The position numbers and the translations under genes were made by a program. Shown one piece after another: positions 1-44,830 of a stretch of DNA of 44,830 nucleotides; the stretch's first letter is position 1, and every line of letters begins with the position of its first letter. The notes beneath the pieces were generated by a model. The model searched no databases and had not been told where the DNA came from. It saw only the letters and a list, made by a program, of their open reading frames with translations. This DNA is from a bacterium (GTDB lineage: Bacteria > SZUA-182 > DTGQ01): assembly GCA_023512255.1 (NCBI GenBank), contig JAILZY010000022.1, positions 1 through 44,830 of the forward strand. The letters run 5' to 3'.

Positions 1-74
1 ATACTATTGTCTTTTACCTCAATACCCTTACCCTGCGGCTTATCTCCTCCTCCTAATTTAAACATGGGGAACAT
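1..74 (-). CDS. Partial ORF running off the left edge
   Basis: On the minus strand an ATG at 74-72 (a second one at 65-63) opens a frame reading MFPMFKLGGGDKPQGK and continuing off the window. The composition looks coding and the same 24 codons occur outward-facing at the right edge. The frame is also open upstream to an ATG at 308-306, but the left and right copies diverge just before the ATG at 74, which favours a start at 74 or 65. A weak purine-rich AAAGGGAG lies upstream. I do not recognise the family; a multi-copy gene such as one in a mobile element is possible but unproven. Confidence 0.4.
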   Translation of the reverse strand, partial: MFPMFKLGGGDKPQGKGIEVKDNS

Positions 75-77
75 CTG
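3..77. repeat. Terminal inverted repeat, left copy (75 bp)
   Basis: These 75 bases are the exact reverse complement of 44756-44830. Identity stops at once inside the window (base 78 does not match 44755), so the repeat boundary is sharp. It includes ATG codons and an open frame reading outward. This fits a contig that ends in a multi-copy sequence at both sides, or a genuine long-distance inverted repeat. Confidence 0.95.
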
Positions 78-657
78 GTTTTTTCTTTTTCTCCCTTTAT
101 TCAGCAGAATTTCTCTTTGTCTAGCAGAACAGAAACCCGTAAGGATTAGGAAACTTTTTCGTCTATATAATAAATGATAGGTCTGACCAATTGGGGAGCA
201 GACTGCAAATAAGCCTGAGTGAGCCTGGAGCCTATGATGTCTATATTCTCCTCGATATCTGCTCAAGCGGATGATATTCCGCTCAATTCCCGAGGTTTTA
301 TCCCGCATCTTTTATACCCTAATACTGCAAGAGAATCTTGTGAATATTCCCTCTCTAACCGCTGCTTTCAATCTGTTAACAGATACTCCTGATTCAGTAT
401 TCAAAAGCTTTTCAGCTCCTCAAAAAGCTCCAGCCCAAAGATCGCCTTTCATTTCATTAAGGTACAATACAGGCGATAGCCAGGTGATCAGGGTAGGATA
501 TTCTCATATCCTAATTGTTTTTTTCAGAAGGGGGGTGTCAAGTGATCGAAAATTTTTAATTTTTATCCCAAATTTTCGCTGAAAGAAAAGATGCTCGCCT
601 AAAAAGTGTGAGTATCAATACTGATCAAACAACAAACTAGGTCAAGGAGGCAAGCAC
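78..657. other. Intergenic region without a convincing gene
   Basis: About 580 bases, pyrimidine-rich at the left. A 103-codon plus-strand frame at 271-582 lacks a ribosome binding site and protein-like composition. Small hairpins are visible: AGCGGA/TCCGCT near 264-281 and a G-U-containing stem near 589-616 just upstream of the next gene. No clear promoter consensus was found. Confidence 0.5.
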
Positions 658-1629
658 ATGAAACACACCAATAATAACAAAGAATCTATTTCAAAACGAT
701 TAGCAACTATTCTTTCTTTATCGCTGTCTTTAGCAGCCATGATTTTCTTCTCCTGCTTTCTTTCGGCCTCGGCCCATGGCGGCGGTGGCGGCGGCATGAT
801 AACTGGTGCAGGCTTTAGCATGGGTGGAATGAGCAGCATGGGCTATGGTCTGATGGGTGCTGGCTATGGGGTAGGAGGGCTTGGGCTTCCCATGTCTGGC
901 TACAGCCCTGCTGGCTATAACTTTGGCGGCTATAACCTTGGCACCTCCCTAATGGGCAACATGATGGGCGGTATGATGGGCAACATGATAGGCGGCATGA
1001 TGAACTATGGTTATGGTTACGGTATGGCTGGCTACAATCCATGGTATAATACTGTAACCACACCGATTGTTTCCACTACACCGACTGTTCCTGCCACAAC
1101 CACAAATACCGCAGCCATGTTCGGTGGATGGGGCTCAGGATACGGGCCAGGATATGGTGGCTGGGGAATCGCCTCGGTAATGCCCGTCTGGGGCCAAAAC
1201 AATATGTTTGGCAATACCTATGGTAACATGCTTGGGATGACTCCACTGAGCCAGCCAGCAGCAGGCAGCTCCGCCATGAATTATTATGGCAATTATGGCC
1301 TGAATAGTTACGGTATGGGGAGCAGCGGCATGGGGGGGCAGGAGGCCGAGATCTACCGCCATGATCAGGGACACATGGTAAGCATGGGACACGTGATGGG
1401 CTGGGGAATCAATCAACCGACAGTTACCGCTGTCGAGACTACTCCCACCTCTCCTTCTCTGCAGCCGACAAATTACGTAAGCACTGGAACTAATCCAATG
1501 CCCTATGCCAATGCTATAACCGATACAGGAGTTGCAGGCTTTATGAGCGGCTTAGGCACCCAAGCCCCAACCTTTCTCCCTTACGGCCCGATGAATCAAT
1601 ACGGCTTTACCTACGGCAACCCCTGGTGA
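658..1629 (+). CDS. Secreted Gly/Met/Tyr-rich low-complexity protein
   Basis: The 323-residue product starts at an ATG preceded by a strong AAGGAGG. Residues 1-39 form a signal peptide: a Lys/Arg-containing N-terminus, a hydrophobic core near 18-36 and an ASA cleavage motif before HGGGGGG. The mature part is low complexity, rich in GYG, MGG and GGM units with one Thr/Val/Pro stretch near 135-150. No enzymatic motif and almost no Cys are visible. It is probably exported and structural or adhesive, but the function is unknown. It lies 34 bases upstream of another secreted Tyr-Gly-rich gene on the same strand, so the two are probably cotranscribed. Confidence 0.75.
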   Translation: MKHTNNNKESISKRLATILSLSLSLAAMIFFSCFLSASAHGGGGGGMITGAGFSMGGMSSMGYGLMGAGYGVGGLGLPMSGYSPAGYNFGGYNLGTSLMGNMMGGMMGNMIGGMMNYGYGYGMAGYNPWYNTVTTPIVSTTPTVPATTTNTAAMFGGWGSGYGPGYGGWGIASVMPVWGQNNMFGNTYGNMLGMTPLSQPAAGSSAMNYYGNYGLNSYGMGSSGMGGQEAEIYRHDQGHMVSMGHVMGWGINQPTVTAVETTPTSPSLQPTNYVSTGTNPMPYANAITDTGVAGFMSGLGTQAPTFLPYGPMNQYGFTYGNPW

Positions 1630-1663
1630 GGTGCTAAAAACCCTTAAGTGAGGTACTAAGTTT

Positions 1664-2806
1664 ATGAAAACTAACCTAAGAACCCGATTTTTCTTTTCAA
1701 TCACTATCCTGGTAAGTATAATCCTAATGCTTGCCCTTATCCCTTCCTCCCTCCTGGCTGCTACTGTCGGCAGGTTGATGATCAATGAAAAGAATTGCCC
1801 GATCAATGGAAACCAGATAACCTTCACGGTCTCTATCAGCAACGCCCCACGCCGCTTAACTAGTATGGGCTTCAAGATTATCTTCGATGAGAGCATCCTT
1901 GAATATGTTGGCTATACTAGGGGAAATCTAACCAGTGGATTTACCCTATTTGATGTTCATAGGTTTCAAAGCAACACCCTTCAGATTGGCGGATTAGACA
2001 CAGGAGCTGGAATAGCGCAAGGGGCGAGCGGAGTGGTGGTAGAGTTGACCTTTATCCTCCACAAGTGCGAATCCACCACCTTGGAGCTCAGCGACCTGGT
2101 CGATGATCTTGAAGGCAGTGGCTGGCAAACCACGGATGGAAAGCTTACTCCTCTTGCCCCCTCAAATCCCCAAGGGCAGCAGGCTGGTCCAGCAGGACAG
2201 CCGCAGGCTGGCACTGGCAGCAGCTCTTCTGTCCCGCCATCTGGCTATGGTCCCCAAGCTGGCTATGTATACGGATGGCCAACAGCCGGGATCACCCCTG
2301 GCTATGGCCCAGCGATCAACCCAACCTACGGCACCACAGTCAATCCCACCTATGGCGCTCCAGTCAGTGCTGGCTATGGCCCGACAGCTAATCTTGGCTA
2401 TTGGACAATGATCACCCCTGGCTATAGCTCTCCAACTGCATCCGGATACGGCTTCTCGACTGGCTATGGTTCTCCCTCAGGCTATGGTTTCAGCGCTCCA
2501 GCAAGTTATGGATTCTCCACACCGATAAGCTACGGGCTTGGCTCTGTCCTAAGTTATGGTCTTGCCAGTTCATTGAATTATGCTTCTTTTAGCCCCTGGC
2601 TTTCTGGCTTTGCCTCTTCTCTTGGCTATGGATTCTCAAGCCCCACAGGCTATGGATTCCCCTCCGCAGGATATGGTCTTAGCGGCTTTGGCCTTGGCTC
2701 TCCCTTCGGCTACGGTACTACTTCTCCCTTGACAGGCTCTTTACCGGCAATGTCCGGCCAAACCGGACTCTGGTCATCGTATTTCCCGACTGCCTGGTCG
2801 TATTAA
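1664..2806 (+). CDS. Secreted protein: cohesin-like domain plus Tyr-Gly-rich tail
   Basis: The 380-residue product has a signal peptide (hydrophobic about 9-32, ending SSLLAA). Residues 33-165 resemble a cohesin-type beta-sandwich: a segment like VSISNAPRRLTSMGFKIIFD, then ESILEYVGYTRG, and later GVVVELTF, which follow the spacing of cohesin strands. A Gln/Pro/Gly linker (about 166-190) leads into some 190 residues of SGYG, TYG and GYGF units. The tail matches the style of the preceding gene, suggesting both are surface or extracellular-matrix proteins. Cohesins normally bind dockerins; no dockerin is seen in the window. The cohesin assignment is by pattern only. Confidence 0.7.
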   Translation: MKTNLRTRFFFSITILVSIILMLALIPSSLLAATVGRLMINEKNCPINGNQITFTVSISNAPRRLTSMGFKIIFDESILEYVGYTRGNLTSGFTLFDVHRFQSNTLQIGGLDTGAGIAQGASGVVVELTFILHKCESTTLELSDLVDDLEGSGWQTTDGKLTPLAPSNPQGQQAGPAGQPQAGTGSSSSVPPSGYGPQAGYVYGWPTAGITPGYGPAINPTYGTTVNPTYGAPVSAGYGPTANLGYWTMITPGYSSPTASGYGFSTGYGSPSGYGFSAPASYGFSTPISYGLGSVLSYGLASSLNYASFSPWLSGFASSLGYGFSSPTGYGFPSAGYGLSGFGLGSPFGYGTTSPLTGSLPAMSGQTGLWSSYFPTAWSY

Positions 2807-2925
2807 ATACTCTTCTCTTACCTTCCCTCCCCTGCAACCATTACCTTTCGTGGAAGGAAGAAGATGTATTTATTCCGGCTCTTATGGCCAGCGCAGCCAC
2901 TCTTACCTTATTGGGGGGAGACCCT

Positions 2926-2973
2926 GGAGAGAGGAGAAGGAGAATGCCTCAAGACTCCTTCTCCCTTCTCTCC
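2926..2973. terminator. Hairpin between convergent genes
   Basis: A 17-bp arm at 2926-2942 pairs with 2955-2973 with a two-base bulge, enclosing a 12-base loop. It lies between the plus-strand secreted protein gene and the 3' end of the minus-strand radical SAM gene. No T tract follows on either strand, so termination is likely but not certain. Confidence 0.5.
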
Positions 2974-2986
2974 ACCTTGTCAGCCT

Positions 2987-4411
2987 TTAAATTCCAGCTC
3001 CTAGCTGAGTATATTGCCGAAAGACCACCTTTGGTGATACCTTGGCCTGCACTTGCCGCTCCCAGGCTTCCAGCTCAGAGCGGCTAAGCGGCGTGTAGGG
3101 CCTAAGCCAATAGGGTGTGTTGGGCTTTGGGGTCATGCGGGAAAAAAAGACCCGATCAGGGCAGCTTTGATTGAGAAATTCTACCGTGCCAGCCAAATGT
3201 TCCTCATACATCTGCCGACCACCATAGCCAGAGATGATCATACAGGCTAATTCTAAACCTGCCTCGCGGATCATCCTGGCGGCGATCAGCGACTGCCTCT
3301 GGTTGACCCCTTTATTCATATCCTGCAATATGCGATCGCTCCCAGATTCTATGCCTAGATAGATTCTGCAAAGCCCACTCTGCCTAAGCCGCCGCAGGTC
3401 AGCCACGGATTTCCCCTCGATCTTTCTTCCATCTCCTGTGATACTCAATACGCTGGAAAAAGCGCTCAGGCGGGGAATTTCAGGAAATTTTTGGCGCAAA
3501 AACTTGATAAGCACCTCAATCGTTTTAGGCGAAGCAGCCAAAGCATCCCCCTCAGCTAAGAAAAGCTCATACCCACTCTTTACCCTCCCATCGAGCCAGT
3601 CCAATTTCCTCTGGGCATAGAGCAGGACCTCGTCCGGGGAAAAAAGACGAGAAGGCCGATCGAGAAAGGTATCACAAAAGCTGCACGGACCATACACAGA
3701 TCGCTTTATGCATCCCTGCATGACTGGGAAACAAAGCCGGGGGTCGGCAAAGGGGGGAAGGACCAAGGATAGGTCAAAAATAAAATCCTGAGCCTTCTGC
3801 CGCTCTGCTTCAAGGGCTTGAAAATCAAAGGCAAGAGCATCGCGGATCAGGTCTAAAAGCTTTGGCCTACAGTCAATTCTACAATCCAGGATTGTTCGGT
3901 GAGCTCGCCTGAGTATGGTATAGGCAGAGTCTGTCAGGCTTCTAATCGATATATCTGCCGAGGATATATCCGCCGAGCTGGGGAGAAAAGGAAAATCGTC
4001 CGCCCAGAAAATAGCCCCCATTTCTCTTTCTCTATCCCCTGGCTGCGGATAAGACCACCTTCCCCAAAAATCCCGCTCAAGAAGCAGGTGTGATACCCGC
4101 TGCTCCCTCATTCTGGGCGTAGTAAAGCGGATATAGCTCAGGCGACCATAATCGAAGGCAAAGCGATATTCACAGCCAGAGGGGCAGAGGGTAGAAAGGA
4201 TGAGCCTGCCTTCAGTATGGGCGGCAGTGAGGGCCCAAGTTAGGGACTCATCGGTAGTAAAGCGAATACTATAATCATCAAGCATGAACCATCGAGCATA
4301 AATCGAGCATAAAATTCTATGCCAGCAATCATTGAGGAGATGAGGCCAATTAACAGCCTCAGCAAGCCAGCCTCTACAAGGCTCCTTTGGGCGGCGGAAG
4401 AAGCTTTTCAA
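2987..4411 (-). CDS. Radical SAM superfamily protein
   Basis: The 474-residue frame has a cysteine motif at C234, C243 and C246 (GCIKRSVYGPCSFC). The outer spacing is eight residues rather than the classical three, as in some YgiQ/COG1032-like radical SAM enzymes with extended loops. Downstream, an EGDALAASP segment and a YLGIESGSDRIL segment (about 370-380) match the SAM-binding barrel, with GIESGSD strongly typical. The N-terminal 200 residues are not recognised. The start is uncertain: the frame opens with TTG at 4411 and overlaps the upstream gene by 38 bases, while an ATG at 4285 before LDDYSIRFTTDE is the main alternative; neither has a good Shine-Dalgarno site. The substrate is unknown. 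Confidence 0.75.
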   Translation of the reverse strand: MKSFFRRPKEPCRGWLAEAVNWPHLLNDCWHRILCSIYARWFMLDDYSIRFTTDESLTWALTAAHTEGRLILSTLCPSGCEYRFAFDYGRLSYIRFTTPRMREQRVSHLLLERDFWGRWSYPQPGDREREMGAIFWADDFPFLPSSADISSADISIRSLTDSAYTILRRAHRTILDCRIDCRPKLLDLIRDALAFDFQALEAERQKAQDFIFDLSLVLPPFADPRLCFPVMQGCIKRSVYGPCSFCDTFLDRPSRLFSPDEVLLYAQRKLDWLDGRVKSGYELFLAEGDALAASPKTIEVLIKFLRQKFPEIPRLSAFSSVLSITGDGRKIEGKSVADLRRLRQSGLCRIYLGIESGSDRILQDMNKGVNQRQSLIAARMIREAGLELACMIISGYGGRQMYEEHLAGTVEFLNQSCPDRVFFSRMTPKPNTPYWLRPYTPLSRSELEAWERQVQAKVSPKVVFRQYTQLGAGI

Positions 4412-4913
4412 TCAGGCTCTTTAAAAAGCTTATTTCATCTTTCTGAGTTTCCAGTGAGGTTTCCATCCTCGTCTGCCTCTTTTGCATCTGCCACTGCATC
4501 CTGATTACAAAACCCAACATAGCCAAAACAAGAGAAATAAAAAGCCCCATCATCCAGGTAATAATAGCAAACCTACTATTCATATCGGCCCGCAGATCAT
4601 CAAACCGCTTATCTACGGCTTCAAACCTCTTATCCACAGCTTCAAATCGCTTATCTATAGCTTCAAATCGCTTATCTACGGCTTCAAATCGCTTATCCAC
4701 AGCTTCAAACCGAGCGATCATCTCTGAGCGCAAATCATCAACCCGACTCTCTAGCCTCTTTTGCCCCTCCTCAAGCCTAGAGAGCCTCTCTACGATCTCT
4801 CTGTCCGAAATCCGAGGGGCAACCTCTACCGCCAGACAAGGAGATAGTACGCAAAAAATGAATAGCCCTAAAACAAAAATATTAAAAATTATATTGCCAA
4901 TCATCCTTTTCAT
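4374..4913 (-). CDS. Coiled-coil membrane protein with FEAVDKR heptads
   Basis: The 179-residue product has an N-terminal hydrophobic segment (about 5-28, signal peptide or membrane anchor), a long charged helix (about 35-113) and a second membrane segment (about 114-137), followed by a charged tail and LLPPPKG. Residues 69-103 are five consecutive heptads of FEAVDKR (one FEAIDKR), giving a regular coiled coil. Similar small coiled-coil/membrane proteins with repeating FExVDKR units are common in environmental bacterial genomes and have no assigned role. Its 3' end overlaps the radical SAM frame, so the two may be translationally linked. Confidence 0.75.
   Translation of the reverse strand: MKRMIGNIIFNIFVLGLFIFCVLSPCLAVEVAPRISDREIVERLSRLEEGQKRLESRVDDLRSEMIARFEAVDKRFEAVDKRFEAIDKRFEAVDKRFEAVDKRFDDLRADMNSRFAIITWMMGLFISLVLAMLGFVIRMQWQMQKRQTRMETSLETQKDEISFLKSLIEKLLPPPKGAL
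4605..4709 (-). repeat. Five tandem 21-bp coding repeats
   Basis: Five head-to-tail 21-base units encode the FEAVDKR heptads of the overlapping gene. Units differ at a few synonymous sites and one Val-to-Ile change. The array could expand or contract by slippage without breaking the reading frame. Confidence 0.9.
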
Positions 4914-4997
4914 GTATTTTAATTTACCCTGTACTTATGGGTACTGTCAAGACACAAAAAATTCTCTCCCTTGAAAACCCTTGAGACTCGAAAATAG

Positions 4998-5891
4998 TTA
5001 TGCCGGCAAAAATAAGGAGATGCTGTGGGGAATAATGGTGCAGGTCAAGGGGGTATAGCCGAAAAAGTCCCCGTCTAGCTCAACTGGAATCGGCCTTGGT
5101 GCCTTGATCAGATCGATCTTTTTCCCCCGGCAGTAAACTACATCGGAGAAGATCGAAGGCCGGCGCCAAAGGGCCCCCATCAGATAACGAAGGTAATCCC
5201 GCCTACTGTTTCCAGAAAAAACACAGATATCTAGCCAGCCATCATCCGGCCTGGCCCGGTGAGTGATAGAAAAAAAGCCTCCATAGTTTCTAATGTTGCC
5301 TATGACGGCCGTGGTCGCCGGAGGAGTGATTATCCGATCATCAATCCTCAGGGTAAAGGGGCTGTAGTGATAATGCTTGAGAGCGTTCCACAGGGGAATA
5401 AGATATGAGGAGAGGTGGATTGGCCCACTCCGGCTCCGTCGCATAATTCGGGTAACCTCAGCATCCAGGCCAAGGCTAGCGACCATTAAAAATCGACGAG
5501 TTACCATCTGGCCGCAAATCTGCCCAGCATCGAGAAGCCTGACCCTTGCTGATCGAATTATGGAAAGAAAAGCGGCTGGGTTTCGAGGCAGATGAAATTC
5601 TCTGGCCAGTATATTGGCCGTACCTACAGGAAAAACAGCTAGTGGAATGTCGCGGCCAGCCAGTCCGTTTATGACCTCATTGACCGTCCCATCTCCTCCC
5701 ACCACGATCAAAGGGATCTGGCTTTGTCTAGCTTCCTTTTCTGCATCCTGAGGTTGGCGGGTGATAAAGATCTCAACCGCTATTCCCTCCTGGAGCAATA
5801 ATCTGGCTAGACGTCTGCCTTCCTTCAAGCCGCGACCTGCTCCAGAGATGGGATTGATGATCATCTTAAACTGCCGAAAAGGCTCTAACAT
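4998..5891 (-). CDS. Diacylglycerol kinase family lipid kinase
   Basis: The 297-residue product matches the DagK/YegS/sphingosine kinase family in length and motifs. An N-terminal strand KMIINPISGAG leads to the nucleotide-binding motif VVGGDGTVNEVINGL (GGDGT at 65-69), then LAVFPVGTANILAREF and GLDAEVTR. These enzymes phosphorylate membrane diacylglycerol or related lipids, using a DAGK catalytic domain and a C-terminal beta-sandwich domain. The start is the ATG at 5891; an internal ATG at residue 10 is possible, and neither has a strong ribosome binding site. The exact lipid substrate cannot be told from sequence. Confidence 0.88.
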   Translation of the reverse strand: MLEPFRQFKMIINPISGAGRGLKEGRRLARLLLQEGIAVEIFITRQPQDAEKEARQSQIPLIVVGGDGTVNEVINGLAGRDIPLAVFPVGTANILAREFHLPRNPAAFLSIIRSARVRLLDAGQICGQMVTRRFLMVASLGLDAEVTRIMRRSRSGPIHLSSYLIPLWNALKHYHYSPFTLRIDDRIITPPATTAVIGNIRNYGGFFSITHRARPDDGWLDICVFSGNSRRDYLRYLMGALWRRPSIFSDVVYCRGKKIDLIKAPRPIPVELDGDFFGYTPLTCTIIPHSISLFLPA

Positions 5892-5916
5892 AGGGAAATT
5901 GACACTAGGTTGGTTT

Positions 5917-5954
5917 AACTACACTTTCGCGGAAATCTCTCCATGCCTTGAAAT
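5917..5954 (+). repeat. Dispersed intergenic repeat, copy 1
   Basis: This 38-base segment beginning AACTACACTTTCGC resembles 44718-44755 in the same orientation, with about 31 of 38 positions identical. Both copies are intergenic. Confidence 0.6.
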
Positions 5955-6350
5955 TCTTGAAAGTTACCTCATCTAATAGCAAATCCAGTAAAATTAACAG
6001 GTCTTTTCGCTAATAAAGTGCGCAAGCTGCGGCCACACAAGGTCCGCACCTATAGTGCTTCAACTTTGGTTTTTCCAGGCATGATTTTTGATTCGCTCTT
6101 ATATATCAGACACCATAAACCCTCAAAGTATATCAGAACAACCATAAACCCTCGAAGGGGCTTAGCTCTTATTAGGGTTATGTCTCTTAATGGTAGCTAA
6201 TAAATAAGAGCGTTTTGATTAGCTATTTTGGCGAAAATTTATGGTTTATTTCAATATTGTATTCAGCTTACCATAAAAATATGTTAATTGACGTGGTTAT
6301 CAATATTCATGCCAATCAAAACCTAACTTGAACGAGTATACAATTGATAG

Positions 6351-6404
6351 CGTAATTGATCCGCTGCGCGCACTTGTGTTACGCACTTAGCGAAAGAACC
6401 ATTA
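6351..6404 (+). repeat. Dispersed intergenic repeat, copy 1 (TAGCGAAAGAACCATTA)
   Basis: This segment aligns with 8358-8397: both run from GTAATTG through a GATC-like core to TAGCGAAAGAACCATTA. The last 22 bases match with one difference; the first copy has about 13 extra bases in the middle. A related GCACTTAGCGA core recurs inverted near 8090-8101. Confidence 0.65.
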
Positions 6405-6559
6405 AGGGTTTAAAGAACCATTTAAGGGTTCGGAGAAAAAGTGCCGAAGAAAAAGTACCAAAGTATATAGGATTATAAGATAAATGCAAAGTATATACCA
6501 AATATATACAAAAGTATAGACAAAATTTATACAAAGGCTTGTGGCCGCTCTCCGCTCAC

Positions 6560-7093
6560 TCAATGGCAATACCTTTTCCAAGACGGACCGCAGATATCGA
6601 GTGAGCATTGTTCGCACTCATGCTGATTTTTTCTCTGCCGAATCATCTGCTGAATGGTATGAAAAAGGTACTGAAGCAGTGGATACTCAGTGTGCGCTTT
6701 GATCGAGTCCCGTAAATCTAAGGGAATAGATTGGATCATCGGGTGAATTCCCCGCTCAGTACGAAGATCTGGGGATAAGAAGGCCAGAATGGGGTGAAAA
6801 TCCCTGATTAGAGCCTCAAGAATCTCTTTCCAGCCTATATTTTGCTCCTGGCAAAGGCAAGCTATATAGAAGGGAGTTGTGGCAATCAGGGTGCAGTCGG
6901 CCAGTCGACTTCCAGCAATCATTTGATCTTTCAAAGATTTTTGTTCTTGTTCCTCTTCTGACTGGACTGGTCTTAAGGTCTCAAAACCAAAATCGCGGGC
7001 AATTTTTTCAATAAGTCGAATAAACGGCTCATCCTCCGGGCAAAGGCTCCAGCTAATAAAGGCTCTGGGCTCAAAAGCGAATGGTGGCTTCAT
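6560..7093 (-). CDS. Hypothetical protein with TIR-like N-terminal region
   Basis: The 177-residue product starts at an ATG with AAGGGG eight bases upstream. The opening AFISWSLCPEDEPFIRLIEK, followed by IARDFGFETL and later DQMIAGSRLADCTLIATTPF, follows the strand-helix-strand pattern of TIR or TIR-like (toll/STIR) domains: an FISWS strand, a helix with acidic residues, and an I..sR.aD..L..T segment. The expected catalytic Glu region (GWKEILEAL, 87-95) is only partly similar, so NADase activity is not claimed. The C-terminal 40 residues are rich in His, Cys, Gln and Arg. It follows the shortened dehydrogenase-like gene on the same strand, 117 bases apart. Confidence 0.5.
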   Translation of the reverse strand: MKPPFAFEPRAFISWSLCPEDEPFIRLIEKIARDFGFETLRPVQSEEEQEQKSLKDQMIAGSRLADCTLIATTPFYIACLCQEQNIGWKEILEALIRDFHPILAFLSPDLRTERGIHPMIQSIPLDLRDSIKAHTEYPLLQYLFHTIQQMIRQRKNQHECEQCSLDICGPSWKRYCH

Positions 7094-7210
7094 GGTCTGT
7101 CCCCTTCTGTAAGTTTTAGCCCCGCGGTTAATACATGCCTATTTTCTGGTGTCTTCTTATTCTATCGGCAACTTGCTGCTCATTCCCATCCTGATGAAAA
7201 TAATTTTCTC

Positions 7211-7789
7211 CTATCGCACTCTGACTAGCTCTTTTTTCATAATCGCGGCCAATTCTCTGATAAGGGAAAGAGTCTCTTCAGAAGTCTGCTCTGTGCAGGC
7301 TACCTCGATTAGAGGCGTTCGGTAAGCTGGATTAAAGAAATTCACCCCTACTACCCGCTCTGGATAAGAGGTTTTTAAAGCTATCTCATCGATAGCTACC
7401 GTATTGGTAGCCACAAGAACCGTAGAAGGTGTACACAGGTGCCCAAGGGAGTTGAAGAGTTTCTTTTTCATGTTCACGCTCTGAATCAAGGCCTCAATGA
7501 CAAGATCAGATTCAGCTATAAGACTCAACTCGGTGGTAATATAGATATTACAGACAATCCGCTCCCTCTCCTCCTGACTGAGAGAAGAGGGTTGAAAATC
7601 ATGCTGAAGGGTGGCCTCGATTTTCCTCTGTACCTTTCGCTCTTCCTGCCGGGTCCATAAAATAACTGGCAAATCAGCCTGGGCCAGGGCAATAGCTATT
7701 CCCCGGCCCACGGTTCCACCTCCCAGCACTGCAAGCTGATTTATGCTGGATGCCCCTCCATCCACTCTGTGCTTCGACCGCAGAATCAT
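7211..7789 (-). CDS. Short 3-hydroxyacyl-CoA dehydrogenase-like protein
   Basis: The 192-residue product is the NAD-binding half of the 3-hydroxyacyl-CoA dehydrogenase family: AVLGGGTVGRGIAIALAQAD (GxGxxG at 23-28), SDLVIEAL and TNTVAIDEIA. Two things are odd. The family's catalytic His in the HFFNP motif is Asn here (GVNFFNP, N150), while the partner Glu is kept (LIEV, E162). The protein also stops at KKELVRVR, where family members continue into a DSPGFxxNR segment and an all-helical dimerisation domain of about 100 residues. No continuation was found in other frames downstream. It may be a decayed gene or a repurposed NAD-binding protein. The ATG at 7789 has GGAGGTAGGAG upstream, at a rather long spacing. 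Confidence 0.75.
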   Translation of the reverse strand: MILRSKHRVDGGASSINQLAVLGGGTVGRGIAIALAQADLPVILWTRQEERKVQRKIEATLQHDFQPSSLSQEERERIVCNIYITTELSLIAESDLVIEALIQSVNMKKKLFNSLGHLCTPSTVLVATNTVAIDEIALKTSYPERVVGVNFFNPAYRTPLIEVACTEQTSEETLSLIRELAAIMKKELVRVR

Positions 7790-7890
7790 ATGAATATGTA
7801 AACTCCTACCTCCCAGGTTGTATCATCTATCTGTCGGCTCTAAACAACTCCCAGTTTGAGTTTTCAGTCAGTATCGACCTTTTTTCTTAG

Positions 7891-7932
7891 GTCAGCCATC
7901 TGGTGAAATAAGTCGGCCATCTGGTGAAATAA
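7891..7932 (+). repeat. Tandem 21-bp duplication
   Basis: GTCAGCCATCTGGTGAAATA plus one A (7891-7911) is followed directly by a copy with one substitution (7912-7932). Confidence 0.9.
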
Positions 7933-8174
7933 TCTTTAAGAGAGAGCATAGCTTTGAGTTAGATTGAATAAGATTTTCAGCAATGCCAAATAAAAATAAT
8001 ATAGTGATATAGATAGGAGATAGGACGATTTTTATGGACAATCGGCCGCAATTTCAGTAAACTATTAAAATAGCAAATTAAGTGGCCCTCTCGCTAAGTG
8101 CGTTTCACTACTGACACTTTTATCATCATTCCCGCGAAAGTGCTAATCCATATATAGTTGCAGCAACCCTCTGG

Positions 8175-8194
8175 ATTCCCGCTGACGCGGGAAT
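8175..8194. repeat. Short palindrome ATTCCCGC-TGAC-GCGGGAAT
   Basis: An 8-bp perfect stem encloses a 4-base loop. With the neighbouring ATTCCCGCGAAAG near 8133-8146 it resembles the common 'attcccgcg...cgggaat' intergenic repeat family of many bacterial genomes. Confidence 0.7.
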
Positions 8195-8357
8195 GACATG
8201 AAATGACTGCACTTAGAAGGCACATACAAAACCGGAAGATAAAATGTGTCCGGTAGTAAAAAGCGCGTTTCACAAGGTAGGGGTGGGTTTTAAACCTACT
8301 CCTGCGTGTAGGGGCGGACCCAAAGTCCCCCCTACAATTGATTGGGCAATTGATTGG

Positions 8358-8397
8358 GTAATTGGATCTGCTCTCGCATTTAGCGAAAGAACCATTA
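8358..8397 (+). repeat. Dispersed intergenic repeat, copy 2 (TAGCGAAAGAACCATTA)
   Basis: Related to 6351-6404; the terminal 22 bases are the same apart from one base. It ends 11 bases before the start chosen for the nucleotidyltransferase gene, so it could carry its promoter or leader. Confidence 0.65.
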
Positions 8398-8408
8398 TAA
8401 CTGAGGCA

Positions 8409-9689
8409 ATGATGATTGAAAAAAATGGCTATGAAATGTTCAAAAGTAGTGCGGGTGAAATATTAATCTGCTGTCTTGGTCTTGGGAGCATGAAGCCCTC
8501 AGAAGAGAATCTCAGGAAACTGTCACCCTCTGCTTGGGAGAGAATAATACGGCAGGCTATCCGCTACAGCGTCGCTCCGCTTCTCTATCACCGGCTGAAG
8601 GTATCTGGTCTTGAAGCACTCATTCCCCGCGACGCTGCCCGGAAGCTGCGAGATAGCTACCTCGCCAATGCCATAAAGAACCTGCACCTGTATCAAGAGT
8701 TATCAACCATTATCCAAACCTTCCATGAGCGAGGTCTTGCGGCTATTGTCTTGAAAGGTGCGCATCTGGCTAAGATTGTTTACGGCAATAGTGCCCTTAG
8801 GTATATGTGTGATCTAGACCTGCTGGTGAGGAAAGAAGAGCTTCCCCTAGCCATAAGCTCTCTATCAGACAAAGGCTATCATCCTATCAAGCCCTTTGAT
8901 ATTGAAGAGGTTTGCACTCAAAAGCATCATCTTCCTACCTTTATCAAAAAAGATCAGCTAGTCTATCAGATCGAGCTCCACTGGCATATTGAGCCCCCCA
9001 CCGATCCCTTTACCGTTAATCTTGAGGGGCTGTGGCAGAGAGCCCAGAAAGCCACGATCAACAACCTTCCCATCCTGGTCTTATCCCCTGAAGACCTGAT
9101 CCTGCATCTGTGCATGCACACTGTCCACCATATCCTCGATCTAGGATTGAGGCCCCTGTGTGATCTGTCCGAAACTATCCGACACTACCAGGCTGAAATT
9201 GACTGGAAATCCCTGCAGCTTCGCTCAAGGGAATGGAAGGCGGATAAACCCCTCTATCTTATGCTCTCCCTCCTTGTAGAGTTCGCCGGCCAGGCCGCTC
9301 CGCAGGGTGTTCTCGACATCCTCAAAGCAAATACCATTGAGCCGCATCATTTTGTGACCAAACTGAAAAATCATATCATGATGAAAATGAGTGACTCTGT
9401 GGCCTTGACGACAGATATAGCCAGGTTTTGGAAACCTAAAAAGCCGACCGACAGGATAGCCCTATTTTGGCAAAAAGCCTTTCCTCCCCGTGCGTACCTA
9501 GCCAAAATATATCGGATTAGGAAAGAATCAGCTCTGGTTTATCTCTTCTATCCAGTGCATATTATCGACCTAATCATTCGCTACGGATACACCCTGTGGC
9601 GGCTATTTCGCCATGATGCCGAACTGGTGCCCTTGGCCGAGCTTGAGAGCAGCCAGCTTGATCTCAGGGACTGGCTCCTATCGCCCTGA
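8409..9689 (+). CDS. PF14907-type nucleotidyltransferase family protein
   Basis: The motif VLKGAHLAKIVYGNSALRYM followed by CDLDLLV and a GYHPI segment is the signature of the 'uncharacterised nucleotidyltransferase' family, with DLD supplying the metal-binding acidic residues. The frame is open from 8244, but its first 55 codons are built from intergenic repeats. I therefore place the start at the ATG at 8409 (next ATG 8412) after CTGAGGCA, giving 426 residues. Family members are often found near polysaccharide or peptide-modification genes; here the neighbours give no such hint. The substrate is unknown. Confidence 0.75.
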   Translation: MMIEKNGYEMFKSSAGEILICCLGLGSMKPSEENLRKLSPSAWERIIRQAIRYSVAPLLYHRLKVSGLEALIPRDAARKLRDSYLANAIKNLHLYQELSTIIQTFHERGLAAIVLKGAHLAKIVYGNSALRYMCDLDLLVRKEELPLAISSLSDKGYHPIKPFDIEEVCTQKHHLPTFIKKDQLVYQIELHWHIEPPTDPFTVNLEGLWQRAQKATINNLPILVLSPEDLILHLCMHTVHHILDLGLRPLCDLSETIRHYQAEIDWKSLQLRSREWKADKPLYLMLSLLVEFAGQAAPQGVLDILKANTIEPHHFVTKLKNHIMMKMSDSVALTTDIARFWKPKKPTDRIALFWQKAFPPRAYLAKIYRIRKESALVYLFYPVHIIDLIIRYGYTLWRLFRHDAELVPLAELESSQLDLRDWLLSP

Positions 9690-9756
9690 AGGCGGCTATC
9701 GTCTTCTTTGCCCTGAGCTAACAAGAAAAGCTAGTCTGATTAGATAAGTCAATTTT

Positions 9757-9779
9757 GCCTTCACCCAATGGGTGAAGGC
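9757..9779. terminator. Bidirectional-type terminator hairpin
   Basis: GCCTTCACCC (9757-9766) and GGGTGAAGGC (9770-9779) form a perfect 10-bp stem with a 3-base loop. TTTT precedes it and GATTTT follows, so both strands get a short U run. It sits between the convergent nucleotidyltransferase and permease genes. Confidence 0.8.
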
Positions 9780-9865
9780 GATTTTGGCTTATCCGCTTAT
9801 TTTGCTTATACGCTTGAAGACTATGACCAATCAAAAGGTATTCAAAGTATTCACAAATTCAGGGC

Positions 9866-9904
9866 CAGCCCTCACGCTTGATAGATCAGCCCTCAGGCTT
9901 GATA
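9866..9904. repeat. 18-bp duplication at the 3' end of the permease gene
   Basis: CAGCCCTCACGCTTGATA (9866-9883) and CAGCCCTCAGGCTTGATA (9887-9904) differ by one base. The second copy contains the final codons and stop of the permease gene; the first looks like a duplication of that tail. Confidence 0.85.
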
Positions 9905-10825
9905 ATCGAAGCGAATCCTAGGGTCAATGAAAGTGTAGGCTAGATCCGTGAGAAGATTCACCAGCACATAGCTCATGGCCACTACCAGAACACACCCTTG
10001 AACCAAGGGATAGTCCCGCGTGTAGATAGCCTGAATAGTCAGCCTGCCAAGACCTGGCCAGGCAAAGATCATCTCAGTGATGATCGATCCGGTCAGCAGG
10101 GCGCCAATTTGCAGCCCAACAATGCTGATCACAGGAATAAGGGCATTTTTCAGGGCATGCTTTAAAATGACCTGCCAATAAGGCAGCCCCTTGGCCCTGG
10201 CCGCAACCACATACTCCTCCTCAAGAACGTCCAGCAGACTTGAGCGGACCATCCGGGTTAGAATGGCAGACATAGAGACCCCAAGGGTTATAGCTGGAAG
10301 GAGAAGATGTCGTATCCCGCCCCGACCACAGATTGGCAACCAGCCAAGTTTCAGCGAAAAAAGGATAATGAGCAAAGGGCCAAGCCAGAAATTGGGCATA
10401 GAAACCCCAATCAGAGAAAAAACCAGCGATGCCTGATCAAAAAGGGAGTGGTGCTTCAGAGCGCAAGTTATACCCAAGGGGAGAGAGATCAGCAGAGCAG
10501 AGAAAATGGCCGCCAGCATAAGCTCTAGGGTGGCCGGATATTTTTTCAGGATCAGAGACAAAACCGGCTGCTGGGAGTGAAGAGACCTGCCTAGATCTGC
10601 CCGAGCCACTCTGCTAAGAAAATCAATATACTGCTGGACAACAGGCTTATCGAGACCAAGTTCTCGACGAAGCACCTCCTTGTCCACGGCTTGAGCGCTT
10701 TCCCCCAGCATCAGATCCACTGGATCACCTGGAATGCAGTGAATGAGGAAAAAAACCAGGGTAACCACTCCGAGAACCGTAGGCAGCAGCCAAAGGAGTC
10801 TCTTTACCAAGTAATTGAAAAACAT
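9893..10825 (-). CDS. DppB/OppB-type ABC transporter permease
   Basis: The 310-residue product has the standard length and motifs of the DppB/OppB peptide/nickel transporter permease. An N-terminal membrane segment (LLWLLPTVLGVVTLVFFLI) is followed by HCIPGDPVDLMLG, the periplasmic ELGLDKPVVQQY, and the cytoplasmic ATPase-contact loop EEEYVVAARAKGL. FAWPGLGRLTIQAIYTRDYP and the DPRIRFD C-terminus are also family hallmarks. Six membrane segments are expected. The partner permease (DppC), ATPases and binding protein are absent from the window: the gene is flanked by a convergent gene and a divergent hyp operon, so it is an orphan here. Peptide or nickel import is likely from family; the substrate is not determinable. 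Confidence 0.88.
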   Translation of the reverse strand: MFFNYLVKRLLWLLPTVLGVVTLVFFLIHCIPGDPVDLMLGESAQAVDKEVLRRELGLDKPVVQQYIDFLSRVARADLGRSLHSQQPVLSLILKKYPATLELMLAAIFSALLISLPLGITCALKHHSLFDQASLVFSLIGVSMPNFWLGPLLIILFSLKLGWLPICGRGGIRHLLLPAITLGVSMSAILTRMVRSSLLDVLEEEYVVAARAKGLPYWQVILKHALKNALIPVISIVGLQIGALLTGSIITEMIFAWPGLGRLTIQAIYTRDYPLVQGCVLVVAMSYVLVNLLTDLAYTFIDPRIRFDYQA

Positions 10826-10861
10826 GGATTATAAGCTTCTTGGGTTGACTGAAATTATGGC

Positions 10862-10889
10862 TTGACTTAAGAAGGTATCTTATTATAAT
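10862..10889 (+). promoter_or_regulatory. Sigma70-like promoter for hypCDE
   Basis: TTGACT (10862-10867) and a perfect TATAAT (10884-10889) are separated by 16 bases. Transcription would begin near 10896, leaving a leader of about 138 bases before hypC. The leader contains a small hairpin (CAGGGA...TCCCTG, 10966-10985) and the hypC ribosome binding site GAGGAG. I do not recognise a known riboswitch in it. Confidence 0.7.
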
Positions 10890-11033
10890 CTAAAAACAAT
10901 TGCAAGAAAAAGCGCAAATTATACCCGCTGAATTTATTCAAAAACCCGGAGGAAAGAACCTGTATCAGGGAAAGTGCCATCCCTGTGAGCAAGGATTTCC
11001 AAAAACCATAAGGGGGAGAGGAGTTAAGATACG

Positions 11034-11264
11034 ATGTGTATCGCCGTGCCATGCCAGATTGTAGCCATTCATGATTCAACAGCCATTGTTGAAGTCGGCG
11101 GTGTTCGCAAAGAGGCCTGGCTGGATTTGTTGACCGAGGCGAAGGTTGGAGATTATGTCATTGTCCATGCTGGCTACGCTATTCAAAAGGTCGATGCAGA
11201 AAATGCAGAGCAAACCCTTCGTCTGCTGAGGGAAATGCTTGAGCGTGAGGGGGATAATCAATGA
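11034..11264 (+). CDS. hypC: Hydrogenase maturation chaperone HypC
   Basis: The 76-residue product begins MCIAVPCQIV, the HypC/HupF signature in which Cys2 is essential for carrying the Fe(CN)2CO precursor. VGDYVIVHAGYAIQKVD is the conserved second half. HypC works with HypD in building the cyanide and CO ligands of the NiFe-hydrogenase active site and chaperones the large subunit. A GAGGAG lies upstream of the ATG, and the stop overlaps the hypD start by 4 bases (ATGA), indicating coupled translation. No hydrogenase structural gene lies in the window. Confidence 0.95.
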   Translation: MCIAVPCQIVAIHDSTAIVEVGGVRKEAWLDLLTEAKVGDYVIVHAGYAIQKVDAENAEQTLRLLREMLEREGDNQ

Positions 11265-12352
11265 AATACCTCGATGAGTATCGCGACCCGGCTATGGCTC
11301 ATGATCTGATCGAAAGAATCAAGGACCTAAGCGCCAGCATTAATCGGAAGACAAGGTTTATGGAGGTCTGCGGCAGTCATACCGTAGCCATTTATAAAGC
11401 TGGAATTAAAAGCCTGTTCCCTAATCTCGATCTTATTTCTGGACCAGGCTGTCCGGTCTGTGTAACCAGCAGCAGGGATATCGATCAGATTATCCGGCTG
11501 GCCGAGCTGCCAGGGATCATTGTCGCCACCTTCGGCGACATGATCCGAGTGCCAGGGACAACCTCCAGCCTACAAGATGAAATCTCCCGAGGAGCTAAAG
11601 TCAGTGTGGTCTACTCTCCTCTCGATGCCCTGGAAATTGCCCGGGAAAACCAGGCCAAGAAAGTGGTCTTTCTGGCCGTAGGGTTTGAAACTACAGCCCC
11701 GACCATCGCGGCCACGATTTTGCAGGCAGAGCGGGAAGGGGTTAGGAATTTCTCCATTCTCTCTTATCACAAGTTAATTCCTCCAGCTATGAAAGCGCTC
11801 CTGGCCGAAGATGAAGTGCGGATTGATGGTTTCCTCTGTCCTGGCCATGTGAGTGCCATTATCGGCTCAACTCCATATGAGTTCATCCCCAAAGAGTATC
11901 ATATTCCAGCAGTGATAGCCGGCTTTGAACCCTTGGATATTCTCCAGGCGCTCTTCATGCTGCTGATGCAGATCAAAGAAAACCGTCCGGCGGTTGAGAT
12001 TCAGTATTCGCGGGTCGTGAGGCCTGAGGGGAATCCAGGGGCGATGAAAAAACTTTGGCAGGTTTTTCAACCCGCTGATGCCACCTGGCGTGGTCTTGGG
12101 GTGATTCCTGAAAGTGGATTGGTGCTTCGGCAAGAGTTTGCACACTATGATGCCAGCCTTCAGTTTGATCTGTCAGTTGAGGAAAGGGCAGATCCTCCTG
12201 GCTGCCAATGCGGCCAAGTTCTAAAGGGATTGCAGAGGCCGACAGATTGCCCCTTGTTTGGTCGGGTTTGCAATCCGCAGCAGCCGATCGGCCCCTGCAT
12301 GGTTTCTAGCGAAGGAAGCTGTGCCGCGGCATATAAATATGGAAGGAGCTAG
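11261..12352 (+). CDS. hypD: Hydrogenase maturation factor HypD
   Basis: The 363-residue product has the HypD hallmarks: FMEVCGSHTVAIYKAGI, SGPGCPVCVTSS, ATFGDMIRVPGT, FLAVGFETTAPTIA and GFLCPGHVS. The C-terminal cysteine set around PPGCQCGQVLKG, TDCPLFGRVCNP and GPCMVSSEGSCAAAY binds a [4Fe-4S] cluster. HypD is the scaffold on which HypC and HypE assemble the Fe(CN)2CO unit. Length and motifs are normal and the gene appears intact. Confidence 0.96.
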   Translation: MKYLDEYRDPAMAHDLIERIKDLSASINRKTRFMEVCGSHTVAIYKAGIKSLFPNLDLISGPGCPVCVTSSRDIDQIIRLAELPGIIVATFGDMIRVPGTTSSLQDEISRGAKVSVVYSPLDALEIARENQAKKVVFLAVGFETTAPTIAATILQAEREGVRNFSILSYHKLIPPAMKALLAEDEVRIDGFLCPGHVSAIIGSTPYEFIPKEYHIPAVIAGFEPLDILQALFMLLMQIKENRPAVEIQYSRVVRPEGNPGAMKKLWQVFQPADATWRGLGVIPESGLVLRQEFAHYDASLQFDLSVEERADPPGCQCGQVLKGLQRPTDCPLFGRVCNPQQPIGPCMVSSEGSCAAAYKYGRS

Positions 12353-12394
12353 ACTTATGAATGCTTCTTTTAACTGGTCAAAAAGGTGATCCCT

Positions 12395-13414
12395 ATGGAA
12401 GAAAAAAGAATTTTGCTAGCCCACGGAAGTGGCGGGCGGATGAGCCGAGAGCTGATCGAGCGCTATCTGGTCAGACAATTTGAGAATCCGATGTTGAGTC
12501 TTCTGAATGATCAGGCTGTTTTCCCAGCTCCTGCCCAGCGTCTAGCCTTTACCACGGATTCTTATGTTATCGATCCGATCTTCTTTCCAGGAGGGGATAT
12601 TGGCAGACTGGCGGTTTGTGGGACAGTGAACGATCTGGCTATGTCAGGGGCGGTGCCTCTATATCTTAGCTGCTCACTGATTATCGAGGAGGGATTTTTG
12701 TTCTCCGACCTGGAGCGGATCCTCTGCTCAATGAAAGAGGCCTGCGAAGAGGCAAAAGTGCAGGTTGTTACCGGCGATACCAAGGTGGTAAACCGCGGCG
12801 GCTTAGATAAAATTTTCATCAATACCTCCGGCGTAGGAGCCCTTGCTGATGACAACCTAATGATCTGCGGCCACAGGGCACAGGTAGGGGATAAGATATT
12901 GGTGAGCGGCTTTTTAGGAGATCATGAAATCGCTGTCCTTTCGCAACGAAAAAATCTGGAATTTATTACCGAGATCCGAAGCGATTCAGCCCCCTTGAAT
13001 CTGGTGGTTGAACCCATCATCCAGCAGGGGCTTGGCCAATCTCTCCATGCCATGAGAGACCCAACCCGAGGGGGGCTGGCCACGGTCCTGAACGAGATTG
13101 CCAGCCAATCAGGGGTAGGTCTAGTAATTGAAGAAGCCCTTATCCCTATCAGGGACGAGGTCAAGGGAGCCTGCGAGATCATGGGATTTGATCCCTTGTA
13201 TCTGGCCAATGAGGGTAAGCTGGTAGCCTTTGTGGAGGGGAAAAAGGCGCATGAGGTACTCTCGGTGATGAGGGACACCAAATATGGGCAGGATGCTCAA
13301 ATTATCGGTGAGGTTGTGGCCGAGCCCAAGGGAGTGGTATATCTTCGCACCTCCATTGGGGGAACTAGAATTTTGGATATGCTGGCCACAGAGCAGCTGC
13401 CTCGAATCTGCTGA
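12395..13414 (+). CDS. hypE: Hydrogenase maturation protein HypE
   Basis: The 339-residue PurM-like ATPase dehydrates the carbamoyl group on its C-terminal Cys to a thiocyanate that becomes the CN ligand. The N-terminus has LLAHGSGGRMSRELIE, the middle has DPTRGGLATVLNEIA, and the protein ends in the essential PRIC motif. I choose the ATG at 12395 because AGGTGA lies six bases upstream; the frame is also open from a GTG at 12386. A ten-codon mini-ORF (MNASFNWSKR, 12358-12390) sits between hypD and hypE, its stop overlapping this ribosome binding site. HypA, HypB and HypF are not in the window. Confidence 0.95.
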   Translation: MEEKRILLAHGSGGRMSRELIERYLVRQFENPMLSLLNDQAVFPAPAQRLAFTTDSYVIDPIFFPGGDIGRLAVCGTVNDLAMSGAVPLYLSCSLIIEEGFLFSDLERILCSMKEACEEAKVQVVTGDTKVVNRGGLDKIFINTSGVGALADDNLMICGHRAQVGDKILVSGFLGDHEIAVLSQRKNLEFITEIRSDSAPLNLVVEPIIQQGLGQSLHAMRDPTRGGLATVLNEIASQSGVGLVIEEALIPIRDEVKGACEIMGFDPLYLANEGKLVAFVEGKKAHEVLSVMRDTKYGQDAQIIGEVVAEPKGVVYLRTSIGGTRILDMLATEQLPRIC

Positions 13415-13506
13415 CTTGCGGCTTGCTGATAGTGCCAGGGGAAATCGCCCTCTTTCGAGGATGAGGTTTCCCTTTTTCGAAGATATTGATTTTTTGAGGT
13501 AATTTA

Positions 13507-14844
13507 GTGGTGAAAGCTTATGTAAAGACATTCGGCTGCCAGATGAATGAGCATGATTCTGAGCGGATGCGCGGCCTGCTTCACAAGGTGGGATATACCC
13601 TGACCCCTGATGAAGCGGAGGCTGACTTCATTCTGATCAATACCTGTAGTATCCGGGAAAAAGCGGAGCAGAAAGCCTTCAGTCACCTCGGGCGGCTGAA
13701 ATTGCGGAAAGCTAAAAAGCCTGGTCTTAGGATCGGCGTCTGCGGCTGTATTGCCCAAAGGGAAGGCGAGCGCATCATTCGCCGGGCTCCTCATGTAGAC
13801 CTGGTATTTGGTACTAAAAACATTCATCGGCTTCCTCAGCTCATCGAAAAAATGATCAAAACCAAACGCCGGGTGATTGAGATTTATGATGATCGTGAGC
13901 GATGGCAGCAATTCGGTTGCGAAATTGAGCGGGATAATCCGATCAGAGCCTGGGTTACCATTATGCAGGGATGCAATAACTACTGTACCTATTGCGTTGT
14001 ACCCTATGTGCGGGGAAGCGAATGGAGCCGCCCTGCCCAGGAGATTCTGGCCGAAATTAGGGACTTGGCCGCCAATGGCTATAAGGAGGTAACTCTCCTT
14101 GGCCACAATGTCAATTCCTATGGACGGGGATTGGATCAAGAAATCAATTTTCCAGCTCTTCTTCGGGCTATTGACCAAATAGAGGGGATTGAGAGAATTC
14201 GCTTTACTACTTCCCATCCCAAGGACTTTTCCGAAGAGTTAGTGGAGGCAATAGCAGATTGTCCGAAGGTTTGTGAGCACATTCATTTGCCTTTTCAATC
14301 CGGGTCGGATAAAATTTTAAAGAGTATGAATCGAAACTATACCGCGGCAGAATATATTGATAAGGTGAATATGCTGCGGGCCAAGATTCCCCAGGCCGGC
14401 ATTACCAGTGATGTGATCGTTGGTTTTCCGACAGAAGAGGAAGCGGATTTTCAGCAGACTTTGCGCTTAATCGAAGAGGTTCAGTTCGAGGGGCTGTTTA
14501 CTTTTCTATACTCCAGACGGCCTCAGACTGCGGCTGGAAATTTTGCCCAGCAAGTACCGAATAGTATAAAGCAAAAGCGGTTTGAAATTCTCCTGGAAAT
14601 CCAAAACCGAATCAGCTCTGAACGGAACGAAAGCCTGGTGGGGACGCAGCAGGAGGTGCTAATTGAAGAGGGGAAAGCCTTGGATGGAGATGGAACTTCA
14701 GGAAGAGAATACCTTTTGCGGGGAAGAACACGGTTAAATAAAATTGTGGAATTTACCGGTCCTCCAGATCAGATCGGAAAGCTTCGGCAGGTTAAGATCA
14801 CCAAAGCAAATCGATTTAATCTGGAAGGAATAATGCTCCCATAA
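13507..14844 (+). CDS. miaB: tRNA-2-methylthio-N6-dimethylallyladenosine synthase MiaB
   Basis: The 445-residue product is a complete methylthiotransferase. N-terminal UPF0004 cysteines at C11, C47 and C81 hold the auxiliary cluster. The radical SAM motif GCNNYCTYC (C156, C160, C163) follows, then HLPFQSGSDKILKSMNRNY and a C-terminal TRAM domain (about 380-443). It adds a methylthio group at A37 of tRNAs reading UNN codons. VPYVRGSEWSRP and the NTCSIREKAEQK segment favour MiaB over MtaB or RimO. The start is GTG at 13507 after TTGAGGT, 92 bases after hypE. Confidence 0.95.
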   Translation: MVKAYVKTFGCQMNEHDSERMRGLLHKVGYTLTPDEAEADFILINTCSIREKAEQKAFSHLGRLKLRKAKKPGLRIGVCGCIAQREGERIIRRAPHVDLVFGTKNIHRLPQLIEKMIKTKRRVIEIYDDRERWQQFGCEIERDNPIRAWVTIMQGCNNYCTYCVVPYVRGSEWSRPAQEILAEIRDLAANGYKEVTLLGHNVNSYGRGLDQEINFPALLRAIDQIEGIERIRFTTSHPKDFSEELVEAIADCPKVCEHIHLPFQSGSDKILKSMNRNYTAAEYIDKVNMLRAKIPQAGITSDVIVGFPTEEEADFQQTLRLIEEVQFEGLFTFLYSRRPQTAAGNFAQQVPNSIKQKRFEILLEIQNRISSERNESLVGTQQEVLIEEGKALDGDGTSGREYLLRGRTRLNKIVEFTGPPDQIGKLRQVKITKANRFNLEGIMLP

Positions 14845-14994
14845 AGAGCTTGATTTATCTTGATCCACAGTGTTACTATATAACTATAAGCGGTATTAAT
14901 TATAATTGTTATCAACTGGGAAAAAAGAAAAGTTAAGACATTAAATTAGCAATTTATGATATTTATAAAATATCCTAGAGAGGAGGTCGATGGA

Positions 14995-15489
14995 ATGCTG
15001 CTCGTGGAGATGAAGGTTCGCGGAATAACCCTAGACCCAGTAACTAACATGCCGATTATTATTTTACGGGATCTTGAAAATAAGAAATCCCTGCCGATTT
15101 GGATTGGAATTTTCGAGGCTAATGCTATAGCCTCGGAAATGGAAAAATTGTCTCCCCCCCGTCCGATGACTCATGATCTGCTCAAAAACCTCATAGACGG
15201 GTTGAAATCAAAGGTCAAAAGGGTTATTGTAAACGATCTAAGGAACAATACTTTTTTTGCCACCATTGAGCTAGAGAGAAACGGCACTGGGGTAGCCATT
15301 GATTCTAGGCCCAGTGATGCCATTGCTCTTGCCTTGCGGGCCAATGCGCCGATACTTGTTTCGGAGGAGGTCATCAGAAAGGCGAAAACTATTGATATGA
15401 CTCAGGAAAAAGATTTGGATGATAAAGAAAAACTAAGAGAATGGCTGGATAACCTGAAACCGGAGGATTTCGGCAATTACGAGATGTGA
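14995..15489 (+). CDS. Bifunctional nuclease (DUF151) domain protein
   Basis: The chosen ATG at 14995 follows a strong AGGAGGT and gives 164 residues; the frame is also open from 14956, but that segment has no such signal. The product matches the BFN/DUF151 family: LPIWIGIFEANAIASEME, TFFATIEL, and DSRPSDAIALALRANAPI, which is the family signature. The domain is widespread in anaerobes and thermophiles, often as a stand-alone protein; nuclease activity was reported for plant members, and the bacterial role is unclear. The acidic C-terminus (QEKDLDDKEKLREWLDNLKP) is typical. Confidence 0.9.
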   Translation: MLLVEMKVRGITLDPVTNMPIIILRDLENKKSLPIWIGIFEANAIASEMEKLSPPRPMTHDLLKNLIDGLKSKVKRVIVNDLRNNTFFATIELERNGTGVAIDSRPSDAIALALRANAPILVSEEVIRKAKTIDMTQEKDLDDKEKLREWLDNLKPEDFGNYEM

Positions 15490-15543
15490 TCAAATCTCAT
15501 ATAATTTATGAGAATAAAATTATGGTCCAAAGATTAATAAAGG

Positions 15544-15981
15544 TTGTGCCTGTTGAAAGGGGGATCTAACCACTTTGGCCAAAAATGGGGTGCGTTTTGG
15601 GTTTACTGGTTTCCGGTGGTAGCTTATATCGGGCTGATTTTCTTTTTGTCTTCCCAATCCCATCTACCTATCTCCCCTCCTAACATCCCGTATGGGGATA
15701 AACTATGCCACGGCATAGAGTTTGCCATTTTGGGTTATCTGCTGATGCGGGCCTTTAGGCAAGGGAGCCGGATTTCCCAAAATACCTCACTGGCATTGGC
15801 TATACTGATTGCTCTCCTCTTTGGGTTGAGCGATGAGATCCATCAAAGTTTTGTCCCCTTCAGACAGTCGGATATATTTGATCTACTAGCCGATGGCCTG
15901 GGGGCTGCCGTCGGCGCCTGGGGGGGAGTTTGGATAAAAAACTGGTTCATCGCCCGCAGAGAAGGAAAGGACTGCACGTGA
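15544..15981 (+). CDS. VanZ-like membrane protein
   Basis: The 145-residue protein has three to four membrane segments (about 18-36, 57-72, 81-97, 112-132) and the VanZ-family signatures KLCHGIEFAILGYLL and LSDEIHQSFVPFRQSDIFDLLAD. VanZ-like proteins are small integral membrane proteins of uncertain role, one of which confers teicoplanin resistance. The start is TTG at 15544 or 15553; neither signal is strong. The stop codon overlaps the start of the HAD gene, so the pair is translationally coupled. Confidence 0.88.
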   Translation: MCLLKGGSNHFGQKWGAFWVYWFPVVAYIGLIFFLSSQSHLPISPPNIPYGDKLCHGIEFAILGYLLMRAFRQGSRISQNTSLALAILIALLFGLSDEIHQSFVPFRQSDIFDLLADGLGAAVGAWGGVWIKNWFIARREGKDCT

Positions 15982-16700
15982 GTCTGAAAGCGATATTTTT
16001 TGATGTTGATGACACCTTCTATTCTACGTCTGAATTTGCCAAAATGGCCCGCTTAAATAGTGTTTATGCCATGATTGAAGCAGGGCTTAAGATGAGCATC
16101 AGTGAGTGTATCGAGGAGCTTCGGGAGGTGATCGAGGAATTTGGCTCAAACTTTGGCCATCATTACGATCGTCTTCTGCTGAGGATCCCTAAAGAAAAAT
16201 ATGCTAATGTAAACCCGGCCATTATTGTGGCTGCCGGAGTGGTGGCCTACCATGAAACAAAATACAAAAATCTCAAACCCTATGAAGATGTCCCCGAGGT
16301 GTTGCGGATTCTGTCCACAACCGGTCTGATACTAGGAGTGATCACTGCTGGCCTGATGCACAAACAGGCAGAAAAATTGGTCCGCTTGAAGATTTTAAAA
16401 TACCTGACTCCAAATGCCATCTTTATCACCGATCAGATTGGGATCGGCAAACCTAATGTAAAACTTTACCGAAATGCCTACACGAGTTTGGGATTAAAAG
16501 CTGAGGAATGCATGTATGTCGGTGATAATCCGATTACCGATATCGATCCTCCCAAGTCCTTGGGCATGATCGCTGTGTTGAATCGGCGAAGCGGCAAGTA
16601 TCTTGAAGTAAAGGGAAAAACAGAGCCTGACTACCTTATTCATGATATGTGGGAATTGCTCGATGTGCTAAAAAAGGATTTTGGAATTAAAGTGGAGTGA
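15978..16700 (+). CDS. HAD-superfamily hydrolase
   Basis: The 240-residue product begins at a GTG whose GTGA overlaps the VanZ stop codon, with AAGGAAAGG upstream. HAD motif I is FFDVDDTFY (nucleophile and acid Asp pair), motif III is the GIGKPNVKLY lysine, and motif IV is YVGDNPITDID. The helical cap lies between about 15 and 100. This architecture fits subfamily IA phosphatases of the TIGR02253 or YjjG type. The substrate (a small phosphometabolite) is unknown. The frame opens 48 bases further upstream but that part overlaps VanZ. Confidence 0.88.
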   Translation: MSLKAIFFDVDDTFYSTSEFAKMARLNSVYAMIEAGLKMSISECIEELREVIEEFGSNFGHHYDRLLLRIPKEKYANVNPAIIVAAGVVAYHETKYKNLKPYEDVPEVLRILSTTGLILGVITAGLMHKQAEKLVRLKILKYLTPNAIFITDQIGIGKPNVKLYRNAYTSLGLKAEECMYVGDNPITDIDPPKSLGMIAVLNRRSGKYLEVKGKTEPDYLIHDMWELLDVLKKDFGIKVE

Positions 16701-16720
16701 TTGGAAGGAACCTTTTGAAA

Positions 16721-16756
16721 TTGGAAGGAACCCTTTTGAAAAAGGGTTCCTTCCAA
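16721..16756. terminator. Hairpin 1 of a triple terminator
   Basis: A perfect 16-bp stem (16721-16736 with 16741-16756) with a 4-base loop, just after the HAD gene stop. A partial copy of its left arm precedes it at 16701-16720. Confidence 0.8.
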
Positions 16757-16764
16757 ACCATCCT

Positions 16765-16803
16765 CCTAAAACTTTAATATTATTATAATATTAAAGTTTT
16801 AGG
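16765..16803. terminator. Hairpin 2 of a triple terminator
   Basis: A perfect 18-bp stem (16765-16782 with 16786-16803) with a 3-base loop and AT-rich apex, starting CCTAAAACTTTAATATTA. Confidence 0.75.
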
Positions 16804-16852
16804 AAAAGGGTATGAGGGGAAAACCCTTATTCGATAAGGGTTTTCCCCTCAA
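16786..16852 (+). repeat. Dispersed palindromic repeat, copy 1
   Basis: This segment (half of hairpin 2, a spacer, and hairpin 3) recurs in reverse orientation at about 44650-44717, sharing the AAGTTTTAGGAAA motif and the TGAGGGGAAAACCCTTA palindrome with a few changes. The terminators here are therefore part of an interspersed repeat family. Confidence 0.75.
16813..16851. terminator. Hairpin 3 of a triple terminator
   Basis: A perfect 18-bp stem (16813-16830 with 16834-16851) and TCG loop, starting TGAGGGGAAAACCCTTAT. It lies just downstream of the acsB stop on the minus strand, so it probably terminates the Wood-Ljungdahl operon. A near copy is found at 44651-44690. Confidence 0.75.
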
Positions 16853-16864
16853 TCTTTACTAAAA

Positions 16865-19072
16865 TTAAAACAACGGCGGCAGACTCAACGCTGGGTGATT
16901 TACCCTGGTCATAAACTCGATTACTTCCTCTTCCGTAGTGGCTATCTCTTCGTCAGCGATCAGATCGTAGAGATTCTCCACCCCAAGTTCCTTTCCCCGT
17001 CGCTCAAGCATAGGCCGAAGCTCCTCTTTCAAAGCCTTGGGCATCCAAGCGACCCGAAGCAGACCTCCTTCGGCAGAAATAAACTTGGCACTGCCGATAT
17101 AGTGCTTGCTATGTCCGGTAAAGCCTGGTGTCTGCAAGCCGCCACCAACGGTTCCAGCTAGGGTTGAAAACTTCATCCCCGATGGAGTCATACCTGTAAA
17201 TTCACGGTTAACGGTCATGATAGCGTTAGCCATTGGCAAAACCCCTGAGATGCACTCAAAGCAGCCGCAGGAGGTCATAGGGTCTTCCATGATGCTGTAG
17301 GCATTGAACCGCTCGATAGTTTGTCGAGAGGTTTTGAAAATAAACTCATTCACTCCGCTCCACTGCCCCTTGGCTGCATCCAGCACCTCTCCCTTGCTGA
17401 TTGGCTGGTTAGGCCCGGTTGGGTCGATCTGGTGGGCTGCCTTGCCATCCAGCCAGTTATAGGCTCCGCACAAGCCGCTGCGCTCAGGAGTAATCACACA
17501 GACATGGTTAGGCGCAAAGGACTGGCACAGGGTGCAGGAGTAGTAAGTGTCGACCCCCTCATCGGTCAGAGAGCCGATTCGCTCATCGCGGAAATGGTAA
17601 GCCTTGCGGGCGATCTCGCGCCAGGCTAGTACATCCTCCTCTTTGGTATAGATGGTAACCTTGACCTTATCCAGAATAGCCGCATAATCGGCATGCAGCT
17701 TGGCATGGATAATATCACCAAGATGATGCAGCTTGAATCCCTTTTGCTTGGCTTCCTTGCTGATTCGAACCCAGTTAATATCCCGCTGTCCCATATGGAA
17801 CACCCCTTGAGCTTCGTTCAGGTAGCGGTGAATCTGACGCTCCAGAATAGACTCAAAATCTGATTGGAATTGCCGTCCGGCTACTTCACAGACAATCCCA
17901 AGCGGCAAGCGGGATTCGGGCTCTACATCATCAATTTCAGGCCCGACGACCGTGATCTGGCCATCCTCGATTTCATGCATTTCCCTCATGGTTACAAACT
18001 CAAAGGCCGGGGTCTTGGTGCCGCCCATCTCAACATAGGTATCCTCCTTGCGCACCCTCTCGCCCTCGAAGGCTGGACCATAGGCCACTGGAACCGGAAC
18101 CTTATGCACAGCTACTTTTAGCCCTCGTACCTCAACCGCCTTACTTACAATCTTATCGTGGGGGATTCTGGAGACCACATGCTCATAGGTGCAGATTCCC
18201 GTGGGTAGGATCTGCGGAATATCGGTATCGGCAATGACCGGAAAGCCGTAGTTGATGGCTCCAGCCGCTTGAGCGTATTTTTCATCATCGACTTCACCCA
18301 GGGCCAGGACAAAGGCAAAGATTCGATTTTTGTTGTATTTTAAAATCCTGCTGTAGTCCCCGGGCTTTACCCCGCCAAACGACATGGCTGCTCTGGTGGC
18401 AAATCCAAGGGAAAAAACCGTAGCCGTTATATCCTTGCCAAAGGGCACCAGCCGTGTCTCCCAGCCCATCTGCACGCCCTCTTCCTTAAGCTGCTCGGCC
18501 ATGCTCCGGCCATGAGTATCGGCAGACATAAACACATAAAGATTTTTCTCCTGGAGCTCACGGGCAATCTTGACCGCAATTTCATTAGTCGGGCAAGCTC
18601 CCACGCAGGCGGCAAACCCGGGTGCGGTTCCATCTACAAATTCAATACCCCGCTTTCGCATAATCACATCATCGGCTGCTCCCAGCCAGAAATTGCCATC
18701 ATCAGGGCAATTCTCACTGATCGTGTAAGGCACAGGATCTTCCAGATACTTGATAATCTCTATGATCTCATCGGCAAAGAGCGTGGCCATTCCAGCATCC
18801 AAGGCATGTCCTAGATAGGGGAGCCAGACCCTGTCCGTAGGATGTGGAGGCAGGAGAGATTTGGCCCGATGCAGAATCGGTGGAAGATCACCCAGCTTCT
18901 GAGCTTTCATCCCTGATATGCCATAGATGACTGGCAGGTAATAGCCAGTATTGGGAAATTCAATCGGCTGCTGCGGGCCGTACTTGGCCAAGGCGTCAGC
19001 CAGAGCAGTCTCAGCCCTTCCAACAATTTTATATGCTCCACGAATGGCAGCAGAAGCGATTATCTTTGACAT
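16865..19072 (-). CDS. acsB: Acetyl-CoA synthase (CODH/ACS alpha subunit)
   Basis: The 735-residue product has the normal bacterial length. It joins a corrinoid-bound methyl group, CO and CoA into acetyl-CoA at the Ni-Ni-[4Fe-4S] A-cluster. The ligands are all present: C513, C516, C525 and C535 in the TLCQSFAPNHVCVITPERSG region and C602/C604 in SCGCFEC, each offset by seven from the Moorella enzyme. The N-terminal CODH-contacting and ferredoxin-like region is conserved (NCPDDGNFWLGAADDVIMRK, APGFAACVGACP). The ATG at 19072 follows AAAGGGG. It is the last gene of the long minus-strand cluster, 144 bases after cooS, ending before the triple hairpin. Confidence 0.98.
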   Translation of the reverse strand: MSKIIASAAIRGAYKIVGRAETALADALAKYGPQQPIEFPNTGYYLPVIYGISGMKAQKLGDLPPILHRAKSLLPPHPTDRVWLPYLGHALDAGMATLFADEIIEIIKYLEDPVPYTISENCPDDGNFWLGAADDVIMRKRGIEFVDGTAPGFAACVGACPTNEIAVKIARELQEKNLYVFMSADTHGRSMAEQLKEEGVQMGWETRLVPFGKDITATVFSLGFATRAAMSFGGVKPGDYSRILKYNKNRIFAFVLALGEVDDEKYAQAAGAINYGFPVIADTDIPQILPTGICTYEHVVSRIPHDKIVSKAVEVRGLKVAVHKVPVPVAYGPAFEGERVRKEDTYVEMGGTKTPAFEFVTMREMHEIEDGQITVVGPEIDDVEPESRLPLGIVCEVAGRQFQSDFESILERQIHRYLNEAQGVFHMGQRDINWVRISKEAKQKGFKLHHLGDIIHAKLHADYAAILDKVKVTIYTKEEDVLAWREIARKAYHFRDERIGSLTDEGVDTYYSCTLCQSFAPNHVCVITPERSGLCGAYNWLDGKAAHQIDPTGPNQPISKGEVLDAAKGQWSGVNEFIFKTSRQTIERFNAYSIMEDPMTSCGCFECISGVLPMANAIMTVNREFTGMTPSGMKFSTLAGTVGGGLQTPGFTGHSKHYIGSAKFISAEGGLLRVAWMPKALKEELRPMLERRGKELGVENLYDLIADEEIATTEEEVIEFMTRVNHPALSLPPLF

Positions 19073-19216
19073 CGTATACCCCTTTTTTATTCATTTCTCA
19101 TCAATCGTGTTTTTCAGTTCCTTGCAGACCTCACCAAAAGGGTAAACCTCACCAACAGGTCTGCCTGTGGTAGGCATGGTGCCTGCTGATGAGACAAACC
19201 ATCTTCCTTACTCCCT

Positions 19217-21160
19217 TTAAACCTCCAGAGCTCTTCGCATGGCCATATCATACAAGATGCGCTCTTGCTTTTTCTCGATCCCAAGAGCTGCCCGCTTGGC
19301 CTTGATGTGATCAATCATCAAGTGGGCCATCTTGATCGGATCTGGCTCAAAAGCCCATTTCCCTTTGGTGATTTTCTCAAATTTATTGAACAAGAGCTCC
19401 TTCACCTCCTCGCAGCCCATAATGGGGAAGGTAGCCCCAAATACGGTGAACACTCCAGAGCCTACAAAGTACTGTCCAATAGCAATCGCCTTCTCGCTCA
19501 TCCACTCAGGCGCACAGCCGGCAAGCGGGAGGTCGCTGATATCGTCGCCAAGCCCACCCTCTTTGACCATGGCCGTGGCTGCAATCAGCAAGCGGCTGTT
19601 ATCCACACACGAGCCGCAATGGAGCACAGGGGGCATACCCACAGCCTCGCACACCTCGGCCAGGCCATCTCCGGCTAAGCTGGCTGCCTCGGGAGTCAAA
19701 AGCCCTTCCTTAGCGCAGGCAATGGCTGCACAGCCAGTCTGGACCACCAAAACATTATTCTTTATCAGCTCCTTTACCAGGGTGGTGGTTACATGATCAT
19801 GCTTGACGCGCGGATTGCTACAGCCAACTACCCCAGCTACGCCCAGAATGCGGCCATTTATGATATTGTCATTCAGTGGTCGATAAGATGCTCGGAATGT
19901 CCCCCCCAGCATATAATTGATAGTTTCATGGCTAAATCCAGCCACAAGATCCATCTCCTCTTTGGGCAGTATGATCTTATTGGGATTTCGCTTGCCAAAA
20001 TTTTCAATGCCCCGGCTAATGATCTTTTTGGCTATGTCCAAGGCATGGTGCTCATCAAATTGGATATGAACCACGCCCGGTATCTTCGCCTTCTCCGAGG
20101 TGGTAATGAGCTCGGTATGGTAGCACTGGACAAGATCGGCCAAAGACTGCATCACACACTGCACATCTACAACCATGATCTCAACCACACCGGTTAAAAT
20201 CGCCATCTCCTGCTGCAGGAAGTTGCCAGCTACGGGAATCCCGTGCCGTAGCAGGATTTCGTTAGCTGTGCAGCATATTCCAGCCAGATTGATCCCCGAT
20301 GCTCCCTTAGCCCTAGCCTGACTGATCATCTCTGGATCCTGGGCAGCCACAACCAACATTTCCGAAAGCAGCGGATCGTGACCGTGAACAATAATATTGA
20401 CCTGATCCTTCCGCAAGACCCCAAGATTCACCTTCCCCCGCAGCGGGATTGGGGTGCCAAACAGGATATCTTGCACTTCAGTGGCCAGCATCGAGCCTCC
20501 CCATCCATCGGCCAAGGCGGCTCTTGTACCATGCATCAGAATATTTTCCGCATCCTGATCAACCCCCATATGAGTGCGGTGCATAATCTCTACCACCTCG
20601 CGATCCACACCGCGAGGCACCACTCCAAGCTCCCGCCATAGAGCCTGCCGCTTCTCCGGTGCCCGACGGATAAAACGCAGCTCTCCTTCCTGCTGGCCAA
20701 ATTCCGCCACAAGCAGGGGAGCAAGCTCCTTAGCAATATCCTGAGAGCTCTTTCCTTCAGTACTCAGGCCGAAATCCTGAGCAACCGCGATCAGCTTGTT
20801 GACATCCTTAATTTCATATCCTGAGCCCTCAGCCTCTCCTGAGGCTACCATGGAGAAGGTTTTAATGATATCACGGCCATGATCAGAGTGCGAGGCAGCA
20901 CCTGCGGCGATCATTCGGGCGAAATTGCGGGCCGCGATCGTGGCTGCTGTCGCTCCGCAAACCCCTCGTTTGGTTCCACCCTCTTTGGTGCTCAGCCGGC
21001 AAGGTCCCATAGCACAATTTTTGCAACACAATCCCTGGCTTCCAAAGGGGCATGGCTTCAAATCCTCCGCCCGGTGAAAGGCAGTAAGGTTCTTGTCCTG
21101 CTCGACTAAGGCAAAAATCTCATTACAGGCTTTACATGATGAAAATTCTCTTTGATCCAT
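19217..21160 (-). CDS. cooS: Anaerobic CO dehydrogenase catalytic subunit
   Basis: Starting at the ATG at 21160 after AAGGAGAGGAAGG, the protein has 647 residues (the frame opens 60 bases earlier without support). It interconverts CO2 and CO at the Ni-Fe-S C-cluster and passes CO to AcsB. The N-terminal cysteines (CPFGSQGLCCKNCAMGPC, then GVCG) supply clusters D and B. The C-cluster ligands appear in order: VHGHDPLL, GICCTANEILLRHG, VDVQCVMQSL, GVVGCSNPRVKHD, QTGCAAIACAKEG and AGCAPEWMSEKA. It could be named acsA as the ACS partner. It is followed by acsB and preceded by acsC. Confidence 0.97.
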   Translation of the reverse strand: MDQREFSSCKACNEIFALVEQDKNLTAFHRAEDLKPCPFGSQGLCCKNCAMGPCRLSTKEGGTKRGVCGATAATIAARNFARMIAAGAASHSDHGRDIIKTFSMVASGEAEGSGYEIKDVNKLIAVAQDFGLSTEGKSSQDIAKELAPLLVAEFGQQEGELRFIRRAPEKRQALWRELGVVPRGVDREVVEIMHRTHMGVDQDAENILMHGTRAALADGWGGSMLATEVQDILFGTPIPLRGKVNLGVLRKDQVNIIVHGHDPLLSEMLVVAAQDPEMISQARAKGASGINLAGICCTANEILLRHGIPVAGNFLQQEMAILTGVVEIMVVDVQCVMQSLADLVQCYHTELITTSEKAKIPGVVHIQFDEHHALDIAKKIISRGIENFGKRNPNKIILPKEEMDLVAGFSHETINYMLGGTFRASYRPLNDNIINGRILGVAGVVGCSNPRVKHDHVTTTLVKELIKNNVLVVQTGCAAIACAKEGLLTPEAASLAGDGLAEVCEAVGMPPVLHCGSCVDNSRLLIAATAMVKEGGLGDDISDLPLAGCAPEWMSEKAIAIGQYFVGSGVFTVFGATFPIMGCEEVKELLFNKFEKITKGKWAFEPDPIKMAHLMIDHIKAKRAALGIEKKQERILYDMAMRRALEV

Positions 21161-21276
21161 TATCCTTCCTCTCCTTATACCGCTGAAAAAGGTCTGGAGT
21201 AGTCTTGTACTTTCTGCCAAAAGGGCATATCCTTCATGGAAACAATCACGCCGGGGAATTATATTTCTACACTTTA

Positions 21277-21387
21277 CCTACCCTTGATGATCAACCTACC
21301 CTTGATGATCAAAAAGCTAGCCTCACACTCTCTCGGGGTTGGCTATTTTTTTGCGCTTCATACGCTATACCGCTTCATACGCTATGC
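21277..21387. repeat. Two short tandem duplications in the cooS-acsC spacer
   Basis: An 18-base unit CCTACCCTTGATGATCAA is present twice in tandem (21277-21312, exact). A 17-base unit CGCTTCATACGCTATAC is present twice (21354-21387, one difference). Both lie in the 254-base gap between acsC and cooS. Confidence 0.9.
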
Positions 21388-21414
21388 CTACTATAATGTG
21401 TATGATCCCTATGG

Positions 21415-22776
21415 TCATAATGCTGCCGATGAGGTCATGTCCCTAAGATATTTAGGGATATTAGCCGCCTCTCGCGGGCCGACCAGCACCTTCCAGCCGG
21501 GCAGCTCCTCTTCGATCTCGCCGGAGAGAATCGACACATAGCCGGGAATAATCAGCTTACGATGCTTCACAATCTCCTCGACATTCTGCTTTTTCACTAG
21601 CTTGGCGATCTTAGGAGCATTGAATTTATCCGCCGCCCAGGCAGTCAACACCGACAGACCTTCAGAATCAGCCACCAGGAGCCAGGAAGGTACCTTGCTG
21701 TTTTCGATCTCACCCAAGACAATGAAGTAAGTCAGGGAGAAATTGGTGGTGATCAGCAGAGGCGAATCTTGATTTGGCTCACCCACCTTGTAGAGGTTTT
21801 CGGCCACCTGCATCGGCTGCTGCGGATCGGTGAAGATATTCTGCCGCAGGGTATAGAGGGGAAGGAGCACTTCTTTCTCGATGCTGTTTAAGACAATCAG
21901 GGAGGCATACTTCATGATGCCGATACCGGCCCGAGCCGCCTCCATCAGGGCATCGCCCCCACCCTCGCCGGGGAAAATGATAGTTGGATAGCCAAGGGGT
22001 TTGAATTTTTTCTTGATTGCCGCCCGGCGAATCTGGGTGAGATCAGACAGCATCCGGCCCGAGCTTCTAGCCCCAGAATCAAGCACTAGGTCCTCAACCC
22101 CTTCTGCGGCTACCTTTTCCGCCAGACTGGATAAGGCCTCAAGCCCCTTATCACTGAACACGGCCAGAGGCAGCTTGTATTCTTTGGCCAGGGCAGTCAT
22201 CTGGCTGTAATTTTCCTCCGTAGCCGCATAAATCAGGGGATTTCGAGCGGCAGTCTCAGCCAGGGCAGCCTTGATCATCTCCGGTTTGAAGGATGAGAGA
22301 ATCAGGCCCGCTTCGGATGAGGCGACGATCTTTTTGGCCACTTGGGCAAACCGAGCAGGATCAGCAGACCTTTCCTGAAGGCAGATCAACTCAACCCGCA
22401 GCTTTTGTCCGACCCGCTCCATGACCGAATTGTTGACCTGCTGAATCTTTTGCTCTATTTCCTGATCAGTGAGATTGTCGGCAATCAAAAGAGCCAGGGC
22501 AGAAGGGTGATTAAATTTTTTCTCATGCCGGAACAAAACAGTCTCATCACCTAATTCAATCGTCCGATCACCCATTCCCAATTTAACCAGCCTAATGGGA
22601 GGAGCGGAAACTTCAGTCAAGACCTTCTTAGCCTCTTCCGAGACATGGGGGCAGGCATCGAGGCGAACCTGTGCTGCGGCCAGTCTCATGGCGAAAGCTA
22701 AACAGGTGGGGAATTTGCAATCTCCGCAATTGGTTTTAGGGAGGTATTTAAAAATCTGAATACCAGTCAGACCCAT
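21415..22776 (-). CDS. acsC: Corrinoid iron-sulfur protein large subunit
   Basis: The 453-residue gamma subunit carries the methyl group between AcsE and AcsB. The N-terminal [4Fe-4S] domain has C17, C20, C25 and C42 (TNCGDCKFPTCLAFA...DACPH), followed by the TIM-barrel and a C-terminal B12-binding region (TNFSLTYFIVLGEIE, GYVSILSGEIEEELPGWKVL). Length is standard. The ATG at 22776 is preceded by AAGGAGA. It lies 46 bases after acsD. Confidence 0.97.
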   Translation of the reverse strand: MGLTGIQIFKYLPKTNCGDCKFPTCLAFAMRLAAAQVRLDACPHVSEEAKKVLTEVSAPPIRLVKLGMGDRTIELGDETVLFRHEKKFNHPSALALLIADNLTDQEIEQKIQQVNNSVMERVGQKLRVELICLQERSADPARFAQVAKKIVASSEAGLILSSFKPEMIKAALAETAARNPLIYAATEENYSQMTALAKEYKLPLAVFSDKGLEALSSLAEKVAAEGVEDLVLDSGARSSGRMLSDLTQIRRAAIKKKFKPLGYPTIIFPGEGGGDALMEAARAGIGIMKYASLIVLNSIEKEVLLPLYTLRQNIFTDPQQPMQVAENLYKVGEPNQDSPLLITTNFSLTYFIVLGEIENSKVPSWLLVADSEGLSVLTAWAADKFNAPKIAKLVKKQNVEEIVKHRKLIIPGYVSILSGEIEEELPGWKVLVGPREAANIPKYLRDMTSSAAL

Positions 22777-22822
22777 AGTAGCTAATCTCCTTTCTGTCTT
22801 TTCATCAAAATAGGGCTTCCCC

Positions 22823-23776
22823 TTAGGCAGTAGCCATCAACTCGGCCAGAATGCTTCGCACCCTCGACAGGGCCTCAGGATGCCTGAAAACGACCAGATT
22901 CCCTCCAGCCATCAGGAAACTCAAGGCAGTGAGCACTTCCCATAGAATCCCCCTCGGCCTGACTGCTCCCCAGGCCGGCTGATCCTGTTCGGTGGCCTTG
23001 GCCTCTTTCACCTTCCAGGTTACCTCACCGATATCACAAATCATAGGCATCTGCATCATAGCGTCATTTTGCTGCAAAGCGGATAGGCGAATCCTCTCCA
23101 TGACCGAGTAGGTATATTCAAGTCCATAGCCTAGGGTACTTGACATGGCATCAATGATGATGTTTTTACTATCAAAGCCGCTCTGGGTCAGGAGGATATT
23201 CAATTGCTTAGAAAGGTTAATATCAAGGTCAGACAGGGCTACTAGTTTATGGCCATAAGCCGTGGCCACAGCAGCAAAGGTTTTATAATTCTTCTCCTGA
23301 GCTTTGCCTATGATCGAGCCGGTATTGGCGGCTACCTCGGCTACATGTTTGATCACAGCCGCATCTTTTTCCACATGGTTGCTGCCCAGAATAATTAGCG
23401 GAACCTTGATGGCCGAGAGAACCGCCTCAACTATCTTGCCCGCCTCTTGCGGGGAGCGATCGCCATTGTCAGGGTGTGTTCCGGCCAGGCGAAGGCAGAT
23501 CATGTCCGCCTTGAACTCATCCTGGCACATCCTGGCCCACTCAGCCGGATTATCCATGACCGAGCCGTAGATCTCAGTCAGTGAGGAAGCCCAATCCCCT
23601 GTCGGGTTAATGTCTTGAATTTCAAGAGCCAGAGGCACGGTCGAGACTGCCTTGCCCTCAAACGAAAGAAAGGGAAGAGTCTCCTCGCCTCCCATAATCA
23701 GCTTGTGCTGATTTCGGCCAACCTCAACTTGATTTATTTTCCCATTATATGCTTCTTTTGGCACGGTATAGGCCAT
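22823..23776 (-). CDS. acsD: Corrinoid iron-sulfur protein small subunit
   Basis: The 317-residue delta subunit pairs with AcsC to bind the cobamide. It has the family start (PKEAYNGKINQVEVG) and the TIM-barrel segments DMICLRLAGTHPDN, VPLIILGSNHVEKD, IIIDAMSSTLGYGLEYTYSV and GNLVVFRHPEALS. The ATG at 23776 follows AAGGAG at good spacing. The gene sits in the conserved acsE-acsD-acsC order. Confidence 0.97.
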   Translation of the reverse strand: MAYTVPKEAYNGKINQVEVGRNQHKLIMGGEETLPFLSFEGKAVSTVPLALEIQDINPTGDWASSLTEIYGSVMDNPAEWARMCQDEFKADMICLRLAGTHPDNGDRSPQEAGKIVEAVLSAIKVPLIILGSNHVEKDAAVIKHVAEVAANTGSIIGKAQEKNYKTFAAVATAYGHKLVALSDLDINLSKQLNILLTQSGFDSKNIIIDAMSSTLGYGLEYTYSVMERIRLSALQQNDAMMQMPMICDIGEVTWKVKEAKATEQDQPAWGAVRPRGILWEVLTALSFLMAGGNLVVFRHPEALSRVRSILAELMATA

Positions 23777-23810
23777 ACTCTTCTTCTCCTTAATGAAGAT
23801 CGCCGCCTGC

Positions 23811-23890
23811 TGACATTATTATATAATTATATTTATTATATTAAATTAATAATTATAATTATTAATTATATAATAATTATAATAACATAA
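23811..23890. other. Extremely AT-rich spacer between acsE and acsD
   Basis: About 75 consecutive bases are almost only A and T, built from ATTATATAATTAT-type units. They can fold as a long imperfect hairpin (arms like ATTATTATATAATTAT and its complement). This contrasts with the coding sequence around it. It could be a processing site, an internal promoter for acsDC-cooS-acsB, or a slippage product. Confidence 0.6.
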
Positions 23891-23921
23891 TCAGAGTACG
23901 ACCATCTTCATTCATATATGC

Positions 23922-24707
23922 TTAACAGGTTTCCAGATATGAATGACAATAGAGACTTTGATTCAAAATCACCGAGGTTGTCTTGATCGCCTGAATTATA
24001 GCCGGATCCAGGGTATCGACAATGGCTGCGGTCAAGCCCATCGTAATGGCCATAGTCAGGAAGGTATGATTGATCAGGCTACGCATGTTCTCAGGAGCGC
24101 CATTAGAGATATTGCTCAATCCGATCACGCTGTTCATTGGAGGATCGTTCATCTCCCGAAACATCCTGATCGCCTCAAGGATTTCCTTTACCTGCTCCTG
24201 CTGGCCGTTGATTGGGACCATGATCGGATCAAGGTAAATATCCTCCATCGGTACCCCGTGCTCGGCGCCAGCAGCCATAATCTCAGCCGCCAGAGCGCAC
24301 CGCTCGTTGGCATCGCGGGGCAGGCCGCCACTGGCCAGGGTCAGGCCGATAATCATGGCATTATATTTGGCCGCCAGCGGCATCAGCAGGCTGAGCCGCT
24401 CAGGATCAGCCGAGGTCGAGTTTATCATCGCCTTCCCCTTGTGGACCGAAAGCCCAGCCTCAATCGCCTCAACATTAGTCGTATCAAGACAGAGCGGCAC
24501 ATCCACAACTTTTTGGATATTCTCCACCAGCCAGGCCATCAGCTCCGGGCCATCTTTTCGGGCCGGACCGATATTGATGTCAAGCATATTGGCACCTCCC
24601 TTGACCTGCCTGATGGCCATGTCCTTGATCGGCTCAAAGTTTCTCTCCTTAAAAGCCTCGGCAAAAAGCTTGGTTCTGACATTAATTCGCTCTCCTATAG
24701 CCAGCAT
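23922..24707 (-). CDS. acsE: Methyl-THF:corrinoid iron-sulfur protein methyltransferase
   Basis: The 261-residue pterin-binding TIM-barrel protein transfers the methyl group from 5-methyltetrahydrofolate to the cobalt of AcsCD. The motifs are ERINVRTKLF, GANMLDINIGPAR, VPLCLDTTNVEAIEAGL, MINSTSADPERL and GLSNISNGAP, which contains the catalytic Asn. Length is normal and it begins with an ATG after AAAGGAGG. The 234 bases upstream (24708-24941) contain no gene I can support, and may hold an internal promoter. Confidence 0.97.
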   Translation of the reverse strand: MLAIGERINVRTKLFAEAFKERNFEPIKDMAIRQVKGGANMLDINIGPARKDGPELMAWLVENIQKVVDVPLCLDTTNVEAIEAGLSVHKGKAMINSTSADPERLSLLMPLAAKYNAMIIGLTLASGGLPRDANERCALAAEIMAAGAEHGVPMEDIYLDPIMVPINGQQEQVKEILEAIRMFREMNDPPMNSVIGLSNISNGAPENMRSLINHTFLTMAITMGLTAAIVDTLDPAIIQAIKTTSVILNQSLYCHSYLETC

Positions 24708-24941
24708 AATTCTACTTCCTCCTTTCTATTTTGGGGTTTCTATATTTTGTACGGAATCCCGTTTGTGTCCATCATATTCTATTTATTTAAATATTTCACT
24801 CTTTAATATCGCGCTGCTCCTTTATACTCCTTACATACCGTTAATTCCTCTTTTCGGACGCTCATAAATAGCAGGCTTTTTAAGGTACGGTAATCCTCTC
24901 TGCAGATACTGGATCATACTGATATCATATGCAATCACTGA

Positions 24942-25724
24942 TTATGCAGCCACTGAAAGAGCCTTTTCATTGCCCACCAGCTCAAGCATGATTTCCGAAA
25001 CCCGCCGAACCGCCACCGAGCTCTCCGGCAGGCTGACTAGGGGCTTTCCCTCAAGATCAAACTGAACGATCAGCTCGTCAGCAGGGATAGTGCCTAGAAA
25101 CTGCACCTTCATCCCAGCAATCTGATGCCCAAAGGCCTCGGGCAACTCGCCGATGGCCCGGTTGACCACCAGAAATTTTTTCCGAATCGAAAGCCCGAGC
25201 TCCTCAATAATGTCTAAAATCCGCTGCACAGTCCTAAGACCGCGCACGGTCTCATCCGTGGCAATAACCAGGGCATCGACATCTTGAGTTGTCCTTCGGC
25301 TCAAGTGCTCAAGGCCAGCCTCATTGTCCATGACTACATAGCGATAGCTTTGGCTGATCTTCTCGCTGTACTTGCGAATCAGGTGATTGGCATAGCAATA
25401 GCAGCCAGGGCCTTCAGGCCTGCCCATAGACATGAGATCATAGCCGTGGCCCTCAACCAAAGTCTCATGAATCCTCTGCTCAATGTACTGCTCCTTGGTT
25501 ACTCCGATCGGCAGGTCCTTGACCTCATCAATGGCTTTTTCCCGAAGCTGACCAACAGATATTCCCTTCTCCATTCCCAAGACCTCGTGAAGATTAGCGT
25601 TAGCATCAGCATCAATCGCCAAGACCGGAGATAGCCCGCTCTTCACCAGGTAGCGGATCATTAGGCCGCATAGGGTGGTTTTCCCTGTTCCGCCCTTTCC
25701 AGCTACTGCAATCGTATAACCCAT
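24942..25724 (-). CDS. cooC: CO dehydrogenase nickel-insertion ATPase CooC
   Basis: The 260-residue MinD/SIMIBI-class ATPase helps insert nickel into CODH (and possibly ACS as AcsF). A deviant Walker A motif, AGKGGTGKTT, starts at residue 8, DADANANLHE follows, and the dimer-interface metal-binding CxC is GPGCYCYAN (C108, C110). VMDNEAGLEHLSRRTT is the switch region. It lies between the flavoprotein gene and acsE in the same direction. Confidence 0.95.
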   Translation of the reverse strand: MGYTIAVAGKGGTGKTTLCGLMIRYLVKSGLSPVLAIDADANANLHEVLGMEKGISVGQLREKAIDEVKDLPIGVTKEQYIEQRIHETLVEGHGYDLMSMGRPEGPGCYCYANHLIRKYSEKISQSYRYVVMDNEAGLEHLSRRTTQDVDALVIATDETVRGLRTVQRILDIIEELGLSIRKKFLVVNRAIGELPEAFGHQIAGMKVQFLGTIPADELIVQFDLEGKPLVSLPESSVAVRRVSEIMLELVGNEKALSVAA

Positions 25725-25787
25725 GATTTAAATTATCCTCTTGCCTTTTTTCCTTATCAAAATTTATACATAAATTTACATAAAATC

Positions 25788-26627
25788 TCAATACTCTGGT
25801 GGCATATTTTGCAACTCTGCATAAGTAAAAACTGGGCCATCTTTGCATACGTATTTGTGGCCGATATTGCACCGACCACACTTGCCAAGGCCGCACTTCA
25901 TTCTCATCTCAAGGGAATTCAAAATCTTATCCGCAGCAAAGCCAAGCTCAAATAAAATAGGAATAGTAAACTTGATCATAATCGGCGGGCCGCAGACTAT
26001 GGCTATAGCCTCCTTGGCGCTTGGGGCGACCTGCTTGACCACAGCCGGCACAAACCCCTCTTTCCCCTGCCAGCCAGGCTCGGCCTTATCCACCGTGATA
26101 TGGACATTTAAGTCTTTCCGCTGACTCCAGGCTTCAAGCTCCTGGCGGTAGATAAGATCCCCCGGTGTTCTAGCCCCATAGATAATAGTGATATCGCCGT
26201 AATCTTTCCTTCGCTCCTCACCCATAAGATACACAGCCAGCGCTCTCAAGGTAGTGAAGGCAAAGCCGCCTCCCACAATGACAATATGCTTCCCTTTGAG
26301 TTCCTCCATCGGAAAGCCGTTCCCGTACGGCCCCCGCAAGCCCACAATCCGGCCGGGCGAGGAATTGTGCAGGTCCTTAGTTACCACTCCCATCTTTTTG
26401 ACCGTGAACATTACTGTATCACCCTCGGTGGGAGAGGAGGCAATGCCGATCGGGATCTCCCCTGCTCCGGCAATGGAGATTTCGGCAAACTGACCCGGAT
26501 GATAATCAAAGGACTGGCGATCTTGCGGGTCCAAGAAGGAAAAGACAAAGCTTTTGATGTCTCTTCCTACCGTCTCATCAATAATCTTCTCTATCCTGAC
26601 TCTCTTTGGCAGATAGGGATTGTTCAT
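25788..26627 (-). CDS. FAD/NAD(P)-binding electron-transfer subunit (FlxA/AsrB-like)
   Basis: The 279-residue ferredoxin-reductase-type protein has an N-terminal FAD barrel (YHPGQFAEISI, GIASSP, VGLRGPYGNGFP), an NAD(P)-binding half (IVIVGGGFAFTTLRAL, VCGPPIM) and a C-terminal [2Fe-2S] site with C245, C250, C253 and C261 (KCGLGKCGRC, YVC). The same architecture occurs in FlxA of Flx-Hdr complexes, AsrB of sulfite reductase, and hydrogenase gamma subunits. Its position after MvhD and two Fe-S proteins and near HdrA supports the Flx role: feeding NAD(P)H electrons to, or taking them from, the Hdr module. ATG after AGGTGA. Confidence 0.85.
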   Translation of the reverse strand: MNNPYLPKRVRIEKIIDETVGRDIKSFVFSFLDPQDRQSFDYHPGQFAEISIAGAGEIPIGIASSPTEGDTVMFTVKKMGVVTKDLHNSSPGRIVGLRGPYGNGFPMEELKGKHIVIVGGGFAFTTLRALAVYLMGEERRKDYGDITIIYGARTPGDLIYRQELEAWSQRKDLNVHITVDKAEPGWQGKEGFVPAVVKQVAPSAKEAIAIVCGPPIMIKFTIPILFELGFAADKILNSLEMRMKCGLGKCGRCNIGHKYVCKDGPVFTYAELQNMPPEY

Positions 26628-26648
26628 GCTCTTTCACCTCTATCTCAT

Positions 26649-27665
26649 CTATCTCAAGCAGTAAGCTGATACAATCTGTCTGATATCCATATTGACCGGA
26701 CACTCCCTGATACATCTGCCACAGCCGACACAGGCGATCTGTCCGTTATTGACCTTAAAGTAATTGAATTTGTGCATAACCCGCTGTCGAAGGCGCTCTT
26801 TGCCGCAGGGTCTTGGATTGTGGCCGGAGGTATGGAGGGTAAACAGGGAGAATTGACAGGAATCCCACAGCCTGACCCGCCTCCCTTGGCCGCAGCGGTT
26901 CTCATCCTGGATATCGAAACAGTGGCAGGTAGGACAAACAAAGGCACAGGTAGCACAGCCAAGGCACCTCTCGTAAATTCTCTGCCAGAGAGGATCATCA
27001 AAGGCTGCGGACAGCCTGCTGAAGGCTTCCTCGGCCGAAAAAATAGGGGGAAGCTTGGCCAGGACAGCTTGCTCTTGCTCGCTGGCTTTGGCTAGATCCT
27101 CTGCTGCGGCCTCCTCAACATGCGGCAGCTTAGCCAAAAGCTCCCGCCCCCGATCAGTTATCGGCCTCACCAGATAGCGGTCTCCAAGGTCTTGCCAAAG
27201 CATATCCAGGCCGGTCGTATCCGAAGGGCTGCCGCCGGTCGAGCTACAAAAGCAGGTGCTTTGCGGTCTGGTGCAGGCCAAGCCAATCATCACCTTACTT
27301 TTTCGCCTCTCCAGGTAGTAAACATCCTGATAGCGCGGCTCATCAAAGATAGGGTCCAACAGGGCTATTGCCCTGGCATCACAGGGTCGGATGCCCAATA
27401 GGTAGCCAGGTTTTACCTCGTTAGGTGGCTCGAAGATTTTGTGCCCTTCCTTTTGGTAGTAGAAAAGCACTTCAGCCTGTGGGAAAAAACATCCCTTGGG
27501 GCTGAGCTTGCTGTTGGCATAATCAAGGCAGGCAGCCTCAGCAGAGGGTAGGGAAGCAAAGAGAACATAATCATCCTTCCTGACCGGAGCAACTACCTCA
27601 CCCCTCTGCATCAGGTCCTCGATCACAGCCTTAAGATTTGTCTTGGTGATAATTCCAGTATCCAT
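26649..27665 (-). CDS. 4Fe-4S electron-transfer subunit (FlxB/AsrA-like)
   Basis: The 338-residue protein has an N-terminal alpha/beta region with GYLLGIRPCDARAIALLDP and GLACTRPQSTCFCSS, typical of the AsrA/hydrogenase-beta family. Two [4Fe-4S] motifs follow: CLGCATCAFVCPTCHC (about 237-252) and CVGCGRCIRECPVNMD near the C-terminus. It likely passes electrons between the FAD/NAD subunit encoded 21 bases downstream and MvhD/HdrA. The ATG at 27665 has only a weak ribosome binding site. Confidence 0.82.
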   Translation of the reverse strand: MDTGIITKTNLKAVIEDLMQRGEVVAPVRKDDYVLFASLPSAEAACLDYANSKLSPKGCFFPQAEVLFYYQKEGHKIFEPPNEVKPGYLLGIRPCDARAIALLDPIFDEPRYQDVYYLERRKSKVMIGLACTRPQSTCFCSSTGGSPSDTTGLDMLWQDLGDRYLVRPITDRGRELLAKLPHVEEAAAEDLAKASEQEQAVLAKLPPIFSAEEAFSRLSAAFDDPLWQRIYERCLGCATCAFVCPTCHCFDIQDENRCGQGRRVRLWDSCQFSLFTLHTSGHNPRPCGKERLRQRVMHKFNYFKVNNGQIACVGCGRCIRECPVNMDIRQIVSAYCLR

Positions 27666-27758
27666 CTCTTCTGATTCCTATCTCTTTTTCTTAAATCTTG
27701 TAAAAGTTTCTTGAGGTTAAGAAGTTAGCGGCCCACACAGCTTGCCAAGAGAGCCTTC

Positions 27759-27875
27759 TCACCCGCCGGCAGCAGCCCGCTTCGGGGCAGCCGCAGCTAG
27801 CTGGTGATCTCCATTGCACAAGCCCTGATGATCTCCATCGCACAAGCCATCTCTTATCCTCATAAACTCCTTCAT
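27759..27875 (-). CDS. Possible 38-residue small protein with duplicated octapeptide
   Basis: In the 235-base gap between the two Fe-S subunit genes a short frame reads MKEFMRIRDG then LCDGDHQG and LCNGDHQL, ending in an Ala/Pro/Lys tail. The duplicated octapeptide comes from two tandem 24-base units (27801-27824 and 27825-27848, two differences). A weak AGAGG lies upstream. It may be a small translated gene or only a slippage-expanded spacer; composition does not decide. Confidence 0.25.
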   Translation of the reverse strand: MKEFMRIRDGLCDGDHQGLCNGDHQLAAAAPKRAAAGG

Positions 27876-27900
27876 AAACCCGCCTCTTTTTCCGGCCAGA

Positions 27901-28866
27901 TCACTTTTCAGTGATACAGGTTTGCGGATCATCTGTGCGATAAGTACCCAGGGCCGGCATCTCCTCCAGAGAGAGTCCCGGCACATACTGATAAAGCTCC
28001 TTGACCTCTTTCTGAAGCTTTTTGTTGAGCAGCCGCAAATCAAGACCCATTGGGCAGGCTCGACTACAGGCGCCGCAGTCCACACAACGGCCAGCCAGAT
28101 GAAAGGCCCGCATGATGTGATAAGCCAAGACATCCTCCGTGGCTGTAGTTTTGCCAAACCACTGAGGCTGGGTCTGATCCACAATGCACTCCTGGCAATA
28201 GCACAATGGGCAGGCGCTTCGACAGGCATAACAGCGGATGCATTTTTCAGCCATGTCCATAAAATGCCGCCATCGCTCCTGACTGCTCAGTGCCTCAAAG
28301 GAGCGAACCTGGGCAAATTCATCCTCAACCTCCCGCTCCGGCATCCTCTGGCCGATGAAAATATCCGCTATTGGGGCGCTCCGATGAGTACAGGTTTGAC
28401 AGGAGTCTGCCAGGAGCCCGCTAAGCTCAAGCTGCACCTGGCCTCCTGACTCTGTCTCCAGCCCCAGAGAATCTCCAGCCAAGGAAAAGCCCCTGATCTG
28501 ATCGACTTCCACCGCCAAGGCCAGCCTCCTTCGATCAATGATGCCAGAGCAGGCAAGTCCAACAATCACCAGCCGATCCCTGCTGATCTGGTTTTCCTGC
28601 ACAGCCACAACGGCCGCTCTGGCATCACAGCCCTTAGCTATAATAGCCACTCTCTCTTTTCGCCGCGGCAGATAGACACTCAAATTATTCTCACAAAAAG
28701 GATTCCAAACCAGCAAAGAAGCCTCCTGGGGTGTGCGGATAAAAGCAGGAGCTGTCCGCACAGGGGAGGTCCCAGCCTGATAGCCAAGGACAAGATCGAC
28801 CTTCCCCTCCCTCAGCAGCGATTCTGCCACAGTTTGGATATTCCGGGTTATTTCCTCTGACCACAT
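27901..28866 (-). CDS. 4Fe-4S dicluster electron-transfer subunit (FlxC-like)
   Basis: The 321-residue protein has a coenzyme F420 hydrogenase beta-like N-terminal part (VAIIAKGCDARAAVVAVQEN, RLVIVGLACSG) and a middle SCQTCTHR site. Two [4Fe-4S] motifs follow: CIRCYACRSACPLCYC (about 210-225) and CVDCGACSRACPMGLD (about 262-277). Order and content match FlxC in FlxABCD-HdrABC clusters. It resembles the next gene in domain plan, so the two may be ancient paralogues. The ATG at 28866 has a poor ribosome binding site, 78 bases after the mvhD gene. Confidence 0.78.
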   Translation of the reverse strand: MWSEEITRNIQTVAESLLREGKVDLVLGYQAGTSPVRTAPAFIRTPQEASLLVWNPFCENNLSVYLPRRKERVAIIAKGCDARAAVVAVQENQISRDRLVIVGLACSGIIDRRRLALAVEVDQIRGFSLAGDSLGLETESGGQVQLELSGLLADSCQTCTHRSAPIADIFIGQRMPEREVEDEFAQVRSFEALSSQERWRHFMDMAEKCIRCYACRSACPLCYCQECIVDQTQPQWFGKTTATEDVLAYHIMRAFHLAGRCVDCGACSRACPMGLDLRLLNKKLQKEVKELYQYVPGLSLEEMPALGTYRTDDPQTCITEK

Positions 28867-28944
28867 ACGTTTTTTACTCCACTCTGTTGATCATGATCGG
28901 CTCAACCGGTCATCACACCATGAAATCGAGGATTGAGCCTCTTG

Positions 28945-29409
28945 TCATGATATTGTTTTGACTAGCTTGTTAGCTGGCCCGAGTTTCTTTACTTCATCCA
29001 CAATATGCTTGACCAGACGGCCAAAATTTTCACCCTCAGCCGCCGAGACCCAGGAGAAAAATACCCTTCCCTTCTCAAGACCGAGATAATCCAGCAGGCG
29101 GCTGAAAATTTCAAATTTTCGCCGAGCATAGTAGTTGCCGCTGACATAGTGGCAGTCCCCCGGATGGCACCCTGAGACCAGCACCGCATCAGCTCCTGTC
29201 TGGAGAGCCTTCAGGATAAACACCGGATTAATTCTCCCCGAGCAGGGCACCCGAATGATGCGAATGTTTGGCGGATACTGAATCCGGCTGATGCCAGCAA
29301 GGTCTGCTCCAGCATAGCTACACCAGTTGCAGAGAAACGCTACCACCTTCGGCTGCCAGGATCCATCTTGACCGCTCTTTTCCCCCTGGCTGCACCTTTC
29401 CTCTGTCAT
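28945..29409 (-). CDS. MvhD/FlxD-type iron-sulfur subunit
   Basis: The 154-residue product belongs to the methyl-viologen-reducing hydrogenase delta family, which carries a [2Fe-2S] cluster and links HdrA to its electron donor. Motifs are VVAFLCNWCSYAGADLAG, IIRVPCSGRINPVFILKAL and VLVSGCHPGDCHYVSGN. Its ATG overlaps the stop of the giant hdrA (ATGA), so the two are translationally coupled and surely partners. It is one of two such genes in the cluster; the other (37258-37671) is more divergent. Confidence 0.92.
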   Translation of the reverse strand: MTEERCSQGEKSGQDGSWQPKVVAFLCNWCSYAGADLAGISRIQYPPNIRIIRVPCSGRINPVFILKALQTGADAVLVSGCHPGDCHYVSGNYYARRKFEIFSRLLDYLGLEKGRVFFSWVSAAEGENFGRLVKHIVDEVKKLGPANKLVKTIS

Positions 29410-32400
29410 AAGGCCTCCATCATCTCAAATATCTGTTGGTTAGTAAATCCCTTAACATCAAGTGCCCCGCAACGACAGGTGGCTGCACAGGCGCCGCACC
29501 CTTTACACAGGGCCTCATTAACCTTGGCACATCCCTCCTGCCGATCCACTTCGATCGCCTTATAAGCACACACCAGCTCACACAGCCCACAGGCCGTGCA
29601 GCGCTTCTTATCGACCTTGGCTGTCTGCCCTTGGGTCTCAATGACTTTTTTGCTCAAAACCACCGAAGCCCTGGCCGCAGCAGCTTTAGCCTGAGCAATG
29701 CTCTCATCTACCGATTTTGGCGCATGGGCCAGACCGCAGACGAAAACGCCATCAGTGGCAAAATCAACCGGCCGAAGCTTCATGTGCGCCTCAAGGAAGA
29801 ACCCATCCTCATTCACCGGAACTTTTAGCATCTGGGCCAGGTCCCGATTACTAGCAGGAGCTAAAATGGCCGGTGCCAGAGCCAAAATATCGGCTGACAA
29901 AATTAGCTGCCGCCCAAGGATTGGCTCCTTTATCTGAATCTTTATCTCCCCTGCTCCGTTGGATGACACTACAGGCTTTTTATCCAAATCGTAGCGGAGG
30001 AAGATTACGCCCTTATCCCGCGCTTTTCGGTAATACTCCTCTCTTAGGCCATAGGTGCGGATATCCCGATACAGGATATAAATATTGACCTTCGGGTTGA
30101 TCTCCAAAAGGCGCAAGGCATTCTTAATGCTCTGACTGCAACAGACGCGACTGCAATACATCCTGCCCTCTTCCCTTGAGCCGACACACTGAATCATGAC
30201 CACATTGCGGCTGTTTAAAACCCTCAGATCTCGCCGGGCGATCATAGCCTCAAGATCGCTGGCCAATACCACCTTCTGGCTCTGTCCATATAAATACTCA
30301 GAGGGTGAATACTCCACCGCACCAGTAGCCACAACAATCGCCCCATGTTGGCAGGAGAGCTTCCTTCCCCCCGATGACTGAATGGTTGAGGTAAAGTTAC
30401 CCATAAAGCCGCTTACCTCAGTCAATTCAGAGTTTAAATTGACCCGAATCAGAGGATGTCGCCTGACCTGATCGATCAGGCTCTCAAGATGCTTTTGAAA
30501 ATCACGCTCTTGGAGAGTAGAGAAAATTTTGTTAGCCACCCCGCCGAGCCGTGATTCTTTTTCCACCAGATGAACATCAAAACCCTGATCAGCCAACGAC
30601 AAGGCCGCACTCATGCCAGCCACTCCACCGCCGACCACCAGGGCCGCCGAGTTAACCGGCAAAGACATCCGCTTCAGCGGCTCGATCAAAGCCGCCTTAT
30701 AAACCGCCATTCGAACCAGGTCCTTAGCCTTCTCCGTAGCCTTCTCCCGCTCAAACATATGCACCCAAGAGCACTGATCCCGGATATTGGCCATCTCAAA
30801 GAGATATGGATTTAGCCCTGCCTCTCTGATGGTGGCCTGAAAGAGCGGCTCATGGGTTCTAGGCGAGCAGGAGGCCACAATCACCCGGTTCAGCCGGTAT
30901 TCCTTGATAATCTCAACCATCTTCTGCTGGGTATCTTCCGAGCAGGTATAGAGATTATCAGCCACATAGACGACAAAGGGAAGGGTAGCCGCATACTCTC
31001 TAACCTTCGGGACATCAACAAACCCGCCGATATTGATTCCGCAGTGGCAGACAAAGACCCCAATCCGAGGAGGCTCACCGCTAACATCCCGCTCCGGCGG
31101 ATAAGTCTTTTCCACAACCAGGGTATTTCGGACCGAAGCCAGAAGAGCCGAAGCCTCGCCTGCTGCTCCGCTGGCCTGCATGACCGTCTCGGGGATATCC
31201 TTCGGGCTAACAAAGGCTCCGCAGGTGAAAACCCCAGGCCGTGAGGTCCGCAAAGGAGAAAGACTCTCGGTCCGGCAAAATCCGTAGCGGTTAAGATCAA
31301 TGTTCAGCCGCCTAGCCATCTCCTGGACACTGCTTGGAGGCTCAAACCCTACGGCCAAAATGACCAGGTCAAACTGCTCGGCTACCAGCAGGCCGTCCTC
31401 CCGGATATACTTCAGGATCAGGTCCTGGGTTTCCGGCACCTGCTCAACCTTTGACACCAGCGATTTAATGAATCTCACCCCGTACTCTTTTTCTGCCCGA
31501 TTGACATACTTGTCAAAATCCTTTCCATAGGCCCTCATATCATTATAGAAGATAGTGGGCTCGATGCTGCGCACATGCTCTTTGGCAATAACTGCCTCCT
31601 TGATGGAGTACATACAGCAGACCGAAGAGCAATAATCATTATGGCAAGAGGTATCCCGCGAGCCAACACACTGAATGAAGGCGATGCGCTTTGGCTCACA
31701 GTGGTCAGAAGGCCGGACAATATGCCCCTTATAGGGACCAGAGGCACTCAGGATGCGCTCAAACTCGATGCTGGTTACTACATTCGGATAGCGACCATAG
31801 CCAAAGTTGTTCTTCAGCCTGGCGTCAAATTCCTCATAGCCCGGAGCCAGGATAACCGCGCCGACCTCAAGCTCTATGAGCTCATCCCTCAACTCATGAT
31901 TGACCGCCCCAGCCTTGCAGGTAGCTACACATTCCATACACTCTGAGCAGATGCCGCAATTCAGACATCGCTTAGCCTCCTCAACAGCCATCTCCTCGCT
32001 CAGCCCAAGCTCAACCTCTCTAAAATTCCCCCGGCGCTCCTCAAGACCGAGACTTGGCATATGGACCCTCAGCCTCGGCTCGACATCCCACCGATCAAGG
32101 TCAGGCTCTGCCTGCTCGAAAACCTCCTTCTCTCTTCCTGCCCGAAGGTCCTCTCCCCTGAGGAAGCGGTCAATTGAGATAGCTGCCTGGCGACCTTCGG
32201 CCATAGCCTCAACCGCAATCCCAGGCCCAGTTACAACCTCACCAGCAGCAAAGATGCCCTCTATATTGGTGGCTTTGGTGAGCGGGTCAACCTCAAGGCC
32301 ACCATACTTGGCCACTTTCAACCCTGATCCCTCAGGCAGAAAAGACAGGTCCGGAGACTGGCTCAAAGCCGGGATGACCATATCCACAGGCATGACAAAC

Positions 32401-33875
32401 TCAGACCCAGCAATCGGCACCGGCCTCCTTCGGCCCTGGCTGTCTGGCTCGCCAAGTTCCATACGAATGCATTTTAAGCCGCAAACTCGACCATCTTGAC
32501 CAATAATCTCAACCGGCGCAGTCAGATAAACCAGCTTGATTCCTTCCAACTCAGCCGCCTCGATCTCATCCGGCAGGGCTGGCATCTCACTCCTTGTTCT
32601 CCGATAGACAATGGTGACCTCGGAGGCACCAAGCCGCCAGGCGACTCTAGCGGCATCAATGGCCGTATTTCCCCCACCAATGACCGCAACCCGCTGGCCG
32701 CCAATTTCAACTTTCTGCCCCAGGTTTACCCGGCGCAAAAAGTCGGTGCAGTGAATAACGCCGGCAAACTCATCCTCGCCAGCCACACCCAGCTTCAGGC
32801 TCTTGTGGGCTCCAGTAGCCAGGAGAATGGCCTGATATCCTTGGGCCTTCAGATCATCGAGGGTAAGATTAGGCCCAAGAGGGGAATTTAGCCTGATGTC
32901 CACGCCAAGAGATTTGATCGCCTCAATCTGGGACTGCAAAATATCACGAGGCAGACGGTATTCTGGAATCCCTACAGCCAACATGCCGCCAGCTACCGGA
33001 AGGGCCTCAAAGATGGTAACCGGATACCCTTTCAGGGCAAGATCATGGGCCGCAACCAGGCCAGCAGGTCCTGCGCCGATAATGGCTACTTTCTCAAGTC
33101 GCCTCGATGAAGAGGACTCGGCAGAAGCCGAGGGTGGTGATGAGAGCGGCGGCAGATTATGGGCGGCAGCATAATCAGCCACAAAGCGCTTTAAGGCGGC
33201 AATGGACAGGGGCTGATCGATCTGGCCGCGCTTGCAGGCCTCCTCACAAGGGTGGGCGCACACTCGGCCACAGATGGCGGGCAGGGGATTGTCCCTGATG
33301 ATGAGCTGATAGGCCTGAGCAAATTTTTTATCTTTAATTAACGCAATGTAGCCTTGAGCATTCTGCCCCAGCGGGCAGGTGAGCTTGCAGGGAGATTTGC
33401 CACGCTTGTCAATAGAATAGCGGTTCGGAATAGCTTGAGCAAAAGGCTTGTAGATCGCCTTTCGACAAGTCAACCCCTGCTCAAATTCATTAGGCACCTC
33501 AACCGGGCACTGCTTTTCACAGTCGCCGCAGCCAGTGCATTTGCTCTCATCAACATAGCGGGAGTGCTTCAGCACCCTGACCCGGAAATTCCCCGCCTCC
33601 CCTTCAAGCTGCTGGACCTCAGCATTGGTGATGATACTGATATTCTGATGCCTTCCGGTATCCACCAGCTTGGGGGCCAGGATACACATCGAGCAGTCAT
33701 TGGTTGGAAAGGTCTTGTCTAGCTGAGCCATGACCCCGCCAATGCTCAATCCCCGCTCGACGAGGTAAACCTTATATCCAGAATCCGCTAGATCAAGAGC
33801 TGACTGGACCCCAGCCACACCTCCCCCAACCACCATGACCGCTCCGATCTTTTTTTGATCAACCTTAAGCCCCAT
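29406..33875 (-). CDS. Giant HdrA-GltD-HdrA fusion flavoprotein
   Basis: The ATG at 33875 with an upstream AGAGGAG gives 1489 residues. Residues 12-145 are an HdrA start: FAD motif VVGGGVAGVQSA, NDCSMCILAPK cluster site, and ferredoxin motif CTGCGDCEKQCP. Residues about 155-580 are a glutamate-synthase-small-subunit-like NADPH module: CKLTCPLGQNAQGYI, CGRVCAHPCEEAC, FAD motif IIGAGPAGLVAAHD, NADPH motif VIGGGNTAIDAARV and IFAAGEVVTGPG. Residues 635-925 resume HdrA with CLNCGICSECMECVATC, QCVGSR and YCSSVCC. Residues 937-1489 are a second HdrA-like unit (GVFVCHCG, VVGGGVAGMSAA, QCVGSR, YCSRVCC) ending in two [4Fe-4S] motifs. HdrA bifurcates electrons at its FAD; three flavin sites are expected here. 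Confidence 0.93.
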   Translation of the reverse strand: MGLKVDQKKIGAVMVVGGGVAGVQSALDLADSGYKVYLVERGLSIGGVMAQLDKTFPTNDCSMCILAPKLVDTGRHQNISIITNAEVQQLEGEAGNFRVRVLKHSRYVDESKCTGCGDCEKQCPVEVPNEFEQGLTCRKAIYKPFAQAIPNRYSIDKRGKSPCKLTCPLGQNAQGYIALIKDKKFAQAYQLIIRDNPLPAICGRVCAHPCEEACKRGQIDQPLSIAALKRFVADYAAAHNLPPLSSPPSASAESSSSRRLEKVAIIGAGPAGLVAAHDLALKGYPVTIFEALPVAGGMLAVGIPEYRLPRDILQSQIEAIKSLGVDIRLNSPLGPNLTLDDLKAQGYQAILLATGAHKSLKLGVAGEDEFAGVIHCTDFLRRVNLGQKVEIGGQRVAVIGGGNTAIDAARVAWRLGASEVTIVYRRTRSEMPALPDEIEAAELEGIKLVYLTAPVEIIGQDGRVCGLKCIRMELGEPDSQGRRRPVPIAGSEFVMPVDMVIPALSQSPDLSFLPEGSGLKVAKYGGLEVDPLTKATNIEGIFAAGEVVTGPGIAVEAMAEGRQAAISIDRFLRGEDLRAGREKEVFEQAEPDLDRWDVEPRLRVHMPSLGLEERRGNFREVELGLSEEMAVEEAKRCLNCGICSECMECVATCKAGAVNHELRDELIELEVGAVILAPGYEEFDARLKNNFGYGRYPNVVTSIEFERILSASGPYKGHIVRPSDHCEPKRIAFIQCVGSRDTSCHNDYCSSVCCMYSIKEAVIAKEHVRSIEPTIFYNDMRAYGKDFDKYVNRAEKEYGVRFIKSLVSKVEQVPETQDLILKYIREDGLLVAEQFDLVILAVGFEPPSSVQEMARRLNIDLNRYGFCRTESLSPLRTSRPGVFTCGAFVSPKDIPETVMQASGAAGEASALLASVRNTLVVEKTYPPERDVSGEPPRIGVFVCHCGINIGGFVDVPKVREYAATLPFVVYVADNLYTCSEDTQQKMVEIIKEYRLNRVIVASCSPRTHEPLFQATIREAGLNPYLFEMANIRDQCSWVHMFEREKATEKAKDLVRMAVYKAALIEPLKRMSLPVNSAALVVGGGVAGMSAALSLADQGFDVHLVEKESRLGGVANKIFSTLQERDFQKHLESLIDQVRRHPLIRVNLNSELTEVSGFMGNFTSTIQSSGGRKLSCQHGAIVVATGAVEYSPSEYLYGQSQKVVLASDLEAMIARRDLRVLNSRNVVMIQCVGSREEGRMYCSRVCCSQSIKNALRLLEINPKVNIYILYRDIRTYGLREEYYRKARDKGVIFLRYDLDKKPVVSSNGAGEIKIQIKEPILGRQLILSADILALAPAILAPASNRDLAQMLKVPVNEDGFFLEAHMKLRPVDFATDGVFVCGLAHAPKSVDESIAQAKAAAARASVVLSKKVIETQGQTAKVDKKRCTACGLCELVCAYKAIEVDRQEGCAKVNEALCKGCGACAATCRCGALDVKGFTNQQIFEMMEAL

Positions 33876-33882
33876 GATCCTG

Positions 33883-34398
33883 TTACTCCTCTTGTAGTTT
33901 CTCAATAGCCATCTTTAATAAATTCATCCGGTTGATTGGGCGGTCTTCTTTCTTCTGAGAAAAAATAGCCCGCACCATCTGATGCCGCATCTTTTGCGAC
34001 AGGCGGTCAATTTCATCAATATGCTTGACAAAGGAGGGGTGAACATACTTTTCCCGCACCGCCATGTCACGCAAAACACCCATAATGTCAGTAAACTTTA
34101 CATTCTGCGGACATCGCGCATAACAGGTATAGCAGAGCGAACACAGCCAGATCAGATTGGAAGATAAAACCTCCTCCTTCATACCCAATAAGATCATCCT
34201 GATCAACTTGCGGGGGTTGTACTCATTGTCAACCTCAGTCGCCGGACAGCCAGCCGTGCAGATGCCGCAGGAGAAGCATAACTTGAGATTCTCTCCCCCG
34301 GGTTGCTCAGAGACCTCATACTTGAATTTCGGATCCAATTCTAAGATATTGACTGGAGCTTTTCCCTCGATGGTGGCACTTTCTTTTTCTTCTGACAC
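33883..34398 (-). CDS. hdrC: Heterodisulfide reductase subunit C-like protein
   Basis: The 171-residue product carries two [4Fe-4S] motifs, CFSCGICTAGCP (about 41-52) and CSLCYTCYARCP (about 86-97), with the HdrC spacing and an EYNPRKLIRMILLG segment. HdrC normally passes electrons from HdrA to HdrB, but no gene with the HdrB CCG repeats is in the window. It starts with GTG at 34398, AAAGGAGG lying about 14 bases upstream, and ends 7 bases before the giant hdrA start. It is the first gene after the toxin-antitoxin patch. Confidence 0.9.
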   Translation of the reverse strand: MSEEKESATIEGKAPVNILELDPKFKYEVSEQPGGENLKLCFSCGICTAGCPATEVDNEYNPRKLIRMILLGMKEEVLSSNLIWLCSLCYTCYARCPQNVKFTDIMGVLRDMAVREKYVHPSFVKHIDEIDRLSQKMRHQMVRAIFSQKKEDRPINRMNLLKMAIEKLQEE

Positions 34399-34516
34399 CG
34401 GTATTACCTACCCTCCTTTATGAAAATGGCCAAGGATTATAATTATGCCTATTAGACACCTAAAAGCCTTCACCTTTTTGAATATCAACCAGGCTAGCAA
34501 TTTGTTAGTTATTTTT

Positions 34517-34942
34517 TTAGAGTATAATTAATTTTATTTCCTGAATATTATCAAAATCTCTATAATTAATTGTTGCTATTTGATCAATTTTATTCCATAA
34601 TCCAATACTGATTATTTCAAAATCATGAATTTTTAATCCTGTAGATTTATATTTTCGCAGCAATTCTCTGAAAATAGCAAACGAACCCTCTGTAGGATAT
34701 AAGACTGTTAGAACGTTAATAAAATCTCCTACGGCTGCTAGCGCCTCCTCAATGGGTAAGAAAGTAACACTAGATCTTGTAACTACAGTTAAAAATTCTG
34801 ATAAGTTTTTAGAAGTTGTAAATAAGTTATGATTAGAATTTAATAATAACTCTCGAGAGCGATAATAAAACTTTGAATCCTCATCAATTGCATAAACTAA
34901 AATATTTGTATCAACAAGTATATTATTTGTATGCTTTTTCAT
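34517..34942 (-). CDS. vapC: PIN-domain VapC-like toxin
   Basis: The 141-residue PIN-domain ribonuclease has the acidic active-site set at D11 (LVDTNILVYAID), E49 (NLSEFL), D107 (KIHDFEI) and D129. VapC toxins cleave RNA, often tRNA, and are held inactive by a cognate antitoxin. The start overlaps the upstream antitoxin gene by 20 bases. Codon use is distinctly AT-rich compared with the neighbouring Wood-Ljungdahl genes, which suggests transfer. It sits in the middle of the hdr/met cluster in the same orientation. Confidence 0.88.
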   Translation of the reverse strand: MKKHTNNILVDTNILVYAIDEDSKFYYRSRELLLNSNHNLFTTSKNLSEFLTVVTRSSVTFLPIEEALAAVGDFINVLTVLYPTEGSFAIFRELLRKYKSTGLKIHDFEIISIGLWNKIDQIATINYRDFDNIQEIKLIIL

Positions 34943-35102
34943 GAATATTTATATTATCGAATTGCCCTTTTAATTTAAAGGAACGAATTTTGGCTTTTCC
35001 CTGATCATCCCTTTTTATTGTTTTGATAAACTGGTAAATCTGATCCAACAAGTCTTCTGGAAGCCCCTCAATCTCTTTCTTAAGCTGATCTTTGGTAATC
35101 AT
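34923..35102 (-). CDS. Small antitoxin-like protein (DUF2281/VapB-like)
   Basis: The 59-residue frame is preceded by a strong TAGGAGGA nine bases before the ATG. It begins MITKDQLKKEIEGLPEDLLD, then QIYQFIKTIKR, the leucine-rich N-terminal pattern of DUF2281-type antitoxins (LPxxLLxxIxxFI), and ends with a basic segment likely to wrap the toxin. Its 3' end overlaps vapC by 20 bases. I identified it directly from the sequence because it is short. Together the two form a typical type II module. Confidence 0.8.
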   Translation of the reverse strand: MITKDQLKKEIEGLPEDLLDQIYQFIKTIKRDDQGKAKIRSFKLKGQFDNINIHEKAYK

Positions 35103-35278
35103 GATTGATTTTCCTCCTATGGTATTGTATTCTCAATCTCAATGGCTTCCCCACCTCCATGAAAAATTACTATACTATAGCACCCTTGAGCTCGGCCAAA
35201 TCAGAGCCAATATCTGTATACCGCCTTCTCCCTTACCTATCCGCGCTGGGTATGCGGTAACAAAGCGCAGGCTGTCTT

Positions 35279-35650
35279 CTAATCCCAGGCCAAAAGAGCT
35301 TTTGCCTGCTGAGCATGAAAGCCTACATCCCACCACTTCCTACTAACAAGCATGTCCTGGTCAGCTTTTTGCAAAAACCTTTCGGCAAGTTTAAGACTTC
35401 TCATAACCCGCTCTCGCCCTTTTAGTCTTTGCTTTATTGATAACCGTCCCTTTAACTTGAAGCCCATTCAGCAAAACCAGCCTCACTGACCACCAGAATA
35501 TCTGCTTGAGAATGCGCATTAGCTGGATAGCGTCCGTGGAGTCGAAACATCTCCTTTCGGCGGCTTTTGCCCGATTTCTCAACAACAAGAAAATCTAACT
35601 CAGACTGCTCACCAGCCTCACCACAAAACCCTAAAAGCCTTACCCCCCTC
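35279..35650 (-). pseudogene. Relic of an MNT/HEPN toxin-antitoxin pair
   Basis: Directly after the metF stop, one frame reads GEAGEQSELDFLVVEKSG, then DILVVSEAGFAEWASS and stops at 35452. This matches the central part of a minimal nucleotidyltransferase antitoxin but lacks its GSRARG-type N-terminus. In another frame, 35404-35279 reads AERFLQKADQDMLVSRKWW then DVGFHAQQAKALLAWD, the start of a HEPN toxin that stops after about 41 of the usual 120 residues. Both halves are truncated, so neither is likely functional. The 175 bases to its left (35103-35278) hold nothing I recognise. Confidence 0.7.
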
Positions 35651-36596
35651 ACTCTGCGGCTACCTCTGGCCGCGGCCAAAGCCCAGCCTCCCTGACAACC
35701 GTCGGCACGATCTCTTCCCACTCAACAGCCATAATGTGCACCCCGCGAATGCCGGGAATTTCCCGCACAGCCTGAATCAGCTCAACACAAATCTTTACCC
35801 CTTCGGCCTTGGCGTCCTTTGCCCCTTCCATCCTGCGGATAAGCTCATCCGGGATGCTCATTCCAGCCACATTATTTTTCATGTACTGAAGCACCTTAGG
35901 GGATTTGATCGGCATGATCCCAGCCAGGATAAAGACCTTCTCATGCAGCCCCTGATCAACCACCATCTCCATCCAGCGCTTGAATTTAGGCAGATCAAAG
36001 ATGCACTGAGTCTGAACAAAGTCAGCCCCAGCTTTAATCTTTTTAGCTAGCCGAACCACACGAAATTCAAACGGATCAGCGAAGGGATTGGCAGCTACGC
36101 CCAAAAACATCCGAGGCTCCAGGAGGTCGGATTTTTTCGTGTTACGAATTTCCTCACCGCACTGAAACACCTTCTCATCCCGCATCCTTTTAGCCATCTG
36201 CACCAGTTGAATAGAGTCCAGGTCATAGACATTCTTGGCCTGGGGATGGTTGCCAAAGCTCTGATGATCCCCACTCAGACACAGGAGGTTTCGCAAGCCA
36301 AGCACATAGGCCCCCAGAATATCAGACTGCATGGCCAGCCGGTTGCGATCCCGGCAGGTCATCTGAATAATCGGCTCAAGGCCCTCATCCAGGGCGATTT
36401 TCCCAGCAGCAATACTAGATACCCGGACAATGGCCGTCTGGTTGTCGGTGATATTGACCGCATCCGCAAAGCCGCGCAAAATTCCCGCCTTATGCTTGAT
36501 CAATTGAATATCTGCACTCTTTGGTGGCCCAAGCTCTGCAGTAGCCACAAATTCCCCTTGGATCAAAAGCTTTTCCAGTCGGCTCCCTGCCTTCAT
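35649..36596 (-). CDS. metF: Methylenetetrahydrofolate reductase, copy 1
   Basis: The ATG at 36596 overlaps the metV stop (ATGA) and has GGAGGA upstream, giving 315 residues; the frame is open 87 bases further but inside metV. It reduces 5,10-methylene-THF to 5-methyl-THF, the donor for AcsE. Conserved segments are FVATAELGPPK (catalytic Glu), VNITDNQTA, QMTCRDRNRLAMQSDILGA, LCLSGDH, FLGVAANPF, GADFVQTQCIFD and ILAGIMPI. It pairs with the metV immediately upstream. It differs clearly from the second metF at 40956. Confidence 0.95.
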   Translation of the reverse strand: MKAGSRLEKLLIQGEFVATAELGPPKSADIQLIKHKAGILRGFADAVNITDNQTAIVRVSSIAAGKIALDEGLEPIIQMTCRDRNRLAMQSDILGAYVLGLRNLLCLSGDHQSFGNHPQAKNVYDLDSIQLVQMAKRMRDEKVFQCGEEIRNTKKSDLLEPRMFLGVAANPFADPFEFRVVRLAKKIKAGADFVQTQCIFDLPKFKRWMEMVVDQGLHEKVFILAGIMPIKSPKVLQYMKNNVAGMSIPDELIRRMEGAKDAKAEGVKICVELIQAVREIPGIRGVHIMAVEWEEIVPTVVREAGLWPRPEVAAE

Positions 36597-37261
36597 AGAC
36601 ACATATCCTCCCTGATCACCTTTCGCGGCCCTCCATTCCGACTCCTTGACCAGTCTTTGGCAGGCATAATCTCTTCGAGGCATCCGAGTCGGCCAAGGCT
36701 CTTTAAGCGCTCATAAATCAAATGCCAGCCACAGTCAATCTCTTTATTGATTTCACACTTGCCATTTTGCGATCCCCCGCAGGGGCCGTTCAGCAGGCTT
36801 TTTGAGCAGCGAGAAATAGGACAGATGCCACCGGTCTTATCCAGAATGCACTGGCCACAGGCTTGACAGCGCTCAACCCACACCCCCTGTCGCTCCGGCA
36901 GCCCCAGCAGCTTGGTATTCAGGGCCGGCACAACCGCAAGGTTGGGAAACTGCTCGGCTATGGTCTGAACACCGATTCCGCATCCCATCGAAATCAGAAG
37001 ATCATGCCCTCTGACTGTGCTTTGGAGCGAGTCCACAAACTCTTTCTCACACTGGCGCTCAATGCTGATCTCATCTACCTGCACTTTTTTGCCCCTGGCC
37101 CTGGCTGCAAGCCGCAGACTGCAAGCTAAAATAGCCACCTCCTTGGCTCCGCCAGCCAAACAAACCGTAACGCAGGTATCACAGCCAATGACCAAAATAT
37201 TCTGATACCCTTCAGTCATGGGGATAATTTCAGCTATATCTTTCTGTTCTGCAACAATCAT
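36593..37261 (-). CDS. metV: MetV-type methylenetetrahydrofolate reductase partner, copy 1
   Basis: The 222-residue protein is the MTHFR C-terminal/zinc- and Fe-S-binding partner MetV. An N-terminal VIGCDTCVTVCLAGG and SMGCGIGVQTIAEQFP precede a Cys-rich part: CQACGQCILDKTGGICPIS, KSLLNGPCGGSQNGKCEI and DCGWHLIYERL. In Moorella, MetV with MetF forms the core of an Hdr-linked reductase. Overlaps of four bases with both mvhD (upstream) and metF (downstream) show tight coupling. Confidence 0.93.
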   Translation of the reverse strand: MIVAEQKDIAEIIPMTEGYQNILVIGCDTCVTVCLAGGAKEVAILACSLRLAARARGKKVQVDEISIERQCEKEFVDSLQSTVRGHDLLISMGCGIGVQTIAEQFPNLAVVPALNTKLLGLPERQGVWVERCQACGQCILDKTGGICPISRCSKSLLNGPCGGSQNGKCEINKEIDCGWHLIYERLKSLGRLGCLEEIMPAKDWSRSRNGGPRKVIREDMCL

Positions 37262-37671
37262 GGTTTCACCTTTATCGGACTTGGCCCCAGGCTCTTGATG
37301 CTTTCATTGCCCTGTCGAACCAGATCCAAAAATTGAGTCCATTCCAGCTCGGACAGATAAAAAAATCGCAGCCGCTCTTTTTCAATGCCGATCTTCTCCA
37401 GCAAAGCGGCCGTATGCTCGATCCTCTTCCCTGCCCGCACATTCCCTAGCAGAAACCGGCAGCTATCCGGATGGCAGGCAAAGACAAAAACTCCATCAGC
37501 CCCCTCTTCAAAAGCCTTCAAGATATGGATGACTTCGAGTTTTCCCGAACAGGGAAGCCGGCAGATGCTGATATTGGAGGGATACCCTTCCTGCCTCGCC
37601 CCTGCGGTATCTGCTGCCCGATAGGCAGAATTTTCACAACAAAAAGCCACAATGGCTGGTGTAAAGTCCAT
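37258..37671 (-). CDS. MvhD-like iron-sulfur subunit, copy 2
   Basis: The 137-residue MvhD-family protein has VAFCCENSAYRAADTAGA, ICRLPCSGKLEVIHILKAF and VFACHPDSCRFLLGN. The first motif has CCENS rather than the CNWC of the other copy, and the second and third are typical. It likely bridges the HdrA-like proteins encoded just upstream to MetFV. The stop overlaps the metV start by four bases, and it begins 13 bases after the HdrA-like gene. Confidence 0.9.
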   Translation of the reverse strand: MDFTPAIVAFCCENSAYRAADTAGARQEGYPSNISICRLPCSGKLEVIHILKAFEEGADGVFVFACHPDSCRFLLGNVRAGKRIEHTAALLEKIGIEKERLRFFYLSELEWTQFLDLVRQGNESIKSLGPSPIKVKP

Positions 37672-37684
37672 GTGATTCTACCCC

Positions 37685-39472
37685 TTACAAGGTTAGTTCA
37701 GAGAAAATCTGATCATCTGAATACTGCACCATCTCAATCGCCTTGGCCGGACACTCCCCGGCACAGATTCCGCACCCCTGACAGGCCTGTGGGATAACCC
37801 TGGCTCCCCATTTCTGCCCAGCTTTAACCTCTCCGAATTCAATCGCCCGGTGCGGACAGGTACGAATGCAGGTCAAACACAAAGCGCACTTATCAGTGTT
37901 GATGACTACCTTTTGCTCCACGGCAAGGTTTGGTCGGGATAGGAGGGAGAAGACAGCCATAGCCACTGACCTAATATCATTAAGCATCTCGCCCCCATCC
38001 TCCACCCCGTGACAGGAGCCAACCACAAATACTCCTCTCCGGTTTGAGAGATTAGGCTTAAGGTGAATATTCCCCTGGTAAAAAGAGCTAATGCCAGCCA
38101 GATCAACCCTGAGAATGCTCTGTAGGGTTTCGGTCCCAAGGCTTGGGAGAACCTCATCCTCAAGAGCTAAAAGATCAGCCTGAATCAGGATGGGATAGCC
38201 ACCATCATCTTCCCCACTTGCGCTTTCCCTAATACAGTCGGCTAGAGCTGAATCATATACTCTAACCTTGATAACTCCCTTCTCAAGGCTCACCTGAGGA
38301 GGCCTACTTTCCGGTGTGCGGAAAAACAAAACCCCGGATTGCCGAGCCAACCGATAAAGATCCTCAAGACCAGTGCCGCAGACAATGATATCTGAGGCCA
38401 CAATCGCCACCTCAGCCTTAAAGCGCCGCCTCAAGAGGATGGCTTGATTTAAAGCCATAATGCTCGCCCGTTTGACAAAAGGGGCGACCAATGATTTTTC
38501 TCCCTGCGGCCCATCACCACCTAGGATAAAGCAAACGTGCTTGGCCCGGCGCTCGGCAGTAATCATCATCCGCTCAAGTCTCTCTGGCTCGGCCTCGATC
38601 ATCTTCTGAAGCCGCCCAAGGCTGACTATCCGGCTATAAGAGCCTAATTTAGCCAAATTCGCCCCATCCTCAAGCCGAGAGCCAGAAGCCACCACAATGC
38701 TTCCAACCTCAACGAGCCGCTCCCTGCCCTGAGTGTCTAGCACAACCCGAAAAGCCCCGACGCCGCCAGCCACTTCCCTGACCTCAGTGGAGGTTAAAAG
38801 CTCGATCTTTTTATGGCTAAGCTCTTTCACAAGAGCAGAAAAATCATGCCTCTGGCCACCTGTGTCCTGGCCACTACTGCTGCCGCCATTACCTAGAATA
38901 GTGCAGGGAGTTGGCAAAAAAGCCTCTCTCTCTCCTTCCGGCCGAGGTTGGCTGTCAATCAGAAGCGGCTGAATCCCAAGCCGGTGAAGCTCCAGGGCTA
39001 TCCGAACGCCGCTTTCTCCTGCGCCGATAATCAGGGCCGAAGAGCTCATCCTGGCCTGCACCATATCGACTGGTTTGGCCAAGGCCACCCGGTGGATAGC
39101 TGCCTTGAGCATCCGCTCGGCCTTGGGCAGACACTCTTTTTTGTCCCGACACACCCAGACACACCCCTCGCGGAGATTGGCTATGGTCATCAGGGAGCGA
39201 TTGAGTCCTGCTTCCTCAATTGCCTGCCTGAATTTTAGCTCGTGCTGATGCGGCGAGCAGCCAGCAATAACCACACGCTCACAGCCTGAGCGGGCGATTT
39301 TGATCTTAAGCCACTCAAGGCCACTCTTGGTACAAAGAAAGCCGCACTCATCAACCGAGCTAACACCAGGCTCCTTAGCCGCAGAGGCCAATAAAGCCCT
39401 GGTATCAAAATAATCATTCATCATATGGCCGCAGGTGCACAAAAATACCCCGATCTTGGGCGAACTATCCAT
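37685..39472 (-). CDS. HdrA-like subunit, C-terminal-type, partly degenerate
   Basis: The 595-residue protein is colinear with the second HdrA unit of the giant fusion: IGVFLCTCGHMMNDYF, VVIAGCSPHQHELKFRQAI, FAD motif LIIGAGESGVRIALEL (150-155) and two C-terminal [4Fe-4S] motifs (CALCLTCIRTCPHRAIEF, CQGCGICAGECPAKAIEM). The conserved QCVGSR...YCSRVCC cluster site is lost; the corresponding stretch reads CFILGGDGPQGEKS (314-327) with no Cys set. It may retain FAD and the ferredoxin relay only. AGGAGGT lies five bases before its ATG, inside the previous gene, which it overlaps by 8 bases. Confidence 0.88.
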   Translation of the reverse strand: MDSSPKIGVFLCTCGHMMNDYFDTRALLASAAKEPGVSSVDECGFLCTKSGLEWLKIKIARSGCERVVIAGCSPHQHELKFRQAIEEAGLNRSLMTIANLREGCVWVCRDKKECLPKAERMLKAAIHRVALAKPVDMVQARMSSSALIIGAGESGVRIALELHRLGIQPLLIDSQPRPEGEREAFLPTPCTILGNGGSSSGQDTGGQRHDFSALVKELSHKKIELLTSTEVREVAGGVGAFRVVLDTQGRERLVEVGSIVVASGSRLEDGANLAKLGSYSRIVSLGRLQKMIEAEPERLERMMITAERRAKHVCFILGGDGPQGEKSLVAPFVKRASIMALNQAILLRRRFKAEVAIVASDIIVCGTGLEDLYRLARQSGVLFFRTPESRPPQVSLEKGVIKVRVYDSALADCIRESASGEDDGGYPILIQADLLALEDEVLPSLGTETLQSILRVDLAGISSFYQGNIHLKPNLSNRRGVFVVGSCHGVEDGGEMLNDIRSVAMAVFSLLSRPNLAVEQKVVINTDKCALCLTCIRTCPHRAIEFGEVKAGQKWGARVIPQACQGCGICAGECPAKAIEMVQYSDDQIFSELTL

Positions 39473-40751
39473 GTCTTACCTCCTCCCGCCTCCTCATCAA
39501 GGCCAGGGCCCGCATCGCCGCCTCCTGACCATGCAAGATCGATTCAACCAAGCTCTTTGGCCCTTGGCAGGTACCGGCCAAGAAAATCCCCGGCCGAGCG
39601 GTGATGGTAGAATCTGTAAGATCAAGCGGAGCAAAGAATCCATCCAAGCCAAGCTTTAAGCCAAGGGTTTGAGCCAGAGACTGATTTTCCTCACTAGGGG
39701 CAACTCCTACCGATAAAACTACAAGATCAAAATCAGCCCTCTCCATGCGCCCCTGATCGATATTCTCATACCGCATCGATACCCTGTCTCCTCCCTCCGC
39801 TGCTGGCCCAATTTCCACTGGAAGCCCTTTCACCAGGCGGATTTTCCCGCTCATCCGCTCAAGCAGGCCGAGAAACTCTCTCTCTGTCCGCTGAAGGTCG
39901 ATAAAGAAAATGGTTATTTCAGCCTCAGGTATCTGGAATTTCAGCTTAGCGGCCGCTCGAACAGCATATTTGCAGCATACCCGAGAGCAGTAATCCTGTC
40001 CGATGTGCGGATCGCGCGATCCGACACACTGAACGAAGGCAATGCGTGGGACATCCCCTGCGGCCCGCGGAACTAGGCTCTTAGCCTCGCCTGCAAGCAG
40101 CCGCTGCTCAAGGTCCAGCCCTGAAATAACCTGCCGAAGCCGGCCATAGCCAAAATGCCCCTTTCGCCTGGCATCATAGGCCGAAAAACCACTGGCCACA
40201 ATCACTACCGAAGCCCGCAGGGTTATCAACTCCTCCTGCTGATCGAAGGAGATAGCCCCAGCCGGACAGATCGTGCGGCAAAGATCGCAATCTCCTCTCT
40301 CCTCCTGAAAGAGGAGACACTCGCTCTGGTTAATGACATATCCACTCGGAATAGGGGAAAGATAAGCTCGACTTATGGCCCTATCCGGCTTTGGGCATCT
40401 TTGATAGCATAGGGAGCAGGCAGTGCATTTTTCAACATCGATAAATTGCGGCTTTCGCCTAACCGTAACCACAAAGCCAGATCCGCTCTCTTGCACATCG
40501 ACCACTTCGGCCTGAGTCAGCAGATGAATATTGGGGCAAGAGGCAGCTTTTATGATCTTGTCCCGAGCCAGGCAGACACCACAACTGTTGCACTGATCAG
40601 TGGCCTTACAGCCGAAGCGAAGAGCATGTCCACCAATACTTGGTTTTTTTTCAATGACATACACCTGGCAGCCGCTATCAGCCAGGGAAAGGGCAGAGCT
40701 GACCCCGGCAATCCCGCCGCCGATAACAATGGCTTGATCCTGATCGTTCAA
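39465..40751 (-). CDS. HdrA-like subunit, N-terminal-type (QmoA-like)
   Basis: The 428-residue flavoprotein has an FAD motif AIVIGGGIAGVSSALSLA (8-25), an N-terminal cluster site CKATDQCNSCGVCLARDK, ferredoxin motifs CTACSLCYQRCPKPDRAIS and CDLCRTICPAGAISF, and the intact QCVGSR (241-246) and YCSRVCC (254-260) motifs. Length and lack of a C-terminal ferredoxin resemble QmoA. With the next gene it equals the giant HdrA minus its GltD insert. The start is TTG at 40751, convincingly supported by AAGGAGGT about eight bases upstream. Confidence 0.9.
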   Translation of the reverse strand: MNDQDQAIVIGGGIAGVSSALSLADSGCQVYVIEKKPSIGGHALRFGCKATDQCNSCGVCLARDKIIKAASCPNIHLLTQAEVVDVQESGSGFVVTVRRKPQFIDVEKCTACSLCYQRCPKPDRAISRAYLSPIPSGYVINQSECLLFQEERGDCDLCRTICPAGAISFDQQEELITLRASVVIVASGFSAYDARRKGHFGYGRLRQVISGLDLEQRLLAGEAKSLVPRAAGDVPRIAFVQCVGSRDPHIGQDYCSRVCCKYAVRAAAKLKFQIPEAEITIFFIDLQRTEREFLGLLERMSGKIRLVKGLPVEIGPAAEGGDRVSMRYENIDQGRMERADFDLVVLSVGVAPSEENQSLAQTLGLKLGLDGFFAPLDLTDSTITARPGIFLAGTCQGPKSLVESILHGQEAAMRALALMRRREEVRHG

Positions 40752-40770
40752 GGTCTGAAACCTCCTTCGA

Positions 40771-40928
40771 CGAATACTATCCTTGCGAATACTACTTGCG
40801 AATACTATATAAGGTAACTTCTCATCTCTTGCGCTGTAATCTCTTCTTTTCCTAATGGCTTAAGAGCCTCTTCTTCCCCCTATCCGGCCAAATTGATCTT
40901 GCCACGTTATATACAAATTGATCTTGCC
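40771..40928. repeat. Short direct repeats in the metF-hdrA spacer
   Basis: CGAATACTA occurs three times (40771, 40786, 40799). CAAATTGATCTTGCC occurs twice exactly (40889-40903 and 40914-40928). These fill the 204-base gap between the second metF and the HdrA-like gene; no gene is seen there. Confidence 0.85.
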
Positions 40929-40955
40929 GGTTATAGAGTTTTTGGGGATGGCCAC

Positions 40956-41864
40956 TTAAATCCCTGCCTCATCCAGGACAGCCGGTATGTGCTCCTCAAG
41001 CCCAATAGCCATGATATGCACCCCGTCGCATCTTTCCCGAAGGTGGCGAATCTGCTGACCAGCCATCCTAATGCCTGCCTCAAGGGGATTGGCCGAGGGT
41101 TCAAGCTCTTTTACTACCCGCTCTGGCACCACAACCCCTGGCACATGCTCATTGACGTAGCGAGCCGCGGCCGCGGATCGCACCAGCAAAACCCCAGCCA
41201 GAATTTTCGCTCCAAGCTCCCTGGCATACCCCATGAACTGGTCGAACCTCTCAAGATCATACACCGCCTGGGTCTGAAAAAACCTGGCTCCGGCAGCCAC
41301 CTTTTGGAAAAACCGCCAAATTTGAGGCTCCAGCGGATTGGCCTCTGGATTGACCACCGCACCGGCAAAAAGATTCGTGCCACCTGCCAGGGTGGCGCCA
41401 TTGACCAGCGGCTTTCCTCCGCTTGAGCGGCTGGAGAGATCTCGCCCCTGATTGAGCCGAGTAATAACCTGCAAAAGCTGAGTAGAATCAAGATCATAAA
41501 CTGCCTTGGCCTCGGGATGATCACCCGCGGTAGGATGATCACCAGTCAAAACCAAAACATTGCGAATACCCAAAACCGCGGCACTCAAAAGATCAGACTC
41601 CAGAGCAAGACGGTTTCGATCCCGACAGGTTATCTGATAAATAGGATCAAATCCCCGCTCCTTAAGCAGATGGCAGGCAGCTAAAGACCCTAGCCTCATG
41701 ACCGCACTTTGATTGTCGGTTACATTAATCCCATGCACCCTCCCCTTGAGCCTTTCGGCGCAAGCCAGCATCCTAGAAACATCGGTGCCCTTCGGAGGAG
41801 CAAGCTCGACAGTGATCACAAACTGATTCTGCTCCAAAGCCTGCTGAAAACCCAATCCTACCAT
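40956..41864 (-). CDS. metF: Methylenetetrahydrofolate reductase, copy 2
   Basis: The 302-residue MetF has FVITVELAPPKGTDVSRM (catalytic Glu), GINVTDNQSAV, QITCRDRNRLALESDLLSA, LVLTGDHPTAGDHPEA, GARFFQTQAVYDLERF and AGVLLVRS. Compared with copy 1, it has AVVNPEANP in place of GVAANPFADP and a Gly/Ser-rich loop near 145-155. Both copies look catalytically competent. It follows its own metV after 97 bases and precedes the split HdrA genes. Which copy serves the main pathway cannot be told here. Confidence 0.94.
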   Translation of the reverse strand: MVGLGFQQALEQNQFVITVELAPPKGTDVSRMLACAERLKGRVHGINVTDNQSAVMRLGSLAACHLLKERGFDPIYQITCRDRNRLALESDLLSAAVLGIRNVLVLTGDHPTAGDHPEAKAVYDLDSTQLLQVITRLNQGRDLSSRSSGGKPLVNGATLAGGTNLFAGAVVNPEANPLEPQIWRFFQKVAAGARFFQTQAVYDLERFDQFMGYARELGAKILAGVLLVRSAAAARYVNEHVPGVVVPERVVKELEPSANPLEAGIRMAGQQIRHLRERCDGVHIMAIGLEEHIPAVLDEAGI

Positions 41865-41961
41865 CCTCTACTCAAATCCTACCATCATCTGTCCGAAGCT
41901 AGATCTAAAAGCACAATCTTATTAGGTGTTTGTTATGAGAAAGATCTGTCCCGCCCCAGCA

Positions 41962-42636
41962 CTATTTCTCAACCCCCGGCCTGTCAACCACCAGCCTGCG
42001 GGGTCTGAGACCTTGGGAATGATCCCGCGGGCCGCGAATGGTCAAGGCCGCAGCCTCCGCCCCGCCAGTAGCTTTCAGACGCTCATATATCAAAACCCAG
42101 GCACAATCCCGCTGCCGGTCAAGCTCGCATCTGCCATCCTTCATCCCACCGCAAGGGCCATTCAGCAGCCCCTTGGAGCAAGCGGTTAAGGGACAGATGC
42201 CGCCGGTTTTATTCAGGATACAGTCACCTCCACACAGCGAGCAGCGCTCCTCAAATTGACCAAACCGCTCAATGTTACCCAGAAACAAGCTGTCAAGAGC
42301 AGCGACGACCGGGGCCGTAGTTAACAGTTTTCCAACGGCCTGAACACCTCCACCGCAGGCCATAACCAAAATGGCCTCGCTCGCAGACAGCTCAGCCCGA
42401 TGAGCCCGCAGCTCTTTTTTACTCCTCAGCACATGACAGACCGCCTCAAGTACGGCCAATCCAGTAATCTCTTTGCCCTCCTCTTGCACCAGTCGATCCC
42501 TCATCCTGATCACCTGCTCTTGTCCTCCACTCTGGCAGAGCGTGGCGCACAGACCGCAGCCGATCAGAAATATCTTCTCCTTTCCCTGAAGGGCGCTTTG
42601 AATCTCAGCAAAGGGTTTTGGCCGGGTGATAATCAT
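41962..42636 (-). CDS. metV: MetV-type partner, copy 2
   Basis: The 224-residue protein repeats the MetV plan: LIGCGLCATLCQSGGQEQ, VMACGGGVQAVGKLL, then CSLCGGDCILNKTGGICPL, KGLLNGPCGGMKDGRCEL and DCAWVLIYERLKATGG. The cysteine pattern is complete. It starts two bases after the gcvH stop, so translation is probably coupled. It pairs with the metF copy downstream. Confidence 0.92.
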   Translation of the reverse strand: MIITRPKPFAEIQSALQGKEKIFLIGCGLCATLCQSGGQEQVIRMRDRLVQEEGKEITGLAVLEAVCHVLRSKKELRAHRAELSASEAILVMACGGGVQAVGKLLTTAPVVAALDSLFLGNIERFGQFEERCSLCGGDCILNKTGGICPLTACSKGLLNGPCGGMKDGRCELDRQRDCAWVLIYERLKATGGAEAAALTIRGPRDHSQGLRPRRLVVDRPGVEK

Positions 42637-42638
42637 AC

Positions 42639-43022
42639 TCAGCTATACTCTTCCTGAATGTAGCGGCGATAAGCATCCTCTTCGAGCAGCTCATCCAGCT
42701 CCTTGGGATTATCCAGGATCACCTTGATAATCCAGCCCCTTCCATAAGGGTCCTCATTAATGAGCTCCGGCTCATCTGAGAGCGCGGTATTTACCTCAAT
42801 AATGGTCCCACTGACCGGAGAAATCAGGTCCGAGACCGCCTTGGCAGATTCGATCTGACCAAAGGAATTCGATTGCTTTACCTTCTGGTGAACGCTGGAG
42901 GTCTCAACCAGCAAAACATCTCCTAACTCTTCCTGAGCATGGTCAGAGATCCCGATCGTGCCTCTGTTTCCCTCAACCCTGACCCACAGATGCTCTTTAT
43001 TGAAGTATAATTTACCGGCCAT
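42639..43022 (-). CDS. gcvH: Glycine cleavage system H protein
   Basis: The 127-residue lipoyl carrier has the GcvH features: HLWVRVEGNRGTIGISDHAQ, ELGDVLLVE and the lipoylation site QIESAKAVSDLISPVSG (K61), with a C-terminal DPYGRGWIIKV. No gcvT, gcvP or lipoylation gene is present in the window. Its place between folD and metV suggests a link between glycine/one-carbon metabolism and the methyl branch. The ATG follows AAGGAGGA. Confidence 0.93.
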   Translation of the reverse strand: MAGKLYFNKEHLWVRVEGNRGTIGISDHAQEELGDVLLVETSSVHQKVKQSNSFGQIESAKAVSDLISPVSGTIIEVNTALSDEPELINEDPYGRGWIIKVILDNPKELDELLEEDAYRRYIQEEYS

Positions 43023-43079
43023 GGCGATTTATTCCTCCTTAAGAAAACACCTGCCATCTTAAGAAACTGGCCATACTCA

Positions 43080-43928
43080 TCATGAAAATAATTCCGCCGA
43101 TTTGACAGTATTGGCCATAAGCATGGTAATGGTCATCGGACCTACTCCACCGGGCACAGGGGTAATGGCCGCTACCTTGTCTTTCATCCCTTCAAAGTCA
43201 ACATCCCCAACCAGGCTACCGTCAGGAAGTCGGTTTACGCCAACATCTATGACCACCGCTCCCTCCTTGACCATATCAGCAGTAATCATCTTGGGCTTGC
43301 CAATGGCCGCAATAAGAATATCAGCTCTTCTGGTCTCATCAGCCAGGGACCTGGTTCTCGAATGGCAGATGGTTACCGTGGCATGCTCCTGAAGGAGCAT
43401 GACCGCCACCGGTTTGCCAACAATATTGCTCCGGCCAACCACTACCGCATTTTTCCCCTTAGGGTCAATCTGACTGGAGTGCAAAAGCTCCATTACTCCG
43501 GCTGGAGTGCAGGGCTGAAAAAGGGCTTTTCCCAGCATGAGATTTCCGACATTGATCGGATGAAAGCCGTCCACATCCTTGGTAGGAATTATTGACTCAA
43601 TGATTAGCTCTTCGTTGAAGTGATCGGGCAGCGGCAGTTGAACCAGAATACCGTGGATTTTTTCATCCTGATTCAACCGCTTGATCAACTCTAGGACCTC
43701 ATCCTGCGGGGTTTGAGCCGATAGGGCATACTTTTCAGAATAGATACCAAGACTTTCGCAAGCCTTTTCCTTCATCCGAACATAAACCTTTGAGGCGGGA
43801 TTATCTCCAACCAAAATTACGGCCAGACCGGGCACCTTCCCCCTAGCCTTAAGAGTTGCAATCCTACCTTTCAGTTTCTCCCTCAATTCATTGCCGATTT
43901 TTGTCCCATCAATAATCATGCCACCCAT
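43080..43928 (-). CDS. folD: Methylene-THF dehydrogenase/methenyl-THF cyclohydrolase FolD
   Basis: The chosen ATG at 43928 follows AAGGAGAGAG and gives 282 residues, the usual size (the frame opens 54 bases earlier). The bifunctional enzyme interconverts 10-formyl-, methenyl- and methylene-THF using NAD(P). Motifs are SKVYVRMKEKACESLGI with catalytic Lys53, GILVQLPLPDHF, DVDGFHPINVG, PCTPAGVMELL, VVGRSNIVGKPVA and TPVPGGVGPMTI. It supplies the substrate for MetF. It lies 35 bases after folE. Confidence 0.96.
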   Translation of the reverse strand: MGGMIIDGTKIGNELREKLKGRIATLKARGKVPGLAVILVGDNPASKVYVRMKEKACESLGIYSEKYALSAQTPQDEVLELIKRLNQDEKIHGILVQLPLPDHFNEELIIESIIPTKDVDGFHPINVGNLMLGKALFQPCTPAGVMELLHSSQIDPKGKNAVVVGRSNIVGKPVAVMLLQEHATVTICHSRTRSLADETRRADILIAAIGKPKMITADMVKEGAVVIDVGVNRLPDGSLVGDVDFEGMKDKVAAITPVPGGVGPMTITMLMANTVKSAELFS

Positions 43929-44017
43929 TTTTTCTCTCTCCTTAGTGTTTGTATCTTCTTCAGGGCTTGATATCTTCTTCACCGATAATTAAATATTTTT
44001 GAAACTTTAATGATTTA

Positions 44018-44575
44018 TTATCTCTTCTGAATAAGCTCCAACATCTCAGCCCTTGTTTTGGGATTGTCCCGGAAAGCCCCACGCACAGCAGAGGTAACTA
44101 TCTTGGCATGAGGTTTTTTTACCCCCCTCATGGACATACACAAATGCTCAGCCTGGATAACGACCATAGCGCCAATAGGTTTTAAGCCATCCATGATAAT
44201 ATCCACCAATTCCTTGGTCAGCCGCTCCTGGAGCTGTGGCCTCTTGGTCAGGACATCAAGGATCAGGGCCAGTTTGCTGATCCCGACAATCTCTCCCTTT
44301 TTGGGCAGGTAAGCAATGTGAGCCTCTCCGAAAAAGGGAAGAAGATGATGCTCACAGATCGAATAAAAGGGAAGCTCTTTGATCAATACCATCTCGTCAT
44401 ATTCCTCTCCCTTGATCGGAGTCATGATTTTTCGCGGATCCTTATCCAGACCAGCAAAAATTTCCCGATACATTTCGGCTATCCGGGTTGGTGTCTGCTG
44501 AACCCCCGGCCAGTCAGCTATGCCGATACCCTGAAGAACTAGCCTGATGCCGGCCTCTATTTTTTCCGTATCCAT
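44018..44575 (-). CDS. folE: GTP cyclohydrolase I
   Basis: The 185-residue enzyme converts GTP to 7,8-dihydroneopterin triphosphate, the first step of tetrahydrofolate synthesis. Zinc ligands C74 and H77 ([18 protein letters not shown]) and C146 ([14 protein letters not shown]) are present, with [20 protein letters not shown] and TSAVRGAF. It is the first gene of the minus-strand cluster; AGGAGTAGGAG precedes the ATG. Its presence here makes sense as supply of the pterin cofactor used throughout the methyl branch. Confidence 0.96.
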
Positions 44576-44650
44576 ACAGATAACTCCTACTCCTCCTTAT
44601 GGTCGCCTGGAACTTGGAGCAATGTCATTGAGGGGGAAAAAACCTTATTT

Positions 44651-44717
44651 TGAGGGGAAAAACCCTTATCGAGTAAGGGTTTTCCCCTCAACACCCCTTT
44701 CCTAAAACTTTTAATAT
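44651..44717 (-). repeat. Dispersed palindromic repeat, copy 2
   Basis: The reverse complement of this segment matches 16786-16852: a TGAGGGGAAAAACCCTTA palindrome (44651-44690, one-base bulge) joined to a CCTAAAACTTTTAATAT tail. It lies upstream of folE. Confidence 0.75.
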
Positions 44718-44755
44718 AACTACACTTTTGCAGAAATTTCTTAACGCCTTGAAAT
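44718..44755 (+). repeat. Dispersed intergenic repeat, copy 2
   Basis: Starts AACTACACTTTTGCAGAAAT and matches 5917-5954 at about 31 of 38 positions. It directly abuts the terminal inverted repeat. Confidence 0.6.
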
Positions 44756-44830
44756 CAGATGTTCCCCATGTTTAAATTAGGAGGAGGAGATAAGCCGCAG
44801 GGTAAGGGTATTGAGGTAAAAGACAATAGT
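44756..44830. repeat. Terminal inverted repeat, right copy (75 bp)
   Basis: Exact reverse complement of bases 3-77. It begins CAGATGTTCCCCATG and runs to the window end. Confidence 0.95.
44759..44830 (+). CDS. Partial ORF running off the right edge
   Basis: The ATG at 44759 (or 44768) opens 24 codons beginning MFPMFKLGGGDKPQGK, identical to the outward-reading start at the left edge. Here an in-frame TGA lies at 44750-44752, so the frame cannot extend far upstream. No Shine-Dalgarno sequence is visible before it, unlike the purine run before the left copy. The product family is not recognised. Confidence 0.4.
   Translation, partial: MFPMFKLGGGDKPQGKGIEVKDNS

Follow-up and report, generated by a model that had tools for sequence, protein, structure and literature searches.

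In the HdrA protein of Moorella thermoacetica (162.8 kDa), a GltD module interrupts the N-terminal TrxR-like and ferredoxin domain, and a second HdrA occupies residues 922-1487; the chain has been assigned eight clusters, three sites for FAD and one for NAD(P)H, with E696/K750 and E1204/K1246 as bifurcation residues (PMC9430772). Its domain-by-domain description dates from 2022, and an NADH:viologen assay was reported earlier (PMC9430772). The arrangement HdrCBA-MvhD-MetVF is classed as Type IV MTHFR, according to the summary that PMC9430772 gives of Mock et al. (2014). Transfer of electrons from NADH to methylene-THF was not observed in Moorella, ferredoxin was found not to be the second carrier (PMC13040438, PMC8578096), and menaquinone has been proposed as co-reductant (PMC13040438). 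The second carrier of Moorella-type methylene-THF reductase has been in question since 2014 and is still called unknown in papers from 2026.

GltD-fused HdrA proteins were named HdrL in 2009, as heterodisulfide reductase/glutamate synthase fusions of Desulfobacterium autotrophicum (PMC2702500). For type III HdrA, introduced in 2025 for ANME-1 and Bathyarchaeota, a nucleotide port in place of ferredoxin was proposed (PMC12054007). An FlxABCD-HdrABC system is known from Desulfovibrio (Ramos et al., 2015, as cited in PMC12054007).

Domain architecture of the HdrA-GltD-HdrA protein

In the window, the 44,830-nucleotide stretch of DNA analysed here, an HdrA-GltD-HdrA fusion was identified by its open reading frame and domain matches on the minus strand (29406..33905). 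The reading frame runs from a TTG start at 33905 to 29406, contains no internal stops and encodes 1499 aa; an alternative ATG at 33875 yields the intact 1489-residue chain of HdrA, GltD and second HdrA that a preliminary description had seen. Residues are numbered here in the 1499-aa form (P0001). Full-length copies of 1492 aa were present in a genome from the same genus (G001, 88% identity) and in one from another genus of the same family (G002, 77% identity). These copies and approximately 90 collinear homologues ruled out an assembly join of separate genes, which the preliminary description had considered. The HdrA-GltD-HdrA chain is a genuine single protein.

Domain blocks were placed by alignment with the solved methanogen HdrA 5odc_A, in which residues 944-1116, 24-168, 653-869 and 1359-1498 corresponded to 2-174, 147-291, 293-510 and 507-648, respectively. 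The first part of HdrA unit 1 (residues 22-168; 33402..33842, minus strand; 5odc_A 147-291) contains the FAD/TrxR domain and the first cluster of the inserted ferredoxin domain. It is followed by the GltD module (residues 168-646; 31968..33404, minus strand), assigned from domain matches, with Fer4_20, an FAD motif (GAGPAG) and an NAD(P) motif (GGGNTAID). The GltD core spans residues 168-583 and extends to a C-terminal Fe-S element at 647-663. Within the CLNCGICSECMECVATC element (residues 647-670; 31896..31967, minus strand), the putative ligands belong to the second cluster of the inserted ferredoxin domain and to a relocated GltD CxxC pair. The second part of unit 1 (residues 653-930; 31116..31949, minus strand; 5odc_A 293-510) carries the bifurcation residues E716 and K769. 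HdrA unit 2 (residues 942-1499; 29409..31082, minus strand), delimited by the same alignment, comprises an N-terminal Fe-S domain, a TrxR domain with E1219/K1261 and two C-terminal clusters.

The GltD module is thus inserted between the two clusters of the unit 1 inserted ferredoxin domain (C123-C133 / C653-C663), in agreement with the earlier view that GltD is embedded within the first HdrA. Its match to PRK12771 (NF009410; residues 161-670) scored 549.6 bits, above the curated cut-off of 516, and the HdrA2 model (NF040770) scored 1003 bits, under its curated cut-off of 1100. HdrA, GltD and ferredoxin parts could all be placed on the full protein. Both HdrA units that had been proposed are present, but neither is complete in the 5odc_A alignment: unit 1 is missing both the N-terminal domain of HdrA and its C-terminal ferredoxin domain, and unit 2 has the N-terminal, TrxR and C-terminal domains and is without the inserted ferredoxin domain.

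In ordinary Nfn/GltD proteins, the element EV.LG..EEA..EA.RCLxC forms the N-terminal start. In the fusion, it has moved to the C-terminal end of the GltD module (REVELGLSEEMAVEEAKRCLNCGICSEC), where it directly precedes and overlaps the second HdrA ferredoxin cluster. Of 92 homologues, 90-92 retained each of the six cysteines at this relocated element, and all had C173, C177, C216, C220 and C224. C647/C650 would complete the GltD cluster together with C173/C224. Conserved cysteine sets in the whole chain fit some eight to nine [4Fe-4S] clusters, and three FAD motifs were found; the expectation of three flavins and many Fe-S clusters was thus borne out at the level of motifs. In the first TrxR domain, the bifurcation Glu was present in 92/92 and the Lys in 91/92 homologues; the corresponding numbers for the second were 83/92 and 80/92. 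An AlphaFold model of residues 20-800 was confident (pLDDT 84.5, pTM 0.83), and its top PDB matches were NfnABC, Stn and Nfn.

Among the genomes compared, G403 encodes a protein of 1487 aa and 162.8 kDa with the same four residues as the published Moorella HdrA (E696/K750/E1204/K1246), in the gene order acsC-cooC-acsD-acsE-hdrC-hdrB-hdrA-mvhD-metV-metF; G403 represents Moorella thermoacetica itself or a species very close to it. The window protein and this HdrA shared 47.5% identity over 1500 columns (residues 20-1499 versus 11-1483).

Predicted nucleotide specificity of the GltD module

The nucleotide-binding element GGGNTAID...IVYRRTRSEMPA (residues 410-443; 32577..32678, minus strand) is of NADP(H) type. 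In Rossmann folds, an arginine pair versus an acidic residue at the end of the second beta strand is the usual distinction between NADP and NAD. At this position, YRR was found in 67/92 homologues, including the window protein, and CLE or similar in 25/92. YRR is common to the GltD of two Nfn proteins, two NfnABC proteins and Stn; the structure of one of the two Nfn proteins has been solved with NADP(H) bound. The NADH-oxidising Moorella HdrA carries CLE. Stn is NADPH-dependent (PMC10482914). Because the window GltD shares YRR with Nfn, NfnABC and Stn and follows the arginine rule, its port is predicted to use NADP(H), in line with the direct NADPH entry point suggested from the first inspection.

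YRR occurred in 22/22 homologues with Flx genes directly downstream versus 35/62 without them (Fisher p = 4e-5). Counted by phylogeny, this link comprised only five independent contrasts and was not significant; a phylogeny-aware correlation of the NADP signature with Flx genes was therefore dropped.

Gene neighbourhood, distribution and host genomes

All genes of the cluster described below lie on the minus strand. Directly downstream of the fusion, with a start codon that overlaps the HdrA stop, is an MvhD/FlxD-like gene (28945..29409; PF02662), followed by genes for an FlxC-like Fe-S adaptor of the FdhB/FrhB C-terminal type (27901..28866; best PDB match 7bkb_E), an FlxB/HydB-like Fe-S subunit (26649..27665; 9nez_B) and an FlxA/HydG-like FAD and NAD(P) subunit (25788..26627; 9nez_C). 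The last of these is the separate FlxA-like subunit noted previously. Further downstream, domain matches identified the CODH/ACS genes acsB, cooS, acsC, acsD, acsE and a cooC-like gene (16865..25724).

Upstream of the fusion is an HdrC-like gene (33883..34398) with two 4Fe4S motifs, which scored 95.5 bits with TIGR03290, below the cut-off of 160. A PIN/VapC-like gene (34517-34942) separates it from metF and metV (35649-37261), which were recognised by a profile match (MetF copy 1, 35649..36683) and PF12225 (MetV copy 1, 36593..37261). By similarity, no PIN/VapC-like gene was detected at the corresponding position in G001, G002 or G003. Next is a second mvhD (37258..37671), whose product has CCENS where the first MvhD has CNWCS and likely lacks one [2Fe-2S] ligand. 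A QmoB-like gene (37685..39472) and a QmoA-like gene (39465..40751) encode split equivalents of HdrA unit 2 (match to P0001 944-1495) and of HdrA unit 1 without GltD (matches to P0001 23-135 and 654-923), respectively. The QmoA-like protein has arginine in place of the bifurcation lysine (YCSRVCCKYAVR), which suggests that its flavin is non-bifurcating. A second metV-metF pair occurs at 40956-42636; the Chloroflexi cell DscP3 has likewise been reported to carry two such pairs in one cluster (PMC5736913). The Wood-Ljungdahl cluster is headed by a gene for glycine cleavage H protein (42639-43022) and FolD/FolE genes. Elsewhere in the window, a cohesin-domain protein (1664-2806, plus strand; weak PF00963) adjoins a 323-aa open reading frame without Pfam match.

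Full-length loci with the HdrA-GltD-HdrA layout numbered more than 100 and were spread over many phyla. Among named genomes, 80 loci, chosen for their similarity to the window and nearly all collinear end to end, came from Latescibacterota, Atribacterota, Thermodesulfobacteriota, Chloroflexota, Bacillota, Spirochaetota, Acidobacteriota, archaea and others. Full-length or near-full-length copies were present in approximately 16/386 genomes of a wider sample and approximately 50/399 genomes of one Bacillota phylum, which ruled out a rare architecture. The preliminary description had regarded the arrangement as unusual; it is instead widespread and, with the NADH-oxidising Moorella HdrA already described, largely characterised. 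Its placement beside acs genes is real but not new, since the Moorella hdrA gene also lies directly beside acsE. One Candidatus Thermoplasmatota contig carried two full-length HdrA-GltD-HdrA genes flanking one Flx set, and a Promethearchaeota contig carried one such gene.

Two operon types were distinguished, and 67 loci fitted neither, many for want of flanking sequence. In type A (29 loci), hdrC-hdrB-hdrA is followed by (mvhD) metV metF, as in Moorella. In type B, QmoA-like and QmoB-like genes, mvhD, usually metV metF, and hdrC precede hdrA-GltD-hdrA, downstream of which are mvhD and FlxC-like, HydB-like and HydG-like genes; hdrB is absent. Type B comprises at least 16 loci (14 scanned loci, the window and G001) in at least eight lineages, among them Bacillota, Chloroflexota, Calditrichota, Spirochaetota and Synergistota; the cultured Calditrichales strain MX18-03 is one carrier. 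In the tree, its members fell on the same side of a supported branch; acs genes were in view in 9/14 scanned loci. No description of the type B operon, with MetVF and Qmo-like genes, was found in the open-access literature searched.

The window operon encodes no HdrB or other CCG protein. A whole-genome search for CCG domains detected none in four type B genomes (G226, G287, G150 and G388), of which G150 is one 2.27-Mb contig. Genome searches of G226, G287 and G150 also detected no MqnA/D-family or UbiA-family proteins; UbiA was found in 14/14 control genomes. These results suggest that in some hosts the type B complex can run without HdrB and without menaquinone, and a menaquinone-dependent mechanism is therefore disfavoured for type B. 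RnfC was encoded in 10/10 type B genomes searched, and a search of the Moorella genome G403 detected none. The window genome contains MqnA/D-family and UbiA (menaquinone-type) genes, Rnf and hydrogenases. Its sole HdrB is encoded on contig C148, in a separate HdrA-HdrC-HdrB cluster, from which the window complex could borrow it. The canonical cluster elsewhere in the window genome (L208, 1823-7248) encodes HdrC, HdrB and a tandem HdrA that has MvhD fused to it (1159 aa).

Candidate mechanism and comparison with described systems

The window protein is a Moorella-type HdrA, with the same tandem as the neighbouring split QmoA/QmoB-like pair and with GltD inserted exactly where ferredoxin docks on unit 1. 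In the reading that we prefer, at about even odds, it would serve as flavin hub in a probably bifurcating methylene-THF reductase of the Wood-Ljungdahl pathway that needs no HdrB and has an NADPH port. Electrons from NADH would enter via HydG, HydB, FlxC and MvhD (FlxABCD-like) and reach the HdrA flavins, the NADH specificity of FlxA being assumed from family reports. In the high-potential branch, HdrC together with the QmoAB-like/MvhD2 pair would carry electrons to MetVF for methylene-THF reduction, while in the low-potential branch GltD, located where the HdrA of methanogens reduces ferredoxin, would exchange electrons with NADP(H). Favourable methylene-THF reduction could then drive an unfavourable reduction of NADP+, or possibly of ferredoxin for Rnf, and the product of NADP+ reduction may serve the cluster's own methylene-THF dehydrogenase. 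Least secure in this scheme are its direction and the identity of the low-potential partner.

Such a bifurcating role is supported by the architecture shared with Moorella HdrA, the Glu/Lys pairs in both TrxR domains, YRR, the AlphaFold matches to NfnABC and Stn, operon conservation, HdrB-free genomes and RnfC. It is weakened by the Moorella results, with no NADH to methylene-THF transfer and ferredoxin not the second carrier, by the five contrasts on which the link between Flx genes and YRR rests, and by the one HdrB of the window genome. A wider proposal, that an HdrB-free, quinone-independent Type IV MTHFR occurs in many phyla and has a second pyridine nucleotide as second carrier (NADH via Flx and NADP+/NADPH at GltD, coupled to MetVF), is put forward tentatively and would more probably fail than hold.

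Three other functions were considered. The first, a non-bifurcating conduit in which electrons of NADPH and NADH are pooled via GltD and Flx and pass through the HdrA clusters to MetVF, would make the complex a simple NAD(P)H:methylene-THF reductase. Bifurcation could not be demonstrated in Moorella (PMC13040438, PMC8578096), and the GltD flavin of StnC has lost bifurcation and merely delivers NADPH electrons (PMC10482914). However, the bifurcation Glu and Lys are kept in both TrxR domains at the frequencies given above, and we regard such a conduit as improbable. An independent transhydrogenase for NADH, NADPH and ferredoxin, Stn- or Nfn-like and co-regulated with the Wood-Ljungdahl genes without touching MetVF, would be consistent with the closeness of the GltD module to that of NfnABC and Stn, as well as with related HdrA-GltD-HdrA genes that stand beside Flx or other genes without MetVF. 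It appears unlikely, as MetV/MetF adjoins the fusion in a large share of loci and in two different operon types, and HdrC is retained. The exact Moorella Type IV MTHFR mode, in which NAD(P)H and menaquinol or another membrane carrier confurcate with an HdrB from another locus, agrees with the menaquinone proposal for Moorella (PMC13040438) and with the quinone genes and single HdrB of the window genome but is decidedly unlikely, since G226, G287 and G150 share the operon without MqnA/D-family, UbiA-family or CCG proteins.

For the question of the second carrier, the type B variant represents a stripped-down system, without HdrB and, in some hosts, without menaquinone. The nucleotide-specificity switch of its GltD module can be read from sequence and bears on which carriers the HdrA flavins couple, and thereby on the way in which acetogens that have neither cytochromes nor quinones draw an energetic benefit from the methylene-THF step.

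Moorella HdrA and the window protein share a collinear order of TrxR-Fd, GltD, TrxR, N-domain, TrxR and C-Fd over approximately 1490 aa, a Glu/Lys bifurcation pair in both TrxR domains and GltD in unit 1, and both genes have an acs neighbourhood. The Moorella system differs in that it includes HdrB, has the MetVF genes directly downstream, lacks Flx genes and RnfC and carries an NAD-type GltD with CLE, whereas the window has no operon HdrB, Flx genes downstream, QmoAB-like genes upstream and a YRR (NADP-type) GltD. In HdrL, compared by its description, HdrA is likewise joined to an NAD(P)H module resembling GltD, and mvhD comes next (PMC2702500), although some HdrL proteins contain selenocysteine or a region like fumarate reductase, and one is encoded beside dsr. 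In type III HdrA, GltD also lies within the inserted ferredoxin domain; the protein otherwise has the type I pattern with one TrxR domain, where the window protein has two, and the described types derive from HdrA A1/A6 patterns rather than from a 1490-residue tandem (PMC12054007). For type III, NAD was argued on the basis of GXGXXG; the YRR on the second strand of the window protein points to NADP instead. As far as the citing paper describes the FlxABCD-HdrABC system, FlxA-, FlxB-, FlxC- and MvhD/FlxD-like genes adjoin HdrA and HdrC as in the window, which differs in the absence of HdrB, in its tandem HdrA with GltD and in a link to MetVF and acs instead of DsrC. The closest solved relatives of the GltD module are those of StnC and NfnABC (8oh5, 9bov, 9n5u; 39-46% identity, YRR), which are fused to NuoG-like units and not to HdrA units. 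With the protein layout already known, what looks new is its setting, an HdrB-free operon type with two predicted nucleotide ports, for NADPH and NADH.

Follow-up and report, generated by a model that had tools for sequence, protein, structure and literature searches.

A metF-hdrC gap in a Wood-Ljungdahl gene cluster as a probable landing site for toxin-antitoxin modules

Here, we describe a gap between metF and an hdrC-like gene that most likely was opened as a landing site for toxin-antitoxin (TA) modules in the ancestor of a bacterial genus and has seen module turnover since then, with the surviving vapBC pair being, in all probability, an ordinary type II system (we put the probability of this reading at about 0.82). 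In the window, that is, the whole stretch of 44,830 nucleotides that was analyzed (from genome G000), this gap contains an intact vapBC pair next to the remnants of an MNT-HEPN pair. The junction is empty in the six genomes outside the genus in which metF directly precedes hdrC, and the sister species G001 carries a different and much longer row of TA genes in the same place.

Organization of the locus

All genes of interest are encoded on the minus strand, in the 5' to 3' order metV, metF, patch, hdrC-like gene and HdrA (Table 1), which confirms the claim of the sequence-only reading that the patch separates metVF from hdrC-hdrA. Genes for a methyltransferase, CODH/ACS gamma, CODH catalytic, and CODH/ACS alpha/beta proteins follow hdrA further downstream, identifying the locus as a Wood-Ljungdahl cluster. 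Within the patch, the features described for the antitoxin gene (59 residues, a strong ribosome-binding site, and a 20-base overlap with vapC) were all recovered, and the sequence between this gene and the metF stop is degraded.

Two metV-metF copies that are about 40% identical, along with further HdrA-type proteins, are located in the cluster at 35649-37671 and 37685-42636. HdrA itself is 87% identical over its full length to the protein of G001 and 77% to that of G002, and by eye a GltD-like NAD(P)-binding part appears to be inserted near its N-terminus.

The direct repeat CCTAAAAGCCTT, which could be a target-site duplication, is found on both sides of the patch. A 12-base match arose by chance in 0.07% of 1500 simulated pairs, a value that applies to a repeat picked after the fact, and visual inspection of the hdrC edge of the G001 gap revealed no second copy.

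Table 1. Features of the metF-hdrC region in the window and of the corresponding gap in the sister species
Feature	Location	Strand or direction	Basis or remark
metV	36593-37261	-	upstream of metF
metF (methylenetetrahydrofolate reductase)	35649-36683	-	PF02219, E 2.4e-39; upstream neighbour of patch
metF stop codon	35649-35651	-
Direct repeat (12 bp) CCTAAAAGCCTT, metF side of patch	35630-35641
MNT remnant with 3' flank, homologous to G001 DNA	35388-35624	-	DNA comparison
HEPN toxin remnant (gene start, then frame lost)	35282-35404	-	intact homologues in G006, G008
Ribosome-binding site AGGAGG of antitoxin gene	35113-35118	-	10 nt 5' of ATG
Antitoxin gene, 59 codons, VapB-like in position	34923-35102	-	ORF list
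Overlap of vapC and antitoxin gene, 20 bases	34923-34942	-
vapC, intact, 141-aa PIN-domain toxin gene	34517-34942	-	ORF list, Pfam, conserved residues
Direct repeat (12 bp) CCTAAAAGCCTT, hdrC side of patch	34459-34470
hdrC leader, common to G001	34399-34438	-	other edge of patch
hdrC-like gene	33883-34398	-	downstream neighbour of patch
HdrA, 1499 aa	29406-33905	-
RelB-like antitoxin	L026 (G001) 823-1026	operon direction	Pfam, over gathering score
Phd/YefM antitoxin	L026 (G001) 2969-3193	operon direction	Pfam, over gathering score
PIN toxin, with Phd/YefM	L026 (G001) 3193-3579	operon direction	Pfam, over gathering score
HicB remnant	L026 (G001) 7007-7162	operon direction	Pfam, over gathering score
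ParE-like	L026 (G001) 7533-7796	operon direction	Pfam, over gathering score
TumE	L026 (G001) 8223-8618	operon direction	Pfam, over gathering score
Nucleotidyltransferase	L026 (G001) 8746-8967	operon direction	Pfam, over gathering score
Antitoxin orthologue	L026 (G001) 9034-9213		75% protein identity to the antitoxin in the window
HicA	L026 (G001) 9294-9566	operon direction	26.6 bits, just below cut-off of 27
HicB	L026 (G001) 9550-9768	operon direction	Pfam, over gathering score

The metF-hdrC junction in related genomes

A search of 60 genomes for HdrC orthologues produced a match at an e-value of 1e-20 or better in 15, and four of these reached at least 80% identity, namely, the genome of the window, G001 (same genus), and G002 and G003 (same family). 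The distance from the metF stop to the hdrC start is 1250 bp in the window, 9360 bp in G001, 136 bp in G002 and 29 bp in G003; in four more loci, three from Dehalococcoidia and one from Poribacteria (L031-L034), the two genes overlap or are at most 136 bp apart. The 30 HdrC-aligned loci comprise these four, two that belong to G002 and G003 again, and 24 in which no metF match directly precedes hdrC and which were left out of the count; with metF in this position, the junction lacks an insert in 6 of 6 distinct genomes from outside the genus. An intact pair at this position is thus not a feature of all relatives, the junction being empty in those six genomes and occupied by other TA genes in G001.

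These comparisons bear on the possibility that the operon has recruited the pair, for regulation of the Wood-Ljungdahl pathway or for stabilization of the locus, the latter having been proposed from the sequence. The pair and the operon share a strand, no terminator was found at the locus, and the antitoxin has the same position in the two species of the genus, but six other genomes with this gene order have nothing in the junction, and the loss of vapC from the site in the congener is mild evidence that the locus does not need it. Furthermore, such operons occur both with and without a nested TA pair, with no functional link found in the cases treated in the relevant part of PMC7167474. We consider recruitment very unlikely.

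The gap in G001 includes at least nine co-directional genes of TA type detected with Pfam, eight of these over the gathering score and all in the direction of the operon (Table 1). Counting both strands, this gap has 83 ORFs of at least 40 aa, the majority being chance frames; 20 ORFs were run against Pfam, together with the MNT remnant. Other genes in the operon direction encode an HNH protein (just below the cut-off), a DUF2887 protein and a DUF4926 protein. The DUF2887 gene is followed in tandem by a decayed, truncated duplicate (L026, 5342-5724 and 5769-6193; 77% DNA identity over 425 bp). PADLOC assigned only weak or candidate names within the gap.

The 9.4-kb gap of G001 is thus a row of small, co-directional genes rich in TA modules, as in superintegrons, and the patch might be a piece of an integron gene-cassette array, with an integron integrase and cassette recombination sites as the means of delivery; in G002, from the same family, integrase matches exceed the curated cut-off (C197, C103; L096). 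However, no integrase of G000 or G001 exceeded the TIGR02249 cut-off of 265 bits, the best scores being 87.9 in G000 and 92 in G001. The one short inter-module repeat has a 14-base core with two copies in G001, both in the gap, but is absent from G000, G002 and G003, and no cassette recombination site was recognized on inspection of the repeats. We consider an integron origin of the patch very unlikely.

Three segments are common to the patch in the window and the G001 gap and occur in the same order: the MNT remnant (76% DNA identity over 241 bp; 67% at the protein level), the antitoxin gene (81% over 185 bp), and the hdrC leader (93% over 59 bp), with the first two standing near the hdrC end of the G001 gap. 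The homology ends past the antitoxin stop. vapC is absent from the G001 site, where the codon at the position of the vapC start is, by eye, not a start codon, and the best G001 match (30% identical) is encoded on another contig. Given that the antitoxin and the MNT remnant are found in both species, the modules would have coexisted in the ancestor before one of them decayed. The initial description of the site as an insertion hotspot thus gains support from the six empty junctions and the different, larger TA set of G001, but the notion that one module replaced another proves too loose. MNT gene matches were found 22 times in G001, 2 in G000, 10 in G002, 6 in G003 and 3 in G004; with G001 being rich in such genes generally, the gap may be nothing unusual for this genome. 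The genus is represented by two genomes, G000 and G001, both draft assemblies in many contigs, and the history reconstructed here hence rests on one comparison.

Remnants of an MNT-HEPN pair

The HEPN stretch comprises 41 aa and matched 3 of 60 genomes, one of these being G000 itself. It is 71% identical over 35 aa to a protein of G006 (E 2.4e-7) and 58% identical to one of G008 (E 0.0014); both are open frames of 155 codons, recognized by Pfam as HEPN (E 1.5e-14 and 2.3e-17, respectively) and directly following an intact MNT (nucleotidyltransferase) gene. The same order, MNT then HEPN, is kept in the window, where both genes are broken and the MNT copy lacks the N-terminal part. Because Pfam detects the fragments in the window weakly (MNT, E 0.081; HEPN, E 0.082), their identity as MNT-HEPN rests on the relatives. 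Taken together, the intact HEPN homologues and the MNT remnant at the corresponding site of G001 confirm that a dead MNT/HEPN pair adjoins vapBC, as the sequence-only reading had proposed, and the fragments do begin at the metF stop, the MNT homology starting near 35624, about 25 bp past it. No match to the HEPN remnant was obtained among the plasmid records.

In G006, an intact pair of the same MNT-HEPN family is located between the genes for subunits E and C of the V-type ATP synthase, on the same strand (L094, 44-2947), which adds another case of a TA pair within an energy operon.

The VapC toxin and its antitoxin

VapC matches the Pfam PIN domain (PF01850) with an e-value of 5.9e-11 and 43.5 bits (cut-off 23.6); the best NCBIfam model, TIGR00028, scored 42.2 bits, under its cut-off of 73.6. 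Residues D11, E49, D107, N126 and D129 are unchanged in all 5 of the homologues aligned, and we take D11, E49, D107 and N126/D129 to be the catalytic positions of the PIN domain. Among solved structures, VapC-type toxins were matched, only at E 0.03-0.04, and single-sequence structure prediction of VapC gave no usable fold (mean pLDDT 36.7). The gene is single-copy in G000, and PADLOC reported nothing for vapBC.

For the 59-aa antitoxin, no Pfam or NCBIfam family over the cut-off and no DNA-binding domain were found; the single-sequence model consists of two short helices (mean pLDDT 78.8). An origin from DUF2281 was considered, but G000 contains no DUF2281 match. In some loci of G002, G003 and elsewhere, a similar N-terminal helix region is, by eye, paired with PIN or other toxins. 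Without a recognized DNA-binding domain, self-regulation by the antitoxin is doubtful. A promoter scan yielded 3 sites, against 3.8 expected by chance, and the combination of these observations with the lack of a detected terminator makes read-through from the operon plausible.

In a tblastn search of 72,556 plasmid records, relatives of vapC were found in 8, all of them cyanobacterial. The best match, 56% identical, is in pEu1 of Euhalothece natronophila, a plasmid from another phylum, where vapC is preceded by a homologue of the antitoxin that is likewise 59 aa long (41.5%), with an 8-base overlap. This pair (L088, 2832-3420) follows type III-B CRISPR RAMP genes on the same strand. No vapC relative was detected in phage records, and viral contigs yielded one partial match (33%). 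The antitoxin search covered 193 genomes, with near-full matches at 1e-39 or better in two (G000 and G001), whereas the remaining 7 of the 9 matching genomes produced weak hits (1e-4 or worse).

The patch was also described as AT-rich, which the base composition bears out. The GC content of vapC is 27.0% (17.6% at third codon positions, GC3) and that of the antitoxin gene 31.7%, compared to 45-48% for the remnants, 52.5% for metF and 46.3% for hdrC. Over the whole window, 426-bp segments have a mean GC fraction of 0.497 (standard deviation 0.051), and all of those outside the patch exceed 0.30. The composition of vapBC is therefore unlike its surroundings, and the apparently older MNT-HEPN remnants are nearer to that of the host.

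Age and constraint of the antitoxin

Substitution rates between G000 and G001 were computed by the Nei-Gojobori method with our own script. The dS is 0.864 for the antitoxin, 0.829 for hdrC and 1.282 for a stretch of metF; with a dS close to that of hdrC, the antitoxin appears to have been diverging for about as long as the surrounding operon. Its dN/dS is 0.172, a rough estimate from 32 synonymous sites, with a bootstrap 2.5-97.5% range of 0.043-0.437 and 0 of 1000 resamples at or above 1. Differences at codon positions 1, 2 and 3 number 8, 8 and 20, and hdrC and metF are held more tightly (0.062 and 0.038, respectively). These values indicate that the antitoxin has been present at the site since the common ancestor of the two species, apparently under purifying selection, and that it is, or for most of that time was, a translated and selected gene. 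An untranslated antitoxin ORF was not what we observed, the frame showing coding constraint. The description of vapBC as live is likewise favored by the intact frames, the catalytic residues, the antitoxin dN/dS and the plasmid-borne homologous pair, all of it support at the sequence level.

The same constraint could be explained if the antitoxin were kept as an anti-addiction gene against homologous VapC toxins of incoming plasmids, with the toxin dispensable. Consistent with this possibility, G001 retains the antitoxin frame with no vapC at the site and at best a 30% identical protein elsewhere, the dN/dS is 0.17, and a homologous pair is carried by a plasmid of another phylum. However, the constraint could predate the loss of the toxin in G001, the toxin is intact in the species of the window, and the plasmid search gave cyanobacterial plasmids only and no close homologue on a plasmid from this lineage. 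We consider the anti-addiction role unlikely.

History of the site and proposed mechanism

The reading that we favor, a TA landing site with module turnover, would have unfolded as follows. The ancestor of the genus would have carried an MNT-HEPN pair followed by the 59-aa antitoxin gene, most likely together with the PIN toxin gene vapC; with vapC at the site in one species only, its ancestral presence is deduced from the antitoxin. In the species of the window, MNT-HEPN would then have decayed to fragments while vapBC remained whole; the sister species, in which further TA modules are present, would have lost HEPN and vapC and retained the antitoxin alone. VapC is predicted to be a PIN RNase that stops growth by RNA cleavage, and VapB would bind and block it. 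The 20-base overlap may couple translation of the toxin to that of the antitoxin, and the pair would be expressed by read-through of the met-hdr operon.

Two cases, the metF-hdrC gap and the MNT-HEPN pair between the genes for V-type ATP synthase subunits E and C in G006, raise the broader idea that gaps in core energy operons of these bacteria are preferred and reused TA landing sites, with co-directional insertion just past a stop codon and read-through expression of modules that have neither a promoter of their own nor a DNA-binding antitoxin. We regard this generalization as improbable; if it were true, the small size of the antitoxin and its lack of a DNA-binding domain would reflect adaptation to a nested location.

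The locus provides a same-locus view of TA turnover, with an empty site, a shared remnant, a shared antitoxin and a lost toxin, for which the flanking genes serve as the yardstick of divergence. If read-through were demonstrated, the persistence of promoterless TA pairs inside operons would become amenable to testing.

Comparison with known systems

No account of this locus was found in the open-access literature searched. PMC7325909, a paper in which hdrA, metVF and the Wood-Ljungdahl pathway all occur, includes one mention of a TA system, the AbiEii phage-defence system, which is not tied to metVF there. The anti-addiction model is in print (its outline is given in PMC2654758).

The surviving pair resembles other VapBC systems in the PIN domain, the catalytic acids, the antitoxin gene coming first and the overlapping frames; unlike them, its 59-aa antitoxin fits no antitoxin family in Pfam or NCBIfam. 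The remnants share the MNT-HEPN gene order with type VII (MntA-HepT) systems, with intact homologues in G006 and G008, but both genes are broken in the window and G001 keeps only an MNT remnant.

Plastic TA sites nested in operons have already been described, and the locus analyzed here is a further example. As recounted in the section of PMC7167474 on such loci, mazEF (in the relA-mazG gap of E. coli) and yafNO (after dinB) are nested in larger operons with no functional link and the operons are undisturbed in strains lacking them, and the relA-mazG gap is occupied by parDE in Salmonella, so that TA insertion loci are plastic. The present pair is similarly placed between host-operon genes, is absent from relatives, and lies in a gap that holds different modules in different genomes. 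In contrast to those enteric loci, as presented there, the host operon here is metVF-hdrC-hdrA of the Wood-Ljungdahl pathway, a central carbon-fixation operon of an uncultured bacterium; moreover, the intact module has a decayed one next to it, and the congener has a 9.4-kb row of modules. The TAS islands and solo antitoxins described by Makarova et al. 2009 (PMC2701414) likewise comprise closely spaced TA genes of different classes and antitoxins without a toxin; compared with the islands as described there, the one reported here is surrounded by the genes of a metabolic operon, and relatives show what its site looks like when empty.
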